Source: Breoghania corrubedonensis
Lineage (GTDB): Bacteria; Pseudomonadota; Alphaproteobacteria; Rhizobiales; Stappiaceae
Direction: 5' to 3'
NCBI RefSeq assembly: GCF_003053845.1
Contig: NZ_QAYG01000003.1
Span: 1-64,000 of the forward strand
DNA length: 64,000 nt
Positions 1 to 64,000 of the stretch are shown here, in pieces. The first letter of the stretch is position 1, and every line of letters starts with the position of its first letter. Made by a program: the position numbers and the translations under genes. The notes beneath the pieces were generated by a model. It saw nothing but the letters and a program-made list of their open reading frames with translations, did not search any database and had not been told where the DNA came from.

Positions 1-380
1 TATTCCAGGCATCCCTCCGGCGTGCCGGGATTGAGTGAGACGCCTGCCTTCTTGCCAAGATTGCGGATGGCCTGCAGCGAGCGGTCGAGATGGGCGCCTG
101 CCTCGGCATGCACGGTGATGATGTCTGAGCCGGCCTTGGCGAAGGCCTCCAGATACGCATCGCAGGGCGCAATCATCAGGTGTGTGTCGAAGATCTTGTC
201 GGTGTGCGGGCGCATGGCTGCGATGACGTCGGGCCCGAAGGTGATGTTGGGCACGAAATGGCCGTCCATGACATCGAGGTGGATCCAGTCGGCGCCGGCG
301 CCGTCCACGGCCTTGATCTCGTCGCGAAGGCGCGAGAAGTCGGAGGCGAGCATTGAGGGGGCGATCAGTGTCGAGGTCAT
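1..380 (-). CDS. rpe: Ribulose-phosphate 3-epimerase (partial, C-terminus outside window)
   Basis: Interconverts ribulose 5-phosphate and xylulose 5-phosphate in the pentose phosphate or Calvin pathways. The translation from the ATG at 380 begins [18 protein letters not shown] and contains the family signature [17 protein letters not shown], with the metal-binding His and Asp, followed by DTHLMI and a HAEAG motif, in the order expected for a TIM-barrel epimerase. About 126 residues are present, a little over half of the usual 220-230, and the reading frame is still open at base 1. No neighbour in the window belongs to the same pathway. The family call is very secure from the signature. Confidence 0.95.
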
Positions 381-454
381 GGGCGTGTGCCTTGTCGAAC
401 GAGCGGGGACCATTGCCCGCTAGCATGGCAGGGCGCTTCCGGCAATGACAGAAA

Positions 455-1465
455 TCAGCGATCCGCCGTTGCCGGGGCGCCATCGGCCGCCGCCATCCGC
501 CGCGCCAGCGGCTTCAGGATCAGCGGCAGCATGTAGATCGGGAACTGGCCGAGTGCGAAGTAGAGCCAGGTGAGATCCGGCACCGCGCCGCCCATGGCGG
601 CCACCATCAGCCCCATGTTGCGGTTGCCCGCGGCCAGCGCGATGGTGAAGGCATCCGCCCGCCCGATCCGGCGAAGGCCGAGGTAGGTCACCGCGATCTG
701 CGCGAAGGCGACAGCGAATGTCAGCGCCGTGATCGCGACGATGAGCATCGGATCGCTCATGAACCGATCCACCACCCCGTCCATCGCCATGACGATGAAG
801 GCGAAGAGCAGGATCACGTTGATCCCGTCGATCTCGCTCCTGGCCGCCGCGATGCGGGTGCGCCCTGCCATCCGCCGAACCGCCCAGGCAACCGCGATGG
901 AACCGACGAGCAGCCCGCCGAGGTTCATCGCCAGCGTCAGCGGTTCCAGCGGCAGCGCGTCGGCGAGCAGGAAGCCGGCGACGAAGGGCGCGGCGAGCGG
1001 CGTCAACAGCACGCAGGCGACCATGACGGTCAGGCTCAACGCCCCATCGAGCCCCATCAGGAAGGCGAAGGCCGGGGCCGACATGACGGGCGGGGCGGCG
1101 GTCACGATGAAGAGCGCCAGCATCATCTGCGGCGCTAGGGTTTCCAGGTGAAAGGCGTGCGCGACGAGGCCCGCGCCGAGCGGAATGGCCGCCATCATCC
1201 AGACGACGGCCACCACGATGATCATCGGCCGGGTCAGCCGCCGCGCCACGCCCGCCGGCTCCACCCGGAGGAAGGCCAGCACCAGCAGCGCGAAGATCGC
1301 ATATGGAATCCAGGGCCTGAGCGTTGCGGAAAAGGCCGGCAGCATCAGCCCCGCCACCGCGCTTGCCGCTGCCGCACGCGCGCCGTGCCGGCCGAGGAAG
1401 TTCAGCGCCGCGCGCGGTGCCGCGAGAGCCTTTCGGGCGGTCGGGGCGATGCTGCGAAAATTCAT
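455..1465 (-). CDS. Bile acid:sodium symporter (BASS/SBF)-like membrane transporter
   Basis: A 336-residue, very hydrophobic protein with about nine or ten predicted membrane helices. A GNRNMGL motif near residue 285 and the internal helix pattern resemble the BASS/SBF and ACR3-like fold, which exports or imports organic anions with sodium. The substrate cannot be told from sequence. I chose the ATG at 1465 (MNFRSIAPTARK); the open frame runs 30 codons further upstream, but that extension is Arg-rich, looks non-coding and would run toward the divergent oxidase gene. The family assignment rests on overall pattern rather than a catalytic signature, so it is moderate. Confidence 0.7.
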   Translation of the reverse strand: MNFRSIAPTARKALAAPRAALNFLGRHGARAAAASAVAGLMLPAFSATLRPWIPYAIFALLVLAFLRVEPAGVARRLTRPMIIVVAVVWMMAAIPLGAGLVAHAFHLETLAPQMMLALFIVTAAPPVMSAPAFAFLMGLDGALSLTVMVACVLLTPLAAPFVAGFLLADALPLEPLTLAMNLGGLLVGSIAVAWAVRRMAGRTRIAAARSEIDGINVILLFAFIVMAMDGVVDRFMSDPMLIVAITALTFAVAFAQIAVTYLGLRRIGRADAFTIALAAGNRNMGLMVAAMGGAVPDLTWLYFALGQFPIYMLPLILKPLARRMAAADGAPATADR

Positions 1466-1554
1466 CGGGTATGTTCCGTAACTGGTTGATCTTGCTCTTG
1501 GGCGACGTTTGCGCACACTATCGCAAAACCTCCTGAGGCTTGACGGGATTCTCA

Positions 1555-2808
1555 ATGGTGCAGAAAGTCGATGCGCTTGTGCTTGGCGCCGGCATTGTCG
1601 GCGTGTCGGCAGCGCTGCACCTCGCGAAGCGTGGCCGAAACGTTGCGCTCATAGATCGCCGACAGCCCGGCGAGGAGACCTCGCACGGCAATGCCGGGGT
1701 GATTGAGCGCGACGGCTTCGTGCCCATCACATTCCCCGATTCGCTGACAAAGCTCATCCGCTATGCGCTCAATCGCGCACCCGAAGTGCATTATCACCGC
1801 GCCACCATCCGCTCCGCGCTGCCCTGGCTGATGCAGCTGCGCGCCCATTCCGGCCCCATCGCCATCGACCGTTTCGCCCGTGCCGTCGATCAGCTCGAAC
1901 GCCATGCGGTGGAGGAGCATCGCGCCTTCGCCCGCGCGGCCCATGCCGGCCGCTATTTCCGTTCCACCGGCTGGCTGCGGCTCTACCGTTCGCCGCTGAG
2001 CTTCGCGGCAACGGATACGGAAATGCACTATGCCCGTATCTTCGGCGCCCGCTACGAGGTGATGGAACCGGATGCCGTGCGCGAACTGGAACCGCACCTG
2101 CGGCCCGTCTTCCACAAGGCGGTGCACTGGCAGGATACCGAATCCGTTTCAAGTCCCGGTGCCGTCACCAAGGCCTATGCGGAGCATTTCGTGGAAGGTG
2201 GCGGCCGGTTCCTGATCGGCGATGCCGCGAGCCTCGAGCCGAAAGCCGGCGGCTGGGTGGTGACGACCAGCGAGGGCCGGTTCTGGGCGGAACAGGCCGT
2301 CGTGGCGCTGGGGCCGTGGTCGCCGGACGTGCTGAAGCCGCTGGGCTACGACTTCCCGATGCTGGTCAAGCGCGGCTACCACATCCACTACCGCGCGCTC
2401 GGCGGCGCCTATCTCTCGCGCCCCGTCGTCGATGTCGACAACGGTTATGTGATCACGCCGATGGAGCGCGGGGTGCGGCTGACCACCGGCATCGAGTTCG
2501 CCGACCGCGACGCCCCGCCCACGCCCGTCCAGATCGCCCGCACCCGGCCGATCGCGCGCACGCTGTTTCCCATCGACTTCGAGGTGGACAGCGCGCCGTG
2601 GGTGGGCTCCAGACCCTGCTTTGCCGACAGTCTGCCGATCATCGGCCGCGCGCCCAGCCACGAAAACCTCTGGCTCGATTTCGGTCACGGCCATATCGGT
2701 TTCACCACTGGTCCCATTTCCGGCCGTCTCATCGCGGAAATGATGACAGGCATGCCGCCCCTCATCGATCCGGCTCCCTATTCCGCGAGCCGCTTTCTGC
2801 AGGTGTAA
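1555..2808 (+). CDS. FAD-dependent D-amino acid dehydrogenase-like oxidoreductase (DadA family)
   Basis: A 417-residue DAO-superfamily flavoprotein. The N-terminus shows the dinucleotide-binding motif LGAGIVGVSAALHLAKRG (residues about 9-26), then SHGNAGVI as in DadA proteins. Near the C-terminus WVGSRPCFADSLPIIGRAP and FGHGHIGFTTGP form the second half of the FAD site, as in D-amino acid dehydrogenases and glycine oxidases. It probably oxidises a D-amino or imino acid and passes electrons to the quinone pool, but the substrate is not readable. An in-frame TTG lies at 1540; the ATG at 1555 is preferred because ACGGGA lies six bases upstream and the FAD motif then starts at the normal position. 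Divergent from the BASS-type transporter. Confidence 0.85.
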   Translation: MVQKVDALVLGAGIVGVSAALHLAKRGRNVALIDRRQPGEETSHGNAGVIERDGFVPITFPDSLTKLIRYALNRAPEVHYHRATIRSALPWLMQLRAHSGPIAIDRFARAVDQLERHAVEEHRAFARAAHAGRYFRSTGWLRLYRSPLSFAATDTEMHYARIFGARYEVMEPDAVRELEPHLRPVFHKAVHWQDTESVSSPGAVTKAYAEHFVEGGGRFLIGDAASLEPKAGGWVVTTSEGRFWAEQAVVALGPWSPDVLKPLGYDFPMLVKRGYHIHYRALGGAYLSRPVVDVDNGYVITPMERGVRLTTGIEFADRDAPPTPVQIARTRPIARTLFPIDFEVDSAPWVGSRPCFADSLPIIGRAPSHENLWLDFGHGHIGFTTGPISGRLIAEMMTGMPPLIDPAPYSASRFLQV

Positions 2809-2909
2809 AAGGCCACGGCCGGCCGGAAGCCATTTTCCGGTCCTGCCCCGATATTGTCCGATAATTGTTTGATATATAAATCAGAAGACGTCGGGAATGG
2901 AGATTCGCC
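2809..2909. promoter_or_regulatory. Intergenic region with hairpin and AT-rich promoter-like stretch
   Basis: Just after the oxidase stop codon an inverted repeat CCGGAA/TTCCGG (2823-2840, 6 nt loop) could be a weak terminator. It is followed by an unusually AT-rich run at about 2851-2880 containing TATATAAA in an otherwise GC-rich region, the likely promoter of the MoaD-like/acetamidase pair. No clean -35/-10 spacing could be fixed. Confidence 0.35.
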
Positions 2910-3185
2910 ATGTCTGAGACGAACCTGACCTCGCCTGTCGGAACACGTCGCATCCAGTTGCGCGCCGGCCTTGTGGAGCGTGCCGCAATGCCCTTTCTCG
3001 ACATTCCCGTTCCCGCACAGGCAAGTGCCGCCGCCCTGCGCGCCGGCATCGCCGAGGCGTACCCGGAGCTGGCGGATGTGCTTGGCGGATGCCTGCTCAT
3101 TGCCGGCGACCGCGTGCTCGGAGAGGACGAGACGGTCTCCGCCGGCATGCCGCTTGCGCTGGTGCCGCCGATGCGCGGCGGCTGA
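2910..3185 (+). CDS. MoaD/ThiS-like ubiquitin-fold sulfur carrier protein
   Basis: A 91-residue protein ending ALVPPMRGG, the C-terminal pattern of MoaD and ThiS sulfur carriers, whose terminal Gly-Gly is adenylated and converted to a thiocarboxylate. The middle fits the beta-grasp layout: FLDIPVPAQASAAALRAGI, a helix containing AYPELADVLGGC, then a strand at LIAGDRVLGEDETVSAG. It carries about 20 extra residues at the N-terminus relative to MoaD. No other molybdopterin or thiamine gene is in the window; its neighbour 75 bp downstream on the same strand is an acetamidase/formamidase homologue, so it is probably not the housekeeping MoaD. Its partner and target are unknown. Confidence 0.75.
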   Translation: MSETNLTSPVGTRRIQLRAGLVERAAMPFLDIPVPAQASAAALRAGIAEAYPELADVLGGCLLIAGDRVLGEDETVSAGMPLALVPPMRGG

Positions 3186-3272
3186 GAGCGCGCCGGGCGT
3201 GTGTGCTGAGTCGAATGAACGCCGCCGCCGGTCCATGGCGGCATTCCGGTTGAACCCACGATGGAGAACAAG

Positions 3273-4604
3273 ATGGCAGCAGTCGAACGCGAAATCCCCG
3301 CAGCAGTGCCCGCGCGGCGCAGCGTGATGGTCGACACCTTCACCAACGGCATTCTCGATCCGGACCAGCCGATGCTTGGCCCTGTTCAGGATGGCGGCAC
3401 CATCATCGCCAACACCGCGCCCGGCTGCTGGGGGCCGATGATCACGCCGCGCCTTCGCGGCGGCCACGAGGTCACCCGTCCGGTGGCGGTGGAGGGCGCC
3501 GAACCCGGCGATGCCATCGCGCTGAGGATCCGCGACATCACCGTGACCTCGCTCGCCACCGCGTCGGGCCACGACACTTCGCCGGAGGGTTACTTCCTGG
3601 GCGACCCTTACGTCGCCGCCCGTTGCCCCACCTGCGACAAGCTCTGGCCGGAAACCCATGTCGAGGGCATCGGCCAGAAGGCGGTCATCTGCGACACCTG
3701 CGGAAACCCGGTGACGCCCTTCCAGTTCGAGCACGGCTACACGGTCGCCTTTGACGACACCCGCGCCGTCGGCCTGACCCTGCCGAAAAAGGCCGCCGAC
3801 GAGATCGCCCACGCCGCTCCGCACTACGCGGCGCTGCCGGACAATTCGGCCCAGCACCCGATCCTCACCTTCGCGCCCTCCGACATGGCCGGCGTGATGA
3901 TCCGCATGCGGCCCTTCCTTGGCCAGCTCGGCTCCACGCCGTCCAAGGCCATTCCCGACAGCCACAACGCGGGCGATTTCGGCTCCGCCCTCATCGGCGC
4001 GCCGCACCCCTATGCGCTGACGGCGGAAGAGCTGGCCCAGCACCGCACCGACGGCCATATGGACATCGACGCCGTGCGCGCCGGCTCCATCCTCGTCGTG
4101 CCGGTCAAGACCGCCGGCGGCGGCATCTATATCGGCGACATGCACGCCGCCCAGGGCGATGGCGAGATCGCCGGCCACACTATGGATGTCGCCGGCTCCG
4201 TCACCATGCAGGTGGAAGTGGTGAAGGGGCGCACGCTGGAAGGCCCCGTGCTGTTCCCATTGGTGGAGGATCTGCCGCCGCTCGCAAAACCGTTCTCGGA
4301 GGCGGAAAAGGCCAAGGCCCGGGTTCTGGCGAAGCGCTGGGGCGTCGACGAGGTTGAGGAGAGTGCGCCTATCTCCGTGATCGGCACCGGCCCGGACCTC
4401 AATGCGGCGACGACCTGCGGTCTCAACCGCGCGGCCCGGCTTCTCGACATGACGGTGGCGGAGGTGATGAACCGCGCCACGATCAACGGCGCCATCGAGA
4501 TCGGCCGCGAGCCGGGCGTGGTGCAGGTGACGTTCCTCGCTCCGATGTCGAAGCTCGAGGCCGCCGGCCTGGGGGCCTTCGCGAAGGAACAGTACGGCGC
4601 CTGA
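3273..4604 (+). CDS. Acetamidase/formamidase family protein with CXXC-X18-CXXC insert
   Basis: Member of the FmdA/AmdA family, which hydrolyses short amides such as formamide or acetamide to the acid and ammonia. Family landmarks are GCWGPMITPRLRGGHEV, DSHNAGDFGSALIGAPH and GGGIYIGDMHAAQGDGE, the last providing metal-liganding Asp/His residues. Length is 443 residues from the ATG at 3273, chosen because GGAG lies six bases upstream; an upstream in-frame ATG at 3261 has no ribosome site. About residues 118-143 hold two CXXC motifs (CPTC and CDTC, 18 residues apart) that look like a structural zinc ribbon, not part of the core signature. Probably cotranscribed with the MoaD-like gene. The exact substrate is unknown; formamidase activity would release formate, which the large formate dehydrogenase locus could consume. 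Confidence 0.85.
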   Translation: MAAVEREIPAAVPARRSVMVDTFTNGILDPDQPMLGPVQDGGTIIANTAPGCWGPMITPRLRGGHEVTRPVAVEGAEPGDAIALRIRDITVTSLATASGHDTSPEGYFLGDPYVAARCPTCDKLWPETHVEGIGQKAVICDTCGNPVTPFQFEHGYTVAFDDTRAVGLTLPKKAADEIAHAAPHYAALPDNSAQHPILTFAPSDMAGVMIRMRPFLGQLGSTPSKAIPDSHNAGDFGSALIGAPHPYALTAEELAQHRTDGHMDIDAVRAGSILVVPVKTAGGGIYIGDMHAAQGDGEIAGHTMDVAGSVTMQVEVVKGRTLEGPVLFPLVEDLPPLAKPFSEAEKAKARVLAKRWGVDEVEESAPISVIGTGPDLNAATTCGLNRAARLLDMTVAEVMNRATINGAIEIGREPGVVQVTFLAPMSKLEAAGLGAFAKEQYGA

Positions 4605-5037
4605 GGGGTGACGAACCTTGCGGTGCCGCCACCCGGCGGCATCGCTCCTGTTTTTTCTCCCCCGATAACGCTGGACCGCGCTTTCCTCGGTTTGGGCCTG
4701 TGCCAGTATCTTCGAACGCCTGTCTTTTCGGTAAATCTCTCGAGTGTCATCCCGGACGCGATGCGGCGCGAAGTGCCGCTTCGCAGATCCGGGATCAACC
4801 CTCGGTGCGTGCCGCTCGAGGTCCCGGGTCTGCACAGCAGCACTGACGTGCTGCGGTGCGCCCGGGATGACGCTGGAGAGATCGATTCACCAATAGGGAA
4901 TTTGAACCGGACAGCAATGGCCGCACGTCTGCGCCGGTGCCGAACTCGGGGCAGCCGGCCTTGCACCCTTCACAGGACTGACAATGCCTTCACTTCGGGG
5001 CTTTTCCAACGTGCCCTGAGTTGCGGGGAGCCGCCCC
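4605..5037. other. Intergenic region without a supported gene
   Basis: A 433 bp gap between convergent genes. It holds a repeat element (4746-4871) and otherwise nothing I can support. The longest open frame across it lacks protein-like composition and crosses the palindromic repeat and the arfB antisense strand, so I do not call it. Confidence 0.7.
4746..4871. repeat. REP-like dispersed palindromic element
   Basis: About 126 bp bounded by a perfect 10 bp terminal inverted repeat (GTCATCCCGG at 4746, CCGGGATGAC ending at 4871), with internal hairpins such as CCGGGTCTGCACAGCAGC. This matches the class of short repeats beginning GTCATCCC that is dispersed in alphaproteobacterial genomes. No target duplication is evident. 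Confidence 0.65.
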
Positions 5038-5460
5038 TCAATCCGTCCCGATCTTGCCCGACCTCAGCTTCTTCACTGCTCCGCGCTTGGTTTTTGACTC
5101 CAGCCGTCGCCGCTTGGCGGCCTTGGTCGGCTTGGTCTTGACCCGGTAGGCCTGCCGTTCGCTGGCCTTCTGCAACAGCTCCACCAGCCGTTCGATCGCA
5201 TCCCCCCGGTTCTGCTCCTGCGTGCGGAACCGCATGGCCTGGATGACGATCACGCCATCCTTGGTGAGCCGGGAGCCCGCCAGCACTTCCGCCTTGCGTT
5301 TCACGTAGTCGGGAAGCGAGGGCGAATGGCGGATGTCGAAGCGCAATTGCACCGCGCTCGAAACCTTGTTGACGTTCTGACCGCCAGGTCCGGCGGAGCG
5401 GATGAAGACTTCTTCGATCTCGCTTTCGTCGATGGCGATGGTGTCGGTGATCGCGATCAT
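5038..5460 (-). CDS. arfB: Peptidyl-tRNA hydrolase ArfB (alternative ribosome rescue)
   Basis: A 140-residue class I release-factor-like protein that hydrolyses peptidyl-tRNA on ribosomes stalled at mRNA ends. The catalytic GGQ sits in RSAGPGGQNVNKVSSAVQLRF, exactly as in ArfB/YaeJ, and the C-terminus is a basic tail (KPTKAAKRRRLESKTKRG) that in this family inserts into the empty mRNA channel. The ATG at 5460 gives the usual start MIAITDTIAIDE and normal length; the frame is open 40 codons further upstream without support. Convergent with the preceding amidase gene and divergent from the nitroreductase. Confidence 0.95.
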   Translation of the reverse strand: MIAITDTIAIDESEIEEVFIRSAGPGGQNVNKVSSAVQLRFDIRHSPSLPDYVKRKAEVLAGSRLTKDGVIVIQAMRFRTQEQNRGDAIERLVELLQKASERQAYRVKTKPTKAAKRRRLESKTKRGAVKKLRSGKIGTD

Positions 5461-5634
5461 GGCTCGACCAGTTGGATGTGCGCGCGAAGGTGAATGAAAC
5501 GGATGGACGGTCCCGACCTCGCCATTGTGCCGCAACGGCAAGGCTGCCATTCTCGCGAGACAAGGGCCGTCTTTGAACAACCGACAAGCCGGAGCATGCC
5601 ACCGGCGAAATAGCCCATCGGGAGGAAAAACACC

Positions 5635-6441
5635 ATGACGATCGGGAACGCGGAACGCGAGAGCGACGCGGAGCCGCTAGAGGAGGGCGATGTCGACCTG
5701 CCCAAGATCGGTTCGCGGGCGCGTTACGATCCGCTGATGGCGGTGATGAAGAACCGCGTCACCGCGCGTGCCTTCGATCCGGCCTTCACGGTGCCGGCCG
5801 AGCACTACGACCTGATCCTCGAGGCCGCGCGTCATGCGCCGTCGGGGGCCAATTCGCAGCCGTGGCATTTCATCGTCGTGCGCGATCCCGAGATCAAGCG
5901 CCGCATCGCCGATTATTTCGTCGACGAGCAGCGCGCACGGGCGAAAATGAAAATGAAGTTCCCCACGCCCGATTACCGCGGCCTCGCCACCGCGCCCGGC
6001 TTTATCGTCGTCGTTTCGGATTTCCGCTGGGTGCAGGCGTTTCCCGTGCTGAAGGACGATGACAGCGACCTCAACCGCATGTACCGGGAGAACGCCGAGC
6101 GCATCCTGTTGCAGTCGGTGGCGGCCGCCACCATGTCCGCGCATCTGGCCGCCGCCAGTCTGGGCTACGCGGTGTGGTGGGTCACCGCCATCGGCCAGGA
6201 AAACGCCCAGACCGCGATGAGACCGCTTCTCGGCATTCCCGACGAACTGTCCGTTCTCGACATCTTCGCCTTCGGCCCGCCGGCCCGCCCGCCCTACAAG
6301 CGCTGGAAGAAGCCGCTTGAGGAAATCTCCAACGTCGACCGTTTCGACCCCGCCCATTTCATGAGCGACGACGAGATGGAGGACTGGATCCGCAACAAGC
6401 GCCACAAGGTGATGTTCAAGGACGCGGGCAAGGTGGATTGA
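5635..6441 (+). CDS. Nitroreductase family FMN-dependent oxidoreductase
   Basis: A 268-residue nitroreductase-fold protein that would use FMN and NAD(P)H to reduce nitro compounds, quinones or enones. The FMN-binding N-terminal motif MKNRVTARAFDP and the conserved EAARHAPSGANSQPWHF are clear, and the C-terminal half has the typical helix LAAASLGYAVWWVTAIG and LGIPDELSVLDIFAFGPPA. A strong ribosome site (GGGAGG) lies just upstream of the ATG. About 25 extra acidic residues precede the core. The C-terminal tail containing RFDPAHF is shared by a subfamily of unknown physiological substrate. Confidence 0.88.
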   Translation: MTIGNAERESDAEPLEEGDVDLPKIGSRARYDPLMAVMKNRVTARAFDPAFTVPAEHYDLILEAARHAPSGANSQPWHFIVVRDPEIKRRIADYFVDEQRARAKMKMKFPTPDYRGLATAPGFIVVVSDFRWVQAFPVLKDDDSDLNRMYRENAERILLQSVAAATMSAHLAAASLGYAVWWVTAIGQENAQTAMRPLLGIPDELSVLDIFAFGPPARPPYKRWKKPLEEISNVDRFDPAHFMSDDEMEDWIRNKRHKVMFKDAGKVD

Positions 6442-6496
6442 GGGGAAGACGTGACGGGCGAGCAAAGGGAGCGCGGCCCGAAAATCCGTCCATCCC

Positions 6497-8020
6497 TCAC
6501 CGGATCAGCAGCGTCACCCCGTAAATCCCGGCCGACAGCAATGCTGCGACGGGCACCGTTACCACCCAGGCGGCGACGATCGTGGTGAAATGGGCGCGGC
6601 GCACCAGCTTGCGGCGTTGCAGTTCCTCGTGCGGGGCCAGGCTGTCGTCCCAGCGGTCGGCCGCCCCCTTGCGCTGCTTGCGCATGTATTCGCGCCGGCG
6701 CCTGGAATGGGCGGTGTAGTACTCGCGGAAGAAACCCACGCCGAACACCGCTCCCACCGCGATATGAGTGGAGGAAACCGGCAGGCCCAGCGCGGAAGCA
6801 AGGATCACGGTGAATGCGGCCGACAGCGCCACGCAGAAGGCGCGCATCGGGTTCATCTTGGTGATCTGCTGGCCGACCATGCGAATGAGGCGCGGCCCGT
6901 AGAGAAATAGGCCGAGCGAGATGCCGACCGCGCCGATCAGCATGATCCAGATCGGAATGTTCACCTTCGAGCTGAACTCGCCGAACTCCACCGTATGAAC
7001 GATCGCGGCGAGCGGTCCGACCGCGTTGGCGACGTCGTTGGCGCCGTGGGCGAAGGAAAGCAGAGCGGCGGAACAGATCAGCGGCAGATGGAAGAGCTTG
7101 CGCAGCGACTGGTTGCGGTTCTCCATGCCTTCCGACTGGTAGTAGACCCAGGGCCGGGTGGCGATGAAGGTGAGCGCGAAGACCGACACGCCGAGGATGG
7201 CGATTTCCAGCGCATCCGGGTGCCAGACTTTCTTGAGCCCCTTCACGGCGAGATAGCAGGCGAAGGCCGCTGCCATCACCGCCATCAGAAGCGGCACCCA
7301 GCGCCGGGCGGCCGCGATCTTGTCGTCCTGGTAGACGATGTTGATCTTGATGACCGCAAGAAAGCCGGCCGCAACAACCCCGCCGAGCAGCGGCGAGATC
7401 ACCCAGCTTGCCGTGATCGTGCCGACGGTCGCCCAGTTCACGGCGGAAAATCCTGCCGCCGCGATGCCCGCGCCCATCACCCCGCCCACGACCGAATGCG
7501 TGGTGGAAACGGGGGCGCCGATCCATGTCGCCACGTGCACCCACATGGCGGAGGAAAGCAGCGCGGCCATCATCGCCCAGATGAAGGTGTCGCTGTCGGG
7601 AACGAGCGCGGGATCGACGATGCCCTTCGATATCGTCGCCACCACGTCGCCGCCGGCTACCAGCGCGCCGGCGGTCTCGAAGGTCGCGGCGATGACCAGC
7701 GCCCCCACCAGCGTGAGCGCCCGGGCGCCCACCGCCGGCCCGACATTGTTCGCCACATCGTTCGCGCCGATGGTGAGCGCCATGTATCCGCCGAGCACCG
7801 CGGCCACCACGATGATCAGCGTGGTGGACGAAAGGCCCATCGTCAACCCGGCATAAAGACCGGCAAGGACGAGGAACACCAGCGCCAGACCGGGCGCGGC
7901 AAGGCGGGCGGCAACAGACCGTCCGGCCTGCTCCAGCGTCATGAATTTGTTGAGGTCCTTGTCGAGCGACGTCTTCTTTGTCGCCGCGCGCCTCTGCGGG
8001 GCCGTGTCGTTCACGGTCAT
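6497..8020 (-). CDS. Inorganic phosphate transporter, PiT family
   Basis: A 507-residue integral membrane protein for low-affinity uptake of phosphate, probably as a metal-phosphate complex with proton or cation symport. Both halves of the internal duplication carry the PiT signature: GANDVANNVGPAVG in the first and GANDVANAVGPLAA in the second, with long hydrophobic helices around them. A basic cytoplasmic stretch (RRRREYMRKQRKGAADRWDD) follows late in the protein. The start at 8020 is chosen because AGGCGG lies six bases upstream; another in-frame ATG is six bases earlier. No PhoU-like regulator gene is adjacent. Confidence 0.93.
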   Translation of the reverse strand: MTVNDTAPQRRAATKKTSLDKDLNKFMTLEQAGRSVAARLAAPGLALVFLVLAGLYAGLTMGLSSTTLIIVVAAVLGGYMALTIGANDVANNVGPAVGARALTLVGALVIAATFETAGALVAGGDVVATISKGIVDPALVPDSDTFIWAMMAALLSSAMWVHVATWIGAPVSTTHSVVGGVMGAGIAAAGFSAVNWATVGTITASWVISPLLGGVVAAGFLAVIKINIVYQDDKIAAARRWVPLLMAVMAAAFACYLAVKGLKKVWHPDALEIAILGVSVFALTFIATRPWVYYQSEGMENRNQSLRKLFHLPLICSAALLSFAHGANDVANAVGPLAAIVHTVEFGEFSSKVNIPIWIMLIGAVGISLGLFLYGPRLIRMVGQQITKMNPMRAFCVALSAAFTVILASALGLPVSSTHIAVGAVFGVGFFREYYTAHSRRRREYMRKQRKGAADRWDDSLAPHEELQRRKLVRRAHFTTIVAAWVVTVPVAALLSAGIYGVTLLIR

Positions 8021-8199
8021 CCTCATCCGCCTGTTTTCACGCGCCGGCGCATAGCGTGCCGGCATTCCTGCGCCTGTGTAAGGTCGGCCGTCCCGTCGGC
8101 GGGGCAGCGTCGGTTGCCACGGTCATAGGCGGATGAAGGTTTTATGACAACGTGTCGATGTTACGGACGTTCGCAATCGACAAGGGCATCGCGTCGCGC

Positions 8200-8685
8200 T
8201 CAGGCGGGGTTGGTGGTCTCGATGCCCAGCAGAAGCGCGGCAAGCTGCGGTTCCTCGACAAGTTGAGCCGCTTCTTCCGGGCTCATCCAGCGCCGCTCGC
8301 GTTCCTTTTTTTCCGGCCAGGTCTTGAGTTCGTCCTTCACTTTCATGGGAAAGACGCCGACTCGGCACAGCACATTGTGCCGGTCGTCGAGCCGCTTGAT
8401 GTAATCGTAATGGCCGATCTCGTCGCGCTCGATCTTGCCGCGCACGCCTGCCTCCTCATAGGCCTCCAGAAGAGCGAGCTTGTGCGGCGCGGTGCTCTTC
8501 TTCGGCCAGCCCTTGGGGATGATCCAGCGCCGCGTGTCGCGGCTGGTGACGAGCAGAACCTCCAGCTTGCCCCTGGTCGTGCGGAAGGGCAGGGCCGCAA
8601 ATTGCCGCTTGCGCTTCATCTCCGGCGCGGTTTCCAGCGTCGCCGGGCGGATGACGGCGGACACGACCTTGAGAAATGAGTTCAT
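8200..8685 (-). CDS. Nudix hydrolase with a non-canonical Nudix box
   Basis: A 161-residue Nudix-fold protein beginning MNSFLKVVSAVIRP. The Nudix helix is readable at residues 59-81 (KGWPKKSTAPHKLALLEAYEEAG): the metal-binding E74, E77 and E78 are kept, but the first Glu of the box is Thr65 and the Arg before the catalytic Glu is Leu73. Subgroups of this kind act on nucleoside diphosphate derivatives or inositol pyrophosphates; the substrate here is unknown. Start at the ATG at 8685 gives a normal length. Same strand as the upstream mntH gene, with a 250 bp gap. Confidence 0.85.
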   Translation of the reverse strand: MNSFLKVVSAVIRPATLETAPEMKRKRQFAALPFRTTRGKLEVLLVTSRDTRRWIIPKGWPKKSTAPHKLALLEAYEEAGVRGKIERDEIGHYDYIKRLDDRHNVLCRVGVFPMKVKDELKTWPEKKERERRWMSPEEAAQLVEEPQLAALLLGIETTNPA

Positions 8686-8870
8686 GGGCAGTCTGTGTTG
8701 TCTTTCGTGGCTGGGAGAACATCCGGCATGCGAACGCAAGGCGCGGGAGCGGACAAAAGGCTTCGAATGAGCGAATTCGTCGACGTGATCCGGCACGTGA
8801 AACACACGCGACCGGGGATGCGAAATCCCGCCGGAAAACTCGAATCATCAAAAGCTAGACTGCAATTATG

Positions 8871-8890
8871 ACAGAAGTGCAGGCTTCTGT
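8871..8890 (-). terminator. Possible terminator hairpin after mntH
   Basis: A 7 bp perfect stem ACAGAAG/CTTCTGT with a 6 nt loop lies about 50 bp beyond the mntH stop on the minus strand. It lacks a strong U-run, so this is only a possible terminator. Confidence 0.3.
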
Positions 8891-8935
8891 ATTCGCACGT
8901 AGATGTGGCGCAAAACCGGGTCTCGGGGGCTCCGG

Positions 8936-10240
8936 TCAGGCGAGCCCGGGGATGGGAATGCCGAAGGTCTGCACCAGCAGCACGCCGTTGAGCGACAGCA
9001 CCAGCATGGTGCCGAAGATGGCGATGGCCTGCGTCAGGCGCGAGTTGCGGAACTCGCCCATCACGTCGCGCCGCCCGGTGGCGATCACCAGCGCGATCAT
9101 CGGGATCGGCAGCACCAGCGACAGGATGACCTGGCTGATGACGAGGGCCTGTGTCGCGTCGACGCCGATGGCGATGACGATGAAGGCCGGCACCATGGTC
9201 ACGAGCCGGCGCAGCCAGATCGGAATGCGGAAGCCGATGAAGCCCTGCATGATCATCTGCCCCGCCATCGTGCCGACGACGGAGCTGGAGACGCCGGAGG
9301 CGATCAGCGAGACGAGGAACACCGCGGCCGCCGCAACCCCAAGAAGCGGCGTCAGCGTGTGATAGGCGGTCTCGATCTCCGCAACGTCGGAATGGCCGAG
9401 ATGAAAGGCGGCGGCCGCCATGATCACCATCGCCATGTTGACGAGCCCGGCGATCGCCAGCGCGACGATCACCTCGCGGTTGGAATAGTTGACGAGCTTG
9501 CGCTTCTGCTCGGTGTCGACAGGACCCGCACGGTGCTGGGTCAGGCCGGAATGCAGGTAGAGCGCATGCGGCATCACGGTGGCGCCGACGATGCCGACGG
9601 CGATGGTCAGCGCGAAGGCGTCGGGGATCTGGAACCCGGTCATGCCGGCGGCCGCGCCGCCCCAGTCCACCGGTGCGATGAACAGCTCAACCACGTAGCA
9701 GGCGCCGATCAGCGTCACCAGGGCGCCGATGATCAGTTCCATGGCGCGAAAGCCGGATCGTTCGAACAGCAGGATCGCGTAGGTCACCACCGCCGTTACC
9801 GCCATGCCCCAGATGAGCGGCATGCCGAGAAGAAGGGCAAGCCCGATGGCGCCACCCAGGAATTCGGCGAGGTCGGTCGCCATGGCCGCGATCTCGCTCG
9901 CCACCCACATGAACCAGACGACGGGACGGGGAAACTCGTCGCGGCAGAATTCGGCGAGATTGCTACCCGTGGCGATGCCGAGCTTGGCGGAAAGCGCCTG
10001 GAACAACATGGCGACAAGGTTGGCCGCCAGCACGACCCAAAGCAGCGAATAGCCGTAACGGGCGCCGGCCTGGATGTTGGTGGCGAAGTTGCCAGGGTCC
10101 ATATAGGCGATGGAGGCGATGACGGCGGGGCCGGTGAACAACAGGATCGAGCCACGGGTACGCCCCGCGAGAACGTCGCGAATGGCGGCGGTGGTTCGTG
10201 TCGAAAGATCCATACGCTCAACCCGTGAAAAATCGTTCAT
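8936..10240 (-). CDS. mntH: Nramp-family divalent metal (manganese) transporter MntH
   Basis: A 434-residue Nramp transporter that imports Mn2+ (and Fe2+) with protons. The hallmark metal-site motif DPGN is in AYMDPGNFATNIQAGA, and the sixth-helix motif is in ATVMPHALYLHSG. The remaining sequence forms about eleven helices. Start at 10240 (MNDFSRVERMDLS) is preceded by GAGG at the right distance. It lies divergent from an MntR-like regulator gene, and a 20 bp sequence very close to the E. coli MntR box lies 115 bp upstream, so manganese-dependent repression is expected. Confidence 0.94.
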   Translation of the reverse strand: MNDFSRVERMDLSTRTTAAIRDVLAGRTRGSILLFTGPAVIASIAYMDPGNFATNIQAGARYGYSLLWVVLAANLVAMLFQALSAKLGIATGSNLAEFCRDEFPRPVVWFMWVASEIAAMATDLAEFLGGAIGLALLLGMPLIWGMAVTAVVTYAILLFERSGFRAMELIIGALVTLIGACYVVELFIAPVDWGGAAAGMTGFQIPDAFALTIAVGIVGATVMPHALYLHSGLTQHRAGPVDTEQKRKLVNYSNREVIVALAIAGLVNMAMVIMAAAAFHLGHSDVAEIETAYHTLTPLLGVAAAAVFLVSLIASGVSSSVVGTMAGQMIMQGFIGFRIPIWLRRLVTMVPAFIVIAIGVDATQALVISQVILSLVLPIPMIALVIATGRRDVMGEFRNSRLTQAIAIFGTMLVLSLNGVLLVQTFGIPIPGLA

Positions 10241-10745
10241 GCCCATCCTCTGCACGTCGCCGGTTCTCACCGCCCGATACGTTCGCACTGGTTGCCCCTT
10301 ACGGCATGAGGCATCCAGGAGACGTCGACTTCGGTGCCAGTTTAAGATGGTTCAAATATAGCAATTGCTATGTTACATTGCAAAGCCAATTATCAACCGG
10401 TTTCTGAAAACCTGAAGCTGGAGGGTGGGGAGTGCCGGTCGCGGCGGGGAGGCTCGCCAGGGGGTGGTGTAAACCTTGCCGCGGCCGGCCGGTCCGGCTG
10501 TGAGGGGCGGGCGATGGATATGCGATACCGGGGATGGTGGCAGCCATTCGTTTCTGGCGCGCGTGGGCGCGCCGCGTTAAAGCTGTCGGCGAATCTGGAA
10601 CGGTCCACGGTGTGCGTGGCAGCCGCGCCGCCATCGCGGTGCATTCGCGAGCTTGCACGAACGGGACGGATTGCGACCGGGAAGAGAGCGTGCCCGCCGG
10701 GGCGCGGGTCGCAGGGAGGGCATTGCGAAGGAAAGGACGGTCGGC
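10241..10745. promoter_or_regulatory. Divergent mntH-mntR control region
   Basis: A 505 bp gap between the divergent transporter and regulator. The AT-rich MntR-box segment lies near the mntH end (10341-10395). The remainder up to mntR is GC-rich with no coding signature I trust. Confidence 0.6.
10355..10374 (-). promoter_or_regulatory. MntR box (operator) upstream of mntH
   Basis: The 20 bp AATATAGCAATTGCTATGTT matches the published E. coli MntR box AACATAGCNNNNGCTATGTT at 15 of 16 fixed positions and contains a perfect 14 bp palindrome. Its place between divergent mntH and mntR fits repression of mntH by Mn-loaded MntR. The match to a known box is seen directly; binding is inferred. Confidence 0.8.
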
Positions 10746-11201
10746 ATGAGGGCTGACAAGGGGAAGACGTCCCTTGAAAAGACGCTCATTGACGAGGAGG
10801 CGCATCGCGCCGGCTTTTGCAAGGTGCGTGCGGCGCGCCGCACCGAACTCGCCGAAGACTATATCGAGCTGATCGACGATCTTCTCACCCATCGGGGCGA
10901 GGCGCGCCAGGTCGATATCGCGGCGCGTCTCGGCGTGACCCAGCCCACGGTTGCCAAGATGCTCCGCCGTCTGGCCGAGGAGGGGCTCCTGGAATCACGG
11001 CGCTATCGCGGCGTGTTTCTCACTGAGGCCGGCCGGACCATGGCCCGCGAGAGCCGTCGCCGGCATGCGGTCGTCGAGCGTTTCCTCATCGCGCTCGGAG
11101 TCAGTTCCGACACAGCCCGCCAGGATGCCGAAGGTATCGAGCATCACGTCTCCGGTGAAACGCTGGCCGCCATGCGCCGTTTCGCCGACGAGCGGGGCTG
11201 A
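10746..11201 (+). CDS. mntR: Manganese-responsive DtxR-family regulator MntR
   Basis: A 151-residue protein, close to the 155 residues of E. coli MntR. The N-terminal winged helix-turn-helix is readable as [29 protein letters not shown] (about residues 55-85), followed by the wing [17 protein letters not shown]. The dimerisation/metal-binding region contains [21 protein letters not shown] and [12 protein letters not shown], with the Glu/His residues used as metal ligands in the DtxR family. Start ATG at 10746 is taken for length. Divergent from mntH with an MntR box between them. Confidence 0.92.
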
Positions 11202-11367
11202 CGCGCCTGCGCGTCGGCAATGTTTTCAACAGTGACAATTGGCGTAGGGCGATGCCGCAACGGGAGTTGGCCGGCGGCGATTGACCCGGCGCGCCGGGCG
11301 GCTAGGTTACAGAACCGGAAAAGTCGCCTTCACTACAGGCGAACCGAGTAAAATGGGGTATCCACCT

Positions 11368-12558
11368 ATGGCCGAAGTGACCAAGGAAGCCGTTCTTGAC
11401 CGGCTGTCCAAGGTAAAGGGACCGGATCTTGAGGGGGACATTGTCTCTCTCGGGCTGGTCTCGGACATTTTCATCTCCGAAGGACGTGTCATTTTTTCGA
11501 TCACCGTGCCGGCTGAGCGGGCCGAGGAGCTCGAGCCTCTGCGCCAGGCCGCGGAAAAGGTCGTCTCCGAGATTCCGGGCGCCGGCAAGGTCATGGTCGC
11601 GTTGACCGCCGAGAAAAAGCCGGGGGCTCCGCAAGCCGCCGCCGCGCCCGTCCGTCCCGCACCGTCTGCGGCACAGGCCGGCGACGTGCCGCCGCCCATG
11701 GCGGGAAAAGCCGCGGCGCGGGGCGAGCCGCAGAGCAATTCGCAAAAGCCGGGCATTCCCGGCATCAAGGCGATCATCGCGGTCGCGTCCGGCAAGGGCG
11801 GCGTCGGCAAGTCCACCACCGCCGTCAACCTGGCGCTGGGGCTTCAAGCGAACGGCCTGAAGGTCGGCGTGCTCGATGCCGACATCTACGGCCCGTCCAT
11901 GCCGCGCCTTCTCCACATCTCCGGCCGGCCGGAACCCGTGGAGGGCCGCGTCCTCAAGCCGATGGAGGGCTATGGTCTGAAGGTCATGTCCATGGGCTTC
12001 CTGGTGGAGGAGGACACGGCGATGATCTGGCGCGGGCCGATGGTCATGTCCGCGCTCACCCAGATGCTGCGAGAGGTCGCCTGGGGCGAACTCGACGTGC
12101 TCGTGGTCGACATGCCCCCCGGCACCGGCGACGCGCAGCTCACCATGGCGCAGCAGGTGCCGCTGGCCGGCGCCGTCATCGTCTCAACGCCGCAGGATCT
12201 GGCGCTGATCGATGCTCGCAAGGGGCTCAACATGTTCCGCCGCGTCGATGTGCCGGTTCTCGGTATCGTGGAGAACATGAGCTACTTCCTGTGCCCCCAC
12301 TGCGGTGAGCGCTCCGATATCTTCGGTCACGGCGGCGCCAGGGCGGAGGCCGAAAAGCTCGGCATTCCCTTCCTGGGTGAGATCCCGCTCCACATGGACA
12401 TCCGCGCCAAATCGGACGCCGGCACGCCCGTCGTCATCTCCGATCCCGACGGTGTCCATGCCCGGCTCTACAAGGACGTGGCTTCCGGCGTCTGGGCCGA
12501 GGTCGAGCGCAACCGCGAGGGTGGTGAACGTGCCGCTCCGGCGATCGTCTTCGATTAG
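11368..12558 (+). CDS. mrp: Mrp/NBP35 (ApbC) family iron-sulfur cluster carrier ATPase
   Basis: A 396-residue scaffold/carrier that binds and transfers Fe-S clusters to apoproteins using ATP. Domain order: an N-terminal MIP18/DUF59 domain (residues about 5-85, with GPDLEGDIVSLGLV), a Pro/Ala-rich linker, then the P-loop ATPase with the deviant Walker A ASGKGGVGKSTTAVNLA (from about residue 137) and VVDMPPGTGDAQLT. The CPHC motif in YFLCPHCGERSDIFG near residue 310 is the bridging Fe-S site. The ATG at 11368 (MAEVTKEAVL) is chosen; in-frame ATGs upstream give an unconserved extension. It sits close to the formate dehydrogenases, which need many clusters, but no operon link is seen. A strong terminator follows. 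Confidence 0.93.
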   Translation: MAEVTKEAVLDRLSKVKGPDLEGDIVSLGLVSDIFISEGRVIFSITVPAERAEELEPLRQAAEKVVSEIPGAGKVMVALTAEKKPGAPQAAAAPVRPAPSAAQAGDVPPPMAGKAAARGEPQSNSQKPGIPGIKAIIAVASGKGGVGKSTTAVNLALGLQANGLKVGVLDADIYGPSMPRLLHISGRPEPVEGRVLKPMEGYGLKVMSMGFLVEEDTAMIWRGPMVMSALTQMLREVAWGELDVLVVDMPPGTGDAQLTMAQQVPLAGAVIVSTPQDLALIDARKGLNMFRRVDVPVLGIVENMSYFLCPHCGERSDIFGHGGARAEAEKLGIPFLGEIPLHMDIRAKSDAGTPVVISDPDGVHARLYKDVASGVWAEVERNREGGERAAPAIVFD

Positions 12559-12619
12559 GTCGCGTGCGTCCGGATCCAAGAGATCCGATCGGCACGACCA
12601 TGCGCGACACGATGTGGAC

Positions 12620-12639
12620 GGGCGGGCTTCGGCCCGCCC
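12620..12639 (+). terminator. Rho-independent terminator of mrp
   Basis: Perfect 8 bp GC stem GGGCGGGC/GCCCGCCC with a TTCG tetraloop, followed by TGCCTTTTC, 61 bp after the mrp stop codon. Classic intrinsic terminator form. Confidence 0.85.
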
Positions 12640-12658
12640 TGCCTTTTCACGACAAGCC

Positions 12659-12796
12659 ATGCCCCCGCGCGCGGACGAACAGGACCGGGCCTGGAGTTTC
12701 GCCCGGATCCGGGCCCTGCTTCGCCACACGGATGCGGTTCTTGAAGCCGTGGCGACGGAAAATCCCGCCCCGTTTTCAACTATAGAGAAACGATAG
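12659..12796 (+). CDS. Possible small protein of unknown function
   Basis: A 45-codon open frame, MPPRADEQDRAWSFARIRAL..., starting 20 bp after the mrp terminator. Composition (charged amphipathic helix RIRALLRHTDAVLEAVA) is protein-like, but the ribosome site is weak, no family is recognised and the GC-rich context produces such frames by chance. Listed for completeness. Confidence 0.25.
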   Translation: MPPRADEQDRAWSFARIRALLRHTDAVLEAVATENPAPFSTIEKR

Positions 12797-12960
12797 CCGC
12801 GATTTTCCCTGCGCCTCGGGCGGTGTGCGGTGTGGTCGTCGCGCTCCTGCGCGCTGTTCCCGCCTGCGTACCGTGTCGTTTTGTTTTCTTTTTTTCGAAA
12901 AACCGGCGCAAATGGCAGGAAACGCAGTCACAATCATCGCTGGTATTTTCCTATAAGTCT

Positions 12961-12979
12961 TTGCAATGCAATATATTTT
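12961..12979 (+). promoter_or_regulatory. Candidate regulatory block shared by both formate dehydrogenase modules (copy 1)
   Basis: TTGCAATGCAATATATTTT, 55 bp before the first torD start, matches 16 of 19 positions of the block at 19629-19647 ahead of the second Tat peptide and alpha gene. It contains the inverted repeat TTGCA-A-TGCAA. Both blocks sit in conspicuously AT-rich islands. A common transcription factor site is inferred; no known box was recognised. Confidence 0.4.
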
Positions 12980-13033
12980 CGACTTGCCTCAAGGGAATGC
13001 CCGCGCCTAGAATTGACGCGGGAGAGATTGAAC

Positions 13034-13669
13034 ATGACAGCAACCACCGCGCGAGCGGATGTGGATGGAGCGTCAGGCGCGCTCGCCTTTGCAAGCGAGG
13101 AAGATGCGCTGCGTGCGCGTTTCTATGGGCTGATCGCGAATTTGCTGGCCGCGCCGCCGGATGCGGCGATGCTGGCGGAACTCGCGCATCTCGAAGGCGA
13201 CGAGAGCGATCTCGGCCGCCCGCTTGGCACGCTTGCCGCCGCCGCCCGCGAAACGGTGCCCCAGGCCGTCGCCGGCGAATTCCACGATCTCTTCATCGGA
13301 GTGGGGCGCGGCGAACTGCTGCCCTACGCCTCCTATTACCTGACCGGCTTTCTCAACGAGAAACCGCTCGCCAGGTTGAGAGGCGCGATGCGGGCGCTTG
13401 GCATCGAGCGCGGTCCCTCGGTGAAGGAACCCGAGGATCATATCGCCGCCATCTTCGACATGATGGCCGGTCTGATCTCTGGCCGGTTCGGCCAACCCGC
13501 CGAGCTGGCGACCCAGAAGGCCTTTTTCACCGCCCACCTTGCGGATTGGGGCCCGTATTTTTTCCGCGACCTCGAAAAGGCGTCCGCCGCGCGCTTCTAC
13601 GCGCCGCTCGGGGCGCTCGGGGGCACGTTCATCGCCATCGAGCAGGCCGCTTTCGGCATGGTCGAATAG
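13034..13669 (+). CDS. TorD/DmsD-family molybdoenzyme chaperone 1
   Basis: A 211-residue all-helical cytoplasmic chaperone that binds the Tat signal of a molybdoenzyme and holds it until the cofactor is inserted. Family landmarks are EFHDLFIGVGRGELLPYASYYLTGFLNEKPLA and the EPEDHIAAIFDMMAGLI motif (E-P-x-D-H, the strongest TorD signature). It is the first gene of formate dehydrogenase module 1, 16 bp before the Tat-peptide gene, and its likely client is the alpha subunit at 13981. A paralogue (18861-19535) heads module 2 and shares both motifs but has diverged considerably. Confidence 0.92.
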   Translation: MTATTARADVDGASGALAFASEEDALRARFYGLIANLLAAPPDAAMLAELAHLEGDESDLGRPLGTLAAAARETVPQAVAGEFHDLFIGVGRGELLPYASYYLTGFLNEKPLARLRGAMRALGIERGPSVKEPEDHIAAIFDMMAGLISGRFGQPAELATQKAFFTAHLADWGPYFFRDLEKASAARFYAPLGALGGTFIAIEQAAFGMVE

Positions 13670-13685
13670 ACGGACGGAGGAACGC

Positions 13686-13937
13686 ATGACAGGCAGGATG
13701 GAGCAGGAGGACGCCATGTCCGAGCGAAACACGCGACCGCACGAGAACCGGGACGGCGATGCCGTGACCGACCGCCGCGGCTTCCTCAGGCTCGCGGGCC
13801 TCGGCACGCTGGCTGGTGGAGCGGCTGTCGTCACCGGTGGAGAGACCGTGGCGGGCGAGCCTCTCGAAGAGGGCCGTGCGGGCGGCTACCGGCTCACCGC
13901 ACATGTGCGCCAAGCCTACGACACCGCGCGCTTCTGA
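13686..13937 (+). CDS. Formate dehydrogenase region Tat-target small protein 1 (TIGR02811-like)
   Basis: An 83-residue protein with a twin-arginine signal (TDRRGFLRLAGLGTLAGGAAVV, residues about 28-49) and a short C-terminus YRLTAHVRQAYDTARF. That tail fits the conserved motif Y-[HRK]-x-[TS]-x-H-[IV] of the small Tat-targeted proteins found only beside formate dehydrogenase genes; their function is not established, and a subunit or accessory role is suspected. The start at 13686 has GGAGG five bases upstream, giving about 20 more N-terminal residues than usual; an in-frame ATG lies ten codons on. It sits between torD and the alpha subunit, and its partner copy is at 19932. Confidence 0.85.
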   Translation: MTGRMEQEDAMSERNTRPHENRDGDAVTDRRGFLRLAGLGTLAGGAAVVTGGETVAGEPLEEGRAGGYRLTAHVRQAYDTARF

Positions 13938-13980
13938 CACGGCGCAAACCGGTCGACAAGCCTTTCAGGGAGATTATGCG

Positions 13981-16965
13981 ATGCTCAGGAAGAAGACGAA
14001 CGGCACCGCCGAAAGGGGCCCTCTTTCCGCGGCCCTGCGCGACATGAGCGCGGGCGCCATCGACCGGCGTAGCTTTCTCAAGCGTTCTGGGGTTGCCGCC
14101 GGCGGTATAGCGGCGTTCTCTGGCCTTTCGAGCGGCATGGTGCGCAAGGCCGAGGCGGCGGACTCTTCGAATGTCGATGTGAAGATCCACAAGTCCGTCT
14201 GCACCCATTGCTCCGTTGGCTGCACCGTGCTGGCCGAGGTCCAGGACGGCGTGTGGATCGGCCAGGAGCCGGGCTTCGACAGCCCCTTCAATCTCGGTTC
14301 GCACTGCGCCAAGGGCGCTTCCGTGCGCGAGCATGCCCATGGCGAGCGGCGGCTGAAATATCCGACCAAGCTCGTCAACGGCAAATGGCAGAAGATCTCC
14401 TGGGAACAGGCGATCGAGGAGGTCGGCGACAAGCTTCTCGAGATCCGCGAAAAGTCGGGTCCCGACAGCGTCTACTGGCTGGGCTCGGCCAAGCATTCCA
14501 ACGAGCAGGCCTATCTCGTCAGGAAGTTCGCCGCCTTCTGGGGCACCAACAACGTCGACCACCAGGCGCGCATCTGTCATTCCACCACGGTCGCGGGTGT
14601 TGCCAACACCTGGGGCTACGGCGCGATGACGAATTCCTACAATGACATCCACAATTCGCGCGCGATCTTCGTGATCGGCGGTAACCCGGCCGAGGCCCAC
14701 CCGGTCTCGCTGCTGCATCTGCTGAAGTGCAAGGAACAGAACAACGCGCCGCTGATCGTCTGCGATCCACGCTTCACCCGCACCGCCGCGCACGCGACCG
14801 AATATGTGCGCATGCGGCCCGGCACCGACGTGGCGCTGGTGTGGGGGCTGCTCTGGCACATCTTCGACAATGGCTGGGAGGACAAGGAGTTCATCCGCCA
14901 GCGCGTGTGGGGCATGGACGAGATCCGCACCGAGGTTTCCCGCTGGACGCCCGAGGAAACGGAACGCGTCACCGGCGTGCCCGGCTCGCAGCTCAAGCGC
15001 GTCGCCCGCACGCTCGCCAACAACCGCCCCGGCACCGTGATCTGGTGCATGGGCGGCACCCAGCATACCAACGGCAACAACAACACCCGCGCCTACTGCA
15101 TCCTGCAGTTGGCGCTGGGCAACATGGGGCGTGCCGGCGGCGGCACCAACATCTTCCGCGGCCATGACAACGTTCAGGGCGCCACCGATCTCGGCGTTCT
15201 CGCCGACACGCTGCCCGGCTATTACGGCCTCACCAACGGCTCCTGGGCGCACTGGGCGCGGGTCTGGGACGTGCCGGTCCAGTATTTCCACGACCGCTTC
15301 GCCAAGACCGGTGAAAAGGACAAGGACGGCAAGGATGTCTCGATGATCAACGCGGTCGGCATCCCCGTCTCGCGCTGGTTCGACGGTGTTCTGGAAGCCA
15401 GGGAGAACATCGAGCAGCCCGACAATGTGAAGGGCATGGTGTTCTGGGGCCACGCGCCCAATTCGCAGACGCGGCTTCCCGACATGAAGAAGGCGATGGA
15501 AAAGCTCGACATCATGGTGGTGATCGACCCCTATCCGACCGTCTCCGCCATTTTGTCCGACCGCACCGACGGCGTTTACCTGCTGCCGGCGGCCACGCAA
15601 TTCGAAACCTACGGCTCCGTGACCGCGTCCAACCGTTCGCTGCAATGGCGCGAGAAGGTGGTCGAGCCGCTGTTTGAATCGAAGCCCGACCACGAGATCG
15701 TCCATCTTTTGGCGAAAAAGTTCGGCTTCGCCGACGAGATGTTCAAGCACATCGAGGTCAATGGCGACGAACCCCTGATCGAGGACGTCACCCGCGAGTT
15801 CAACCGCGGCATGTGGACGATCGGCTATACGGGTCAGTCGCCGGAGCGGCTGAAGGCCCACATGGCCAACCAGTACACGTTCGATCGCACGACGTTGAGG
15901 GCGAATGGCGGTCCGTGCGATGGCGATTTCTACGGGCTTCCCTGGCCATCCTGGGGCACGGCGGAGATGAACCATCCCGGCACCGCCAATCTTTATGACA
16001 CCTCGATGCCGGTCGCCGAGGGCGGCCTGTGCTTCCGCGCCCGCTTCGGAGTGGAGCGCGACGGCGACAATCTGCTGGCCGAAGGGTCGTGGCCGACCGG
16101 CTCGGAGATCGAGGACGGCTACCCCGAGTTCACCATGGCGATGCTTATCAAGATGGGCTGGGACAAGGATCTGACCCCCTACGAGCGGCGGATGATCGAA
16201 TGGGTCGCCGGCATGCACGATGCCGAGCCCAAGGCCGAAGAGGTCGGCGAAACCTCGCAGACCGGAGATCTGCCGTCGGACTATGACAAGAAGGTCGGCG
16301 GGGTGAACTGGAAGACGGATCTTTCCGGCGGCATCCAGCGGGTGGCGATCAAGCATGGCTGCGCGCCCTTCGGCAACGCCAAGGCCCGTGCGGTCGTGTG
16401 GACCTTCCCCGATCCCGTGCCGCTCCACCGCGAGCCGCTCTATACCAACCGGCGCGATCTTCTCGACAAGTACGCGACCTACGACGACAAGACCTTCTGG
16501 CGGGTGCCCACGCTCTACAAGTCCATTCAGGAGAAGGACTATTCCGGCGACTTCCCGATCATCCTGACATCGGGCCGTCTTGTGGAATACGAGGGCGGCG
16601 GCGACGAGACGCGGTCGAACCCGTGGCTGGCCGAACTGCAGCAGGACATGTTCTGCGAGATCAATCCGTACGACGCCCACAACCATGGCATCCAGGACGG
16701 CGACATGGTCTGGGTACACGGGCCGGAGGGCGGCAAGGTCAAGGTCATGGCGATGCTGACCGAGCGTGTCGGCAAGGGGGTGGCCTTCATGCCGTTCCAC
16801 TTCGGCGGCTGGTACGAGGGCAAGGACCTGAGGTCGAAATACCCGAGCGGGGCCGACCCCTATGTGCTGGGCGAGTCCAGCAACACGGCCCAGACCTACG
16901 GCTACGATTCCGTCACCCAGATGCAGGAAACCAAAGCCACGCTCTGCCGGATCGAGCGGGCCTGA
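13981..16965 (+). CDS. fdhA: Formate dehydrogenase large (alpha) subunit 1, molybdopterin, Tat-exported, Cys-type
   Basis: A 994-residue catalytic subunit that oxidises formate to CO2 at a bis-molybdopterin guanine dinucleotide Mo or W site. N-terminal Tat signal DRRSFLKRSG (residues 28-37) predicts export to the periplasm. An N-terminal 4Fe-4S cluster is bound by Cys74, Cys77, Cys81 and Cys109. Cys199 in DHQARICHSTTVAG occupies the position of selenocysteine in E. coli FdnG, with the adjacent catalytic His200. GGNPAEAHPVS and the C-terminal molybdopterin-binding domain (about residues 860-994) complete the layout. Continuous with the beta gene (14 bp gap). It aligns without large gaps with the second copy at 20590 but differs throughout. 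FdhD and FdhE, normally needed for maturation, are not in the window. Confidence 0.96.
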   Translation: MLRKKTNGTAERGPLSAALRDMSAGAIDRRSFLKRSGVAAGGIAAFSGLSSGMVRKAEAADSSNVDVKIHKSVCTHCSVGCTVLAEVQDGVWIGQEPGFDSPFNLGSHCAKGASVREHAHGERRLKYPTKLVNGKWQKISWEQAIEEVGDKLLEIREKSGPDSVYWLGSAKHSNEQAYLVRKFAAFWGTNNVDHQARICHSTTVAGVANTWGYGAMTNSYNDIHNSRAIFVIGGNPAEAHPVSLLHLLKCKEQNNAPLIVCDPRFTRTAAHATEYVRMRPGTDVALVWGLLWHIFDNGWEDKEFIRQRVWGMDEIRTEVSRWTPEETERVTGVPGSQLKRVARTLANNRPGTVIWCMGGTQHTNGNNNTRAYCILQLALGNMGRAGGGTNIFRGHDNVQGATDLGVLADTLPGYYGLTNGSWAHWARVWDVPVQYFHDRFAKTGEKDKDGKDVSMINAVGIPVSRWFDGVLEARENIEQPDNVKGMVFWGHAPNSQTRLPDMKKAMEKLDIMVVIDPYPTVSAILSDRTDGVYLLPAATQFETYGSVTASNRSLQWREKVVEPLFESKPDHEIVHLLAKKFGFADEMFKHIEVNGDEPLIEDVTREFNRGMWTIGYTGQSPERLKAHMANQYTFDRTTLRANGGPCDGDFYGLPWPSWGTAEMNHPGTANLYDTSMPVAEGGLCFRARFGVERDGDNLLAEGSWPTGSEIEDGYPEFTMAMLIKMGWDKDLTPYERRMIEWVAGMHDAEPKAEEVGETSQTGDLPSDYDKKVGGVNWKTDLSGGIQRVAIKHGCAPFGNAKARAVVWTFPDPVPLHREPLYTNRRDLLDKYATYDDKTFWRVPTLYKSIQEKDYSGDFPIILTSGRLVEYEGGGDETRSNPWLAELQQDMFCEINPYDAHNHGIQDGDMVWVHGPEGGKVKVMAMLTERVGKGVAFMPFHFGGWYEGKDLRSKYPSGADPYVLGESSNTAQTYGYDSVTQMQETKATLCRIERA

Positions 16966-16978
16966 GGAGGAGCTGACC

Positions 16979-17854
16979 CATGGCACGGATGAAATTCCTG
17001 TGTGACGCCGAACGCTGCATCGAGTGCAACGCCTGTGTGACGGCCTGCAAGAACGAGAACGAGGTACCCTGGGGCATCAACCGGCGTCGCGTGGTGACGA
17101 TCCAGGACGGCAAGCCGGGTGAGCGGTCGATCTCGGTCGCCTGCATGCATTGTTCGGATGCGCCCTGCATGGCGGTGTGCCCGGTGGATTGTTTCTATCA
17201 GACCGAGGAAGGTGTGGTGCTGCACTCCAAGGACCTGTGCATCGGCTGCGGCTACTGCTTCTATGCGTGTCCCTTCGGGGCGCCGCAGTATCCGCAGGCG
17301 GGCAATTTCGGCTCGCGCGGCAAGATGGACAAGTGCACCTTCTGCGGCGGCGGCCCGGAGGCCGACAATTCGGCGGCCGAATTCCAGAAATACGGCCGCA
17401 ACCGTCTGGCGGAGGGCAAGCTGCCGCTGTGCGCGGAGATGTGTTCCACCAAGGCGCTTCTGGCGGGCGACGGCAACGTGGTTTCGGAGATCTACCGCGA
17501 GCGCGTGGTCGCGCGCGGCTTCGGTTCCGGCGCCTGGGGCTGGGGCACGGCCTACGAGAAGAAGGCCGGCACGCTGTAAGGCTTGAAGGCGGGAGCGTCC
17601 GTCTTCCGCCTTGAAGGCTCTCTCCACCGTCATCCCCCGGCGAAGTCCGGGGGATTCATTGGCCTCTCCGGTCCTGTCGCACTCGGTGACGGATTGCCTG
17701 GACCAAGCCGGGCAATGACGAGCGGGAGGTTTGAGGTCGGCACTGACGCCCTCGCGGGCAGGCTTGCGCGGGGCGTTGCGGGGCTCATCCCATACGTCAT
17801 CCTGAGGGAGCCTGAAAAGGCGGTCTCGAAGGATGTGCCGCCTGATGAACGCGG
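16979..17854 (+). repeat. 876 bp direct duplicate, copy 1 (beta gene plus downstream repeats)
   Basis: Bases 16979-17854 equal 23613-24488 at a constant offset of 6634, with a single difference at 17126 (G) versus 23760 (C), a silent change in an Arg codon. The identity begins one base before the beta start codon and continues 275 bp past its stop through non-coding palindromic repeats, then stops abruptly. Neighbouring alpha genes are clearly diverged, so recent gene conversion or recombination is inferred. Confidence 0.95.
16980..17579 (+). CDS. fdh3B: Formate dehydrogenase iron-sulfur (beta) subunit 1, FDH3 type
   Basis: A 199-residue electron-transfer subunit carrying four 4Fe-4S clusters between the alpha subunit and cytochrome b. 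Cysteine groups in order: CIECNACVTACK (residues 13-24), CMHCSDAPCMAVCP, CIGCGYCFYACP, and CTFCGGG paired with CAEMC. There is no C-terminal membrane helix, unlike E. coli FdnH/FdoH, which fits the FDH3-type beta subunit. The encoded protein is identical in every residue to the second copy at 23614. It is translated right after fdhA in module 1. Confidence 0.95.
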   Translation: MARMKFLCDAERCIECNACVTACKNENEVPWGINRRRVVTIQDGKPGERSISVACMHCSDAPCMAVCPVDCFYQTEEGVVLHSKDLCIGCGYCFYACPFGAPQYPQAGNFGSRGKMDKCTFCGGGPEADNSAAEFQKYGRNRLAEGKLPLCAEMCSTKALLAGDGNVVSEIYRERVVARGFGSGAWGWGTAYEKKAGTL

Positions 17855-18076
17855 GCCTGTCCCGAAATCCGCTCGCGTCCCCATATCTCCTGAAAATCAC
17901 CACCCGAAATCACCATCCTTATCGCCCTGAGGCCTTGGCTGCGTGGGGGCGGTCAACCGCGCCTGTACCCAATTGCCCTTGCGGCAACCTGCAAATGACT
18001 GCACACTGTGCTCCGTCTAGGGAGAGCGCGCACGAAAACACGTTAAAAGAGCGCGCCGACGACCGAAGGGAATGCG
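17580..18076. other. Intergenic region with palindromic repeats
   Basis: A 497 bp gap. Its first 275 bp belong to the 876 bp duplicate and hold repeat elements: CCCCCGGcgaagtCCGGGGG at 17635-17654 with an associated GGGCAATGACG, and a GTCATCCTGAGG...TCTCGAAGGATG element near 17791-17836. The remaining 220 bp hold nothing I can support apart from the region before the DUF3306 gene. An open frame through the repeats is not a credible gene. Confidence 0.7.
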
Positions 18077-18868
18077 ATGAGCGTCGAGGGAGAGGGCGTT
18101 CTCTCGCGCTGGTCCCGGCTGAAACGCGGCGAAAAGACCGTTCGTGAGCATGCCGGTGAGACCGAACGCGAGGTTGCGCGAGACGCAGGGAAAGACACCG
18201 GGAGAGACGCCGGAAGAAGCGCCGGGCGAGGTGGTGTGCAGGAGGCTGCGGGCGACGTTACGCCTGCGGACGTGCTCCCGTCATGCGGGATCGAGGTGCA
18301 AGACGCCGGATCTGCCGCCGGGGTGGTGGAAAATGCCGGGTCGGTTCACGATTGCGAGAGCGATGACGATGCGGCGCGCGTGCCGGTCCGCATGCTCGGC
18401 GAAGACGATCTTCCCGCTATCGACAGTTTGACGGCTCGCTCCGATTTCACCGTCTTTCTTCAGCGAAACGTGCCGGCGCATCTGCACAAGCTCGCCATGC
18501 GCAAGCTGTGGCGCTCCGATCCGGTGCTCGCCAATCTCGACGGTCTCAACGACTACGACACCGATTACACGATCAAGGAAGTCTGGGACATAGCGGCCCA
18601 GTCGGCCGACGATCTCGCCCGTGGCGCCAAACGGCTTACCGTCTCCGACTTGCGTGCGAAGGAGACGGAGGCACGCCGCAAGGCCGAATTCGAAAGGCGC
18701 GGCAAGCCGGCCGCCTCCGGCCGCAAGGCTGAAGAGGTGCTCAGCAACACCCCGGATCGCGAACCGCGTGCGATCGCCGATGTTGAACCACACATGGCGG
18801 AAAACGGGCGGCTTTCGCAAATCGAGCGCGAACCCCCGCCGCAAGCCGATGGAGAGGCCGATGGCTGA
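18077..18868 (+). CDS. DUF3306 domain protein, copy a
   Basis: A 263-residue protein of the DUF3306 family, encoded near formate dehydrogenase genes in proteobacteria and of unknown biochemical role. It starts with the short conserved segment VLSRWSRLKRG; after a low-complexity acidic/Arg linker comes the core MLGEDDLPAIDSLTARSDFTVFLQRNVP followed by AMRKLWRSDPVLANLDGLNDYDTDYT (residues about 110-165). The tail is charged. Located between module 1 and the module 2 torD, whose ATG overlaps its stop by 8 bp. A second DUF3306 gene lies at 39229, there paired with DUF3305; this copy has no DUF3305 neighbour. Confidence 0.85.
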   Translation: MSVEGEGVLSRWSRLKRGEKTVREHAGETEREVARDAGKDTGRDAGRSAGRGGVQEAAGDVTPADVLPSCGIEVQDAGSAAGVVENAGSVHDCESDDDAARVPVRMLGEDDLPAIDSLTARSDFTVFLQRNVPAHLHKLAMRKLWRSDPVLANLDGLNDYDTDYTIKEVWDIAAQSADDLARGAKRLTVSDLRAKETEARRKAEFERRGKPAASGRKAEEVLSNTPDREPRAIADVEPHMAENGRLSQIEREPPPQADGEADG

Positions 18869-19535
18869 GAGTGCGCGCAGCGTTCATGTCCGTAATCCAG
18901 GGGCGGGGGCTCTCGCCCTCGAAGCCGACCTGCCGGCGGAGGAGATCGGCCGGGCAGAAAGCTATCGTCTTCTGTCCCTGCTTTTCGCCGGTCCCCTCCC
19001 GGGCGATCTCGTCGCCACGCTGGGAAACGCCGACCCGGACGACACCGCCCTCGGCCGCTCCCTCGCCAGGCTCGGGGAATGTGCGCGCGATGCAGGACGC
19101 TCCGGCATCGCTGCCGACTATTCGATCCTCTTCATCGGCGCGCCATCGCCCCGGCTGATGCCCTACGCCTCCTATTATCGCGACGGCCATCTGTTCGGTC
19201 ACACGCTGGCGGATCTGCGAGCCGATCTCACAGATCTGGGCATCGCGGCTTTTGAAGGGGCGAGCGAGCCGGAGGATCATCTGGCCACGCTGTGCGAGGT
19301 CATGGCCGGACTCATCCTCGGCAGCTTCGGCGAGCGCGCGCCGATCGCTGCACAGAAGAGCTTTTTCGAGCGCTACCTCCTTTCCTGGTGCGATCGGTTT
19401 TTCGACGATCTGGAAGAGGCGGAGGAAGCTGACCGCTTCTACCGCGCAGTGGCCGGCCTGGGGCGCACGTTCTTCAATCTGGAGGCGGAAGGTTTCCGCA
19501 TGGTCGCATCCGGACGCTGGTCAGAACGAAAATAA
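18861..19535 (+). CDS. TorD/DmsD-family molybdoenzyme chaperone 2
   Basis: A 224-residue TorD-family chaperone heading formate dehydrogenase module 2. It retains YSILFIGAPSPRLMPYASYYRDGHLFGH and the EPEDHLATLCEVMAGLI signature. The ATG at 18861 overlaps the DUF3306 stop (ATGGCTGA) and has GGAGAGG just upstream, indicating translational coupling. Sequence divergence from chaperone 1 suggests each serves its own alpha subunit, though cross-talk is possible. A 396 bp AT-rich gap separates it from the next gene, so the alpha gene of module 2 probably has its own promoter. Confidence 0.92.
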   Translation: MAESARSVHVRNPGAGALALEADLPAEEIGRAESYRLLSLLFAGPLPGDLVATLGNADPDDTALGRSLARLGECARDAGRSGIAADYSILFIGAPSPRLMPYASYYRDGHLFGHTLADLRADLTDLGIAAFEGASEPEDHLATLCEVMAGLILGSFGERAPIAAQKSFFERYLLSWCDRFFDDLEEAEEADRFYRAVAGLGRTFFNLEAEGFRMVASGRWSERK

Positions 19536-19931
19536 CATGATAGATTAAACATGCAAAAACATGCGTATTTTTCTCATAAAAGAATAATGTGACGTAAGGG
19601 ACATGAAGTAACATAGATTTTAATATTGTTGCGATGCACAATATTTTTTCTGTCGACTGTGTGATGTGATTTTGATTCGCGAGAGGGCTGGCGGCAACGG
19701 GTGCGTTGTCGTGTTGTTCTGGCAGGGTGGTGCCGAGACGTCCAAGCCGTGTTTCTGGGGCCGGATATTCCGGGGGGCGGAGTGCCGGAGCGTGGGAGCC
19801 GCCGGCAGCCGGGCCTGCTGGGGCGGGGGGTTCGGGAGGGGCGTCGGGACGCTCCGTTTTCGAGGTGGAGGAAGCAGGGCGCTCCCTTGCATCCGTACCG
19901 CCGATCGAGGGCGAGGAGAGGATTTCAGGAT
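19536..19931. promoter_or_regulatory. Control region of formate dehydrogenase module 2
   Basis: A 396 bp gap. Its first ~135 bp (19536-19670) are strikingly AT-rich for this chromosome and contain repeated ACATG words plus the shared block at 19629-19647. The rest is G-rich leader before the Tat-peptide gene. Promoter function is inferred from base composition and position. Confidence 0.55.
19629..19647 (+). promoter_or_regulatory. Candidate regulatory block shared by both formate dehydrogenase modules (copy 2)
   Basis: TTGCGATGCACAATATTTT matches 16 of 19 positions of the block at 12961. Here it overlaps an inverted repeat TATTGT-N8-ACAATA (19624-19643), a spacing usual for LysR-type or similar dimeric regulators. 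Binding protein unknown. Confidence 0.4.
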
Positions 19932-20129
19932 ATGGCTGACCAGCAACGGCGCGAAAGCGTCGACAGACGAAGTTTCCTCAAGTTTGCGACCTTGGGCGGC
20001 GGCGCGGCCGCCGTTGCGTTCGTCGCCGATAGCGGTGCGGCGGCGGCCGAGGCGGATGCTGCCACACCAGCCGGCGGCTACAGCGAAAGCGCGCATATCC
20101 GCGCCTATTACGATTCGGCACGGATGTAG
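19932..20129 (+). CDS. Formate dehydrogenase region Tat-target small protein 2 (TIGR02811-like)
   Basis: A 65-residue protein with Tat signal VDRRSFLKFATLGGGAAAVAFV (residues about 10-31) and the conserved tail GGYSESAHIRAYYDSARM, close to the family motif ending H-[IV]-x-x-[YF]-Y. Its length fits the family (70 residues or fewer). It precedes the module 2 alpha gene by 460 bp. Function not established in the family; export with a bound cofactor or association with the enzyme is suspected from the folded-protein Tat route. Confidence 0.85.
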   Translation: MADQQRRESVDRRSFLKFATLGGGAAAVAFVADSGAAAAEADAATPAGGYSESAHIRAYYDSARM

Positions 20130-20589
20130 CCCGGCCACGCGAAGGGAGAGATGCGGGGTGGACGGATCGGGTCGGGCCGTGGATCGGGACAGGCGGTCCG
20201 GACGCGTCTTCCATTTCCGTGGCGCCTGCCCATTCCGGTAAGTGCCGCCGGTTTTTGAGACAAGGGGCGGCTTCTTGCTGAAGGGGGAGTTTCTCGACCT
20301 GAACAGGGAGCTTTTCGGCGAACGTGCCCCGTTTCTTGATGAACAGATGAACTGACGAACTGACCAGATGGCGCGCCGCGTTTTTCGCGCAGCCACGGCC
20401 CGAGTGGCGGATCCGCCGGTACGAGGGCCAAAACCACGCATTCAGACGGACGCCCTTTTGTTTTCACATCGCGATGGGCGTCCTCGAGTCGATTGGTGTC
20501 CTCAAGTCAAGGTATCCGTGCGGTTCGCTGAAAATTGGCCAGGAGGGGCCGCGAACGCATCCGGAGCCTCAAGCCAAGGGGTGGGAACG
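20130..20589. other. Intergenic region between Tat peptide 2 and fdhA2
   Basis: A 460 bp gap with no supported gene. It has small direct repeats (GATGAACAGATGAACTGACGAACTGAC near 20338-20364 and GTCCTCGAGTCGATTGGTGTCCTCAAGTC near 20480). Unlike module 1, where the peptide and alpha genes are 43 bp apart, this spacing is long. Confidence 0.5.
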
Positions 20590-23500
20590 ATGCTCAGGAA
20601 GAAATCCGAACAAGGCGCAGACCGTGCCGGCCAAGGCAGAAACGGCACGCCGGGCCGCATGACGCGGCTTCTCAGCGATGTGGCGGGCGCCGCCATCGAC
20701 CGGCGCTCGTTCCTCAAGCGTTCAGGCCTTGCGGCGACCGGGCTCGGCCTCGCCGGCCTGCCGTTTTCCCACGTCCGCAAGGCGCAGGCCGCGTCGGAAA
20801 ATTCCTCCGGCGCGGTGGAGATGAAGACCTCGGTCTGCACCTTCTGCGCGGTCGGCTGCACGGTGAAGGCGGAGGTCAAGGGCGGGGTCTGGATCGGCCA
20901 GGAGCCGGCCTTCGACAGCCCGATCAACATCGGCGCCCACTGCGCCAAGGGCGCAGCGATCCGCGACGAAACCATCGGCGAGCGTCGCCTGAAGCAACCG
21001 ATGAAGCTCGTCGACGGCAAGTGGCAGGCGATTTCCTGGGACGACGCCATCAACGAGATCGGCGACGAGATGCTGAAGATCCGTCAGGAGAGCGGCCCCG
21101 ACAGCGTCTACTGGCTGGGCTCGGCCAAGGTTTCCAACGAGCAGGGCTATCTCTACCGCAAGTTCGCGGCCTTCTGGGGATCGAACAACGTCGATCACCA
21201 GGCCCGTATCTGCCATTCCTCCACCGTCGCCGGCGTCGCCAATACCTGGGGCTACGGCGCGATGACCAACTCCTTCAACGACATGCACAATTCGCGGGGC
21301 ATCATTACCTTCGGCGGCAATCCGGCCGAGGCGCACCCGGTCTCCATGATGCATATTCTGCGGGCGAAGGAGCGCAACAACGCGCCCTTCATTGTGGTGG
21401 ACCCGCGCTTCACCCGCACCGCCGCGCACGCGACCGAACATGTTCAGCCGCGCCCGGGCACCGACATTCCGGTGATCTGGGGCATCCTCTGGCACATCTT
21501 CGAAAACGGCTGGGAGGACAAGGAATTCATCCGCGCCCGCGTCTGGGGTCTCGATGACGTGCGCAAGGAAATCGCCAAGTGGACGCCGGAGGAGGTCGAG
21601 CGCGTTTCCGGCGTGCCGGGCTCGCAGTTGCGCCGGGTGGCGCGCACGCTGGCGCAGTCCAAGCCCGTGTGCCTGACCTGGACGCTGGGCATGACCCAGC
21701 ACACGATCGGCAACAACAACACCCGCGCCATGCCGATCCTGCAGCTCGCGCTCGGCAATATCGGCAAGTCGGGCGGCGGCACCAACATCTTCCGCGGCCA
21801 CGACAACGTGCAGGGCTGCACCGACATGGGCGTCCTGTGCGATACACTGCCGGCCTATTACGGGTTGACCGAAGGCGCCTGGAAACACTGGGCACGGGTG
21901 TGGGGCGTCAGCTATGATTATCTCGCCGGCCGCTTCGCCTCCAGGGAACTGATGGAGGCCGCCGGCACGCCGATCTCGCGCTGGTACGAACTGGTCAACA
22001 TGTCGAAGGACGAGATCGACCAACCCGACAACCTGCGTGCCATGGTGTTCTGGGGCCACTCGGTCAATTCGCTGACCCGGCTTCCCGCCCAGCAGGACGC
22101 CTTCACCAAGCTCGATCTGCTTGTAATCGTCGACCCTTACGTGCCGGCCTCCGCCCTGATGGGCGAGCGCAAGAACGGCACCTATCTCTTGCCCGCCGCC
22201 TCTCAGTTCGAGACCTACGGCGCGGTGACGGCGTCGAACCGCTCCATCCAGTGGCGCGAGAAGGTGGTCGAGCCGCTGTTCGAATCCAGGCCCGACCACA
22301 CGATCATGCACCTGTTTGCGAAGAAGTTCGGCTTCGCGGACGAGATGTTCAAGAACATCGCGGTGAATGGCGAGGAGCCGCTGATCGAGGACATCACGCG
22401 CGAGATCAATCGCGGCTTCTGGACCATCGGCTACACCGGCGCCTCGCCGGAGCGTCTGAAGGAGCACATGAAATATGCGCATACCTTCGACAAGACGACG
22501 CTGAGGGCCAATGGCGGCCCGCTCGACGGCGAATATTACGGCCTGCCATGGCCGGTCTGGGGCACGCCGGAAATGAAGCATCCCGGCTCGCCCAACCTCT
22601 ACGACCCCTCAAAGCCGGTGGCCGAGGGCGGTCTGCCCTTCCGCGCGCGCTACGGCGTGAATGCACCTCAGGACTGGGGCGGGGCCAATATACTGGCCGA
22701 GGGCGACGAGGAGGGTGTCTCCTATACTGTCGGCTCGGAAATCCGTGACGGCTATCCCGAATTCACCATGGCGATGCTGATCAAGCTCGGCTGGGACAGG
22801 GATCTGACCTCCTACGAGCGCCGGATGATCGAATGGGTCGCCGGCATGCACGACGCCGAACCCGGCAAGGAGGAGGTCGGCGAGGCGTCCGAACAGGGGG
22901 AGCGGCCGTCAGATTACGATACGAAGGTCGGCGGGGTGAACTGGAAGACGGATCTGTCCGGCGGCATCCAGCGCGTCGCCATCAAGCACGGCTGTGCCCC
23001 CTACGGCAACGCCAAGGCGCGCTGCGTGGTGTGGACGTTCCCGGACCCGATCCCGATCCATCGCGAGCCGCTCTATACGCCGCGGCGCGATCTGGTCGCC
23101 GACTATCCGACCTATCCCGACACGCGCCGTTTCCGCCTGCCGGTCAAGTATGCCTCGATCCAGAACCAGGATCACTCCAGGGAGTTTCCGCTGGTGCTCT
23201 CGTCGGGCTGTCTGGTGGAAATGGAGGGCGGCGGTGCCAAGTCCTTCGCCAATCCGTGGCTTGCCGAGCTCCAGCAGGACATGTTCGCCCAGGTCAATCC
23301 GCGCGACGCCAACAACGCCAACGTACAGAACGGCGACATGATGATGCTGGAGAGCCCGGAAGGCGGTTCGATCAAGGTGATGGCGCGGGTCACGGAGGCG
23401 GTGGCGCCGGGCAACATCTGGATTCCGTACCACTTCTATGGCCGCTTCGAGGGCGAGGACATCGCCGCCAAGCTGCCGCAGGGAACCGGGCCTTATGTCG

Positions 23501-23598
23501 TGGGCGAGTCTGGCAACATCACGCTCACCTACGGCTACGACTCGGTCACCAACATTCAGGAAAACAAGGTTTCGATCTGCCGGATCCGGGCAGCGTAA
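20590..23598 (+). CDS. fdhA: Formate dehydrogenase large (alpha) subunit 2, molybdopterin, Tat-exported, Cys-type
   Basis: A 1002-residue catalytic subunit, paralogous to the one at 13981. Tat signal DRRSFLKRSG at residues 37-46; 4Fe-4S cysteines Cys83, Cys86, Cys90 and Cys118; catalytic Cys208 followed by His in DHQARICHSSTVAG, so selenocysteine is not used. Molybdopterin-binding regions (GGNPAEAHPVSMMH; GGGTNIFRGHDN; C-terminal domain from about residue 870) are intact. It differs from copy 1 in many residues and in length of several loops, for example an insertion around GVNAPQDWGGANILAEG and a missing stretch near RFASRELMEAAG, while both keep an acidic EEVGE region. The identical beta gene follows 15 bp downstream. 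Confidence 0.96.
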   Translation: MLRKKSEQGADRAGQGRNGTPGRMTRLLSDVAGAAIDRRSFLKRSGLAATGLGLAGLPFSHVRKAQAASENSSGAVEMKTSVCTFCAVGCTVKAEVKGGVWIGQEPAFDSPINIGAHCAKGAAIRDETIGERRLKQPMKLVDGKWQAISWDDAINEIGDEMLKIRQESGPDSVYWLGSAKVSNEQGYLYRKFAAFWGSNNVDHQARICHSSTVAGVANTWGYGAMTNSFNDMHNSRGIITFGGNPAEAHPVSMMHILRAKERNNAPFIVVDPRFTRTAAHATEHVQPRPGTDIPVIWGILWHIFENGWEDKEFIRARVWGLDDVRKEIAKWTPEEVERVSGVPGSQLRRVARTLAQSKPVCLTWTLGMTQHTIGNNNTRAMPILQLALGNIGKSGGGTNIFRGHDNVQGCTDMGVLCDTLPAYYGLTEGAWKHWARVWGVSYDYLAGRFASRELMEAAGTPISRWYELVNMSKDEIDQPDNLRAMVFWGHSVNSLTRLPAQQDAFTKLDLLVIVDPYVPASALMGERKNGTYLLPAASQFETYGAVTASNRSIQWREKVVEPLFESRPDHTIMHLFAKKFGFADEMFKNIAVNGEEPLIEDITREINRGFWTIGYTGASPERLKEHMKYAHTFDKTTLRANGGPLDGEYYGLPWPVWGTPEMKHPGSPNLYDPSKPVAEGGLPFRARYGVNAPQDWGGANILAEGDEEGVSYTVGSEIRDGYPEFTMAMLIKLGWDRDLTSYERRMIEWVAGMHDAEPGKEEVGEASEQGERPSDYDTKVGGVNWKTDLSGGIQRVAIKHGCAPYGNAKARCVVWTFPDPIPIHREPLYTPRRDLVADYPTYPDTRRFRLPVKYASIQNQDHSREFPLVLSSGCLVEMEGGGAKSFANPWLAELQQDMFAQVNPRDANNANVQNGDMMMLESPEGGSIKVMARVTEAVAPGNIWIPYHFYGRFEGEDIAAKLPQGTGPYVVGESGNITLTYGYDSVTNIQENKVSICRIRAA

Positions 23599-23612
23599 GG
23601 GGGAGACGAGAT

Positions 23613-24488
23613 CATGGCACGGATGAAATTCCTGTGTGACGCCGAACGCTGCATCGAGTGCAACGCCTGTGTGACGGCCTGCAAGAACGAGAACGAGGTA
23701 CCCTGGGGCATCAACCGGCGTCGCGTGGTGACGATCCAGGACGGCAAGCCGGGTGAGCGCTCGATCTCGGTCGCCTGCATGCATTGTTCGGATGCGCCCT
23801 GCATGGCGGTGTGCCCGGTGGATTGTTTCTATCAGACCGAGGAAGGTGTGGTGCTGCACTCCAAGGACCTGTGCATCGGCTGCGGCTACTGCTTCTATGC
23901 GTGTCCCTTCGGGGCGCCGCAGTATCCGCAGGCGGGCAATTTCGGCTCGCGCGGCAAGATGGACAAGTGCACCTTCTGCGGCGGCGGCCCGGAGGCCGAC
24001 AATTCGGCGGCCGAATTCCAGAAATACGGCCGCAACCGTCTGGCGGAGGGCAAGCTGCCGCTGTGCGCGGAGATGTGTTCCACCAAGGCGCTTCTGGCGG
24101 GCGACGGCAACGTGGTTTCGGAGATCTACCGCGAGCGCGTGGTCGCGCGCGGCTTCGGTTCCGGCGCCTGGGGCTGGGGCACGGCCTACGAGAAGAAGGC
24201 CGGCACGCTGTAAGGCTTGAAGGCGGGAGCGTCCGTCTTCCGCCTTGAAGGCTCTCTCCACCGTCATCCCCCGGCGAAGTCCGGGGGATTCATTGGCCTC
24301 TCCGGTCCTGTCGCACTCGGTGACGGATTGCCTGGACCAAGCCGGGCAATGACGAGCGGGAGGTTTGAGGTCGGCACTGACGCCCTCGCGGGCAGGCTTG
24401 CGCGGGGCGTTGCGGGGCTCATCCCATACGTCATCCTGAGGGAGCCTGAAAAGGCGGTCTCGAAGGATGTGCCGCCTGATGAACGCGG
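23613..24488 (+). repeat. 876 bp direct duplicate, copy 2
   Basis: Second copy of the segment at 16979-17854, differing only at 23760. After 24488 the two loci share nothing obvious: copy 1 leads to DUF3306, copy 2 to a lipoprotein and the gamma subunit. Confidence 0.95.
23614..24213 (+). CDS. fdh3B: Formate dehydrogenase iron-sulfur (beta) subunit 2, FDH3 type
   Basis: A 199-residue four-cluster ferredoxin subunit with protein sequence identical to the copy at 16980 (see that entry for the cysteine groups). It follows the divergent alpha subunit 2, so one invariant beta protein appears to serve two different catalytic subunits. Ribosome site GGGGGAGA upstream of the ATG is specific to this copy, because the duplicate starts at the base before the start codon. 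Confidence 0.95.
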   Translation: MARMKFLCDAERCIECNACVTACKNENEVPWGINRRRVVTIQDGKPGERSISVACMHCSDAPCMAVCPVDCFYQTEEGVVLHSKDLCIGCGYCFYACPFGAPQYPQAGNFGSRGKMDKCTFCGGGPEADNSAAEFQKYGRNRLAEGKLPLCAEMCSTKALLAGDGNVVSEIYRERVVARGFGSGAWGWGTAYEKKAGTL

Positions 24489-24791
24489 TCGAAGAGGACG
24501 AGACGAAACGGGTCTCTGCAATACCCTCCGTCCGCCGTGGTCCGGATGGAGCTTTGGAGCGCGAAGGACCCCGGGCCTGTCTTTTCCTGCGTTTCGTGCG
24601 CCTCGGCCGCAGGGATCGCGCAGGAATGCCATCTTGGAGAGGCGGTGGGCGAACCGGTATACTTCAAGGCAGTGCCGGGATCTTGAACGAAGGCGCGAGA
24701 CCGCGCGGCAGGAGGAGGCCGACGGAGGCCAATCGGAGCCATGGTTTTCGGGCCCACCGGAACATGACGACGACGCGTGAGGGGAGAAACG
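24214..24791. other. Intergenic region with palindromic repeats
   Basis: A 578 bp gap. Bases 24214-24488 are the repeat-bearing end of the 876 bp duplicate; 24489-24791 is unique GC-rich DNA in which I see no credible gene on either strand. Confidence 0.65.
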
Positions 24792-24989
24792 GTGTCGGCT
24801 GGTTTTTCGAACATGTTGAAGGTGCTGGCGCTTGTCGCGCTGGTTGTCGGGCTTGGTTCGTGCCGCGAGCACGAGCAGGGTCGCCCGCTTGTCTATGAGC
24901 AGGGCCAATACGGCGGCAAGAAGGATACGCCGCTGACCGCAGAGCAGGACCGCGCGTTGGAGTTGCGCGGCCGCAAGCAGGATTTCTGA
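24792..24989 (+). CDS. Small predicted lipoprotein in the formate dehydrogenase locus
   Basis: A 65-residue protein with a hydrophobic N-terminal segment LKVLALVALVVGLGSC whose last residues (LGSC) fit a lipobox, followed by a short polar tail ending RGRKQDF. A GTG start at 24792 with GGGGAG upstream is chosen; the internal ATG at 24813 would give a very short signal. It lies 160 bp before the gamma subunit on the same strand. Predicted attachment to the inner or outer membrane in the periplasm suggests an accessory to the exported enzyme, but the function is unknown and the family is not recognised. Confidence 0.6.
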   Translation: MSAGFSNMLKVLALVALVVGLGSCREHEQGRPLVYEQGQYGGKKDTPLTAEQDRALELRGRKQDF

Positions 24990-25148
24990 AAGCCGGATCG
25001 CCGCCGCTCGGGTGAGGCCTGACGGGGTGAGACGTACAGAACAGGCATGACGGGATACGAAAGGCCCGGCCGGTTTGTTGCGACGGGTGTCGCGCAGCGG
25101 CGTTCGGGTCGGTTCACGAGATCGGCGACATCAGAAGGGAGAAGGCTG

Positions 25149-26345
25149 ATGGGGCACGCGTTTGGCAGCGGTCGTCACGGGCGGCGAGAACCCGCGATAC
25201 AGGCCGGCGGGCTGCGTCTGCAGGCGGGCGGCCGGTTCCAGCGGATCGGGCGGGCGTTGCTGCTGACCCTTGCGGTTTTCGGGGCGGCACTGGCGGGCGG
25301 GCTCCTCGCGGGTCCGGCGCAGGCGCAGCGCCAGACCCCGCCGGAACTCCAGCAGAGCCCGACCGGCGGCCATGTGCCGGGCGATGCTCTGGGCACCGCG
25401 TCGGACGCCGATCTGTGGCGCGCGGTACGCGGTGGCGTGTCGGGAACCGTCAACATTCCTGACAAGAAGGCGGCGCTCCTCATTCAGTCGCAGGGCGACA
25501 ACTGGCGGGCCTTTCGCAACGGGCCGCTTTCAACCTACGGCGCGTGGGCGCTGCTCGGCACCGTCATCATCCTGGCGCTGTTCTTTGCGCTGCGCGGGCG
25601 CATCATGATTGAAAAGGGCCCCGCCGGCGTCACCATCACCCGCTTCTCCTGGATCGAGCGCACCGGCCACTGGCTGGTCGGCGTCTCGTTCATCGTGCTG
25701 GCTGTGACCGGCCTCAACCTTCTCTATGGACGGTATGTGCTGAAGCCCGTCATCGGGGCGGATGCCTTCGCGCTGATCACCCACTGGGGCAAGTACGCGC
25801 ACAATTACCTGGCCTTCGCCTTCATCGCCGGGCTGGTGATGATCTTCGTCATGTGGGTCTCTCACAACATTCCCAGCCGCATCGACATCGCCTGGATCCT
25901 GAAGGCCGGCGGGCTGTTTTCGAAGAACGTCCATCCGGATTCGCGCAAGTTCAACGCCGGGCAGAAGATCATCTTCTGGGCCGTCATCGTGGGCGGCGTG
26001 TCGGTGGCGGTGTCGGGGTGGGCGCTGCTGTTTCCTTTCACCACGCACCTGTTTTCGGGCACGTTCGAGGTGGTGAACGCGATCTTCGGCACCAGCCTGC
26101 CGACCAACCTCGCGCCCATTCACGAACAGCAGCTCGCTCAAGGCTGGCATGCCATCCTGGCGCTGCTGCTGACCTGCGTGATCCTGGCCCACATCTATAT
26201 CGGGTCGGTTGGCATGGAAGGCGCGTTCGATGCCATGGGCTCCGGCGAAGTCGATCTCAACTGGGCCAAAGAGCACCACAATCTGTGGGTGGAGGAAGTG
26301 CAGGAGCGCGAAGCCGGCCGGGCGGAGGCGCAGCCGGCGGAGTGA
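25149..26345 (+). CDS. Formate dehydrogenase cytochrome b (gamma) subunit
   Basis: A 398-residue membrane subunit that accepts electrons from the beta subunit through b-type haems and passes them to quinone or another carrier. After a basic N-terminus comes a signal-like helix (ALLLTLAVFGAALAGGLLAG, residues about 36-55, ending AQA), a periplasmic stretch, then five hydrophobic helices. Conserved histidines suited to haem binding occur in SWIERTGHWLVGVSF, THWGKYAHNYLAF and QGWHAILALLLTCVILAHIYIG. The start at 25149 has GGAGAAGG upstream. Only one gamma gene exists for two alpha/beta pairs in this window, so it may serve both. Confidence 0.93.
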   Translation: MGHAFGSGRHGRREPAIQAGGLRLQAGGRFQRIGRALLLTLAVFGAALAGGLLAGPAQAQRQTPPELQQSPTGGHVPGDALGTASDADLWRAVRGGVSGTVNIPDKKAALLIQSQGDNWRAFRNGPLSTYGAWALLGTVIILALFFALRGRIMIEKGPAGVTITRFSWIERTGHWLVGVSFIVLAVTGLNLLYGRYVLKPVIGADAFALITHWGKYAHNYLAFAFIAGLVMIFVMWVSHNIPSRIDIAWILKAGGLFSKNVHPDSRKFNAGQKIIFWAVIVGGVSVAVSGWALLFPFTTHLFSGTFEVVNAIFGTSLPTNLAPIHEQQLAQGWHAILALLLTCVILAHIYIGSVGMEGAFDAMGSGEVDLNWAKEHHNLWVEEVQEREAGRAEAQPAE

Positions 26346-26416
26346 AGGGCGAGAGCGGGCCCGCATGAAGGTCCGAGCGAAGGCAATGCGGGGGCGGGCG
26401 GATTTGTGAAAAGGCC

Positions 26417-27856
26417 ATGGAGCGGTTTGGGTCGCGCGAAGGTGCTGGTCTGCTTCCCCCGGGCGCGTCTGCTCCTTCGCGCGCTCGGTTTCGCCGTGCC
26501 GCCCTTGCCGTGTTTCTGATGCTCGCTCCGGCAGCGGGCAACGCCATGCCGCAGCATTTCAAGGGTCATGGCGGACCGGTGAAATCGGTGGTGCTGTCAA
26601 GGGATGGCACCCGGGCGCTGACCGGTTCGTTCGACTATTCGGCCATCCTGTGGCGGATCGAGGGGGACGAAGCCATCGTCGAAAGGCGCCTGATCGGCCA
26701 CGAAGCGGCGGTCAACGACGTGGCATTCGCCGGGCCGGATCGGGCCGTTTCCGTCTCCGACGACGGCTCGCTGGCCGTCTGGGACCTGCTGACCGGCGGC
26801 TTGCTCGCCCGCTTCACGGGGCATGGGCGCAAGGTGCTCGGTGTTGCTGTTTCGCGCGATGCGCACTATGCGGCTTCCGCCGGCTGGGACCATGCGTCCC
26901 GGCTCTACGATCTTGAAACCTTGAAGGAAATCGCGGTCCTCGAGGGGCATCGCGGCAACGTCAACGCCGTCGATTTCTCGCCCGACGGCACCCGCCTGTT
27001 TACCGCCTCCTATGACGGCACAATCCGCATGTGGTCGGTGCCGGAAGGCCGGCTGATCGCGCAGGTTTACGACAATGGCTGGTCGGTCAACGTCCTCAAG
27101 GCGGTGGGGGCGGACCGTCTCCTGTTTGGCGGTCTCGACGGGACGCTGGGCGTGATCGACGTGGCCGCCGCCGATCTTGCCAAGGTGCTGCCGAGGCATG
27201 CGCGACCCGTGCTGGCGCTGGCCCTTTCGGCCGATGGCAACCGGGCGGCGAGCGGCGACGGCGATGGGCTCATCCGGGTCTTTTCGACAAGCGACTGGGC
27301 GCTTGAGGAGGAATTCGAAAACCCTTACAGCCCGGTCTGGGGGCTGGCGCTTTCGCGTGACGGCAGCGATGCGCTCTATGCCGGGCTCGACGATTTCGTA
27401 TCGCTGTGGCAGGTCGCGCCGCGAAAGCCGTTCGAGCCTCTGGAGACGACCGTGCCGCGACGCTTCCAGGTTGAGGACGAGGGGCGGGGCAGCGACCCGG
27501 GCGCGCTTCAGTTCGCGCGAAAATGCAGTATCTGCCACACGTTGACGCCGGATGACGGCAATCGCGCCGGGCCGACGCTCTATCGGGTCTTCGGCCGAAA
27601 GGCGGGGTCGCTTGCGGGCTATCACTATTCGCCAGCGCTGCAAGGCTCCGATATCGTGTGGAACGAGAAGACCATCGGCCGGCTTTTCGACGACGGTCCG
27701 GATGTGGTGACGCCGGGCTCCAAGATGCCGATGCAGCGCATCCGCAGCGCGGCGGAACGCGATGCGCTGATCGCCTTCCTGAAGACGGCGACGGCGGGTG
27801 GAGACCACCGCTCGAAGGGTGGAACGATCAGGGAAAAGGGGAGGGATCGGGAATGA
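26417..27856 (+). CDS. Secreted WD40 beta-propeller fused to cytochrome c
   Basis: A 479-residue protein in three parts: a signal peptide (FRRAALAVFLMLAPAAGNA, residues about 25-43), seven WD40-type repeats (about 47-333, with landmarks such as GHGGPVKSVVLSRDGTRALT and GHRGNVNAVDFSPDGTRLFT), and a C-terminal class I cytochrome c domain with haem motif CSICH at 370-374 and a likely axial Met in KMPMQRI (about 437-442). It is exported and haem-bearing, located directly after the cytochrome b subunit with the next gene overlapping its stop, so it plausibly receives electrons from the formate dehydrogenase complex or scaffolds it. Seven blades would close a full propeller. The electron-acceptor role is inference. 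Confidence 0.88.
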   Translation: MERFGSREGAGLLPPGASAPSRARFRRAALAVFLMLAPAAGNAMPQHFKGHGGPVKSVVLSRDGTRALTGSFDYSAILWRIEGDEAIVERRLIGHEAAVNDVAFAGPDRAVSVSDDGSLAVWDLLTGGLLARFTGHGRKVLGVAVSRDAHYAASAGWDHASRLYDLETLKEIAVLEGHRGNVNAVDFSPDGTRLFTASYDGTIRMWSVPEGRLIAQVYDNGWSVNVLKAVGADRLLFGGLDGTLGVIDVAAADLAKVLPRHARPVLALALSADGNRAASGDGDGLIRVFSTSDWALEEEFENPYSPVWGLALSRDGSDALYAGLDDFVSLWQVAPRKPFEPLETTVPRRFQVEDEGRGSDPGALQFARKCSICHTLTPDDGNRAGPTLYRVFGRKAGSLAGYHYSPALQGSDIVWNEKTIGRLFDDGPDVVTPGSKMPMQRIRSAAERDALIAFLKTATAGGDHRSKGGTIREKGRDRE

Positions 27857-28017
27857 AGGCGTTTCTGACAGGCGTCGCGCTTTGCGCGGTCATTGGCGTG
27901 GGGGCCTGGGTGATCCTGGCCGAGGTGATGGACTTCTCGTCCGCCACCGTCTACCGCAACGAAGCCGACAGCGTCCGGCTCGATCCGGGCATGGGCAAAC
28001 GCCCCGGAGAAGGATGA
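27853..28017 (+). CDS. Small single-helix membrane protein in the formate dehydrogenase locus
   Basis: A 54-residue protein whose ATG overlaps the stop of the propeller-cytochrome gene (ATGA), showing translational coupling. Residues about 4-24 (FLTGVALCAVIGVGAWVILAE) form one membrane helix, followed by a short polar tail with SATVYRNEADSVRLDPG. No family recognised. Position and coupling suggest a small accessory subunit anchoring or stabilising the cytochrome or dehydrogenase complex. Confidence 0.7.
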   Translation: MKAFLTGVALCAVIGVGAWVILAEVMDFSSATVYRNEADSVRLDPGMGKRPGEG

Positions 28018-28392
28018 CCGGAGAAGGATGAAGAGAAGGCAGACGAGCGCGATGACGGCGAAACGGCGCCCACGCGCGGCGGGTTCCGGTGCGCCTCAAA
28101 TACGCATTTTGCGGCCGATTAACATTTGCTTCGAATATCTTTCGAATTTCGTTCGCGGTTCTCGAAAATGCAAATGTCTCGTGAAAGCGGGGCCTGATGC
28201 GGCGCGTTGTCGGCGGCGCTTGACGGTCCGCCCCCGCCGCGCGGGGTTATCCCCGCGCCACGACCCTTGTTTATCCCCGGGTCGCGGCACCCGCCGTCAT
28301 GCCGGTCAGGATGCGACCATGAAACCGATGCCGCCAAAACCATCCGCCGGGCGGTGGCGCCGGGCGAGCCTTCGCGCGAAAGACGCGCCGGC
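28018..28392. other. Intergenic region with inverted repeat ACATTTGC/GCAAATGT
   Basis: A 375 bp gap. An AT-rich island at about 28100-28180 contains TTCGAA words and a perfect 8 bp inverted repeat, ACATTTGC at 28122-28129 and GCAAATGT at 28170-28177, 40 bp apart. It may be a promoter/operator for the downstream gene. No supported gene. Confidence 0.45.
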
Positions 28393-29127
28393 ATGACGTC
28401 CTCCACCCCCGACCTGCCGCCGCTGATGAGCGGCCACAAGGTCGCCTCCTCGCAGGTGCCCTTCGCCGAGGCCTGCCGGGGCGCGCAGGCCGGCCGGTTC
28501 GGTGCGGGCGATCTTGTCTGGTCGGATGATCCGGCCCGGCTGGATGTGGCGCTGGTCCTGGAGCCGGAGGTCGCGCCGTCACGGGCCCGCGAGATGCTGC
28601 TTGTGGCGATGGTGGCAGCCGGCGATGCGATCGGGGCGCTGGTGCCGCCGGAGGTCGCGCTGACCTGGGACTGGCCCGCGAGCCTTTTCGCCAATGACGG
28701 CGGGATCGGCGGGGCGGGCCTCAGGCTTTGCGAAAGCCTGGATGCGGATGGCGCGCCCGACTGGATGGTGATCGGCCTGACGGTCGCGCTCCGGCCGGCC
28801 CCGCGCGCGGGCGAGCCGGGCCTCGATCCCGACCGCACGACGCTTTACGACGAGGGGTGCGGCGAGATCGCGACGTCCGATCTGATCGCGGCCTTCGCCC
28901 GCCATCTCATGACCTGGATCGACACCTGGCAGCAGGACGGTCTGGCGCGGGTCGGCGAGGCCTGGCTTTTTCGCATGCGCACGCGCGACCAAGGCGAGGT
29001 GACGGTCGCGCACGAGGGCGCCGCCCTGCGCGGCCGGGTTCGTGGTCTCGACGAACACGGCCGGCTGTTGCTGGAGTGCGCGGACGACACCATCGCGCTG
29101 GAGATCCACGACGCGGACCCGGCCTGA
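28393..29127 (+). CDS. Biotin/lipoate-protein-ligase-like protein (DUF4444 type)
   Basis: A 244-residue protein resembling the biotin/lipoate A/B ligase fold of alphaproteobacteria with a C-terminal DUF4444-like domain. Visible marks: PFAEACRGAQAGRFGAGDLVWSDD near the N-terminus, a MLLVAMVAAGDAIGALVPPEVALTWDWP segment typical of BirA-like ligases (cf. K-W-P-N), GLTVALRP, and a C-terminal beta-rich region with GRVRGLDEHGRLLLE like the BirA SH3-like domain. The canonical GRGR and K residues of biotin ligases are not evident, so catalysis is uncertain. It ends the formate dehydrogenase gene run. Substrate unknown. Confidence 0.65.
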   Translation: MTSSTPDLPPLMSGHKVASSQVPFAEACRGAQAGRFGAGDLVWSDDPARLDVALVLEPEVAPSRAREMLLVAMVAAGDAIGALVPPEVALTWDWPASLFANDGGIGGAGLRLCESLDADGAPDWMVIGLTVALRPAPRAGEPGLDPDRTTLYDEGCGEIATSDLIAAFARHLMTWIDTWQQDGLARVGEAWLFRMRTRDQGEVTVAHEGAALRGRVRGLDEHGRLLLECADDTIALEIHDADPA

Positions 29128-29172
29128 GGTGAGGCCCGAATTGGGCCGGATCCGCCGCGGATGACCGGAAGT

Positions 29173-30039
29173 TCAGGCCTTGAGCGCCGCAGCGATGGTC
29201 TCGGCATAAGGCGTCGTCGGCCGGCCGATCAGCTTCGACAGGGTGTGGCTGTCGTCGAAGAGCCCGCCATTGGCGGCCCCAGTGTCGGAATCGGCCAGCA
29301 TGTCGGCCACCGGTGCCGGCAGCCCCGCCGCGACGAGCGCCGCGCGATAGTCGGCCTCCGGCAGGCTCGTGTAGGTGATCGGCTTTTCTGCCTGCCGCGC
29401 GGCTTCGGCCACGAAATCGGTCAGCGTGAAGGCCTCGTCGCCGGCCAGTTCATAGATCGTTCCCGGCTTGATCTCCGCGCCCGTCAGCACGGCCGCCGCC
29501 GCCGCCGCATAGTCGGCGCGGGTGGCGGTCGCAAACCGGCCATCGCCGGCGGCGCTGGCATAGACCCCGCTCTCGATTGCATGGGGCAGCGATTGCACGA
29601 GATTTTCCGTGTACCAGCCATTTCTCAGCAAAACATAGGGAATGCCGGAGCCCGCCAGCGCCGCTTCGGTGGCGTTGTGTTCATCCGACAGGATTTTCAG
29701 CAGCTTGGCATCGGCGTGAAGCAGGCTCGTATAGGCGACAAGCCCGACCCCGGCGCGCTTGGCGGCCGCGATCGCATTGCCGTGCTGCACCTTGCGCTTG
29801 CCGACCTGCGACGAGGAGACGAGCAACAGCCGGTCGATGCCCTTGAACGCGGCCTCAAGCGTTTCCGGCTTGTCATAGTCGCCGATGCGCACATCAACGC
29901 CCAGCGCTTTCAGCTCGGCGCCTTTTTCCGCACTGCGGACAAGCGCGGCGACATTCGCGGCGGGAACGGTTTTCAGCAGAGCCTCGACGGCAAGGTGCCC
30001 AAGCTGGCCGTTGGCGCCGGTGACGAGATACGTGGTCAT
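29173..30039 (-). CDS. NAD(P)H-binding quinone oxidoreductase, QorB/NmrA-like SDR
   Basis: A 288-residue atypical short-chain dehydrogenase with Rossmann motif VTGANGQLGHLAVEALL at residues 5-21, then VRIGDYDKPETLEAAFKGIDRLLLVSS and NGWYTEN, all typical of QorB-type NAD(P)H:quinone oxidoreductases and NmrA-like proteins. Likely reduces quinones to hydroquinones. It is divergent from an HxlR-type regulator, an arrangement known for qor genes controlled by redox-sensing HxlR/DUF24 proteins. Start ATG at 30039. Confidence 0.88.
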   Translation of the reverse strand: MTTYLVTGANGQLGHLAVEALLKTVPAANVAALVRSAEKGAELKALGVDVRIGDYDKPETLEAAFKGIDRLLLVSSSQVGKRKVQHGNAIAAAKRAGVGLVAYTSLLHADAKLLKILSDEHNATEAALAGSGIPYVLLRNGWYTENLVQSLPHAIESGVYASAAGDGRFATATRADYAAAAAAVLTGAEIKPGTIYELAGDEAFTLTDFVAEAARQAEKPITYTSLPEADYRAALVAAGLPAPVADMLADSDTGAANGGLFDDSHTLSKLIGRPTTPYAETIAAALKA

Positions 30040-30333
30040 TGTTCGTGTCCCAATAAAAGGTCTATATTCGAGGTGAGGTCTAAAATAGAGACCGCATCGG
30101 GCGATGTGAAGGAGGCACTTTTTCGGTACGAGGGAACAACAATGTGACCTGCGAGACGTGAGAACGGGCGGGACGGAGGAGGGGGAGGCACAAGCAAAGG
30201 CGTGGAACCCGACGCAAAGGCCGGGCGCCCGGGGGCGAGCCCGGCTCCGCGACCCGTTCCCTCCATCGTCATCACCCGGCTTTGTCGGGGTGATCCAGCA
30301 CGCGCCGCGTGTGCCGCAACACGAGGAGACGAC
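30040..30333. promoter_or_regulatory. Divergent qorB-hxlR control region
   Basis: Near the oxidoreductase start, GGTCT recurs at 30059 and 30077, the second forming GGTCT-N7-AGACC (30077-30093) overlapping TCTA-AAA-TAGA (30079-30089), a plausible HxlR operator. A short palindrome ATCACCC...GGGGTGAT at 30271-30294 is a repeat-type hairpin before the regulator gene. Confidence 0.45.
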
Positions 30334-30789
30334 ATGAGCGAGAACATCGAAACCGGATCCGTCGAAGCGCTGGCGGGGCTCCTGACTATCTGGGAAACGG
30401 CGGCAGCCGCGAGCGAGGACGGAGATCCACGGTCCAACCAGGGCTTTCACAACTGCCCGATACGCAACGTTCTCGATCGGCTGGGCGACAAGTGGTCGAC
30501 GCTGATCCTGCTCAGGCTGTCGCGCGAGCCGTGCCGGTTTTCGGCACTTCATCGCCAGGTGCCCGATATCTCGAAGCGGATGCTGACGCTGACCCTTCGA
30601 AATCTGGAGCGCGACGGCATGGTGAGCCGCACGGTCTTTCCAACCAAGCCGCCCAGCGTGGAATACGCGCTGACACCGCTCGGCCGCTCGGTTCTCGGCC
30701 CGCTCGGCGCGCTGGTTCTGTGGGCGGACGAACGCTTCGCGGAAATCCGGGAAAACCGCTCGCGCTACGATATGGAAGAGGTCGGTTGA
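30334..30789 (+). CDS. HxlR-family transcriptional regulator
   Basis: A 151-residue winged-helix regulator with the HxlR signature [36 protein letters not shown] and the recognition helix [39 protein letters not shown]. Cys in the CPIRNV motif is the residue used for redox sensing in YodB/QorR-like members. Probably represses the divergent quinone oxidoreductase and responds to quinones or electrophiles. About 30 residues precede the core domain. Confidence 0.93.
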
Positions 30790-30981
30790 CACCGAAAGGC
30801 ACAGGGAAAAACCGTCGTCCGGGGAGAAGCGCTTCACCTTCCTTGCGCAAACCCCGTTCAATTTTCCAGCCGATCGCGTAGTGTCTGCGTCAAGCCAGCG
30901 ACCATGAGGGCGCCGCGTGCCGAACGGAGCGCGCGGTGCCCTTGCTTCCAGACAAACCGACCAAACCGACGGAAATCCCAC

Positions 30982-31479
30982 ATGCCGCGTTTCCTGCGTA
31001 CCATCCGCCTCGATCATTCCGACATACAGGTTTTCGAGCGTGCGGCGGAGCCGGGCGAATGGGCGGTGCCGGGCGGCTTCGCCTTCTGCGAGACGGAGCC
31101 GGCCGAGATCACCGGAAAGCTCCGCCAGGCCTTCTCCAACGGCTTCCTGTCGCTGGAAAGCTTCGGACGCTCAAGCCTGGTTCAGGTGACGGAAATAGGA
31201 CAGAGCGAGCTGGAAGGACTCGTGGAGGCGCTGGCGGCTCATTTCGTGGCGATCTACGGTGCGCCGGACATGGCGGCGGCACTGCCTGTGGCGCGCGGGG
31301 AGATCGCCTTCGCATGCGAACTGGCGCAGGGCCAGTCGCCCGGTGTGCTGCTGGCCGTTTCCCGTGATTACGAGGAGGAAGGCGGCATCCGCGAGGCGTT
31401 CCGGGTGGTGACGCCCTTCGATGCTGCCGAGGACCAGCATGCGCGCGTATGGGACGTGGTGGAGGACGCGAATGGCTGA
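30982..31479 (+). CDS. DUF6505 family protein
   Basis: A 165-residue protein beginning MPRFLRTIRLDHSDIQVFERAAEPGEWAVPG, a pattern I recognise from the uncharacterised DUF6505 family found beside formate dehydrogenase accessory genes in alphaproteobacteria. The segment AFSNGFLSLESFGRSSLV is also family-typical. No catalytic motif is visible. It overlaps the DUF6352 gene by 8 bp (ATGGCTGA), implying coupled translation. Function unknown. Confidence 0.75.
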   Translation: MPRFLRTIRLDHSDIQVFERAAEPGEWAVPGGFAFCETEPAEITGKLRQAFSNGFLSLESFGRSSLVQVTEIGQSELEGLVEALAAHFVAIYGAPDMAAALPVARGEIAFACELAQGQSPGVLLAVSRDYEEEGGIREAFRVVTPFDAAEDQHARVWDVVEDANG

Positions 31480-32485
31480 TTTCTGGAAGTCCGCCGGGGG
31501 ACATCTGGTCGAGCGGACGGAGAACGGTTGGCTGGAGGTCAGCGACGATTACCTGCGCGCCTATTACACGCGCCCGGAAATCCATCCCGTGGAGACATCC
31601 TGTGCGATGGAGCATGCGCTGTTCGAAAGGCTGATGGAGGAGCCGCGCGCCGAAGTCGATCCCGACGAGATCGCGGCCATCGTCGATGCGGATGCGGCGG
31701 ACAACTACCGCTTCATCCTCGGCTTTCGCGATTTCCTGCTGCGTCACGGCACGATCGAGGGCGCCTACCGGGCACTTTTCCGCGATGATGCGCCGCCGCT
31801 GCCGGCGATGATCCTCGATCAGATGGTGCACCTGATCGCGAAGAACATCCTGCGCGGCGCCACCGACCCGATCAGGGTGCGGGCGGCCGAATTGCTGTTT
31901 CGCGAACAAAGCGTATCGACCGAGGACGGCCGGCTGATGCTGGCCGATACCGAAATCCTTGAAATGCACGCGCAAACGGGTGGGCTTGGCGGCCTGGGGG
32001 CGCTGCTGGTGGAAACGGGCACGCCGATGCGCGAGGTGGCGCTCGATGTGCTCGATGAGGACAACAAGTCGATCTATTGGGCGCGGTCCGACCGCTTCGA
32101 TACGGCAATCGATTTTCGCTTCACCCAGCCGGCACTCGACGCCTTCGCCCGCGTTCTGGAAGCCTGGATCCGGCATTTCCACGCCGTTGAGGTGCGCATA
32201 CAGCCGCAGCAATCGATCCGCGACGAGCGCTGGAGCTGGCATGCCGGGCTCGATGCGCAAGCAAGCCGCATTCTCAATGCGCTCTATGAGCAAAAGCCGA
32301 CGGTGCCGGGCGATCTCGACCGCATCGTTGCGCTCTTCCGCCTCGAATTCGAGGATGGCGGCACCGTTATCGAGACCATGCGGGGCAAGCCGGTCTGGCT
32401 CGGAATGGCGATGACGGCCGACAATCGGGTGAAGGTGAAGCCGCAGAACCTGCTGACCAACCTGCCGCTCAAGCGGGCAGAGTAG
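31472..32485 (+). CDS. DUF6352 family protein
   Basis: A 337-residue protein starting MADFWKSAGGHLVERTENGWLEVSDDYLRAYYTRPEI, a recognisable alphaproteobacterial family of unknown function that travels with DUF6505 and formate dehydrogenase genes. Mostly helical, with AMILDQMVHLIAKNILRG near residue 115. No signal peptide or membrane helix, so cytoplasmic. Likely involved in assembly or cofactor handling of the dehydrogenase, by association only. Confidence 0.75.
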   Translation: MADFWKSAGGHLVERTENGWLEVSDDYLRAYYTRPEIHPVETSCAMEHALFERLMEEPRAEVDPDEIAAIVDADAADNYRFILGFRDFLLRHGTIEGAYRALFRDDAPPLPAMILDQMVHLIAKNILRGATDPIRVRAAELLFREQSVSTEDGRLMLADTEILEMHAQTGGLGGLGALLVETGTPMREVALDVLDEDNKSIYWARSDRFDTAIDFRFTQPALDAFARVLEAWIRHFHAVEVRIQPQQSIRDERWSWHAGLDAQASRILNALYEQKPTVPGDLDRIVALFRLEFEDGGTVIETMRGKPVWLGMAMTADNRVKVKPQNLLTNLPLKRAE

Positions 32486-32732
32486 GAAAGGACGCGCATA
32501 GGGGAGGGGCGCTTTTCAAGCCATGCGATACTTGAGACCACGCAGATACGGGGCGGTGCTTTTCCCGATAGCTCGATTACGCGCGTAGTCGGGCGGATTT
32601 TCCTGGCGCGTTTCTTGCGATTGACTGGGACCAAGGCGAGCCGGATGTCGTGCGGCAACGCCAATCGTGCCTGGGGAGATGGCGCCTGACCGAAAACCGG
32701 CCTTGGAAAAAGGCAAGCACCGGATCATCGAC

Positions 32733-32942
32733 ATGCTCGTACTCGCACTGTCCGTCTGTCTCGCCCAGTCACCCGCAACCTGCAAGGAGGTCAACCTGAC
32801 CTACCTCGCGAACAACGCCACGCCGATGCAATGCATGCGCTACGGCCAGCCGGAAATCGCCAAGTGGAACATGACCCACCCCGGCTGGCGCGTGAAGAAA
32901 TGGCGGTGCGTACCCGCCGACAGACTGGAAAAGGCCATCTGA
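32733..32942 (+). CDS. Small cysteine-containing protein, tandem copy 1
   Basis: A 69-residue protein, MLVLALSVCLAQSPATCKEVNLTYL..., with a hydrophobic N-terminus and four cysteines (in SVC, ATC, MQC, WRC) followed by WNMTHPGWRVKKWRC. A paralogue of exactly the same length is encoded 60 bp downstream. The pattern is conserved in small hypothetical proteins of Hyphomicrobiales that I have seen; no function is known. The Cys spacing suggests two disulfides if exported, but the N-terminal segment is short for a signal peptide. An in-frame ATG 22 codons upstream is possible but less conserved in the paralogue. Confidence 0.65.
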   Translation: MLVLALSVCLAQSPATCKEVNLTYLANNATPMQCMRYGQPEIAKWNMTHPGWRVKKWRCVPADRLEKAI

Positions 32943-33002
32943 GGGGCAGCACTGGCCCTCTCCGTTCCTTTCCCGCGTTTCGCTCGCAGAAAAGAGGTGC
33001 TC

Positions 33003-33212
33003 ATGCTGATCCTCGCGCTTTCCGTCTGCCTCGCCCAGGAGCCCGCGACCTGCAAGGTCGTGCAGCTTCCCTTCTTCGCCGAGCATGTCCCGGCCTCCGA
33101 GTGTACCCGCTACGGCGAGCCCGAAGCGCGGCGCTGGCTGGAAAAGCACCCCGGCTGGACGCTGCGTCGCTCCGCCTGCGTCGCCTCCAGCTCTCCCGAA
33201 GGGGCGGCCTAG
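33003..33212 (+). CDS. Small cysteine-containing protein, tandem copy 2
   Basis: A 69-residue paralogue of the preceding gene: MLILALSVCLAQEPATCKVVQLPFF..., then YGEPEARRWLEKHPGWTLRRSAC. The four cysteine positions correspond one-to-one with copy 1, while other positions have diverged, so this is an old tandem duplication under selection. AAAGAGG precedes the ATG. Confidence 0.65.
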   Translation: MLILALSVCLAQEPATCKVVQLPFFAEHVPASECTRYGEPEARRWLEKHPGWTLRRSACVASSSPEGAA

Positions 33213-33338
33213 ACCCGCTGCCGGCGGCGTGTTGACGCCCCGCTGACCTTGCGGCTTTCCTTTGCGCTCCGTCCCCGCTAAAGGTCGCGCTGGTCTGCCC
33301 TGCGGCGGCCTTCAAGGAGGCGGCGGTCAGGGGCGGCA

Positions 33339-34223
33339 ATGAGCGACTTTGGGAAAAACGGACGCGGAATCGCGGCGATGCTGGTGGCATCCGCCGGCTT
33401 CATTCTCAACGATTCCATGGTCAAGTTCGTCTCTCAGGACCTGCCGATCGGCCAGATCGTCTTCATGCGCGGGTTTTTCGCCTGCCTGCTGATCGGCACG
33501 ATCGCCTGGGCAACCGGCGCGCTGGCCAATCCCAAGGTGCTGCTTCATCCCGCCGTGTTGCTTCGCGCGAGCGCGGAGACCTGTGCCAGCGTCTTCTATC
33601 TGGCGGCTCTCGCGCACCTGCCAATCGCCAACGCCACCGCCATTCTGCAAGCCCTGCCGCTGATGATCGTCGCGGCTTCAGCGCTGTTTCTGGGCGAGCA
33701 TGTCGGCTGGCGGCGCTGGGGCGCGGTGCTGGCGGGCTTTTGCGGCGTGCTGCTGATCGTTCGGCCCGGCTTCTCCGGTTTCAGCGTCTGGTCGCTGTCG
33801 GCCATTGTCGGGGTGACCTGCATGTCGGTGCGCGATCTGGCGACCCGCGCCATTCCCGCCGAGGTCAAGACCTTCGCCGCCGCGTTCGCCAGCGTCTTGA
33901 TGACCACCTGTCTGCTGGGCCCGGTGCTGGCGCCGTTCGAGACGTGGGTCATGCCCGCGCCCCATCTGCTGGCGCTGCTGGTCGGCGCGGCCGTGTTCTT
34001 GCTGGTGGGCTTCGTCTTCATCATCATCGCGGTCAGGACAGGCGACATGGTCGTCGTCGCGCCGTTCCGCTATTCGATCGTCATCTGGGCGATCATCATC
34101 GGTTTTCTCGTGTGGGGCGACGTGCCTGACTGGCCCACGCTCGCCGGCATCACCCTGTTGATCGCCACCGGCATCTATGCCTTTTTCCGCGAGCGCGCGC
34201 TGGCCGCGCGGGGTGAGGACTGA
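33339..34223 (+). CDS. DMT-superfamily (EamA) transporter
   Basis: A 294-residue protein of ten predicted helices made from two EamA repeats; FMRGFFACLLIG, AETCASVFYLAALAHLPIANATAILQALPL and the C-terminal GDMVVVAPFRYSIVIWAIIIGFLVWGD are family landmarks. Exporters of metabolites or amino acids are common in this superfamily; substrate unknown. Stands alone. Confidence 0.9.
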   Translation: MSDFGKNGRGIAAMLVASAGFILNDSMVKFVSQDLPIGQIVFMRGFFACLLIGTIAWATGALANPKVLLHPAVLLRASAETCASVFYLAALAHLPIANATAILQALPLMIVAASALFLGEHVGWRRWGAVLAGFCGVLLIVRPGFSGFSVWSLSAIVGVTCMSVRDLATRAIPAEVKTFAAAFASVLMTTCLLGPVLAPFETWVMPAPHLLALLVGAAVFLLVGFVFIIIAVRTGDMVVVAPFRYSIVIWAIIIGFLVWGDVPDWPTLAGITLLIATGIYAFFRERALAARGED

Positions 34224-34292
34224 GGCTGCGGCATCCGCCGCGCGGGATAACCGCCCGCGAAGATGCCGCAATGAGAGAGGCGGGCGCCTCTC

Positions 34293-36056
34293 TCAGGCGG
34301 CGCGGATGGTGTTCAGGAAGCGATCGAGCTCGCGGGTCAGGATGCTCGACTGCTCGCCGATGCTCAGCACCGTGGCCTGAACCTGCTCGGCCGAGGCGCT
34401 GGAATCCGTCGCGCCCTGGCTGACGCTGGTGATATTGGTGGCGATATCGCTGGAACCGGCCGCCACCTCGTTGGCATTGCGCGCGATTTCGGCGGTGACG
34501 GCGTTCTGCTCCTCGACCGCCGAGGCGATGCCGGCGATCTGTTCGTCGATGGAGGCGATGGCCCTTGCCACGCTGACAATCGCTTCCGCCGTCATCTGCG
34601 AGCCCGACTGCATCTGCTGGATCTGGTTGCCGATGTCTTCCGTCGCCTGGCCGGTCTGCGAGGCGAGATTCTTCACCTCCGAGGCGACGATGGCGAAGCC
34701 CTTGCCGGCCTCGCCGGCCCGCGCCGCCTCGATGGTGGCGTTCAGCGCCAGAAGATTGGTTTGGGAGGCGATGTCCGAGATCAGCTTGACGACCTCGTCG
34801 ATCTTCGAGGCGGAAGCCGACAGGCCCTCGACGGTTTCGTTGGAATTGCGCGCCTGACTTGTCGATTCATCGGACAAGGCCAGCGCCTTGGTGACCTGGC
34901 GGCTGATCTCCTGGATGGAAGCCGACAGTTCCTCCGCCGCCGAGGCGACGGTCTGGACATTGTTCGAGGCCTGTTCGGAGGCGGCGGCCACGGCGGAGGC
35001 GCGTTCGCGCGTCAGCGAGGCGTTTTCGGCCATCTGGGTCGCGACCGTCGACAATTCCTCCACCGCCGCGGATAGCTGCATGGCGATCGCCTTGACGGTG
35101 TGTTCGAGCTCGTCGGCGAGCCGCAGCATCGCCGCGCGCTTTTCCTGCTCGATGCGCTCTTCTTCCTCCGCCGCTTCCCTCCGCAGTCGCTCCACCTCGA
35201 TCATGGTCGCCTTGAAGCTCTCGTAGGATCTGGCCAGCTGGCCGACCTCGTCGTCGCTGACGATGCTGACGGTGACGGAGGTATCGCCGCGCGACAGCGC
35301 GCCGAGCGCGTTGGAAACGCTCGTGAGCGGGCCGGAGATGCTGCGCCTTGCGAACAGAACGGCGATCGCCATGCCGAGCACGGCGGAGATCGCGGATATG
35401 CCGAGAAGCTGCCAGAATGCCGACTTTTCGTGCGCTTCGGCCGTCAAGGTGGCCTTCGCGGTGAAAGCGCGGATCGAGCCGAGGATATCGATGAGGCGGT
35501 TGTCCAGTGCCTCTTCCTCCGCCTCGATCGTGACGGCGAGCGCTTCGGCCTCCGCCTGGCGTCCCGCCTCGATCAGCACGGCGATCTCGTCCACATGCTT
35601 GTCGAACTCGGAATGCGCCGCCTTGATGTCATCGATCTGGTTGAGAACCGTCTGAAAAGCCGCGGCGTCCGCCTCGCCGTCGGAGTGCTGCAACGCCTTT
35701 TCGGCTATGGCCTTGGCGGCCGTGATGGCACGATCGACATCCTCGGCGAGCCTGGCAAAGGAGGCGCGCGTTTCCTTGTAGAGCTGCGCGGAATTCGGGG
35801 TCTTGATGTCTGCGAAGCGCAACATGCGCTCCAGCATGATGGCCTGCTCAAGCTGGCCCGTTGTCACCTGGTTGACGGTCTGCGTCAGCGGAATGTCGTT
35901 TTCGGCGATGCTCTCGATCTCCCCGCCGATCCGCGACATCTGGAAGATCGCGATGCCGGCGACCACGATCGTGAAGGCCGTGACGATCTCCACGATCAAC
36001 AGGATCTTGGCGGAAACCGATTTCAGCGCGAACCGCGAGGAAGGAGCGGCTTTCAT
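34293..36056 (-). CDS. Methyl-accepting chemotaxis protein
   Basis: A 587-residue receptor. Domain order: cytoplasmic N-terminus, first membrane helix ([20 protein letters not shown], about 20-40), a periplasmic four-helix-type sensor (about 41-215), second membrane helix ([20 protein letters not shown], about 218-237), HAMP domain ([25 protein letters not shown]), a coiled coil, and the signalling domain with the conserved hairpin [40 protein letters not shown]. No CheR-binding pentapeptide at the C-terminus (ends RFLNTIRAA). The ligand is not predictable. Monocistronic. Confidence 0.94.
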
Positions 36057-36430
36057 CGACGCCCCCCGATCGACAGGAACGGACCATGTTCGAAGCGATG
36101 TGATGAAGGATAGCTGAGGCCATTCGCGGATACTGGGGAGACGGGAGAAAAGCGAGACTTAATAAGCATATCTTGTAACATCGCACATGGTTTCACGGTG
36201 AAGTGAAAATAGTATTCGCCTGTTAAATTGTCGTAAATCGAAATGGACGGAGGGGGTATTACGTAGCGGAGAAAGGTCGAAGGCCAAAAGGGAGAGAGCG
36301 TGGTGCCATCGCGAAGTTGATTGACATAATAAATATATGCGGGCACGCGCCCGCCGCTCCAAAGGCCCGGCGCGAGGATGCGTCCATGGTCCTTGCGCCG
36401 GGCCTTCAGGTTTGCTTGTCGGCGGGCCGA
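36057..36430. other. Intergenic region: chemoreceptor promoter and terminator
   Basis: A 374 bp gap between two minus-strand genes. An AT-rich part (about 36160-36345) likely holds the chemoreceptor promoter; the part next to 36431 is the downstream terminator of the ferredoxin-like gene. No additional gene seen. Confidence 0.5.
36362..36406 (-). terminator. Terminator of the 4Fe-4S protein gene
   Basis: Perfect 12 bp inverted repeat AAGGCCCGGCGC (36362-36373) and GCGCCGGGCCTT (36395-36406) with a 21 nt loop, starting 25 bp beyond the stop codon of the minus-strand gene; a short T-run follows on that strand. Confidence 0.7.
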
Positions 36431-38476
36431 TCAGTGCCTCTTCAGGAAGTCTTCGATCGTCAGGCCCGCCTTGTCCGCCTCGAGATATTCGGCGGTCGTG
36501 CGCGGGCGGGGACGTTCGCCCATGCGCATCGGGCTGTCCGGCATCGCCCATTGCGCGGAAACCCGGCAATCGTCGCACATGCGGATCAGGTTGATCTGAT
36601 CGGCGGAGCGGTACATCCAGTGATTGCCGGAGAGCTTTTCCGCGATACGGTTGATGGTCGATTGCGTGCCGAACGGCTTGCCGCAGGAAATGCAGGTGGC
36701 CGGCTTCTCCTCGTTGAGGATACGCGCGCTCATCGCCTCCGCGCCGAGATCATAGCGCGGTTCCAGCGAGATGACCTTTTCCGGGCAGGTATCGGCGCAT
36801 AGCCCGCACTGAACACAGGCGGCTTCCGTGAAGCGCACCTGCGGCCGCTCGGGATTGTCGGAAAGCGCGCCCATCGGGCAGGCCGCGACGCAGGACAGGC
36901 ACAGCGTGCAGCCGTCCGTGTCGATGGAAATCCGACCATAGGGCGCGCCGGCGGGCAACGCGATGACGTCCGCCGCCGCATCGCCCGTTGCCCGCAGCTC
37001 GCCGATGACGGCGCGTGCCACGTCGCGCTTGCCGCCGAAGGCCGCGATGCGACGCGGTTCACCGCGCCCGGGCTTTGCCTTGAGCCGGTAGAGCTCGTCC
37101 TCCACCGCGTCCGGATCGGCCACCTCCAGCACATGGAAACGTCCTTCCGCCTCGTGGCCGAGGCCTGAAAGCAGCGCCTCGGCGAGCGCGATCTGGCTTT
37201 CCAGCGGCGGCAGCTCGTCCGATTTCTGCGGATTGGCGAGCCACACGACATCTTGGGCGCCGGCCAGAATGGCGGCCAGCATCACCTCGTGGCCGGTGTG
37301 GAAGACCGAATGAAGGCCGACCGGCAGCACGTTGGCGGGCAGGCCGCGCCCCATGCGCGCCATCGTCGCGATCATCTCGTCACCGTAAGTCTCGTCGTGC
37401 AGCAGCAGGACCGGGCGCTTGCCGCCGGCGCGCGCATAGGCGGCGATGAGCGTCTGCAACCGGCCGACGAGGTCCGCCCGGCGCGGGTAGGCGTAGGAAA
37501 CCGCGCCCGTGGGACATGCGGCGGCGCACGATCCGCAGCCCGCGCAGATGCCGTGATCGTAGAAGACCGTGTCGCCGGCGTCGGAAATCGCACCGGCCGG
37601 GCAGACGTCGAGACAATTGGTGCAGCCGGTGCGGCCCGAGCGCGAATGGGCGCAGATGCTGGCGTCATAGGAGACGTAGAGCGGCTTTTCGAAGGTGCCG
37701 ACCATTTCACCTGCTTCGAACAGCACGCGGGCGACCGCCGCCGGGTCCTTCGGATCGGCGCGGAAATAGCCGTCGCGCTTTTCAAAGCCGGTGACGAGCG
37801 GGGTGCCGCCGGAAATGTCGACGATGACGGCGCAGTCCGATTTCGCGCCGTCGCGCGCCATCATGAATTGCGGCTCGGTGCGCGCCGATGGCAGAATCGG
37901 GGCATAGGAATCGACGGTGACGTCGAACTGGCCGAGTGAGCCGGAAACCGAACGGATGCGGCCGCGATAGACCGCGACGTCCATCACCGAGGGCAAAACC
38001 ATGTCGGCCGCATCGCTCAAAAGAAGCGTGACCGACAACCGGGCATTGAGCATGCGCGCGGCATCGAGCGCCTGCTGGCCCGCGCCGTAGACGAGGCAGA
38101 GGCCGGAACTCTCGATGGTCTTCAGCCCCGTGGGCTCCGGCTCCAGCACGGCTTCCTCGATGAGGGCCGCGATCTTTGCGTGCGGGTCCTGGCCCTTCGC
38201 TGTCCAGCCGGCGCGCTCGCGGATGTTGAAGAAGGACACGCGTTCGTCGGCACCGGCATCCTCCGCGATTTCGGAAAACAGCGGCGCCTCCTGCGTACAG
38301 GCGACGAGGATCGGCTCGTCACCGGCGAGCGCGCTCTCGAAGGCCGCCATGCCGGTTCGGCACAGGTGCCGGTGGATGGTCGGCGTGCCGTCCTCGCCCA
38401 CGGCAAGCCGCCGCGCATCCAGATCCATCGTTTCTTCGCAGTTGCAGACAAGGACTTTGCGGCCCTGAACCTTCAT
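36431..38476 (-). CDS. Multi-cluster 4Fe-4S ferredoxin-type protein of formate dehydrogenase loci
   Basis: A 681-residue cytoplasmic protein. Residues 275-292 and 311-325 bind two 4Fe-4S clusters (CAHSRSGRTGCTNCLDVCP, CAGCGSCAAACP); a second ferredoxin domain lies at 523-565 (CTLCLSCVAACP, CVQCGLCADTCP); a CISCG plus CDDC pair at 595-637 looks like an additional metal site. The N-terminus (VLVCNCEETMDLD) and ACTQEAPLF resemble HdrA-related iron-sulfur proteins. No hydrophobic anchor or signal. Homologues occur next to DUF3305/DUF3306 and formate dehydrogenase genes, so it probably supports biogenesis or electron supply to the enzyme. It is divergent from DUF3305. Confidence 0.88.
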   Translation of the reverse strand: MKVQGRKVLVCNCEETMDLDARRLAVGEDGTPTIHRHLCRTGMAAFESALAGDEPILVACTQEAPLFSEIAEDAGADERVSFFNIRERAGWTAKGQDPHAKIAALIEEAVLEPEPTGLKTIESSGLCLVYGAGQQALDAARMLNARLSVTLLLSDAADMVLPSVMDVAVYRGRIRSVSGSLGQFDVTVDSYAPILPSARTEPQFMMARDGAKSDCAVIVDISGGTPLVTGFEKRDGYFRADPKDPAAVARVLFEAGEMVGTFEKPLYVSYDASICAHSRSGRTGCTNCLDVCPAGAISDAGDTVFYDHGICAGCGSCAAACPTGAVSYAYPRRADLVGRLQTLIAAYARAGGKRPVLLLHDETYGDEMIATMARMGRGLPANVLPVGLHSVFHTGHEVMLAAILAGAQDVVWLANPQKSDELPPLESQIALAEALLSGLGHEAEGRFHVLEVADPDAVEDELYRLKAKPGRGEPRRIAAFGGKRDVARAVIGELRATGDAAADVIALPAGAPYGRISIDTDGCTLCLSCVAACPMGALSDNPERPQVRFTEAACVQCGLCADTCPEKVISLEPRYDLGAEAMSARILNEEKPATCISCGKPFGTQSTINRIAEKLSGNHWMYRSADQINLIRMCDDCRVSAQWAMPDSPMRMGERPRPRTTAEYLEADKAGLTIEDFLKRH

Positions 38477-38639
38477 CGCGTCTTCCCCTCCGGCCCTTGC
38501 GTGTCGCTGGGTGCCGATGCTTCACGCGCATACGACCTCTTTTTTCCCTTATGGAAGTTTTAGGCAGGTCTGCCAGCATTGCCAACTATTTCGCGAGGGT
38601 TAGTATTGTCTGCAACCGGGTAAGCCATGCGGGGATACG

Positions 38640-39236
38640 TTGGAACACGAGAAAGCCGAGGGTCTGAAGGCCGAGATTTCCATTCCTGTCGCCGCGATCG
38701 TGGAGCGTCGGCGTGTCGATCACCCCTGGGCGGAGTGGTCGTGGCGTCCTGTGGCCGCCGTCGTCGAGCCGCCGCCGATGGAGGACTGGCACCCGATGGT
38801 GAGCGAAGGCACCACCACGCGCTTTCACGCCGGCACAAAGAACGTGACGCTGCACAGGAAGCTGGTGGAGGCCTATCGCATCAATCTGGCGCTGGAGGTG
38901 CCCAGCCTGTGGATCATGCTCGATGCGGCCGACCCCGGCGCGGCCCAGCCGTGGGAACTCTCCATCATCACCGCCTGTCCCTATGACGCGCAGGATCTCG
39001 CCGACAGCGGCGAGGGCATTCTGGAGCAGGTCCCGATGCCGGAAGATCTGGTCGCGCTGCTGGTGGAATTCGTCCGCGCCCATCCGCTGCCGGAGGAATT
39101 CAGGAAACGGCGGCGTGACGAGGTGAAAGTGGAAGACCTGAAATTCGGCAAGGAACCGATCTTCGCGCGCGGACCGGGCGCCCCCAGGCCCGTGGAGGGC
39201 GGACCCTCGGCCGACGACGAGGGGTGCAATGGCTGA
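38640..39236 (+). CDS. DUF3305 domain protein
   Basis: A 198-residue protein of the DUF3305 family, recognised from ISIPVAAIVERRRVDHPWAEWSWRPVAAV and the RKLVEAYRINLALEVPSLWIML segment. Function unknown; always found beside DUF3306 and formate dehydrogenase genes. A TTG start at 38640 with GGGGA five bases upstream is taken; no ATG fits the frame. Its stop overlaps the DUF3306 ATG by 8 bp (ATGGCTGA). Divergent from the multi-cluster ferredoxin-like gene, with a 163 bp shared promoter region. Confidence 0.85.
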   Translation: MEHEKAEGLKAEISIPVAAIVERRRVDHPWAEWSWRPVAAVVEPPPMEDWHPMVSEGTTTRFHAGTKNVTLHRKLVEAYRINLALEVPSLWIMLDAADPGAAQPWELSIITACPYDAQDLADSGEGILEQVPMPEDLVALLVEFVRAHPLPEEFRKRRRDEVKVEDLKFGKEPIFARGPGAPRPVEGGPSADDEGCNG

Positions 39237-39951
39237 GGAGCGCTTCCTCTCGCGCTGGGCCCGGCGCAAGAACGCCGCCGCCGTCGGTGCGGCGGACGGG
39301 GATGCCGTGCCAGACGAGGGTGCCGTGGCGCAGGTCGCGCCCGATCCCTGTCCCGCCGATCCCTGTCCCGCCGATCCTGGCTGCGCAGCGCCGGAGGTGC
39401 CGGACGCGTCTGTCGAAACCGCGCCCGATGAGGAGGAGCTTGCGGCCAACCGTCTTGCCGCCGAAGCGGTGAATCTGGAAACGATCGGCCCTGCGACGGA
39501 CATGAGCGTCTTCCTCAAGAAGGGCGTACCCGCCGCACTGAAGGCTGTGGCGCTGCGCCGGCTGTGGACGTCCGATCCGGTCTATGCCTGCGTCGATGGG
39601 CTGAACGATTACGACACCGATTTCACCGGCAAGGCGGAGGCGCTGAAGACGGTCGCGACCCGCTGGCAGATCGGCAAGGGGTTTGCCAAGGCGGGCGATG
39701 GCGCGCCGGAAGGGGGCGGCGAGGCGACCGAGTGTGTGGGGGAGGCTTTGCCGCCGGAGGATGTCGCGCTTGCCGGTGAGCCTGAAGCGGCCTTGGCCGA
39801 AAGCCCCGAAGACGCGTCGTCGCGCGACGAGAGCCGGGACGAGGCCACGGGCGAGCCGGAAGAAGGTGCCGCACCGCCGCGCCGCGTCGCGTCGCGCCGG
39901 CGCATGACATTCGACATCCCGCAAGACGCCTCCGGCGACGCAGAGGGGTGA
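39229..39951 (+). CDS. DUF3306 domain protein, copy b
   Basis: A 240-residue DUF3306 protein: RFLSRWARRKNAAA start, variable acidic linker with a CPADPCPADPGCA repeat, core IGPATDMSVFLKKGVPAALKAVALRRLWTSDPVYACVDGLNDYDTDFT (about 85-132), then a long low-complexity Glu/Ala-rich tail. The core is clearly homologous to the copy at 18077, with the same DGLNDYDTD ending, but the linker and tail are unrelated. This copy is in the standard DUF3305-DUF3306 arrangement. Confidence 0.85.
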   Translation: MAEERFLSRWARRKNAAAVGAADGDAVPDEGAVAQVAPDPCPADPCPADPGCAAPEVPDASVETAPDEEELAANRLAAEAVNLETIGPATDMSVFLKKGVPAALKAVALRRLWTSDPVYACVDGLNDYDTDFTGKAEALKTVATRWQIGKGFAKAGDGAPEGGGEATECVGEALPPEDVALAGEPEAALAESPEDASSRDESRDEATGEPEEGAAPPRRVASRRRMTFDIPQDASGDAEG

Positions 39952-40033
39952 GGCGCGCCTGTCATTCTGTTTTCATGTGAGCGGCGCGGCGCGAAGGCAC
40001 GGCGAACGTGTGGCCTCTATTGAGGCAGGTCCC

Positions 40034-40687
40034 TCAGGCCGCCTTTTCCGCCGCGAGCTTCAGGCCGAAGCCGATGAAGATGGCGCCGCTGGCGCGGTTG
40101 ATCCACTTGCCCGCGCGCTCGAACCCGGCGCGCATCTTCGGCACGGTGAGAAAGTACGAGACGCCCACGAACCAGGCGATCAGGCAGCTCGCCATGACGA
40201 GGCCGTAGCCGGCCTTGACGAGGGCCGGGGTCTCGTGGCTGATCAGCGTGGAGAAGATCGACAGGAAGAAGAACACCGGCTTGGGATTCAGCGCATTGGC
40301 GAGGAAGCCGAGCAGGAACGCCTTGCGGGCGCTCTGGCGCGTGTGGCGGGCGTCGTCCGGCGTGCTGACGGCGATCACCGTCGGTCCGGCCCTCAGCGAC
40401 TGGATGCCGATATAGATGAGGTAGGCGACGCCCAGCCACTTGATGACGTTGAACAGCAGGATCGACTTGGAAATGATCAGGCCGAGCCCGAGGATCGTGT
40501 AGGTGACGTGAAACAGCAGCGACGTGCCGATGCCGAAACTCGTCAGGATGGCTTCGCGGCGACCGTGCAGCACGGCCTGGCGCATCACCATGGCCGTATC
40601 GGCGCCGGGCGCGACGATGGCGAAGGAAAACACCGCCATCAGCGAGGCGAGTTCGATCAGGTAGGTGTGCACGCGGGCTGGCTCCAT
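40034..40687 (-). CDS. LysE/RhtB-family amino acid exporter
   Basis: A 217-residue, six-helix exporter. VAPGADTAMVMRQAVLHGRREAILTSFGIGTSL at residues about 25-57 is the family signature region, and AFLLGFLANALNPKPVFFFLSIF is the second conserved block. Exports an amino acid or related compound; substrate unknown. Stands alone. Confidence 0.92.
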   Translation of the reverse strand: MEPARVHTYLIELASLMAVFSFAIVAPGADTAMVMRQAVLHGRREAILTSFGIGTSLLFHVTYTILGLGLIISKSILLFNVIKWLGVAYLIYIGIQSLRAGPTVIAVSTPDDARHTRQSARKAFLLGFLANALNPKPVFFFLSIFSTLISHETPALVKAGYGLVMASCLIAWFVGVSYFLTVPKMRAGFERAGKWINRASGAIFIGFGLKLAAEKAA

Positions 40688-40899
40688 TCCCTATGGTGTC
40701 GCGCGAGTTTAGAACGCGGCGCGCCGCAAGGAAAGACGGAACGCAAGGGCGCAGCGGAAGGGCGCGGGCGGTTGTGTCTTGACTGCGATTTCACGTTTGA
40801 TAGCGTCGCAGGCGATCCGTACGTTCATTTGAACTGTTCTTCCGGCCTGTTTGAAGAAAATCCGTTTTACCTGTCCTTTTGAAATTGAAAGGAAGCCCT

Positions 40900-41397
40900 A
40901 TGGCGGACGATAGCGTCCTTCGTTCCCCTGGCGAAAACCAACCCGGTGAGGCGACGGCCCCCAAGGAGGCCGGCGGCAGCGAGGCGGGCGGCAGCGAAGC
41001 TGGCCTTAGCCACGTCACCACCGACAAGATCCGCTATGCCGACACAGACCGGCAGGGGCATGTCAACAACGCCGTGTTTTCGACGTTCCTGGAAACCGGA
41101 CGGGTGGAAATTCTCTATGATGCGCGGGCGCGCAAGCATTGCCACGGCGCCTCGTTCGTCATCGCCACGCTGAGCCTCGAATATCTGAGCTCGCTGTTCT
41201 GGCCGGGCACGGTGACCATCGAGACGAAGATCGCGCGGATCGGCACGAGTTCGATCGAGCTTTCGCAAAAGGTCTCGCAGGACGGCACTCTGGCGGCAAC
41301 CGGCAGGACCGTCATCGTCCAGGTCGACAATGCCACGGAAAAGGCGAAGCCGCTTTCGAGCGGAATGAGAGAGTTTCTCGCCCGCTATCAGGACTGA
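40900..41397 (+). CDS. Hotdog-fold acyl-CoA thioesterase (4HBT family)
   Basis: A 165-residue thioesterase. The motif IRYADTDRQGHVNNAVFSTFLETGR is the 4-hydroxybenzoyl-CoA thioesterase signature with the catalytic Asp of DxxGHVNN. A Gly/Glu/Ala-rich N-terminal 45 residues (KEAGGSEAGGSEAG) precede the fold. The ATG at 40900 has AAAGGA upstream. Substrate unknown. Confidence 0.9.
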   Translation: MADDSVLRSPGENQPGEATAPKEAGGSEAGGSEAGLSHVTTDKIRYADTDRQGHVNNAVFSTFLETGRVEILYDARARKHCHGASFVIATLSLEYLSSLFWPGTVTIETKIARIGTSSIELSQKVSQDGTLAATGRTVIVQVDNATEKAKPLSSGMREFLARYQD

Positions 41398-41437
41398 ATG
41401 GCGCGAAAGACGTTGCGTGGCGGGACAAGCGAAAAAA

Positions 41438-41464
41438 GCCGCGGGCTCCGGTGGAACCCGCGGC
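41438..41464 (-). terminator. Intrinsic terminator between convergent thioesterase and L,D-transpeptidase genes
   Basis: Stem GCCGCGGG/CCCGCGGC with an 11 nt loop, flanked on the minus strand by a run of six T, forming a standard terminator for the L,D-transpeptidase gene; it may also stop the opposite thioesterase transcript. Confidence 0.85.
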
Positions 41465-41487
41465 CTTGATGTGAAACGTGTTGCGGT

Positions 41488-42084
41488 TCAGCGCTTGACG
41501 ATGACCTTGGCGCCGACATCGACGCGGTCGTAAAGGTCGATGACGTCCTCGTTGGCCATGCGGATACAGCCCGACGAGACGGCCTGACCGATGGTCCAGG
41601 GCTCGTTGGAGCCGTGGATGCGGTAGAGCGAGGAACCCAGATACATGGCGCGCGCGCCCAGCGGATTGTTCGGCCCGCCTTCCATGTAGGACGGCAGCTT
41701 GCGGCCCTTGCGGCGCTCGCGCGCGACCATCTGCGGCGGCGGGGTCCAGCCCGGCCATTCCGCCTTGCGGGAGATGTGCTTGGTGCCCGCCCACTGGAAG
41801 CCCTCGCGGCCCACGCCGATGCCGTACTTCATGGCCCGCCCGCCCGACATCACGTAATAGAGCCGGCGCTCGCCGGTATCGATGATGACGGTGCCCGGTG
41901 CCTGGCCGCCATCATAGGAGACGACCTTCTTGTCGATCGGCGACTTGCCGCTGTGCGCGCCCGGGCCGATCTTCATCCACGTCTTCGTTGCCGGATCGAA
42001 GACCTTCGTGTTTGCCGTTGCCGACGTCGCTGCCGCAGTGCCGGCGACCAGTACGGCCGCTGCTATCGTGAGAAGCTTTCGCAT
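41488..42084 (-). CDS. L,D-transpeptidase (YkuD family)
   Basis: A 198-residue exported enzyme that forms 3-3 peptidoglycan cross-links or attaches proteins to peptidoglycan. Signal peptide LLTIAAAVLVAGTAAATSATA (residues about 4-24). The catalytic region is IHGSNEPWTIGQAVSSGCIRMAN with the active-site Cys in SSGCIR. GRREGFQWAG-like segment (VGREGFQWAGT) and SYMEGGPNNPLGARAMYL are typical of the alphaproteobacterial subgroup. Confidence 0.94.
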   Translation of the reverse strand: MRKLLTIAAAVLVAGTAAATSATANTKVFDPATKTWMKIGPGAHSGKSPIDKKVVSYDGGQAPGTVIIDTGERRLYYVMSGGRAMKYGIGVGREGFQWAGTKHISRKAEWPGWTPPPQMVARERRKGRKLPSYMEGGPNNPLGARAMYLGSSLYRIHGSNEPWTIGQAVSSGCIRMANEDVIDLYDRVDVGAKVIVKR

Positions 42085-42482
42085 TCCCGATCCCTTCGAA
42101 TGCCTCAGTTCATATTCCGTACCGAAAGGCGGGCGATGCTGCCGCCATCCGGCGATCCAAAGTCTCTCGTCTGCCCGCCCGGCCCGGCGGCGTGTGCCGG
42201 AACGCCGGGCTCATCAAGGAACGCGCGCGGTTCGCCACGGCGCTCCCACAAGGATCCGGAAGGGTTGGACCTGCAGGGACGAGCCGCAAGAACGCCGATA
42301 CACAGCCCTGCGAATACGCTGACGATAGGAAACGCAGGGTTGCATTCTTGTTAACGTTGCGGCCCCGAGGCAAGCCGTGACCCGGATCACGGACGGTCGG
42401 TTTTGACGAAACTGTCCGGTTGTTGTCCGCCCGCAACAAGGGGAAAAATACGTAGTGGCGGCGCCTCCTGCGACCCCGGGTG
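42085..42482. other. Intergenic region upstream of the L,D-transpeptidase
   Basis: A 398 bp gap. The only feature is an inverted repeat CCGTGA-N6-TCACGG at 42375-42392, similar in form to CRP/FNR-family sites (TGTGA-N6-TCACA). No gene supported. Confidence 0.4.
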
Positions 42483-44183
42483 TCAGGCGGCGCCGAGCGG
42501 GAGCGGCCCGTCCGGCACGGCAAGCGCCTTGGCGCTCTCGAAGTTGTCGGCGAATATCAGCCGCGCGGCGAGCCCCATGTGGGTGAGAATGGTGAGGGGC
42601 TGGTCCTGAATGCCGGAAACGATGATGCGGGTGCCGCGCGCCGTGCAGCGGCTGACGAAGCTCTCCAGCGCACCGACGCCTGTCGCATCGATCAGCGGCA
42701 CCTCGCGCATGCGCAGGATGAACACCGGCGGTATCGGACCGGCCCGGTCCAGCACCTCGCCCAGCCGCGAGGCCGCGCCGAAGAACAGCGGCCCGCGCAA
42801 CTGGAACACCTCGACACCGTCAGGCAGCGCGAGGCGCTGGTCGTGCGGGGGCAGCGGCTCGGCGAAATCGTCGATCTCCTCCTCGATCGCGGAGACGCCG
42901 AGCGTGACGGCGACGGACTGCGACATGCGGTGCATGAAGGCCATCGCCGCCATCACCACGCCGATCTCGATGGCGAGCGTCAGGTCGACCAGCACCGTCA
43001 GCCCCAGCGTGACGAGGAGAATGAGACGTTCCTCGAGCGGCGCATGCAGCAGATGGCGCAGCTTGTCGATCTCGCTCATGTTCCACGCGACGATCACCAG
43101 CACGGCGGCGAGGCTCGCGAGGGGGATGAAATTCGCCAGCGGCGCCAGGAACATCATGAAGGCCAGCACGAACCCCGCGTGCAGCATGCCGGCGATGGGC
43201 GAGCGCGCGCCGGTGCGGATGTTGGTGGCGGTGCGCGCGATGGCGCCGGTCGCCGGCAGTCCGCCGAACAGGGCGGAGCCGATATTGGCGATGCCCTGCG
43301 CCACCAGTTCGCAGTTGGAGCGGTGCCGCCGGCCGGTCATGCCGTCGGCGACCACGGCCGACAGCAGACTTTCCACGCCCGCCAGGAACGCGATGGTGAG
43401 GGCGGAGGGCAACAATTCGACAAGCCGGGCCATGCCGATCGCCGGCATCTGGGGCATCGGCAGGGAATGGGGGATGCCGCCGAAGCGCGATCCGATCGTA
43501 TCGACCGGCAACGCGAAGGCCCAGGCGGCCAGCGAGGCGGCGACGACGGCGATCAGGAAGGCCGGCATTTTCGGCGCGGTACGGCGCAGCACCACGATCA
43601 GCGCCAGGGCGGCGAACGCGATGCCCGCGCTCGCAATGGAAAACGTGTCGCGCGCGGCCCAGAAGGCTTCCCACTTGGCGATGAACTCGGCCGGCACCTG
43701 CGCCATGTGGAGGCCGAACAGATCCTTGATCTGGCTTGAGAAGATGATGATCGCGATGCCGGTGGTAAAGCCGGTGACGACGGGTTCGGGGATATACTTG
43801 ACGAAAGTGCCGAGCCGCAGCAGGCCGGCGGCGGTGAGCAGCAGGCCGGCCATCAGCGTGGCCAGCACAAGCCCGTCATAGCCGTGCCGGGCAATGACGT
43901 TGAAGACCACCACGACGAAGGCGCCGGTCGGCCCGCCGATCTGGAAGCGGGAGCCGCCGAGCGCGGAGATGAGAAAACCCGCGATGACGGAGGTGATCAG
44001 CCCCTTGTCCGGCGTCGCGCCCGAAGCGATGGCAAGCGCCATGGCCAGCGGCAGCGCGACGATGGCGACGGTGAGCCCGGCGATGACATCGGCGCGCAAA
44101 TGGCCGAGCGAATAGCCTTCGCGCAGCACGGTGATGAGTTTGGGCACGAAGAGGTGCCACGCAGGCGTCTGGCGGTGCGGCAT
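42483..44183 (-). CDS. SulP-family anion transporter with STAS domain
   Basis: A 566-residue SLC26/SulP transporter. N-terminal membrane domain with about 12 helices (signature region ADVIAGLTVAIVALPLAMALAIASGATP and GPTGAFVVVV) and a C-terminal STAS domain (about 440-555) with VFILRMREVPLIDATGVGALESF. Carries sulfate, bicarbonate or a dicarboxylate; specificity is not readable. Single gene, not linked to carbonic anhydrase or sulfate assimilation here. Confidence 0.94.
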   Translation of the reverse strand: MPHRQTPAWHLFVPKLITVLREGYSLGHLRADVIAGLTVAIVALPLAMALAIASGATPDKGLITSVIAGFLISALGGSRFQIGGPTGAFVVVVFNVIARHGYDGLVLATLMAGLLLTAAGLLRLGTFVKYIPEPVVTGFTTGIAIIIFSSQIKDLFGLHMAQVPAEFIAKWEAFWAARDTFSIASAGIAFAALALIVVLRRTAPKMPAFLIAVVAASLAAWAFALPVDTIGSRFGGIPHSLPMPQMPAIGMARLVELLPSALTIAFLAGVESLLSAVVADGMTGRRHRSNCELVAQGIANIGSALFGGLPATGAIARTATNIRTGARSPIAGMLHAGFVLAFMMFLAPLANFIPLASLAAVLVIVAWNMSEIDKLRHLLHAPLEERLILLVTLGLTVLVDLTLAIEIGVVMAAMAFMHRMSQSVAVTLGVSAIEEEIDDFAEPLPPHDQRLALPDGVEVFQLRGPLFFGAASRLGEVLDRAGPIPPVFILRMREVPLIDATGVGALESFVSRCTARGTRIIVSGIQDQPLTILTHMGLAARLIFADNFESAKALAVPDGPLPLGAA

Positions 44184-44391
44184 AATGACAGGTCACAATG
44201 AAGGGAGGTCCCTCATGCACCCGCGCGCCCCTCCCGGTCAAGGACGACCTTGGCAGAACTGCGCGGGGTGGTATGAGGTAGTCACATGCCTCGAGGGATC
44301 ACACGTTCCACACCTGGTGGCGGGAAAGGGGAGATGCCCTGATCCGGAAGGCTTTCTGTCATTCAGACCGTCCCGCCTGAAGGCCGGCGTT

Positions 44392-45366
44392 TCAGAGATC
44401 CAGCACCACCCAGGCCGGATCGTGGTCGCTGCCGTCGCCACCGTGACGGGTGCGGCGGTCGATGAAGGCGGCGGCGAGATGCGGCGCCAGCGCCGGGCTC
44501 AGCCAGATCTGGTCGTACTGCTCGTAATGCGGAAACTCCGGCCCCGGCGGGTTGTAGCGATGAGTCCAGTTGACGCTCGCCGGCCCGGGGCCCTGGCCGG
44601 GCGTCTCCGGCTTGGCCGGCCGTGTCTCGCGTGCATCGGCGAGGCTGTTGACCAAGGTGCCGCCGGCAAACGCGATCATCGGCGCGAGGAAGGGCGAGCC
44701 CGGCGGATCGTTCATGTCGCCGAGCAGCACGAAGCGGCTGTCGGGTCCCTCGGTCGCCGCGATGATGGCACCGATCGTCTCCGCCTGCCGCCTGCGGCGC
44801 TCGTTCGCCTCCGCGGCGCCGGCCACCGGGTCCATGTGGAAGGGCACGTAGTGGCTTTTCATGTGGGTGTTGTAGACGACCAGGAGCGGTTGCCGGTCCG
44901 GGCCCAGGATCTCGATGCGTACGAGATCGCGGCCGAAGACGCGCCTTGCCGGGTCGTCGGGATGCACGGAGGTCTGGAAGGAGGTGATGGCCCCCACCGG
45001 CAGCCGCGAGAGCAGGCCGACATCGATGAGGCGCGGATCGTTGCCCTCGATCAGCGCGATCTCGTCGTAGCCGCCGCCCAGATAGTCGCGGTTGAACTGT
45101 TTGAGGATTTCGATGTGCTCCACTTCCTGGACGCCGAGCACGTCGACGTCCATCGCTTGCCGGATCCGCCGGGCGATGGTCACCGTCTCCTCCGGGTCCT
45201 TCTCCTTCACGAGCCGCCCCATGAAGGTGCGTACCTTTACGGAGCCCTCATCGAAGGTCAGCGTTATGCCGCCCTCGGAGGCTGAAGGAGGACTATCAAC
45301 CGCGCCTGCGAAGTTGAATCGCGAGAACAGGTTGTTTAGATTGAAGGTTCCAATCTTTATTTCCAT
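44392..45366 (-). CDS. Endonuclease/exonuclease/phosphatase family hydrolase
   Basis: A 324-residue protein of the EEP fold. Motifs in order: IGTFNLNNLFSRF at the N-terminus, DVLGVQEVEHIE with the catalytic Glu, NTHMKSHY, LGDMNDPPGSP and the C-terminal GSDHDPAWV His-Asp pair. No signal peptide. Substrate (nucleic acid, phosphoester) unknown. The ATG at 45366 is chosen over a TTG four codons upstream. AT-rich leader upstream, isolated gene. Confidence 0.9.
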   Translation of the reverse strand: MEIKIGTFNLNNLFSRFNFAGAVDSPPSASEGGITLTFDEGSVKVRTFMGRLVKEKDPEETVTIARRIRQAMDVDVLGVQEVEHIEILKQFNRDYLGGGYDEIALIEGNDPRLIDVGLLSRLPVGAITSFQTSVHPDDPARRVFGRDLVRIEILGPDRQPLLVVYNTHMKSHYVPFHMDPVAGAAEANERRRRQAETIGAIIAATEGPDSRFVLLGDMNDPPGSPFLAPMIAFAGGTLVNSLADARETRPAKPETPGQGPGPASVNWTHRYNPPGPEFPHYEQYDQIWLSPALAPHLAAAFIDRRTRHGGDGSDHDPAWVVLDL

Positions 45367-45536
45367 AGAGTTTCCCAAAGAAATTATTCAGACGGAAAAT
45401 AAAAGAGAATATACGCAGGAAAGATAAATCTGCAAAAGAAGAACGGTCAAGGAAACTGCCGTTTCATACTTGCGATTGGCAACGTGTCAGATGTCCGGAC
45501 GCCTGGGAGCGCTCCGGGTAGGAGATGCGTCGGGGA

Positions 45537-46664
45537 TCACTCCCCCATCCGCCGTGACACGAATTTGGCGATCATCGGCCCGGTGGCGACGATCAGCAGG
45601 AAGCGGGCGATCTGCATCGCCATGATGAACGGCACGTCGACTTCAACGTTCGGCGAGGCGGCGATGATCGCCACCGTGTCGGCGCCGCCCGGGCTCATGG
45701 CGAGATAGGCGGTGAGCGGATCGACGCCGGCGAACGCGACAAGCAGGCTGGCCAGCCCGCAGCACAGCGCAACCAGAATGACGATGGAGACGAGGATGCG
45801 CGGGGTGGCGCGCGCCGCATGCCGCAGCACCGGTTTGTCGAAACGCAGCCCGATGCCCCAGCCGATGGTGACGTAGGCGGCGGCCAGCAACAGCGGCGGC
45901 AGCTCGATCGTCAGGAGGCCGATATCCTGCAGCACCGCGCTGGCGATCATGGGCAGCACGAAGGCGAGCGCCGGCACGTTGAGCAGCTTGTGCAGCATGA
46001 GGCTGACCGCGACGACGGCGAGCGTGGCGGCGAGGTTCGCCCAGTCGGGCGCGGCGAACCAGGCGGTCGCCACGCTCGCAGTGCCGGTGTCCGCCCAGAT
46101 GCGGGCGACCGCAGCGGCAAGCCCGGCGACGATGATGACGCGGGTGTACTGCATGAAGGCGACGAGGCGCATGTCGGCGCCAAATTCCTCCGACATGAAG
46201 GTCATCACCTGGGCAGCGCCGGGCGAGGAGCCCCAGATGGCGGTAGAGCCGGGCAGGATCTTCAGCCGGGCGAGCGACCAGCCGAGCAGCGCGGCGGCGA
46301 TAATCACGGAAAGGACTCCGCCGACGAAGACCGGCCAGTCGCGCGCGATCTCCTGCAGCACCGACAGTTCCAGCGTGCGCGCGATCATGCAGCCGACCAG
46401 CGCCTGCGCCACCAGGTAGGGCAGCCGGGGCACGGCCATGTCGGCGTTCATCAAGGCCGCGACGATGCTGGCGATCATGGCGCCCAGCAGCAGCGCTGCC
46501 GGAAATCCCGTCAGTTCGAGGAGCGTCATCAGCACGAGAGACAGCGCCGCAAGCCCGACCCAGCGCAACGGCGTGCCGTTGGGAGCGCGCTGCGGTGGCG
46601 TCGCATCCGCTCCCACAGGGGCTTGCGCATCCGGAGCATCATTCTCCGGCGTCCTGGTCAGCAT
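45537..46664 (-). CDS. AbrB-family membrane protein (putative transporter)
   Basis: A 375-residue membrane protein with two homologous halves of about five helices each, typical of the AbrB/YmdF membrane family (not the AbrB transcription factor). Repeated patterns WGSSPGAAQVMTFMSEEFGADMRLVAFMQYTRV and AMSPGGADTVAIIAASPNVEVDVPFIMAMQIARF. Function poorly known; some members are linked to glutamate or ammonia. The ATG at 46664 with AGGACA upstream is chosen. Confidence 0.8.
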   Translation of the reverse strand: MLTRTPENDAPDAQAPVGADATPPQRAPNGTPLRWVGLAALSLVLMTLLELTGFPAALLLGAMIASIVAALMNADMAVPRLPYLVAQALVGCMIARTLELSVLQEIARDWPVFVGGVLSVIIAAALLGWSLARLKILPGSTAIWGSSPGAAQVMTFMSEEFGADMRLVAFMQYTRVIIVAGLAAAVARIWADTGTASVATAWFAAPDWANLAATLAVVAVSLMLHKLLNVPALAFVLPMIASAVLQDIGLLTIELPPLLLAAAYVTIGWGIGLRFDKPVLRHAARATPRILVSIVILVALCCGLASLLVAFAGVDPLTAYLAMSPGGADTVAIIAASPNVEVDVPFIMAMQIARFLLIVATGPMIAKFVSRRMGE

Positions 46665-46715
46665 GGGGCTTGTCCTGTCCTGCAACGCGCTAAATCATCC
46701 TTCCGGCGGCCGGCG

Positions 46716-47270
46716 TCACGCGCCAAGAAGCGCCAGCAGGGCGTCCGTGGTGCCCGTCTCGCCCAGGCGCGGGAAGATGTTCTTCAGCGAATTCTCGTGC
46801 GCGTCTGCCTTCATGTCGCTCATCGCATCGGTGACGAGCAACACGTTGAAGCCGGCCTCATAGGCTTGTCGCGCGGTCGATTCCACACCGATGGAGGTCG
46901 AGATGCCGGCCAGCACGATGTGGGTGACGCCCCGCTGCTTCAGCCAGGCATCGATGCCGGTCGTCGCGAATGCGCCCCAGCTCTTCTTGGTGAAGAGCGG
47001 CTCTTCGGGCCGGCGGGCGAGTTCGGCGACGAGGTCGGCCCAGTCCGCCGGCCTTTCGCCGCCGGGCATGGCCTGCTCGGTGCGGCCCGGCGCGCCGCCG
47101 GCGACATTGACGAAGACCACCGGTCGGCCGGCCTCGCGGAAGGCGTCGGCAAGCCGCACCGATTTCGCGACGATGTCGGCTGCCGGATGAACGGTCGGCA
47201 GGGCGACGATGCCCTTCTGCAGGTCGATGAGAACGAGGGCAGTCTTGTCGTCGAGGGTGGTGAAGGGCAT
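46716..47270 (-). CDS. Isochorismatase-family hydrolase lacking the usual catalytic cysteine
   Basis: A 184-residue isochorismatase-fold protein with the DxQ motif in ALVLIDLQKGIV (catalytic Asp) and Lys in PLFTKKSWGAF. Where the nucleophilic Cys normally stands, the sequence is AGISTSIGVESTARQAYEAGF, with Gly instead of Cys. A related subgroup with the SIGVESTAR pattern exists, so this may be an enzyme with altered mechanism or a binding protein. Same strand as the AbrB-type gene downstream, 51 bp apart. Confidence 0.88.
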   Translation of the reverse strand: MPFTTLDDKTALVLIDLQKGIVALPTVHPAADIVAKSVRLADAFREAGRPVVFVNVAGGAPGRTEQAMPGGERPADWADLVAELARRPEEPLFTKKSWGAFATTGIDAWLKQRGVTHIVLAGISTSIGVESTARQAYEAGFNVLLVTDAMSDMKADAHENSLKNIFPRLGETGTTDALLALLGA

Positions 47271-47419
47271 GGAGGGAACCTCTCGTTGCGTCGTTGTCGG
47301 ACATGGCGCGGCGGGCTTGCGCACCGCCGGCCCCTGCATCGCTTCCCCCCGCAGCGGCGCGGCTCGGCGGCGTTCGCCGGCCACGGGGCCCGCCGAACGC
47401 CGCAAACCGCAACCGGGCG

Positions 47420-48346
47420 CTACTCGCCCGGTTCCTTGACGTGGCGGCCGAAGTCGGGCGCAGGCGTTTCCTGGCCGGCCTCGATGATGTTGCGCCGGAT
47501 ATAGCGCGTGCGCTCGAACGCCTTGTAGAGCGCCTCGCCGTCGCCCCAGCGCACGGCGCGCTGGAGGGCGGCGAGTTCCTCGGAGAAGCGGCCGAGCATT
47601 TCCAGCACCGCGTCCTTGTTGTTGAGGAACACGTCGCGCCACATGGTTGGGTCGGAAGCGGCCAGACGCGTGGAATCGCGGAAACCGCCGGCGGAGAACT
47701 TGATCACCTCCGACTGCGTCACCGTTTCCAGATCGTGGGCGGTCCCCACCAGATTGTAGGCGATGAGGTGCGGCAGGTGCGAGGTGATGGCGAGCACCCG
47801 GTCATGGCGCACCGGGTCCATCTCTTCCACGTTGGAGCCGAGCGCGGTCCAGAACGCGGCAAGGCGGGCGATGGCGTCGGCGTCGCTGCCCTCGACCGGC
47901 GTGATGAGGCACCAGCGGTTTTCGAACAGCTCCGCAAAGCCCGCGTCGGGGCCCGAATGCTCGGTACCGGCGATCGGGTGGGCGGGCACGAAATGCACGC
48001 CTTGCGGGATGTGCGGGGACATCGACCTGACGACCGCCTCCTTGACCGAACCGACGTCGGAGACGATGGCACCGGGAGCGAGGCAGGGCGCGATCCATTT
48101 GGCGACCGGTCCGCACGCGCCGACCGGCACGCACAGGATGACCAGATCCGCCCCTTCCGCCGCCTCTGCCGCATCGAGATAATATCGGTCGCCGAGCCCC
48201 AGCTCGCGGGCGCGGTCAAGCGTCGCTTCGGAGCGCGTGGAGATGACGATCTCCTCCGCCAGCTCCTTGCGGCGCGCCGCCAGGGCAATCGAGGAACCGA
48301 TCAGGCCGATGCCGATCAGGGTAAGGCGTTTGAAGGGCGGTTTCAT
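47420..48346 (-). CDS. tyrC: Prephenate/arogenate dehydrogenase
   Basis: A 308-residue NAD(P)-dependent enzyme of tyrosine synthesis: Rossmann motif LIGIGLIGSSIALAARR, then ILCVPVGA, GSVKEAVV, HPIAGTEHSGPDAGF with the catalytic His, and HLPHLIAYNLV. The ATG at 48346 is chosen over an upstream frame extension that crosses the dispersed repeat. It follows hisC and chorismate mutase on the same strand, a grouping for phenylalanine/tyrosine synthesis in alphaproteobacteria. Whether it uses prephenate or arogenate cannot be told from sequence. Confidence 0.92.
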   Translation of the reverse strand: MKPPFKRLTLIGIGLIGSSIALAARRKELAEEIVISTRSEATLDRARELGLGDRYYLDAAEAAEGADLVILCVPVGACGPVAKWIAPCLAPGAIVSDVGSVKEAVVRSMSPHIPQGVHFVPAHPIAGTEHSGPDAGFAELFENRWCLITPVEGSDADAIARLAAFWTALGSNVEEMDPVRHDRVLAITSHLPHLIAYNLVGTAHDLETVTQSEVIKFSAGGFRDSTRLAASDPTMWRDVFLNNKDAVLEMLGRFSEELAALQRAVRWGDGEALYKAFERTRYIRRNIIEAGQETPAPDFGRHVKEPGE

Positions 48347-48944
48347 TGGTCCATTCGTTCGTGTTGGTGAAAATGCCTGCCCGATTGCAGGCGCGAGGAG
48401 GCTCTTACCCGGCATGGCGCGTCGTGGCTAGGGCAAGTTGCGCGGGAAGGGGCAGGAAGGGGCCGGAAGGGGAAGGCCGGGAAGGAAAATGGAGCGCCTG
48501 CGGCGCACCTGTTGTGCTGGATTCCGGGTCTGGCCATGCGGCTTTCGCCGCGGACCGCCCGGAATGAGGGAGTATGTGGAGAGCTTCAAGCCAACCCCAT
48601 GCTCCTCATTCCGGACAAGTGAGGCGAAAGCCGAGCGCTGATCCGGAACCCAGCGCAACAAGCGCGCCGCAGGCGCTCGTCAGCCCTTCGCCGCTTTCTT
48701 CACACCCTCAGCCCGCGAAGAAGTCCTTCAGCGCGGCGATCACCCTCATTCCGGGCGGTGTCGCAGGCTCACGCAAAATGACGGTATTGGTTCCGAGAAT
48801 CTGGCTCCACGCACCCTTCTCCCCCCTTGAGGGGGAGATGTCGGCCGCAGGTCGACAGAGGGGGGTAAGGCGGCAGGTTCGGAACAAGCGGCTCTCCCCC
48901 ACAAGGGGGGGAGGGGAGCAAGCGGCTGGTCGCGCGGACCGGCC
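48347..48944. repeat. Dispersed repeat cluster between tyrC and hisC, including a duplicated hisC 3' tail
   Basis: A 598 bp gap without a gene. It holds (1) a large imperfect palindrome with outer arms GAGCGCCTGCGGCGC (48492-48506) and GCGCCGCAGGCGCTC (48664-48678), sharing blocks with the repeat at 53233-53470; (2) a second block (about 48810-48912) with CTCCCCCCTTGAGGGGGAG-type palindromes; (3) a 39 bp copy (48706-48744) of the last codons of hisC, identical to 48943-48981. No open frame in it looks coding. Confidence 0.75.
48706..48744 (-). repeat. 39 bp direct repeat, copy of the hisC 3' end
   Basis: Identical to 48943-48981, which encodes the last dozen residues and stop of hisC plus two bases. 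The intervening ~200 bp is palindromic repeat material. This looks like a duplication generated when the element inserted, or a replaced hisC terminus; the frame of hisC is intact. Confidence 0.85.
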
Positions 48945-50096
48945 TCAGCCCGCGAAGAAGTCCTTCAGCGCGGCGATCACCGCGTGGTTGGCCTCTTTGG
49001 TGCCGATGGTCATGCGCAGTGCGTTCGGCAGGCCGTAATTGTCGACCCGGCGCAGCACGCAGCCGCGTTCCAGCAGGAAGGCGTCCGCATCGGCCGCCCG
49101 CTTGCCCGGCACGTCGGGGAAGTGGATCAGGATGAAGTTGCACACGCTCGGCGTCACCGTCAGCCCGAGTGCCTCCATCTCCTTCGTCACCCACGGCAGC
49201 CAGCGCTCGTTGTGGGCGATGGCGCTGTCGAGGAAGTCACGGTCCTCCGCGGCCGCCACGCCGGCGGCGATGGCCGCGGCGGAGACGTTGAACGGCCCGC
49301 GGATGCGGTTCATGACGTCGATGATGCCTTCCGGTCCGTAGCACCAGCCGATGCGCAGCGCGGCCAGGCCGTAGACCTTGGAGAAGGTGCGCGCCATCAC
49401 CACGTTCTCGCTCTCCGTCACCAGCTCGATGCCGGCGGCGTAGTCGTTGCGGCGGCAATATTCGGCATAGGCCGCATCGAGCACCAGCACCACGTTGCCC
49501 GGAAGACCGGCATGCAGGCGGCGGATCTCGTCGAACGGCAGATAGGTCCCGGTCGGGTTGCTCGGATTGGCGAGGAAGACGAGCTTCGTGCGCTCGTTCA
49601 CCGCGGCGAGGATGGCGTCGACATCCACGGTGAGGTTCTTTTCCGGCACGACGACAGGCGTCGCCCCGCAGGCCTTGATGGCGATCGGATAGACCAGAAA
49701 GCCGTGCTCGGGATAGATCGCCTCGTCGCCGTCGGCGAGATAGGCGCGCGCCAGCATGTTCAGGATCTCGTCGGAGCCGGCGCCGCAGACGATGCGGTCG
49801 GGATCGATGCCGTGCATGCGGCCGAGCGTCTCGCGTAGCGCCGAGGCCGTCCCGTCGGGATAGAGCTCCAGGTGGCCTGCCTCGCGGGTATAGGCCGCGA
49901 TCGCGTTCGGGCTCGCGCCGAGCGGGGTCTCGTTGGAGGAGAGCTTGAAGGTCTGGCCCGTGCCGGTGCCCTTGTGCTTGCCGGGCACGTAGGCGGCGAT
50001 GTCGAGGACGCCCGGACGCGGCGTCGGGCGAAGGGGGGCGGCTTCGGCCTGATCGGCCGGATCCGCCTGAGCGGAAAGGGTATCGGAACTCGTCAT
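48945..50096 (-). CDS. hisC: Histidinol-phosphate/aromatic aminotransferase
   Basis: A 383-residue PLP enzyme of fold type I, transaminating histidinol phosphate and, in this genomic context, probably aromatic keto acids. Landmarks: [54 protein letters not shown], and the PLP Lys in [17 protein letters not shown]. It lies between chorismate mutase and tyrC, rather than in a histidine operon, so a dual role in tyrosine/phenylalanine synthesis is likely; in some alphaproteobacteria such HisC proteins have that activity. Its last 13 codons are duplicated at 48706. Confidence 0.93.
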
Positions 50097-50182
50097 TTTA
50101 ACGTCTTGCTCCCGATGGCACCGCCTGTCGCGGGCCGGACCGGTCAGTCCGGGTGTGAAACGCCGGATCCGCCGGATCTGTG

Positions 50183-51091
50183 TCAGAAATCGTCGTCATC
50201 GCTGTCGTCGAGATCAATCGCGGCCGCATAGCCGCCGACCTCGCGCAACGGGCCGGGCTCGGCGCCCGCGTCTTGGAGAATGGCGGCGATGGCATCGATG
50301 GTCACGTCGCCGGGCACCGCGATGAGCGCATCGGTGCCCTCGCTGGTATGTCGCGCCAGGATCTCGATGCCGGCCTGGGCAAGCGCGTTGTCGGGCCGCT
50401 TGCCAGCCATCCATGTCACGCAATAGACGCTGATGTCGGGATCGCCGGGCTCGCTCACCGGCGGGGAGAGCACGAGCGCGGGCATGTCGGCCGGCCGGCC
50501 TGTCTCCAGCAGGAAGGGCAGGCGGGCGAGAATGTGCGGGCCGCTTCCCCCGAGCGCGCGCCACCACGGCGTTTCGGCGGCGCGGGTGAGCGCGATCACG
50601 CCGAGATCGGTGGTGGAGGCGGCAACGGCGGCGACCACCGCGTCCGGGTCTTCCTCGGTGACGAGATCGAGCGCGAAGCCGAAATAGAAGCGCGCCGCGT
50701 CGCGCATGTCGATCGCGTCCGCGCTGCCATCCAGATGCACCACATAGTCGGCCTGGAGCCGCGTGAAGGTGGAGATGATCTCACGCCAGATGTGCTCAAC
50801 GGTGACCATCGGCAGCGAGCCCTCGTGCCGTTCCACCAGCCGGCGCATCATGTCGGCCTCGCGCAAGGGGCGGAAGGCGGCGCCGGTGGGGGCATCGGAG
50901 GGAGAATCGGGGCCGGCGCTCTGCGTGCCCCCGGAATTCTGCGTGCCCTTGGCCTCGACCAGCGCGTCGATGATGTTCGAGCGCTCGATCAGCAGGCCGT
51001 GCATCTGCTCGTCGATCTGGTCGATGCGGGAGCGAAGTTCGGCGAGCCTGTCTGTATCGGAGGTCGGCGCGGCGGGCGACGAAGGGGGCAT
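50183..51091 (-). CDS. Chorismate mutase (AroQ type) with C-terminal prephenate-dehydratase-like region
   Basis: A 302-residue protein. Residues about 10-50 ([35 protein letters not shown]) give the AroQ chorismate mutase helix with the R..D.id..l..L..eR pattern; after a Ser/Gly/Pro-rich insert (about 50-72) helix [18 protein letters not shown] continues the fold. The remaining 200 residues resemble the alphaproteobacterial C-terminal domain of unknown activity and end in an acidic [10 protein letters not shown] tail. First gene of the hisC-tyrC run. Converts chorismate to prephenate. Confidence 0.85.
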
Positions 51092-51282
51092 GGAGCGTTC
51101 CGGTCGAATTGTCGAGAGTTGCGTTTTCGTGCCGGCGTGCGCGTGTGCGCGATCAGCGACCCGTCGGGGAGCTCGGCGCCGGAGGATCCTTCATAGGCAA
51201 GCGCGCCTGCGAAATCAAAAGGAAAACGGCGGGGCCTTGCCGAAGGGACGCGGCGGGGGAGACGGCGGGCGAGGCGATTGTA

Positions 51283-51312
51283 TTGACAGTTCGCCACGCG
51301 CCATCCTACGTA
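51283..51312 (+). promoter_or_regulatory. Putative sigma-70 promoter of metXW
   Basis: Consensus -35 TTGACA at 51283-51288, 18 bp spacer, then TACGTA at 51307-51312 as a modest -10. It would give a leader of about 70 nt before the metX ATG at 51390. Confidence 0.5.
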
Positions 51313-51330
51313 AGCGACCGCCCTTTCTGT

Positions 51331-51380
51331 CAGAGGGGCTTTCAAGGCGAGCGCCTCTGATCCACTCGCAACGCGGGATC
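51331..51380 (+). promoter_or_regulatory. Possible structured 5' leader of metX
   Basis: Stem CAGAGG (51331-51336)/CCTCTG (51354-51359); its loop contains GCGAG (51347-51351), complementary to CTCGC (51365-51369) downstream, so a pseudoknot is possible; GATCC/GGATC (51359-51363, 51376-51380) can also pair. No known SAM riboswitch class consensus was recognised, so this is only a candidate. Confidence 0.3.
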
Positions 51381-51389
51381 CGGACAAGA

Positions 51390-52607
51390 ATGACATCGCA
51401 AGACGGCGACGCCCTAACCGACGCGGCAAGGCTGCGCGAGGCGGATGAGCCGTCGAGCCCGGTCATCCGCTTCGGCAAGGACAAACCGCTCCGGCTCGAT
51501 GCCGGCGTCGACCTCGCCCCCTGGCAGATCGCCTACCAGACCTATGGCACGCTGAACGAGGACAGGTCCAACGCCATCCTCGTATGTCACGCGCTGACGG
51601 GTGACCAGTACGTCGCCTCCACCAACCCGCTGACCGGCAAGCCGGGCTGGTGGTCGATGATGGTCGGCCCCGGCCGGCCGATCGACACCGACCGCTTCTT
51701 CGTCATCTGCGCCAACGTGCTGGGCGGCTGCATGGGTACCACGGGGCCCGCCTCCACAAATCCCGAAACGGGCAAGCCCTATGCGCTCGACATGCCGCTC
51801 GTCACCATCCGCGACATGGTGCGTTCGCAGGCCATGCTGATCGACGAACTGGGCATCGACACGCTGTTTGCGGTTGTCGGCGGCTCCATGGGCGGCATGC
51901 AGGTGCTGCAATGGGCGGCGAGCTATCCCGACCGGCTGTTCTCCGCGGCGGTGCTGTGCTCCGGTGCGCGCCATTCCTCGCAGAACATCGCCTTTCACGA
52001 GGTCGGCCGTCAGGCGGTGATGGCCGATCCCGACTGGTGCCACGGCAAGTATCTGGAATATGACGTGCGCCCCGCCAAGGGCCTTGCGGTGGCGCGCATG
52101 GCGGCGCATGTCACCTACATGTCGGACCAGTCGCTGCACAGGAAGTTCGGCCGCTCGCTGCAGGATCGTGAGCACGTCACCTTCGGCTTCGACGCCGATT
52201 TCCAGATCGAGAGCTACCTGCGCCACCAGGGCATGAGTTTCGTCGATCGCTTCGACGCCAATTCCTATCTCTATGTCACCCGCGCGATGGACTATTTCGA
52301 TCTGGCGGCGGATTACGGCGGGGTGCTGGCGCATGCCTTCAAGGGCTCGAAGACGCGCTTCTGTATCGCCTCGGTGACGAGCGACTGGCTGTTTCCGACC
52401 TCCGAAAGCCGGGCGGTGGTGCATGCGCTGAATGCTGCCGCCGGCAACGTCTCCTTCGTGGAGATAGACAGCCCGCGCGGCCATGACGCCTTCCTCCTGA
52501 ACGAGCCGGAGCTTTTCACCATGGTGCGCGGTTTCCTGACCGGTGGCGCGCGTTCGCGCGGCATCCTGCCGCCCGCGCTCGCCGACGACTGGGAGGCGCA
52601 TTCCTGA
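51390..52607 (+). CDS. metX: Homoserine O-acetyltransferase MetX
   Basis: A 405-residue alpha/beta hydrolase that acylates homoserine (acetyl-CoA or succinyl-CoA) in the first committed step of methionine synthesis. The nucleophile elbow [19 protein letters not shown] with the catalytic Asp and PRGHDAFL with the catalytic His are present, along with [14 protein letters not shown]. The ATG at 51390 begins [15 protein letters not shown]. Its stop overlaps the metW ATG by one base, as is usual for this pair. Acyl donor specificity is not decided here. Confidence 0.95.
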
Positions 52608-53227
52608 TGTCGGACGCCCCCATGACGGAAACCCGCATTGACCACCGGGTGATTGCGGAACTGGTGGAACCCAATTCGCGCGTTCTCGATGTCGGCTGCG
52701 GCAATGGCGAGTTGCTGGAGATCCTTGCCACGAGCAAGGGCGCGGATGCGCGCGGCATCGAGATCTCGCAGGTCGGCGTGAATTCCTGCGTGGCGCGCGG
52801 CCTGTCGGTGATCCAGGGCGACGCCGACGAGGACCTTTCCGCCTATCCCGACAGTGCCTTCGATTATGTGGTGCTGAGCCAGACGCTTCAGGCGACCTGG
52901 GATCCCAAGGAGGTGGTGCGCCAGCTCCTCAGGATCGGCAGCCACGTGATCGTCTCCATTCCGAATTTCGGCTATTGGCAGAACCGGCTTCACCTGCTGT
53001 TCAAGGGGCACATGCCGGTCACCGACTACCTGCCGCATTCCTGGTACGACACGCCGAACATCCACTTCTGCACGATCCGCGATTTCGTCGACCTGACGAA
53101 GGAGCTGGGCTGCACGGTGGAAAAGGCCGTGGCGCTCAACGGCAACGGCCAGCGCATTCCCATCCAGGCGCCGTGGTGGCTGTGGAACCTGTTCGGCGAA
53201 CAGGCCGTGTTCCTGCTGAAACGGTAG
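52607..53227 (+). CDS. metW: Methionine biosynthesis protein MetW
   Basis: A 206-residue SAM-dependent-methyltransferase-like protein partnering MetX. Motif I is SRVLDVGCGNGELLEIL, then DYVVLSQTLQATWDPKEVV and VSIPNFGYWQNRLHLLFKGHMPVTD, all MetW-specific. Translationally coupled to metX. Confidence 0.95.
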   Translation: MSDAPMTETRIDHRVIAELVEPNSRVLDVGCGNGELLEILATSKGADARGIEISQVGVNSCVARGLSVIQGDADEDLSAYPDSAFDYVVLSQTLQATWDPKEVVRQLLRIGSHVIVSIPNFGYWQNRLHLLFKGHMPVTDYLPHSWYDTPNIHFCTIRDFVDLTKELGCTVEKAVALNGNGQRIPIQAPWWLWNLFGEQAVFLLKR

Positions 53228-53232
53228 GGACG

Positions 53233-53470
53233 GGGAAAAGGAGCGGCCTTTCAGGCCGCGCTTCTTGCGCTGGATTCCGGGTCTGGCCAAGCCGCTTCCG
53301 CGGCAGACCGCCCTGAATGAGGGGCAAGGGGCCAGAATGAGGGGCAAGGGGTCGGAATGAGGAGTGTGGAGTTGGCTTGACGCCGACCACACACGCCCTC
53401 ATTCCGGACAAGCGAGGCGAAGCCGAGCGCTGATCCGCAATCCAGATATCAGCGCGGCAAAGCCGCTCCG
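53233..53470. repeat. Dispersed palindromic repeat, second copy of the 48.5 kb element
   Basis: Shares several blocks with 48490-48690: GCTGGATTCCGGGTCTGGCCA (53269-53289 and 48516-48536), an AATGAGG block, and ATTCCGGACAAGnGAGGCGAA...GCCGAGCGCTGATCCG near 53401. The 5' part has the hairpin GCGGCCTttcAGGCCGC (53243-53259), which probably also terminates metXW. Noncoding. Confidence 0.7.
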
Positions 53471-53489
53471 TGCTCTCTGATCCGCCCGG

Positions 53490-55070
53490 CTACTTCCTCG
53501 CCACCATGTCGTGCGAGAGCTGGCCGAGCCACGTCTCGCTCAGCACGTCGTCGCCGTGCTTCAGGTAGACGCGCGCCTCCACCGGATCTTCGATCGGCGT
53601 CTTGGCGTCGAAGATGACGCGCCAGCGGTCGGTGCCGACGACTGGAAGCACATAGGGCTCGATCGGTTTGCCGCTGGAAAGCTCCACGACCGGCTTCACA
53701 CCCGATTTCTGCGTCAGGCCCTTGAGCGAGGGGCCCTCGAAATCGATGACGACCTTGATCTGGTCGTCGGGGCGCGGCTGGCCGGGAACACCGCCCTGGC
53801 CGACCCGGGTAGCGGCCACCCGCGCACCGCTTTCCGGCAGCGGATGAGTGTCGGACCACGTCATGCGATAGGCGAGCGAAAGCTGATCTCCGGCCGTGGG
53901 GTGCTCCTTCGGCGTCCAGTAGGCGACAATGTTGTCGAAGATCTCGTCGTCGGTCGGGATCTCGACAAGCTGGATGGAGCCGGGGCCGAACGGTCTGAGC
54001 GGGTGGATCCACACGGACGGACGTTTGTTGTAGAAGACGCCGTCATCCTCGTAATCCTCGAATTTCCGGTCGCGCTGGGCGAGGCCAAAGCCCTCCACGT
54101 CCGGCACCTGGAAGGTGGAGGTCCTGACCACATGCGGATTGTTGAGCGGGCGCCAGATGCGCTCACCCGTGCCCGACAGGATGGCGAGGCCGTCCGTGTC
54201 ATGCACCTCCGGGCGCCAGTCGCGTGCCGTGGAACGGTTGGTCTCGGAATACCAGTACATGGAGGTGAGCGGCGCCACGCCGAGCCGTTCGACGCCCTTT
54301 CGGAAGAACAGCCGGCTGTCGACGTCGATGATCTGGCCTTTGCCGTCCTCGTTTGTGAGTGCCATCTTGTAGGCGCCGGTGACCGAGGGCGATTGCAGCA
54401 GCGCGTAGATAATGAGCGTCTGGCCCTCATGCTCGGGCGGGGCGAGCCAGAAATCGGAAAAGCGCGGAAACTCCTCAGGCGTGGAAAGCCCGGTGTCGAT
54501 GGCGAGCCCGCGTGTCGACTGGCCGTATTGCCGTGACTGGCCGTCGGTGCGGAAATAGCTGGCGCCGAGATACGAGATCCAGTCGGTCTTGAGATCGGGA
54601 CGCATCACCCGGAAGCCGGCGAAGCCGATATCGTGCGGCAGCGCCTTGGCAGGGCTGTCGTCGGGCATGTCGAAGGCGTCCGGCGAATACACGATCTCGC
54701 GCGCCTGGCCGCCGGCGACCTCATACATCCGCACGGGCTCCTTGAAGTAGCGGCCCATGTGGAAGAACTGGATCGGCGCGTCCTTGCCGATGGTGATCGT
54801 CTCCGACCGCTTGAACCGGATTTTCCAGTGGGCGTCGTAGTCGATCCTTTCAAGCGTGTCGGCGGCGCGCACGGCGGGCGCCTTGTAGGGCTCGCCGGCA
54901 AGCGTGCGGGCGCGTTCGATCAGGCTGTCGAAGCTGAAGGGTTCGGGCGCGCCAAGCTTGAGCGCGGGGTCCGCCGCCTGGGCGGCGATGATGGAGCCGG
55001 CGAGGAGGGTGCCGGCGATGAGGGAGGGGGCGATGAGCGCGGGGGCAAGGCTCGTCAGGATGCGAAGCAT
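53490..55070 (-). CDS. opgG: Periplasmic glucan biosynthesis protein OpgG/MdoG
   Basis: A 526-residue exported protein involved in making or processing osmoregulated periplasmic glucans. Signal peptide MLRILTSLAPALIAPSLIAGTLLAGSIIAAQA (first 32 residues, cleaved after AQA). Family marks: FSFDSLIERARTLAGEPYKAP, IGFAGFRVM, YLGASYFRTDGQSRQYGQSTRGLAIDTG, SMYWYSETNRSTARDWRPEVHDTDGLAI and YNKRPSVWIHP. The start at 55070 is chosen for the signal peptide; the frame is open upstream with no coding signs. The usual partner glucosyltransferase OpgH is not in the window. Confidence 0.94.
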   Translation of the reverse strand: MLRILTSLAPALIAPSLIAGTLLAGSIIAAQAADPALKLGAPEPFSFDSLIERARTLAGEPYKAPAVRAADTLERIDYDAHWKIRFKRSETITIGKDAPIQFFHMGRYFKEPVRMYEVAGGQAREIVYSPDAFDMPDDSPAKALPHDIGFAGFRVMRPDLKTDWISYLGASYFRTDGQSRQYGQSTRGLAIDTGLSTPEEFPRFSDFWLAPPEHEGQTLIIYALLQSPSVTGAYKMALTNEDGKGQIIDVDSRLFFRKGVERLGVAPLTSMYWYSETNRSTARDWRPEVHDTDGLAILSGTGERIWRPLNNPHVVRTSTFQVPDVEGFGLAQRDRKFEDYEDDGVFYNKRPSVWIHPLRPFGPGSIQLVEIPTDDEIFDNIVAYWTPKEHPTAGDQLSLAYRMTWSDTHPLPESGARVAATRVGQGGVPGQPRPDDQIKVVIDFEGPSLKGLTQKSGVKPVVELSSGKPIEPYVLPVVGTDRWRVIFDAKTPIEDPVEARVYLKHGDDVLSETWLGQLSHDMVARK

Positions 55071-55457
55071 GAAGAAGGCCTCGGGTCTGGCTGGGAGGGC
55101 GGCATGCACCAAGAAAACAAGGGGATACGAGCAGGGCGCCGGTGATAAACCTGCATCCGCTCGCGATGGCGGGGTAGGAAGACGGTTCAAAATGGCCGCA
55201 ACAAGGCAGCCGCCTGGGGCGATGATACGAGGGGCGGCAGGCCCGCGAAGGCACGCCGAAGCGGTGCTATAATGCGCAAGAACGCATCCCGTTCCCCGCA
55301 AATCGTCGCGCCGGCACGGTATCCGCGCCTTTCGCGATGCTTGCGAGCGAACTGCAACCGCCCTCTTGCGCCGCCGCCACGCTTGGCTACAGTGCGGCGC
55401 GAATTTCCAGAACACGGGGCGATCCCAACGCCCCTCGCATCAGAACGGACGATTTTA

Positions 55458-56678
55458 ATGGCGCATGGCGACATCAAGAAGGTTGTGCTGGCCTATTCGG
55501 GTGGGCTTGACACATCCATCATCCTGAAATGGCTGCAGATCGAGTATGGCTGCGAGGTGGTGACGTTCACCGCCGACCTCGGCCAGGGCGAGGAGCTGGA
55601 GCCGGCGCGCCGAAAGGCCGAGATGCTCGGCATCAAGGAAATCTACATCGATGACCTGCGCGAAGAGTTCATCTCCGATTTCGTTTATCCCATGTTCCGC
55701 GCCAATGCCGTCTATGAGGGCGTTTACCTGCTCGGCACCTCCATCGCCCGGCCGCTGATTTCCAAGCGCCTAATCGAGATCGCGCACGAAACCGGCGCCG
55801 ACGCCATCGCCCACGGGGCGACCGGCAAGGGCAACGACCAGGTCCGCTTCGAGCTGTCGGCCTATGCGCTCGACCCCGACATCAAGGTGATCGCGCCGTG
55901 GCGCGACTGGACGTTCAAGTCGCGCACCGACCTCATCGAGTTCGCCGAGAAGTACCAGATCCCCGTTCCGCACGACAAGCGCGGCGAGGCACCGTTCTCG
56001 GTCGATGCGAACATGCTGCACTCGTCGTCGGAAGGGAAGGTGCTCGAGGATCCGGCCGAGGAGCCGCCCGCCTACGTCTACCAGCGCACCGTCTCTCCGA
56101 TGGAGGCCCCCGACGAGGCGACGGAAATCGAGATCGGCTTTGAAAAGGGCGACGCGGTCAGCCTGAACGGCGAGAAGATGTCGCCGGCCACGCTGTTCGC
56201 CAAATTGAACGATTACGGCCGCGACAACGGCATCGGTCGTCTCGATCTGGTGGAAAACCGCTTCGTCGGCATGAAGTCGCGCGGCGTCTACGAGACGCCG
56301 GGCGGCACGATCCTGCTCACCGCCCACCGGGCGATGGAATCGATCACGCTCGATCGTGGCGCCGGCCACCTCAAGGACGATCTGATGCCGCGCTACGCGG
56401 AGCTGATCTACAACGGCTTCTGGTTCTCGCCCGAGCGCGAGATGCTTCAGGCCGCGATCGACCATAGCCAGCAGAAGGTGACGGGCACGGTCAGACTGAA
56501 GCTCTACAAGGGCAACGTGATCGTGGTGGGCCGCGCCTCGCCCTATTCGCTCTATTCGGAAGAGCTGGTCACCTTCGAAGACGACCAGGGCGCCTACGAC
56601 CAGAAGGATGCCGCCGGCTTCATCAAGCTGAACGCCCTGCGTCTGCGCACGCTGGCCAAGCGCGACCGGATCAAGTAG
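55458..56678 (+). CDS. argG: Argininosuccinate synthase
   Basis: A 406-residue arginine biosynthesis enzyme that condenses citrulline and aspartate with ATP. The PP-loop [15 protein letters not shown] (residues about 12-26), [13 protein letters not shown] and the C-terminal [28 protein letters not shown] are invariant family regions. The ATG at 55458 ([14 protein letters not shown]) gives the normal length. Confidence 0.97.
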
Positions 56679-56702
56679 CGCCGGATTAATTCCGGAGCGT
56701 TT
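56679..56702 (+). terminator. Possible argG terminator
   Basis: Hairpin CCGGA-ttaat-TCCGG, extended by GCG pairing, directly after the argG stop and followed by a short T stretch. Confidence 0.4.
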
Positions 56703-56921
56703 CACGGTTCGACGGATGCGGATGGACTTCGGGCGCAAGCGGCATACTCCCCTCTCGCCGTTTGCGGGGGAGACGGGAGCGGGCCGCCAGGCCACGGCGC
56801 CAATCTGATTTCGTCAAACCGTAAAACGATCAAGATCGGTGAGAGGGGGCAGTCTGGCTCCCTTTCCCTTGGGAGGCTTCGCGCTGCGAGTGCTGTCCGG
56901 ATGGTATCCGGCACGCCCCGC

Positions 56922-57683
56922 TCACATCTTGTGGCGCGAGGTGCCGGCCGTGCCTCTCGGGGGGCCATCGGAGATGAAGACCGGGCGCAGCAGCCGGGCG
57001 GCGGCTTTTTCCGGCTCTTTCGGTATGGCCTGATAGATCTGCTTTTCCGCCTCCACCACCAGCACGCCGGCAAAGGCCGGCCACAGCCGGTGGCCGATCC
57101 TCTCCCAGCCCGATGCGGAGCGCGTCAGCAGGCGCGAGCGGAAGGGCGGCACGTAGAGCGCTCCTTCCGCCGCCGTGGGCACGAAACGCGTCTGGCGCAG
57201 GAAGGCGGAGAGCTGGCCGCGCGAGAATGGCCGGCCGTAGCCGAACGGCGTCGTCTCGAACTGCGACCACAGCGAGCGCCGGTTGGGCACAACCGTCAGG
57301 AGCCGGCCACCCGGCGCCAACACGCGCCAGACCTCGCGCAGCACCGCCATCGGGTCGTTCGACAGATCAAGCGTGTGGACGAGCAGCGCCCGGTCGATGC
57401 AGGCGTCGGGCAGCGGCAGGTTGCAGTCATCGACCAGCGTCGTGCGATTGGGGCCTTCCGGCGGCCATGCCATCACCCCCTGTTGCGCCGGCATGGCGGC
57501 GACGATGCGCTCCGCCTGTCGCAGATAGGGACGCAGATAGGGCGTCGTGAAGCCCAGCGACAGCAGGCGCTTGCCCCTCAGGTCGGGCCATTGCGCCTGG
57601 ATGCGCTGACCCACCAGCGTGCGCACGACCATGCCCAGCCGCTGCTCGTAGAACCGTTTCATGTCGAGCACGTCGAGATACAT
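56922..57683 (-). CDS. Class I SAM-dependent methyltransferase
   Basis: A 253-residue protein divergent from gloB. It starts MYLDVLDMKRFYEQRLGMVV, a recurring start in alphaproteobacterial homologues next to gloB; a degenerate SAM motif I is KRLLSLGFTTPYL and the motif IV/VI region is DRALLVHTLDLSNDPMAVLREVWRVLAPGGRLLTVVPN. The usual GxGxG is not intact (SLGFTTPYL), so substrate and activity are uncertain. An upstream frame extension of 80 codons is ignored as it overlaps the gloB promoter region. Confidence 0.8.
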   Translation of the reverse strand: MYLDVLDMKRFYEQRLGMVVRTLVGQRIQAQWPDLRGKRLLSLGFTTPYLRPYLRQAERIVAAMPAQQGVMAWPPEGPNRTTLVDDCNLPLPDACIDRALLVHTLDLSNDPMAVLREVWRVLAPGGRLLTVVPNRRSLWSQFETTPFGYGRPFSRGQLSAFLRQTRFVPTAAEGALYVPPFRSRLLTRSASGWERIGHRLWPAFAGVLVVEAEKQIYQAIPKEPEKAAARLLRPVFISDGPPRGTAGTSRHKM

Positions 57684-57994
57684 CGTACCCACCGGCGGAA
57701 AGAGGCTGGGATCGCGGAGCGATTCTTGCTCCGGACCATGGTGAAGCCGATTGAACCGGCTTGTGAGCTCACATGCAATCGCCGCCTCGCACGCGCAAGC
57801 GGTCGGCAGACGTCCTTCGCACATTGGCACAATCTTTGAGCCGCCCGCAGGTTCTCCGGGTGCGGCAACGGGTCCCCGCCCCCTCGACCTGCGACAAGGG
57901 GTGCCGGGCACCGTCATTTGTTGCATAGTGCCCCGTCGATGGGTTGCAACGAAAATCGCAACGCCTTTATCGCATCAAAAAAGGGAGAGCGGAC
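57684..57994. promoter_or_regulatory. Divergent methyltransferase-gloB intergenic region
   Basis: A 311 bp gap between divergent genes that should carry both promoters. No operator or extra gene is recognised in it. Confidence 0.4.
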
Positions 57995-58768
57995 ATGGGC
58001 TCGCTTGAAATCCGCCAATTCATGTGTCTGGACGACAATTTCGCCGTGCTGGTACACGATCCGGAATCGGGGGCGACGCTCGCCGTCGACGTGCCGGATG
58101 CGGTGGCGGTGGCGGCCGAACTGGACAAGGCCGGCTGGAAGCTCACCCACATCCTGATCACCCACCACCACGCCGACCACACGCAGGGGCTGGGTGCGCT
58201 GAAGAAGAAGACCGGCGCCCACGTGATCGGGCCGGTGAAGTCCGCCTCCCGCTTTCCCGAGTTCGACCAGAACGTCGGCGACGGCGATACCGTGCGTTTC
58301 GGCGACTACGAGATCCGCTGCATCGCGACGCCGGGCCACACGCTCGACCAGATTTCCTACTGGCTGCCGGAGGCGGAGGTGGCGTTTACCGGCGACACGC
58401 TGTTCGCCATGGGCTGCGGGCGCATCTTCGAGGGCACGCCGGAAATGATGTGGGCCTCGATGGAAAAGCTCCTCACCACACTGCCGCCGCAGACGGCGAT
58501 CTATTGCGGCCACGAATACACGCTCGCCAACGCGCGCTTCGCGGTCACCGTCGATCCGGCCAATTCCGCGCTGGCCGACCGGCTGGCCGAGGTGGAGACG
58601 CTTCGCGAGGCGGGCAAGCCGACGCTTCCCACCACCATGGCTTTGGAAATGCAGACCAACCCCTTCCTGCGGGCGGGCGACCCGGGCGTCAAGGAGGCGG
58701 TCGGGCTGGCGGGCGCATCAGCGGACGAGGTCTTTGTCGAGGTGCGGCGGCGCAAGGACACCTTCTGA
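57995..58768 (+). CDS. gloB: Hydroxyacylglutathione hydrolase (glyoxalase II)
   Basis: A 257-residue metallo-beta-lactamase-fold enzyme that hydrolyses S-D-lactoylglutathione in methylglyoxal detoxification. The metal motif THHHADHTQG, then the conserved PGHTLDQISYW, GDTLFAMGCGRIFEGTPEMMWASM and YCGHEYTLANARFA are unmistakable. Start at 57995 preceded by GGGAGAG. Confidence 0.96.
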   Translation: MGSLEIRQFMCLDDNFAVLVHDPESGATLAVDVPDAVAVAAELDKAGWKLTHILITHHHADHTQGLGALKKKTGAHVIGPVKSASRFPEFDQNVGDGDTVRFGDYEIRCIATPGHTLDQISYWLPEAEVAFTGDTLFAMGCGRIFEGTPEMMWASMEKLLTTLPPQTAIYCGHEYTLANARFAVTVDPANSALADRLAEVETLREAGKPTLPTTMALEMQTNPFLRAGDPGVKEAVGLAGASADEVFVEVRRRKDTF

Positions 58769-58831
58769 CATCTCTTTCGGGCAGGCGGAGGTCTTGCCCG
58801 GCCGCATCCAGCGCAACGGAGGACGAAGAGA

Positions 58832-59269
58832 ATGCCGGACCCCTATCTTGGGCTGAGTGCTGAAGAGCTGTCGCAGCGGCTGCGCCTGGCGCCGCACCCC
58901 GAAGGCGGCTTCTTCCGCGAGACCTTCCGCGATCCGGCCGAGGTGAACGGCCGCGCGCGGTCCACCGCGATCTATTTCCTGCTGCCCGCGGGCATCGTTT
59001 CCGCCTGGCACAAGGTGGATGCGGTGGAGGTTTGGCACCACTATGCCGGCGCGCCGCTGACGCTGTCGCTGTCGACCGGCGACGGCAAGCAGGACATCAC
59101 GCTTGGCCCCGACATTCTGAACGGCCAGCAGCCTCAGGCAGTTGTGCCGCAGGGCGTGTGGCAGCAGGCGGAAAGCCTCGGCACATGGACGCTTGTGGGC
59201 TGCACGGTCGCCCCCGCCTTCGAATTCTCCGGCTTCGAGATGGCACCGGACGGTTGGGAACCGGGCTGA
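58832..59269 (+). CDS. Cupin-fold DUF985 protein
   Basis: A 145-residue DUF985 cupin. LAPHPEGGFFRETFRDP, ARSTAIYFLLPAGIVSAWHKVDAVEVWHHYAGAPL and VVPQGVWQQAESLGTWTLVGCTVAPAFEFSGFEMA are the three conserved blocks. Enzymatic role unknown. 63 bp after gloB, probably cotranscribed. Confidence 0.92.
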   Translation: MPDPYLGLSAEELSQRLRLAPHPEGGFFRETFRDPAEVNGRARSTAIYFLLPAGIVSAWHKVDAVEVWHHYAGAPLTLSLSTGDGKQDITLGPDILNGQQPQAVVPQGVWQQAESLGTWTLVGCTVAPAFEFSGFEMAPDGWEPG

Positions 59270-59330
59270 GGCGGAGAAGGGGCGGTCGGTCCCGAGGGGC
59301 GATGCCGTTTCCCCGCGCCGCGTACCCTCC

Positions 59331-59425
59331 GTCGTCATCCCCCGGCTTTGTCCGGGGGATCCGCCTTCCTGCTCAGCGTGCGTTGTGGCGGGCAATGGAT
59401 TGCCCGGGCTGCGCCGGGCAATGAC
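59331..59425. repeat. REP-like palindromic repeat
   Basis: Two hairpins, CCCCCGGctttgtCCGGGGG and ATTGCCCGGgctgcgCCGGGCAAT, separated by a short spacer, in the orientation GTCATCCCCC...GGCAATGAC. Same repeat type as 17628-17720 and 24262-24354. Confidence 0.75.
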
Positions 59426-59474
59426 GGTGGAGAGAACGGGATGAGTGAAACCGTGAGGCCGGTGCCGTCGCGTC

Positions 59475-60191
59475 CTACCGTCCGCTCTTCTGGCGCGTGT
59501 TCGCGAGGTAATCGATGACGAACATCTTGTCGTTCATCGCCACGTCCTTCTTGACGTTGTAGATGGCGACGGAGGTGTCGAGACCCTGTTCGTCGGTTAC
59601 CGTCCACTGCTTCAGTTCCTGCGTCTGCGCATCGAAGATCAGCGTCAGCTTGCCCTGAACGAAGGTGCCGTCCTCGGTGATGATCACCGTGACGAGATCG
59701 GGCTCTACCGAGACCGACGTCACGTTGGCGTCGCTCGTCAGGTCGATCTTGTTCGACAGCAGAAAGCGCAGCGGCGTCTTCGACAGCGGCCAGATGTCCT
59801 GCGTCTGAAGCTTGCGGTCCTTCACCGACACCGACTTGCCGTCGGCGATGATGTCGATACGGGCCGGCGGCTTGTAGTGGAAGCGGATCTTGCCGGGACG
59901 CGACAGGTAGAACTGGCCTTCCGCCCGCTCGCCATTGGGGCCGAACTGGACGAAGTCGCCGGCCATGGTGCGGATGGAATTGAAGTAGGTGTTGATCTGC
60001 TCAAGCGTGGCGCGCTGCTTGTCGGTGAGCGCGTTGGCCGCATCGGCGGGCGTGCCGGAAAGCCCGATCATCGCGGCCGTCACCGCTGCCGCGATCAGGG
60101 CGAGGCCCGATCTGCGCGTAATCCCGCCCGTCTTGTCCCGCAAAGCCGGTTGACGTTGCGAAAGAAGGGTTCGCGGTGACCGGAATGCCAT
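59475..60191 (-). CDS. lolA: Outer membrane lipoprotein carrier protein LolA family
   Basis: A 238-residue periplasmic protein with a signal-like segment GLALIAAAVTAAMIGLSGTPADA after a basic N-terminus. The fold is suggested by INTYFNSIRTMAGDFVQFGPNGERAEGQFYLSRPGKIRFHYKPPARIDIIADGKSV, the LolA/LprI signature with conserved PGKxRxxY, and the C-terminal LDTSVAIYNVKKDVAM. The start at 60191 has GGAG nine bases upstream; an ATG five codons earlier is possible. Downstream of ftsK, a common alphaproteobacterial order. Confidence 0.92.
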   Translation of the reverse strand: MAFRSPRTLLSQRQPALRDKTGGITRRSGLALIAAAVTAAMIGLSGTPADAANALTDKQRATLEQINTYFNSIRTMAGDFVQFGPNGERAEGQFYLSRPGKIRFHYKPPARIDIIADGKSVSVKDRKLQTQDIWPLSKTPLRFLLSNKIDLTSDANVTSVSVEPDLVTVIITEDGTFVQGKLTLIFDAQTQELKQWTVTDEQGLDTSVAIYNVKKDVAMNDKMFVIDYLANTRQKSGR

Positions 60192-60425
60192 GAGTGTTTT
60201 CTCCATTTACGCCGTTGGCGGGTGCGCGCCCGGGAATGGCCGCTATCAATCGCCTGTGGCGAATCTGCGGCGCCGGCGCGCGATTGTGCCGTGCCGGCGC
60301 CCACCTGTCGCGTGCAAACGATGCCGCGCGGCATCGGGTTCCAGTCGCGGCGGGAAGATGGACGAAGGCTGGCACCGCAACGGTATCCGGCTGCGCTTCA
60401 TCGCCCTCTCGCCCGCTTCTTCCCC

Positions 60426-63095
<2,670 letters not shown>

Positions 63096-63098
63096 GCC

Positions 63099-64000
63099 CT
63101 ATCCCTCTGCCGCGCCCTGAGCGCCGGTGGCGCCGGCCACAGTGCCCGCAAGTGCGGCGATGCGCACCAGCGCGCGCCGCGTCGTATCGATGTCTTCCAC
63201 CATGGCGAGGCGGATGAAATTCGTGCCCGGGTTGGACCCGTCACTTTGCGTGCGGGCGAGATAGGCGCCCGGCACGACCTTGACGCCCTGTTCCAGCCAA
63301 AGACGTTTCGCCGCCTCCACACCGCCGCCGAAACGCGACACGTCGAGCCAGACAAAGAAGCCGCCCTCGGGCTTCTTGTAGCCGAAGGTTGGGCCGAGAA
63401 TGGTTTCGGCCGCCTCGAACTTGGCATTGTAGAGGCGGCGGTTTTCCTCCACGTGGCGTTCATCCGAAAACGCGGCGACGGCCACGGCCTGATTGGGCAT
63501 CGGCACCTGCGGCGCGGCGGAATTGCGCAACGTGGTCCACTGCGCGATGAAGTCCGCGTCGCCGGCCGCGATACCGCATCTCAGGCCCGCCAGATTGGAG
63601 CGCTTGGAGAGCGAATTGAAGGCGACGATGTTGGAAAGATCACCGCCCATGCCGCGTGCGGCCTGCAGCACGCCCGGCGGCGGGGTGTCGCGGTAGATCT
63701 CTGAATAGCATTCATCCGCAAACACATAGAAGCGGTGCTTGCGGGCGAGCCCGATCAGCTTGCACCAGTAGTCGAGCGGGGCGACCGCGCCTTGCGGGTT
63801 CGCGGGCGAGGCGAAATAGAAGGCGATGGTGCGATCGAGCAGGCCCGCGTCGAGCGCATCGAGATCGGGCAGGAAGCCGGACGCCTCGCGGGCATCGAGA
63901 TAGACGGCCTCCGCCCCCGACTTCGCCGCCCCCAGCGAATAGGGGTGATAGTAGGGGTTTGGCAGCAGGATCGCCGGATTGTCCTTGGCGAGCATGTCGG
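63099..64000 (-). CDS. Class I/II aminotransferase (partial, N-terminus outside window)
   Basis: A fragment of about 300 residues of a PLP fold-type I aminotransferase; the frame is open to base 64000. Visible: NPAILLPNPYYHPYSLGA, ASPANPQGAV, YVFADECYSEIY and the PLP Lys in SLSKRSNLAGLRCGIAAG. The SLSKRSNLAGLR pattern resembles N-succinyldiaminopimelate aminotransferase (DapC)-like proteins. The next gene ftsK begins 3 bp after its stop, so they are likely cotranscribed. Confidence 0.9.
   Translation of the reverse strand, partial: DMLAKDNPAILLPNPYYHPYSLGAAKSGAEAVYLDAREASGFLPDLDALDAGLLDRTIAFYFASPANPQGAVAPLDYWCKLIGLARKHRFYVFADECYSEIYRDTPPPGVLQAARGMGGDLSNIVAFNSLSKRSNLAGLRCGIAAGDADFIAQWTTLRNSAAPQVPMPNQAVAVAAFSDERHVEENRRLYNAKFEAAETILGPTFGYKKPEGGFFVWLDVSRFGGGVEAAKRLWLEQGVKVVPGAYLARTQSDGSNPGTNFIRLAMVEDIDTTRRALVRIAALAGTVAGATGAQGAAEG

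Follow-up and report, generated by a model that had tools for sequence, protein, structure and literature searches.

Concerted evolution by gene conversion has been described in prokaryotes, where paralogues, mostly of protein complexes, recurrently become closer to each other within a genome than to their orthologues (Wang and Chen 2018, PMC6053082). According to the available part of that paper, 17 of the 26 genes surveyed code for members of shared complexes or pathways, and the text makes no mention of formate. Conversion can also affect one part of two paralogues and leave the remainder diverged, as outlined for mtrA-1/mtrA-2 in methanogens in the accessible text of Wang et al. (2015, PMC4632066). 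Furthermore, homology-facilitated illegitimate recombination is described in competent bacteria and in E. coli conjugation in the excerpt available of PMC3240628. A formate dehydrogenase operon of the FDH3 type is found on an Alloyangia pacifica plasmid, with the order DUF3305-DUF3306-torD-Tat-alpha-fdh3B-gamma. Here, we describe a 64-kb stretch of DNA (the window) in which two FDH3-type modules with clearly diverged alpha subunits carry practically the same beta gene.

Gene content and the repeated beta tract

The features of the locus are as follows:

12830-13669, + strand: torD1, TorD/NarJ-type chaperone of module 1 (PF02613, 107.8 bits; 60% to sister species G002)
13716-13937, + strand: small Tat-signal protein of module 1 (translation with RRGFLRLAG)
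13981-16965, + strand: fdh3A-1, catalytic subunit of the resident alpha-I type, carrying a Tat signal (80-85% aa to the sister-species proteins at the same site)
16979-17854, + strand: direct repeat copy 1 (876 bp, one mismatch to copy 2 at offset 6634)
16980-17579, + strand: fdh3B copy 1, FDH3 beta subunit (NF038355, 343.5 bits, cut-off 240)
17580-17854, + strand: the 275 non-coding bp of repeat copy 1, containing dispersed repeat elements (genome matches)
17855-18076, + strand: unique stretch, left junction of the inserted module (single genome match for 17842-18090)
18077-18868, + strand: DUF3306 gene of module 2 (PF11748, 59.4 bits; 46% to the DUF3306 protein of the Marivibrio module)
18861-19535, + strand: torD2, module 2 chaperone, start set by eye (47% and 46% to the chaperones of other alpha-II modules, 37% to torD1)
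19932-20129, + strand: small Tat-signal protein of module 2 (translation with RRSFLKFAT)
20590-23598, + strand: fdh3A-2, alpha-II catalytic subunit (clade with G031_b and Marivibrio, SH-aLRT 100)
23613-24488, + strand: direct repeat copy 2 (876 bp, offset 6634 from copy 1)
23614-24213, + strand: fdh3B copy 2, beta of the host type (within the window's genus and sister to copy 1, with support of 100/95 and 100/91)
24777-24989, + strand: small lipoprotein-like gene, ancestral downstream neighbour (67% to G002, 54% to sister species G001)
25047-26345, + strand: fdh gamma (PF01292, 80.1 bits; Marivibrio homologue 65%)

The likely alpha starts are 13981 and 20590. The start at 13034 given for torD1 in the initial annotation lies in frame with the open reading frame 12830-13669, and the DUF3306 gene had been missing from it. 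The stretch 17855-18076 had no match in the other loci compared at that stage. The lipoprotein-like gene, which has no Pfam match, stands behind the single beta in both sister species, and no cytochrome b gene other than fdh gamma was seen next to the two modules.

Judged by their sequences, the genes are of the FDH3-type formate dehydrogenase, for which formate oxidation is predicted. The beta subunit passes its curated cut-off, and the solved formate dehydrogenase structure 9vap matches alpha-1 with chain A (1413.8 bits) and beta with chain B (331.7 bits). The alphas score 477 and 455 bits, below the 666-bit cut-off of TIGR01591, the best curated formate dehydrogenase alpha model; the 25 best families inspected included no FDH3-specific alpha model. 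The operon order torD-Tat-alpha-beta with a gamma downstream is present.

The initial annotation had reported that beta and 275 bp of downstream DNA are duplicated 6634 bp apart with one silent difference, and comparison at this offset confirmed both the repeat and its limits. The tract opens one base before the ATG, comprises the beta gene and 275 non-coding bp, and contains uninterrupted exact stretches of up to 728 bp; beyond its ends, ungapped identity at offset 6634 drops to chance. The sole mismatch (17126/23760) is a third codon position, CGG in copy 1 vs CGC in copy 2, both encoding Arg. Because both sister species have CGG, the changed base probably sits in copy 2. Both copies encode the same 199-aa protein. 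Exact direct 40-mers occur in the 64-kb window at offset 6634 only, and no inverted shared 40-mer was found within it. Parts of the 275-bp stretch recur at no fewer than 45 other genomic positions (from 40 scored of 121 candidates), and in neither sister species was the stretch seen to follow beta.

The marked divergence of alphas and chaperones claimed earlier also held: alpha-1 and alpha-2 share 68.3% of their amino acids, 72.8% of their nucleotides and 58.6% of third positions, and torD1 and torD2 share 36.8% of their amino acids. The synonymous divergence that had been proposed as a check is 0.71 between the alphas and 0.01 between the betas, compared with 0.41 between the window beta and that of G001. 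The two alpha-beta pairs share up to 150 identical codons in a row; in 10000 shuffles of the codon columns, no run exceeded 28.

Collinearity of the sister species G001 and G002 with the window extends to 17579/17575 and sets in again at 25284/24779. Both have one module in the same place; module 2 is therefore an insertion relative to them. Here the initial interpretation needs amending: alpha-2 and its chaperone did not specialise from a local duplicate but belong to a separate old type inserted where the two sisters have a single module.

The alpha-II type and the conflict between alpha and beta

In the alpha tree (a quick tree without a mixture model), alpha-I groups with G002, and alpha-2 falls into one clade with G031_b from Roseibium and with Marivibrio (SH-aLRT 100). 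Forcing the alphas of modules 1 and 2 together costs 538 lnL units (p-AU 8e-42). Alpha-II is carried by 2 of the 87 genomes of the family (the window's own, G000, and G031), and beyond the window only Marivibrio and one Roseibium were found among the genomes searched. A scan of 385 genomes of the class, with two candidates scored per genome, yielded apart from the window no further carrier at the 78-79% of the known ones; 58 of the 385 had a match at the limit, with a maximum of 67% over the full length and 72% over part. On plasmids, the top match was 66% (best 20 of 97 records). A search of genome contigs gave, among the matches listed (80 loci), 78% for Marivibrio and at most 66% for the rest; it missed the G031 module and may have missed other carriers. 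This scattered occurrence suggests that the window's lineage gained alpha-II laterally.

The stretch RICHS is kept in both alphas, the next residue being T in alpha-I and S in alpha-II. Comparison of the alpha sequences gave no support for a specialisation for Mo vs W, RICHS being present in both. Columns that are conserved elsewhere and changed in all three alpha-II proteins make up 14 of 59 from position 860 on, vs 9 of 286 before it. These alpha-II-specific changes thus lie mostly near the C terminus and have no known meaning.

Beta does not follow alpha. In the beta tree, which was built twice with different rows, the two window copies are sisters within the window's genus and group with G002 (99/94 in the first tree, 100/94 in the second). 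A constrained tree that unites the three betas from alpha-II modules is rejected (121 lnL units, p-AU 9e-75); the pairwise AU tests are weaker than this three-way test (p 0.007, 0.043, and 0.019). Upstream of beta-2, the end of alpha resembles the other alpha-II modules, and from the ATG on the sequence is of the host type. Hence the paralogous betas of the window are closer to each other than to their orthologues, with flanks in conflict.

The other two carriers show related patterns. The Roseibium beta groups with its own lineage. Within G031, the betas are 93.6% (nt) and the gammas 91.0% alike, and the DNA between has no blastn match; two similar patches around such DNA suit gene conversion. 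The beta of G031_b stands beside that of G031_a in one beta tree (81/65) and apart from it in the larger one, and because of this disagreement the event would be placed only within the clade of G031 and G071. Besides the module beta, the Marivibrio genome contains an orphan one; the two are 99.2% identical along 605 bp that open 5 bp ahead of the start codon and close shortly after the stop codon. A tract limited to pre-existing homology would fit Marivibrio and G031; that of the window extends 275 bp into non-coding DNA.

Origin of module 2

We consider it probable (roughly 0.7) that the alpha-II cassette was gained laterally and that its beta was supplied or overwritten by homologous recombination with the host beta. 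The start state would have been a single resident FDH3 module consisting of torD1, Tat protein, alpha-I, beta, lipoprotein, and gamma. A DUF3306-torD2-Tat-alpha-II cassette would then have arrived from another lineage and been joined, by homologous recombination at the beta start codon, to the host's own beta. Recombination of this kind is generally RecA-dependent, and so, presumably, would this route be. An incoming beta could have been overwritten through gene conversion; alternatively, a crossover in beta combined with an illegitimate join on the other side would have duplicated beta and the 275 bp in one step. For the window, such a one-event insertion-duplication may be a better fit than conversion of a beta already in place, as the 275 non-coding bp in the tract do not agree with conversion limited to homologous genes. 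Among the three carriers we saw no alpha-II module accompanied by a beta of the alpha-II lineage, so that the overwriting of an incoming beta can only be inferred. That recombination hardly extended beyond beta would reflect the higher conservation of beta at the DNA level, presumably through an identity threshold. A single beta protein and the one gamma probably serve both alphas.

How the identical betas arose can be explained in other ways. The copies could be an assembly artefact in which one beta locus, or two diverged ones, was copied by the assembler into both places, as the assembly is a 21-contig draft whose exact stretches of up to 728 bp could exceed the read length. We regard this as very unlikely, as both copies and their one difference lie on a single contig (C3) that runs through them, the insertion site of module 2 is visible from the sister species, and like pairs with more differences occur elsewhere, including the single-contig genome G482 and Marivibrio. 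Purifying selection alone, under which a constrained beta merely looks identical, gains something from the protein sequences: in every pair compared within a genome, except the identical G499 pair, beta is better conserved than alpha. It is nevertheless ruled out for practical purposes by the identical silent sites (the dS values given above) and the continuation of identity through 275 non-coding bp.

A recent tandem duplication of the whole resident module, after which a foreign cassette took the place of torD-Tat-alpha in one copy and beta was not converted, would explain the identical beta and the 275 bp together and agrees with torD2 going with alpha-II. It appears unlikely, given that the DNA upstream of torD2 has no match upstream of torD1 (17855-18076 vs 12559-12830) and that beta and gamma of G031 are alike in separate patches and not as one block. 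Module 2 might also have arrived complete from a close relative with a similar beta, the recombination having happened elsewhere; no donor is known, and beta fails to follow alpha in both other alpha-II carriers as well. This is quite unlikely, as a difference of 0.2% between the copies vs 9% to G001, the nearest other species compared, and a non-coding stretch common to both copies and seen behind beta in neither sister point to the window's own lineage.

A wider form of the preferred explanation, lateral gain with a host beta, is possible but doubtful: alpha-II might be a swappable catalytic head, whose torD-Tat-alpha cassette spreads across Alphaproteobacteria and at every transfer acquires the beta of its recipient (in Roseibium also gamma) through recombination beginning at the beta start codon. 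Two different catalytic heads would then feed a single relay specific to the host. All three carriers fit this, Marivibrio only via an orphan beta of putative host origin.

Recurrence and comparison with described systems

Twenty genomes have at least two comparable modules. In five of them, the similarity between the betas exceeds that of every pair from different genomes whose alphas are about as diverged. Third-position identity of beta vs alpha is 99.5% vs 58.6% in G000 (beta value reached by 0 of 2133 between-genome pairs), 93.3% vs 48.5% in G253 (0 of 2877), 90.7% vs 52.1% in G482 (0 of 3424), 83.9% vs 56.6% in G483 (0 of 2831), and 84.4% vs 60.1% in G031 (0 of 1572). The baseline consists of between-genome pairs of like alpha divergence and excludes rows with <850 alpha codons or <185 beta codons as well as the near-identical rows L179, L135, L113, and L090; with duplicate rows retained, one between-genome pair reached the G031 value, and none did after their removal. 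Left out of the comparison of alpha and beta were G464, in which one beta had no recoverable alpha next to it; G499, whose two copies are identical and may stem from a duplicated contig; G536, represented by one beta that lacks an alpha and lies close to a contig end (second copy not included); and Marivibrio, whose orphan beta has no alpha.

The pattern therefore recurs across three genera, plus Marivibrio, and the events inside genus g42 may share one origin. The betas are no clear outliers in the other 15 of the 20 genomes, and in only 2 of 22 genomes does the beta tree unite every beta of the genome, which rejects the rule that they always cluster. The proposal that recombination keeps beta alike while alpha and chaperone differ is accordingly borne out by the alpha/beta tree conflict, the five genomes, and the Marivibrio orphan beta, and fails as a general rule; diverged betas in relatives, which the initial annotation had taken to speak against it, were in part encountered. 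Beta homogenisation thus recurs without being general. Matching to one gamma is weakened as a general cause, as the DNA behind beta (in which gammas were not identified) is not homogenised to beta's degree in G253, G482, G483, and G493.

In the open-licence PMC literature on formate dehydrogenase, the titles and abstract beginnings among the matches listed do not describe a foreign alpha with a homogenised beta. What stands out, in several lineages, is a homogenised relay subunit next to a catalytic subunit and chaperone that remain foreign. Two questions become testable: does a conserved relay interface allow complexes to take up foreign catalytic heads, and is sequence identity by itself what determines which operon genes convert? 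Natural alpha pairs that presumably work with one beta may be useful in CO2/formate enzyme engineering.

The locus resembles the cases outlined in the available part of PMC6053082 in that paralogues are closer within a genome than orthologues and in that this recurs. That text emphasises joint conversion within a complex or pathway, whereas here only beta is homogenised (beta and gamma in one genome) and alpha is not. The mtrA-1/mtrA-2 case, in the accessible text of PMC4632066, concerns one gene and is very long-lasting; here, the boundary lies between operon genes with a laterally gained partner. Homology-facilitated illegitimate recombination, as described in the excerpt of PMC3240628, would yield this direct repeat through one homologous and one illegitimate junction. 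Here, the end product alone is seen, with the ends of both copies located (16979-17854 and 23613-24488). Finally, module 2 is like the Alloyangia pacifica operon from DUF3306 to beta and differs from it in having neither a DUF3305 nor a gamma of its own, and in joining an alpha of another lineage to the host's beta.

The duplicated beta tract and the second module

An 876-bp repeat carrying the gene of the electron-relay subunit (beta) had been described in the initial annotation and was borne out: the stretches 16979-17854 and 23613-24488 differ at a single one of their 876 positions, and beyond either end of both copies ungapped identity drops to chance. The sole mismatch is indeed silent, and the base of copy 1 is present in both sister species. 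Besides this repeat, no exact 40-mers, direct or inverted, are shared within the window. The two adjacent FDH3-type formate dehydrogenase gene sets (modules 1 and 2) and related genes are located as follows:

12830-13669, torD1, module 1
13716-13937, small Tat protein, module 1
13981 (start), catalytic subunit alpha-1, followed by beta, module 1
18077-18868, DUF3306, module 2
18861-19535, torD2, module 2
19932-20129, small Tat protein, module 2
20590 (start), catalytic subunit alpha-2, followed by beta, module 2
3' of module 2, small lipoprotein-like gene, then a cytochrome b (gamma) gene, the sole gamma seen adjoining the two modules
38640-39951, the host's own DUF3305-DUF3306 pair

The beta protein scores 343.5 bits against the FDH3 beta model NF038355 (cut-off 240), and 9vap is the best solved relative of both beta and alpha-1; among curated models, both alphas stay under the cut-off of their best match.

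Module 2 is an insertion. At the limit used, an FDH3 beta was found in 58 of 87 family genomes, with two betas in three of them: the window's genome (G000), a probable Roseibium (G031), and G045. Two other species of the window's genus (G001 and G002) carry one beta each, and their collinearity with the window extends up to 17579 or 17575, respectively, and resumes from 25284 or 24779. The sole FDH3 alpha found in G001 is split across two reading frames (locus L067, about 8479-8506), reflecting either gene decay or a sequencing error. Two dispersed repeat elements lie 3' of beta (17580-17854 and 24214-24488), and parts of these 275 bp recur at 45 or more other places in the genome. No match to them was found behind beta in the sister species; locus L068 of a sister species shows two short matches to the repeat elements, a long way downstream of beta. 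The inserted module has its left junction about 11 bp past one dispersed repeat element.

Phylogenetic placement of the alpha and beta subunits

Alpha-2 is 68% identical to alpha-1 and 78-79% identical to the Marivibrio halodurans alpha and the second alpha of G031, with which it forms one clade (alpha-II; SH-aLRT 100) in a quick alpha tree. Forcing together the window's two alphas, or both G031 alphas, was rejected. Among the chaperones compared, torD2 is nearest to those of the other alpha-II modules (47% and 46%; 37% to torD1). A search of 385 class genomes for close alpha-II relatives (two candidates scored per genome) gave matches at the limit in 58, none of them close except the window. 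Across alpha, 23 well-conserved positions are changed in all three alpha-II proteins, and 14 of them fall within columns 866-988 (alpha-1 query positions from MLRKK); the columns from 860 on comprise just 59 of the 345 conserved columns.

Beta does not follow alpha. In each of two DNA trees of beta, the copies from the window pair with each other inside their own genus (support 100/95 and 100/91), and G002 joins them (99/94 in the first, 100/94 in the second). The beta of the G031 alpha-II module groups with that of the other G031 module and with G071 (100/98 in both trees), its sister changing between these two from tree to tree. Constraining the three alpha-II betas together lowered lnL by 121 (p-AU 9e-75), and pairwise constraints gave p values of 0.007, 0.043, and 0.019. 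The end of alpha 5' of the beta-2 ATG resembles other alpha-II modules, which places the switch at the start codon. Marivibrio also has a second beta:

9323-9904, reverse complement, second FDH3 beta of Marivibrio halodurans (G650, contig C15, locus L213), no alpha found adjoining

The two Marivibrio betas are 99.2% identical over a stretch that opens 5 bp ahead of the start codon and closes just past the stop, and the second copy is perhaps what remains of a resident FDH3 locus. The ORF behind it resembles, by eye, the WD40 protein at 26417-27856 of the window.

Extent and proposed mechanism of beta homogenization

Across the surveys, 24 genomes were found to carry at least two FDH3 betas or alphas: three in the family, three more in a 397-genome order sample, 14 more in 195 genomes of one genus (g42), three more by alpha in 385 class genomes, and Marivibrio. 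Of these, 20 allowed a comparison of alpha with beta (G464, G499, G536, and Marivibrio being excluded), with 9429 between-genome pairs from 138 rows as baseline. In five genomes, beta third-position identity exceeded that of every between-genome pair with comparable alpha divergence.

Genomes with homogenized beta pairs (genome; between-genome pairs reaching the beta value; beta DNA identity; dS beta/alpha)
G000 (window); 0/2133; 99.8%; 0.01/0.71
G253; 0/2877; 96.9%; 0.09/1.32
G482; 0/3424; 95.7%; 0.13/1.10
G483; 0/2831; 92.7%; 0.24/0.81
G031; 0/1572; about 93.3-93.6%; 0.25/0.68

G493 is borderline (17/3182) and G632 weak (37/3316), followed by the best two of the other 13 genomes, G579 (107/3309) and one G614 pair (158/3419). 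In contrast, dS of beta/alpha is 1.37/1.20 in G045 and 1.76/1.12 in G509. Since G253, G482, G483, and G493 all belong to g42 and their betas share one clade with others, the independent events among them may number one. That clade also holds the beta of locus L190 (G648), together with both betas of each of these four genomes; neither of the two alphas fetched from G648 is of the G253_b/G482_a/G483_a/G493_a type, and a module of this kind may move as a unit. In G499, two identical modules (L179 and L180) lie near contig ends, possibly representing one duplicated contig.

Bar the identical G499 pair, beta DNA is better conserved than alpha in every within-genome pair having both values. Non-homogenized pairs have beta DNA identities of 74.8 to 87.7%, and G493 (88.8%) as well as the five tabulated genomes lie above that range. 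Homologous recombination has a sequence-identity threshold, with which this distribution agrees; the better-conserved beta would then be the part that recombines. A need to match a shared gamma is hardly the general cause, because the DNA 3' of beta is not homogenized to the degree of beta in the pairs of G253, G482, G483, and G493. In G031, the beta pair is 93.6% and the gamma pair 91.0% identical, and blastn gave no match between the two copies of the DNA separating beta and gamma, a pattern that points to separate patches of conversion rather than to the copying of a single block. The window tract takes in 275 noncoding bp, where conversion would need homology, and insertion-duplication is therefore at least as likely there: a crossover within beta and an illegitimate join past the repeat element would have duplicated both. 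Tract limits also differ, as likeness in the G482 pair starts 22 bases 5' of the ATG and that in the g42 pairs fades over the final 40-50 bases of beta rather than at its stop codon.

Comparison with known systems

Concerted evolution of complex subunits is already known (PMC6053082; PMC4632066); the word "formate" is absent from the text of the former, and no report of FDH3 beta homogenization was found among the matches listed from the open-licence literature searched. The window has two DUF3306 genes, one inside module 2 and the other beside DUF3305. An annotated plasmid of Alloyangia pacifica carries the gene order DUF3305-DUF3306-torD-Tat-alpha-fdh3B-gamma, and module 2 resembles the middle portion of such an operon.
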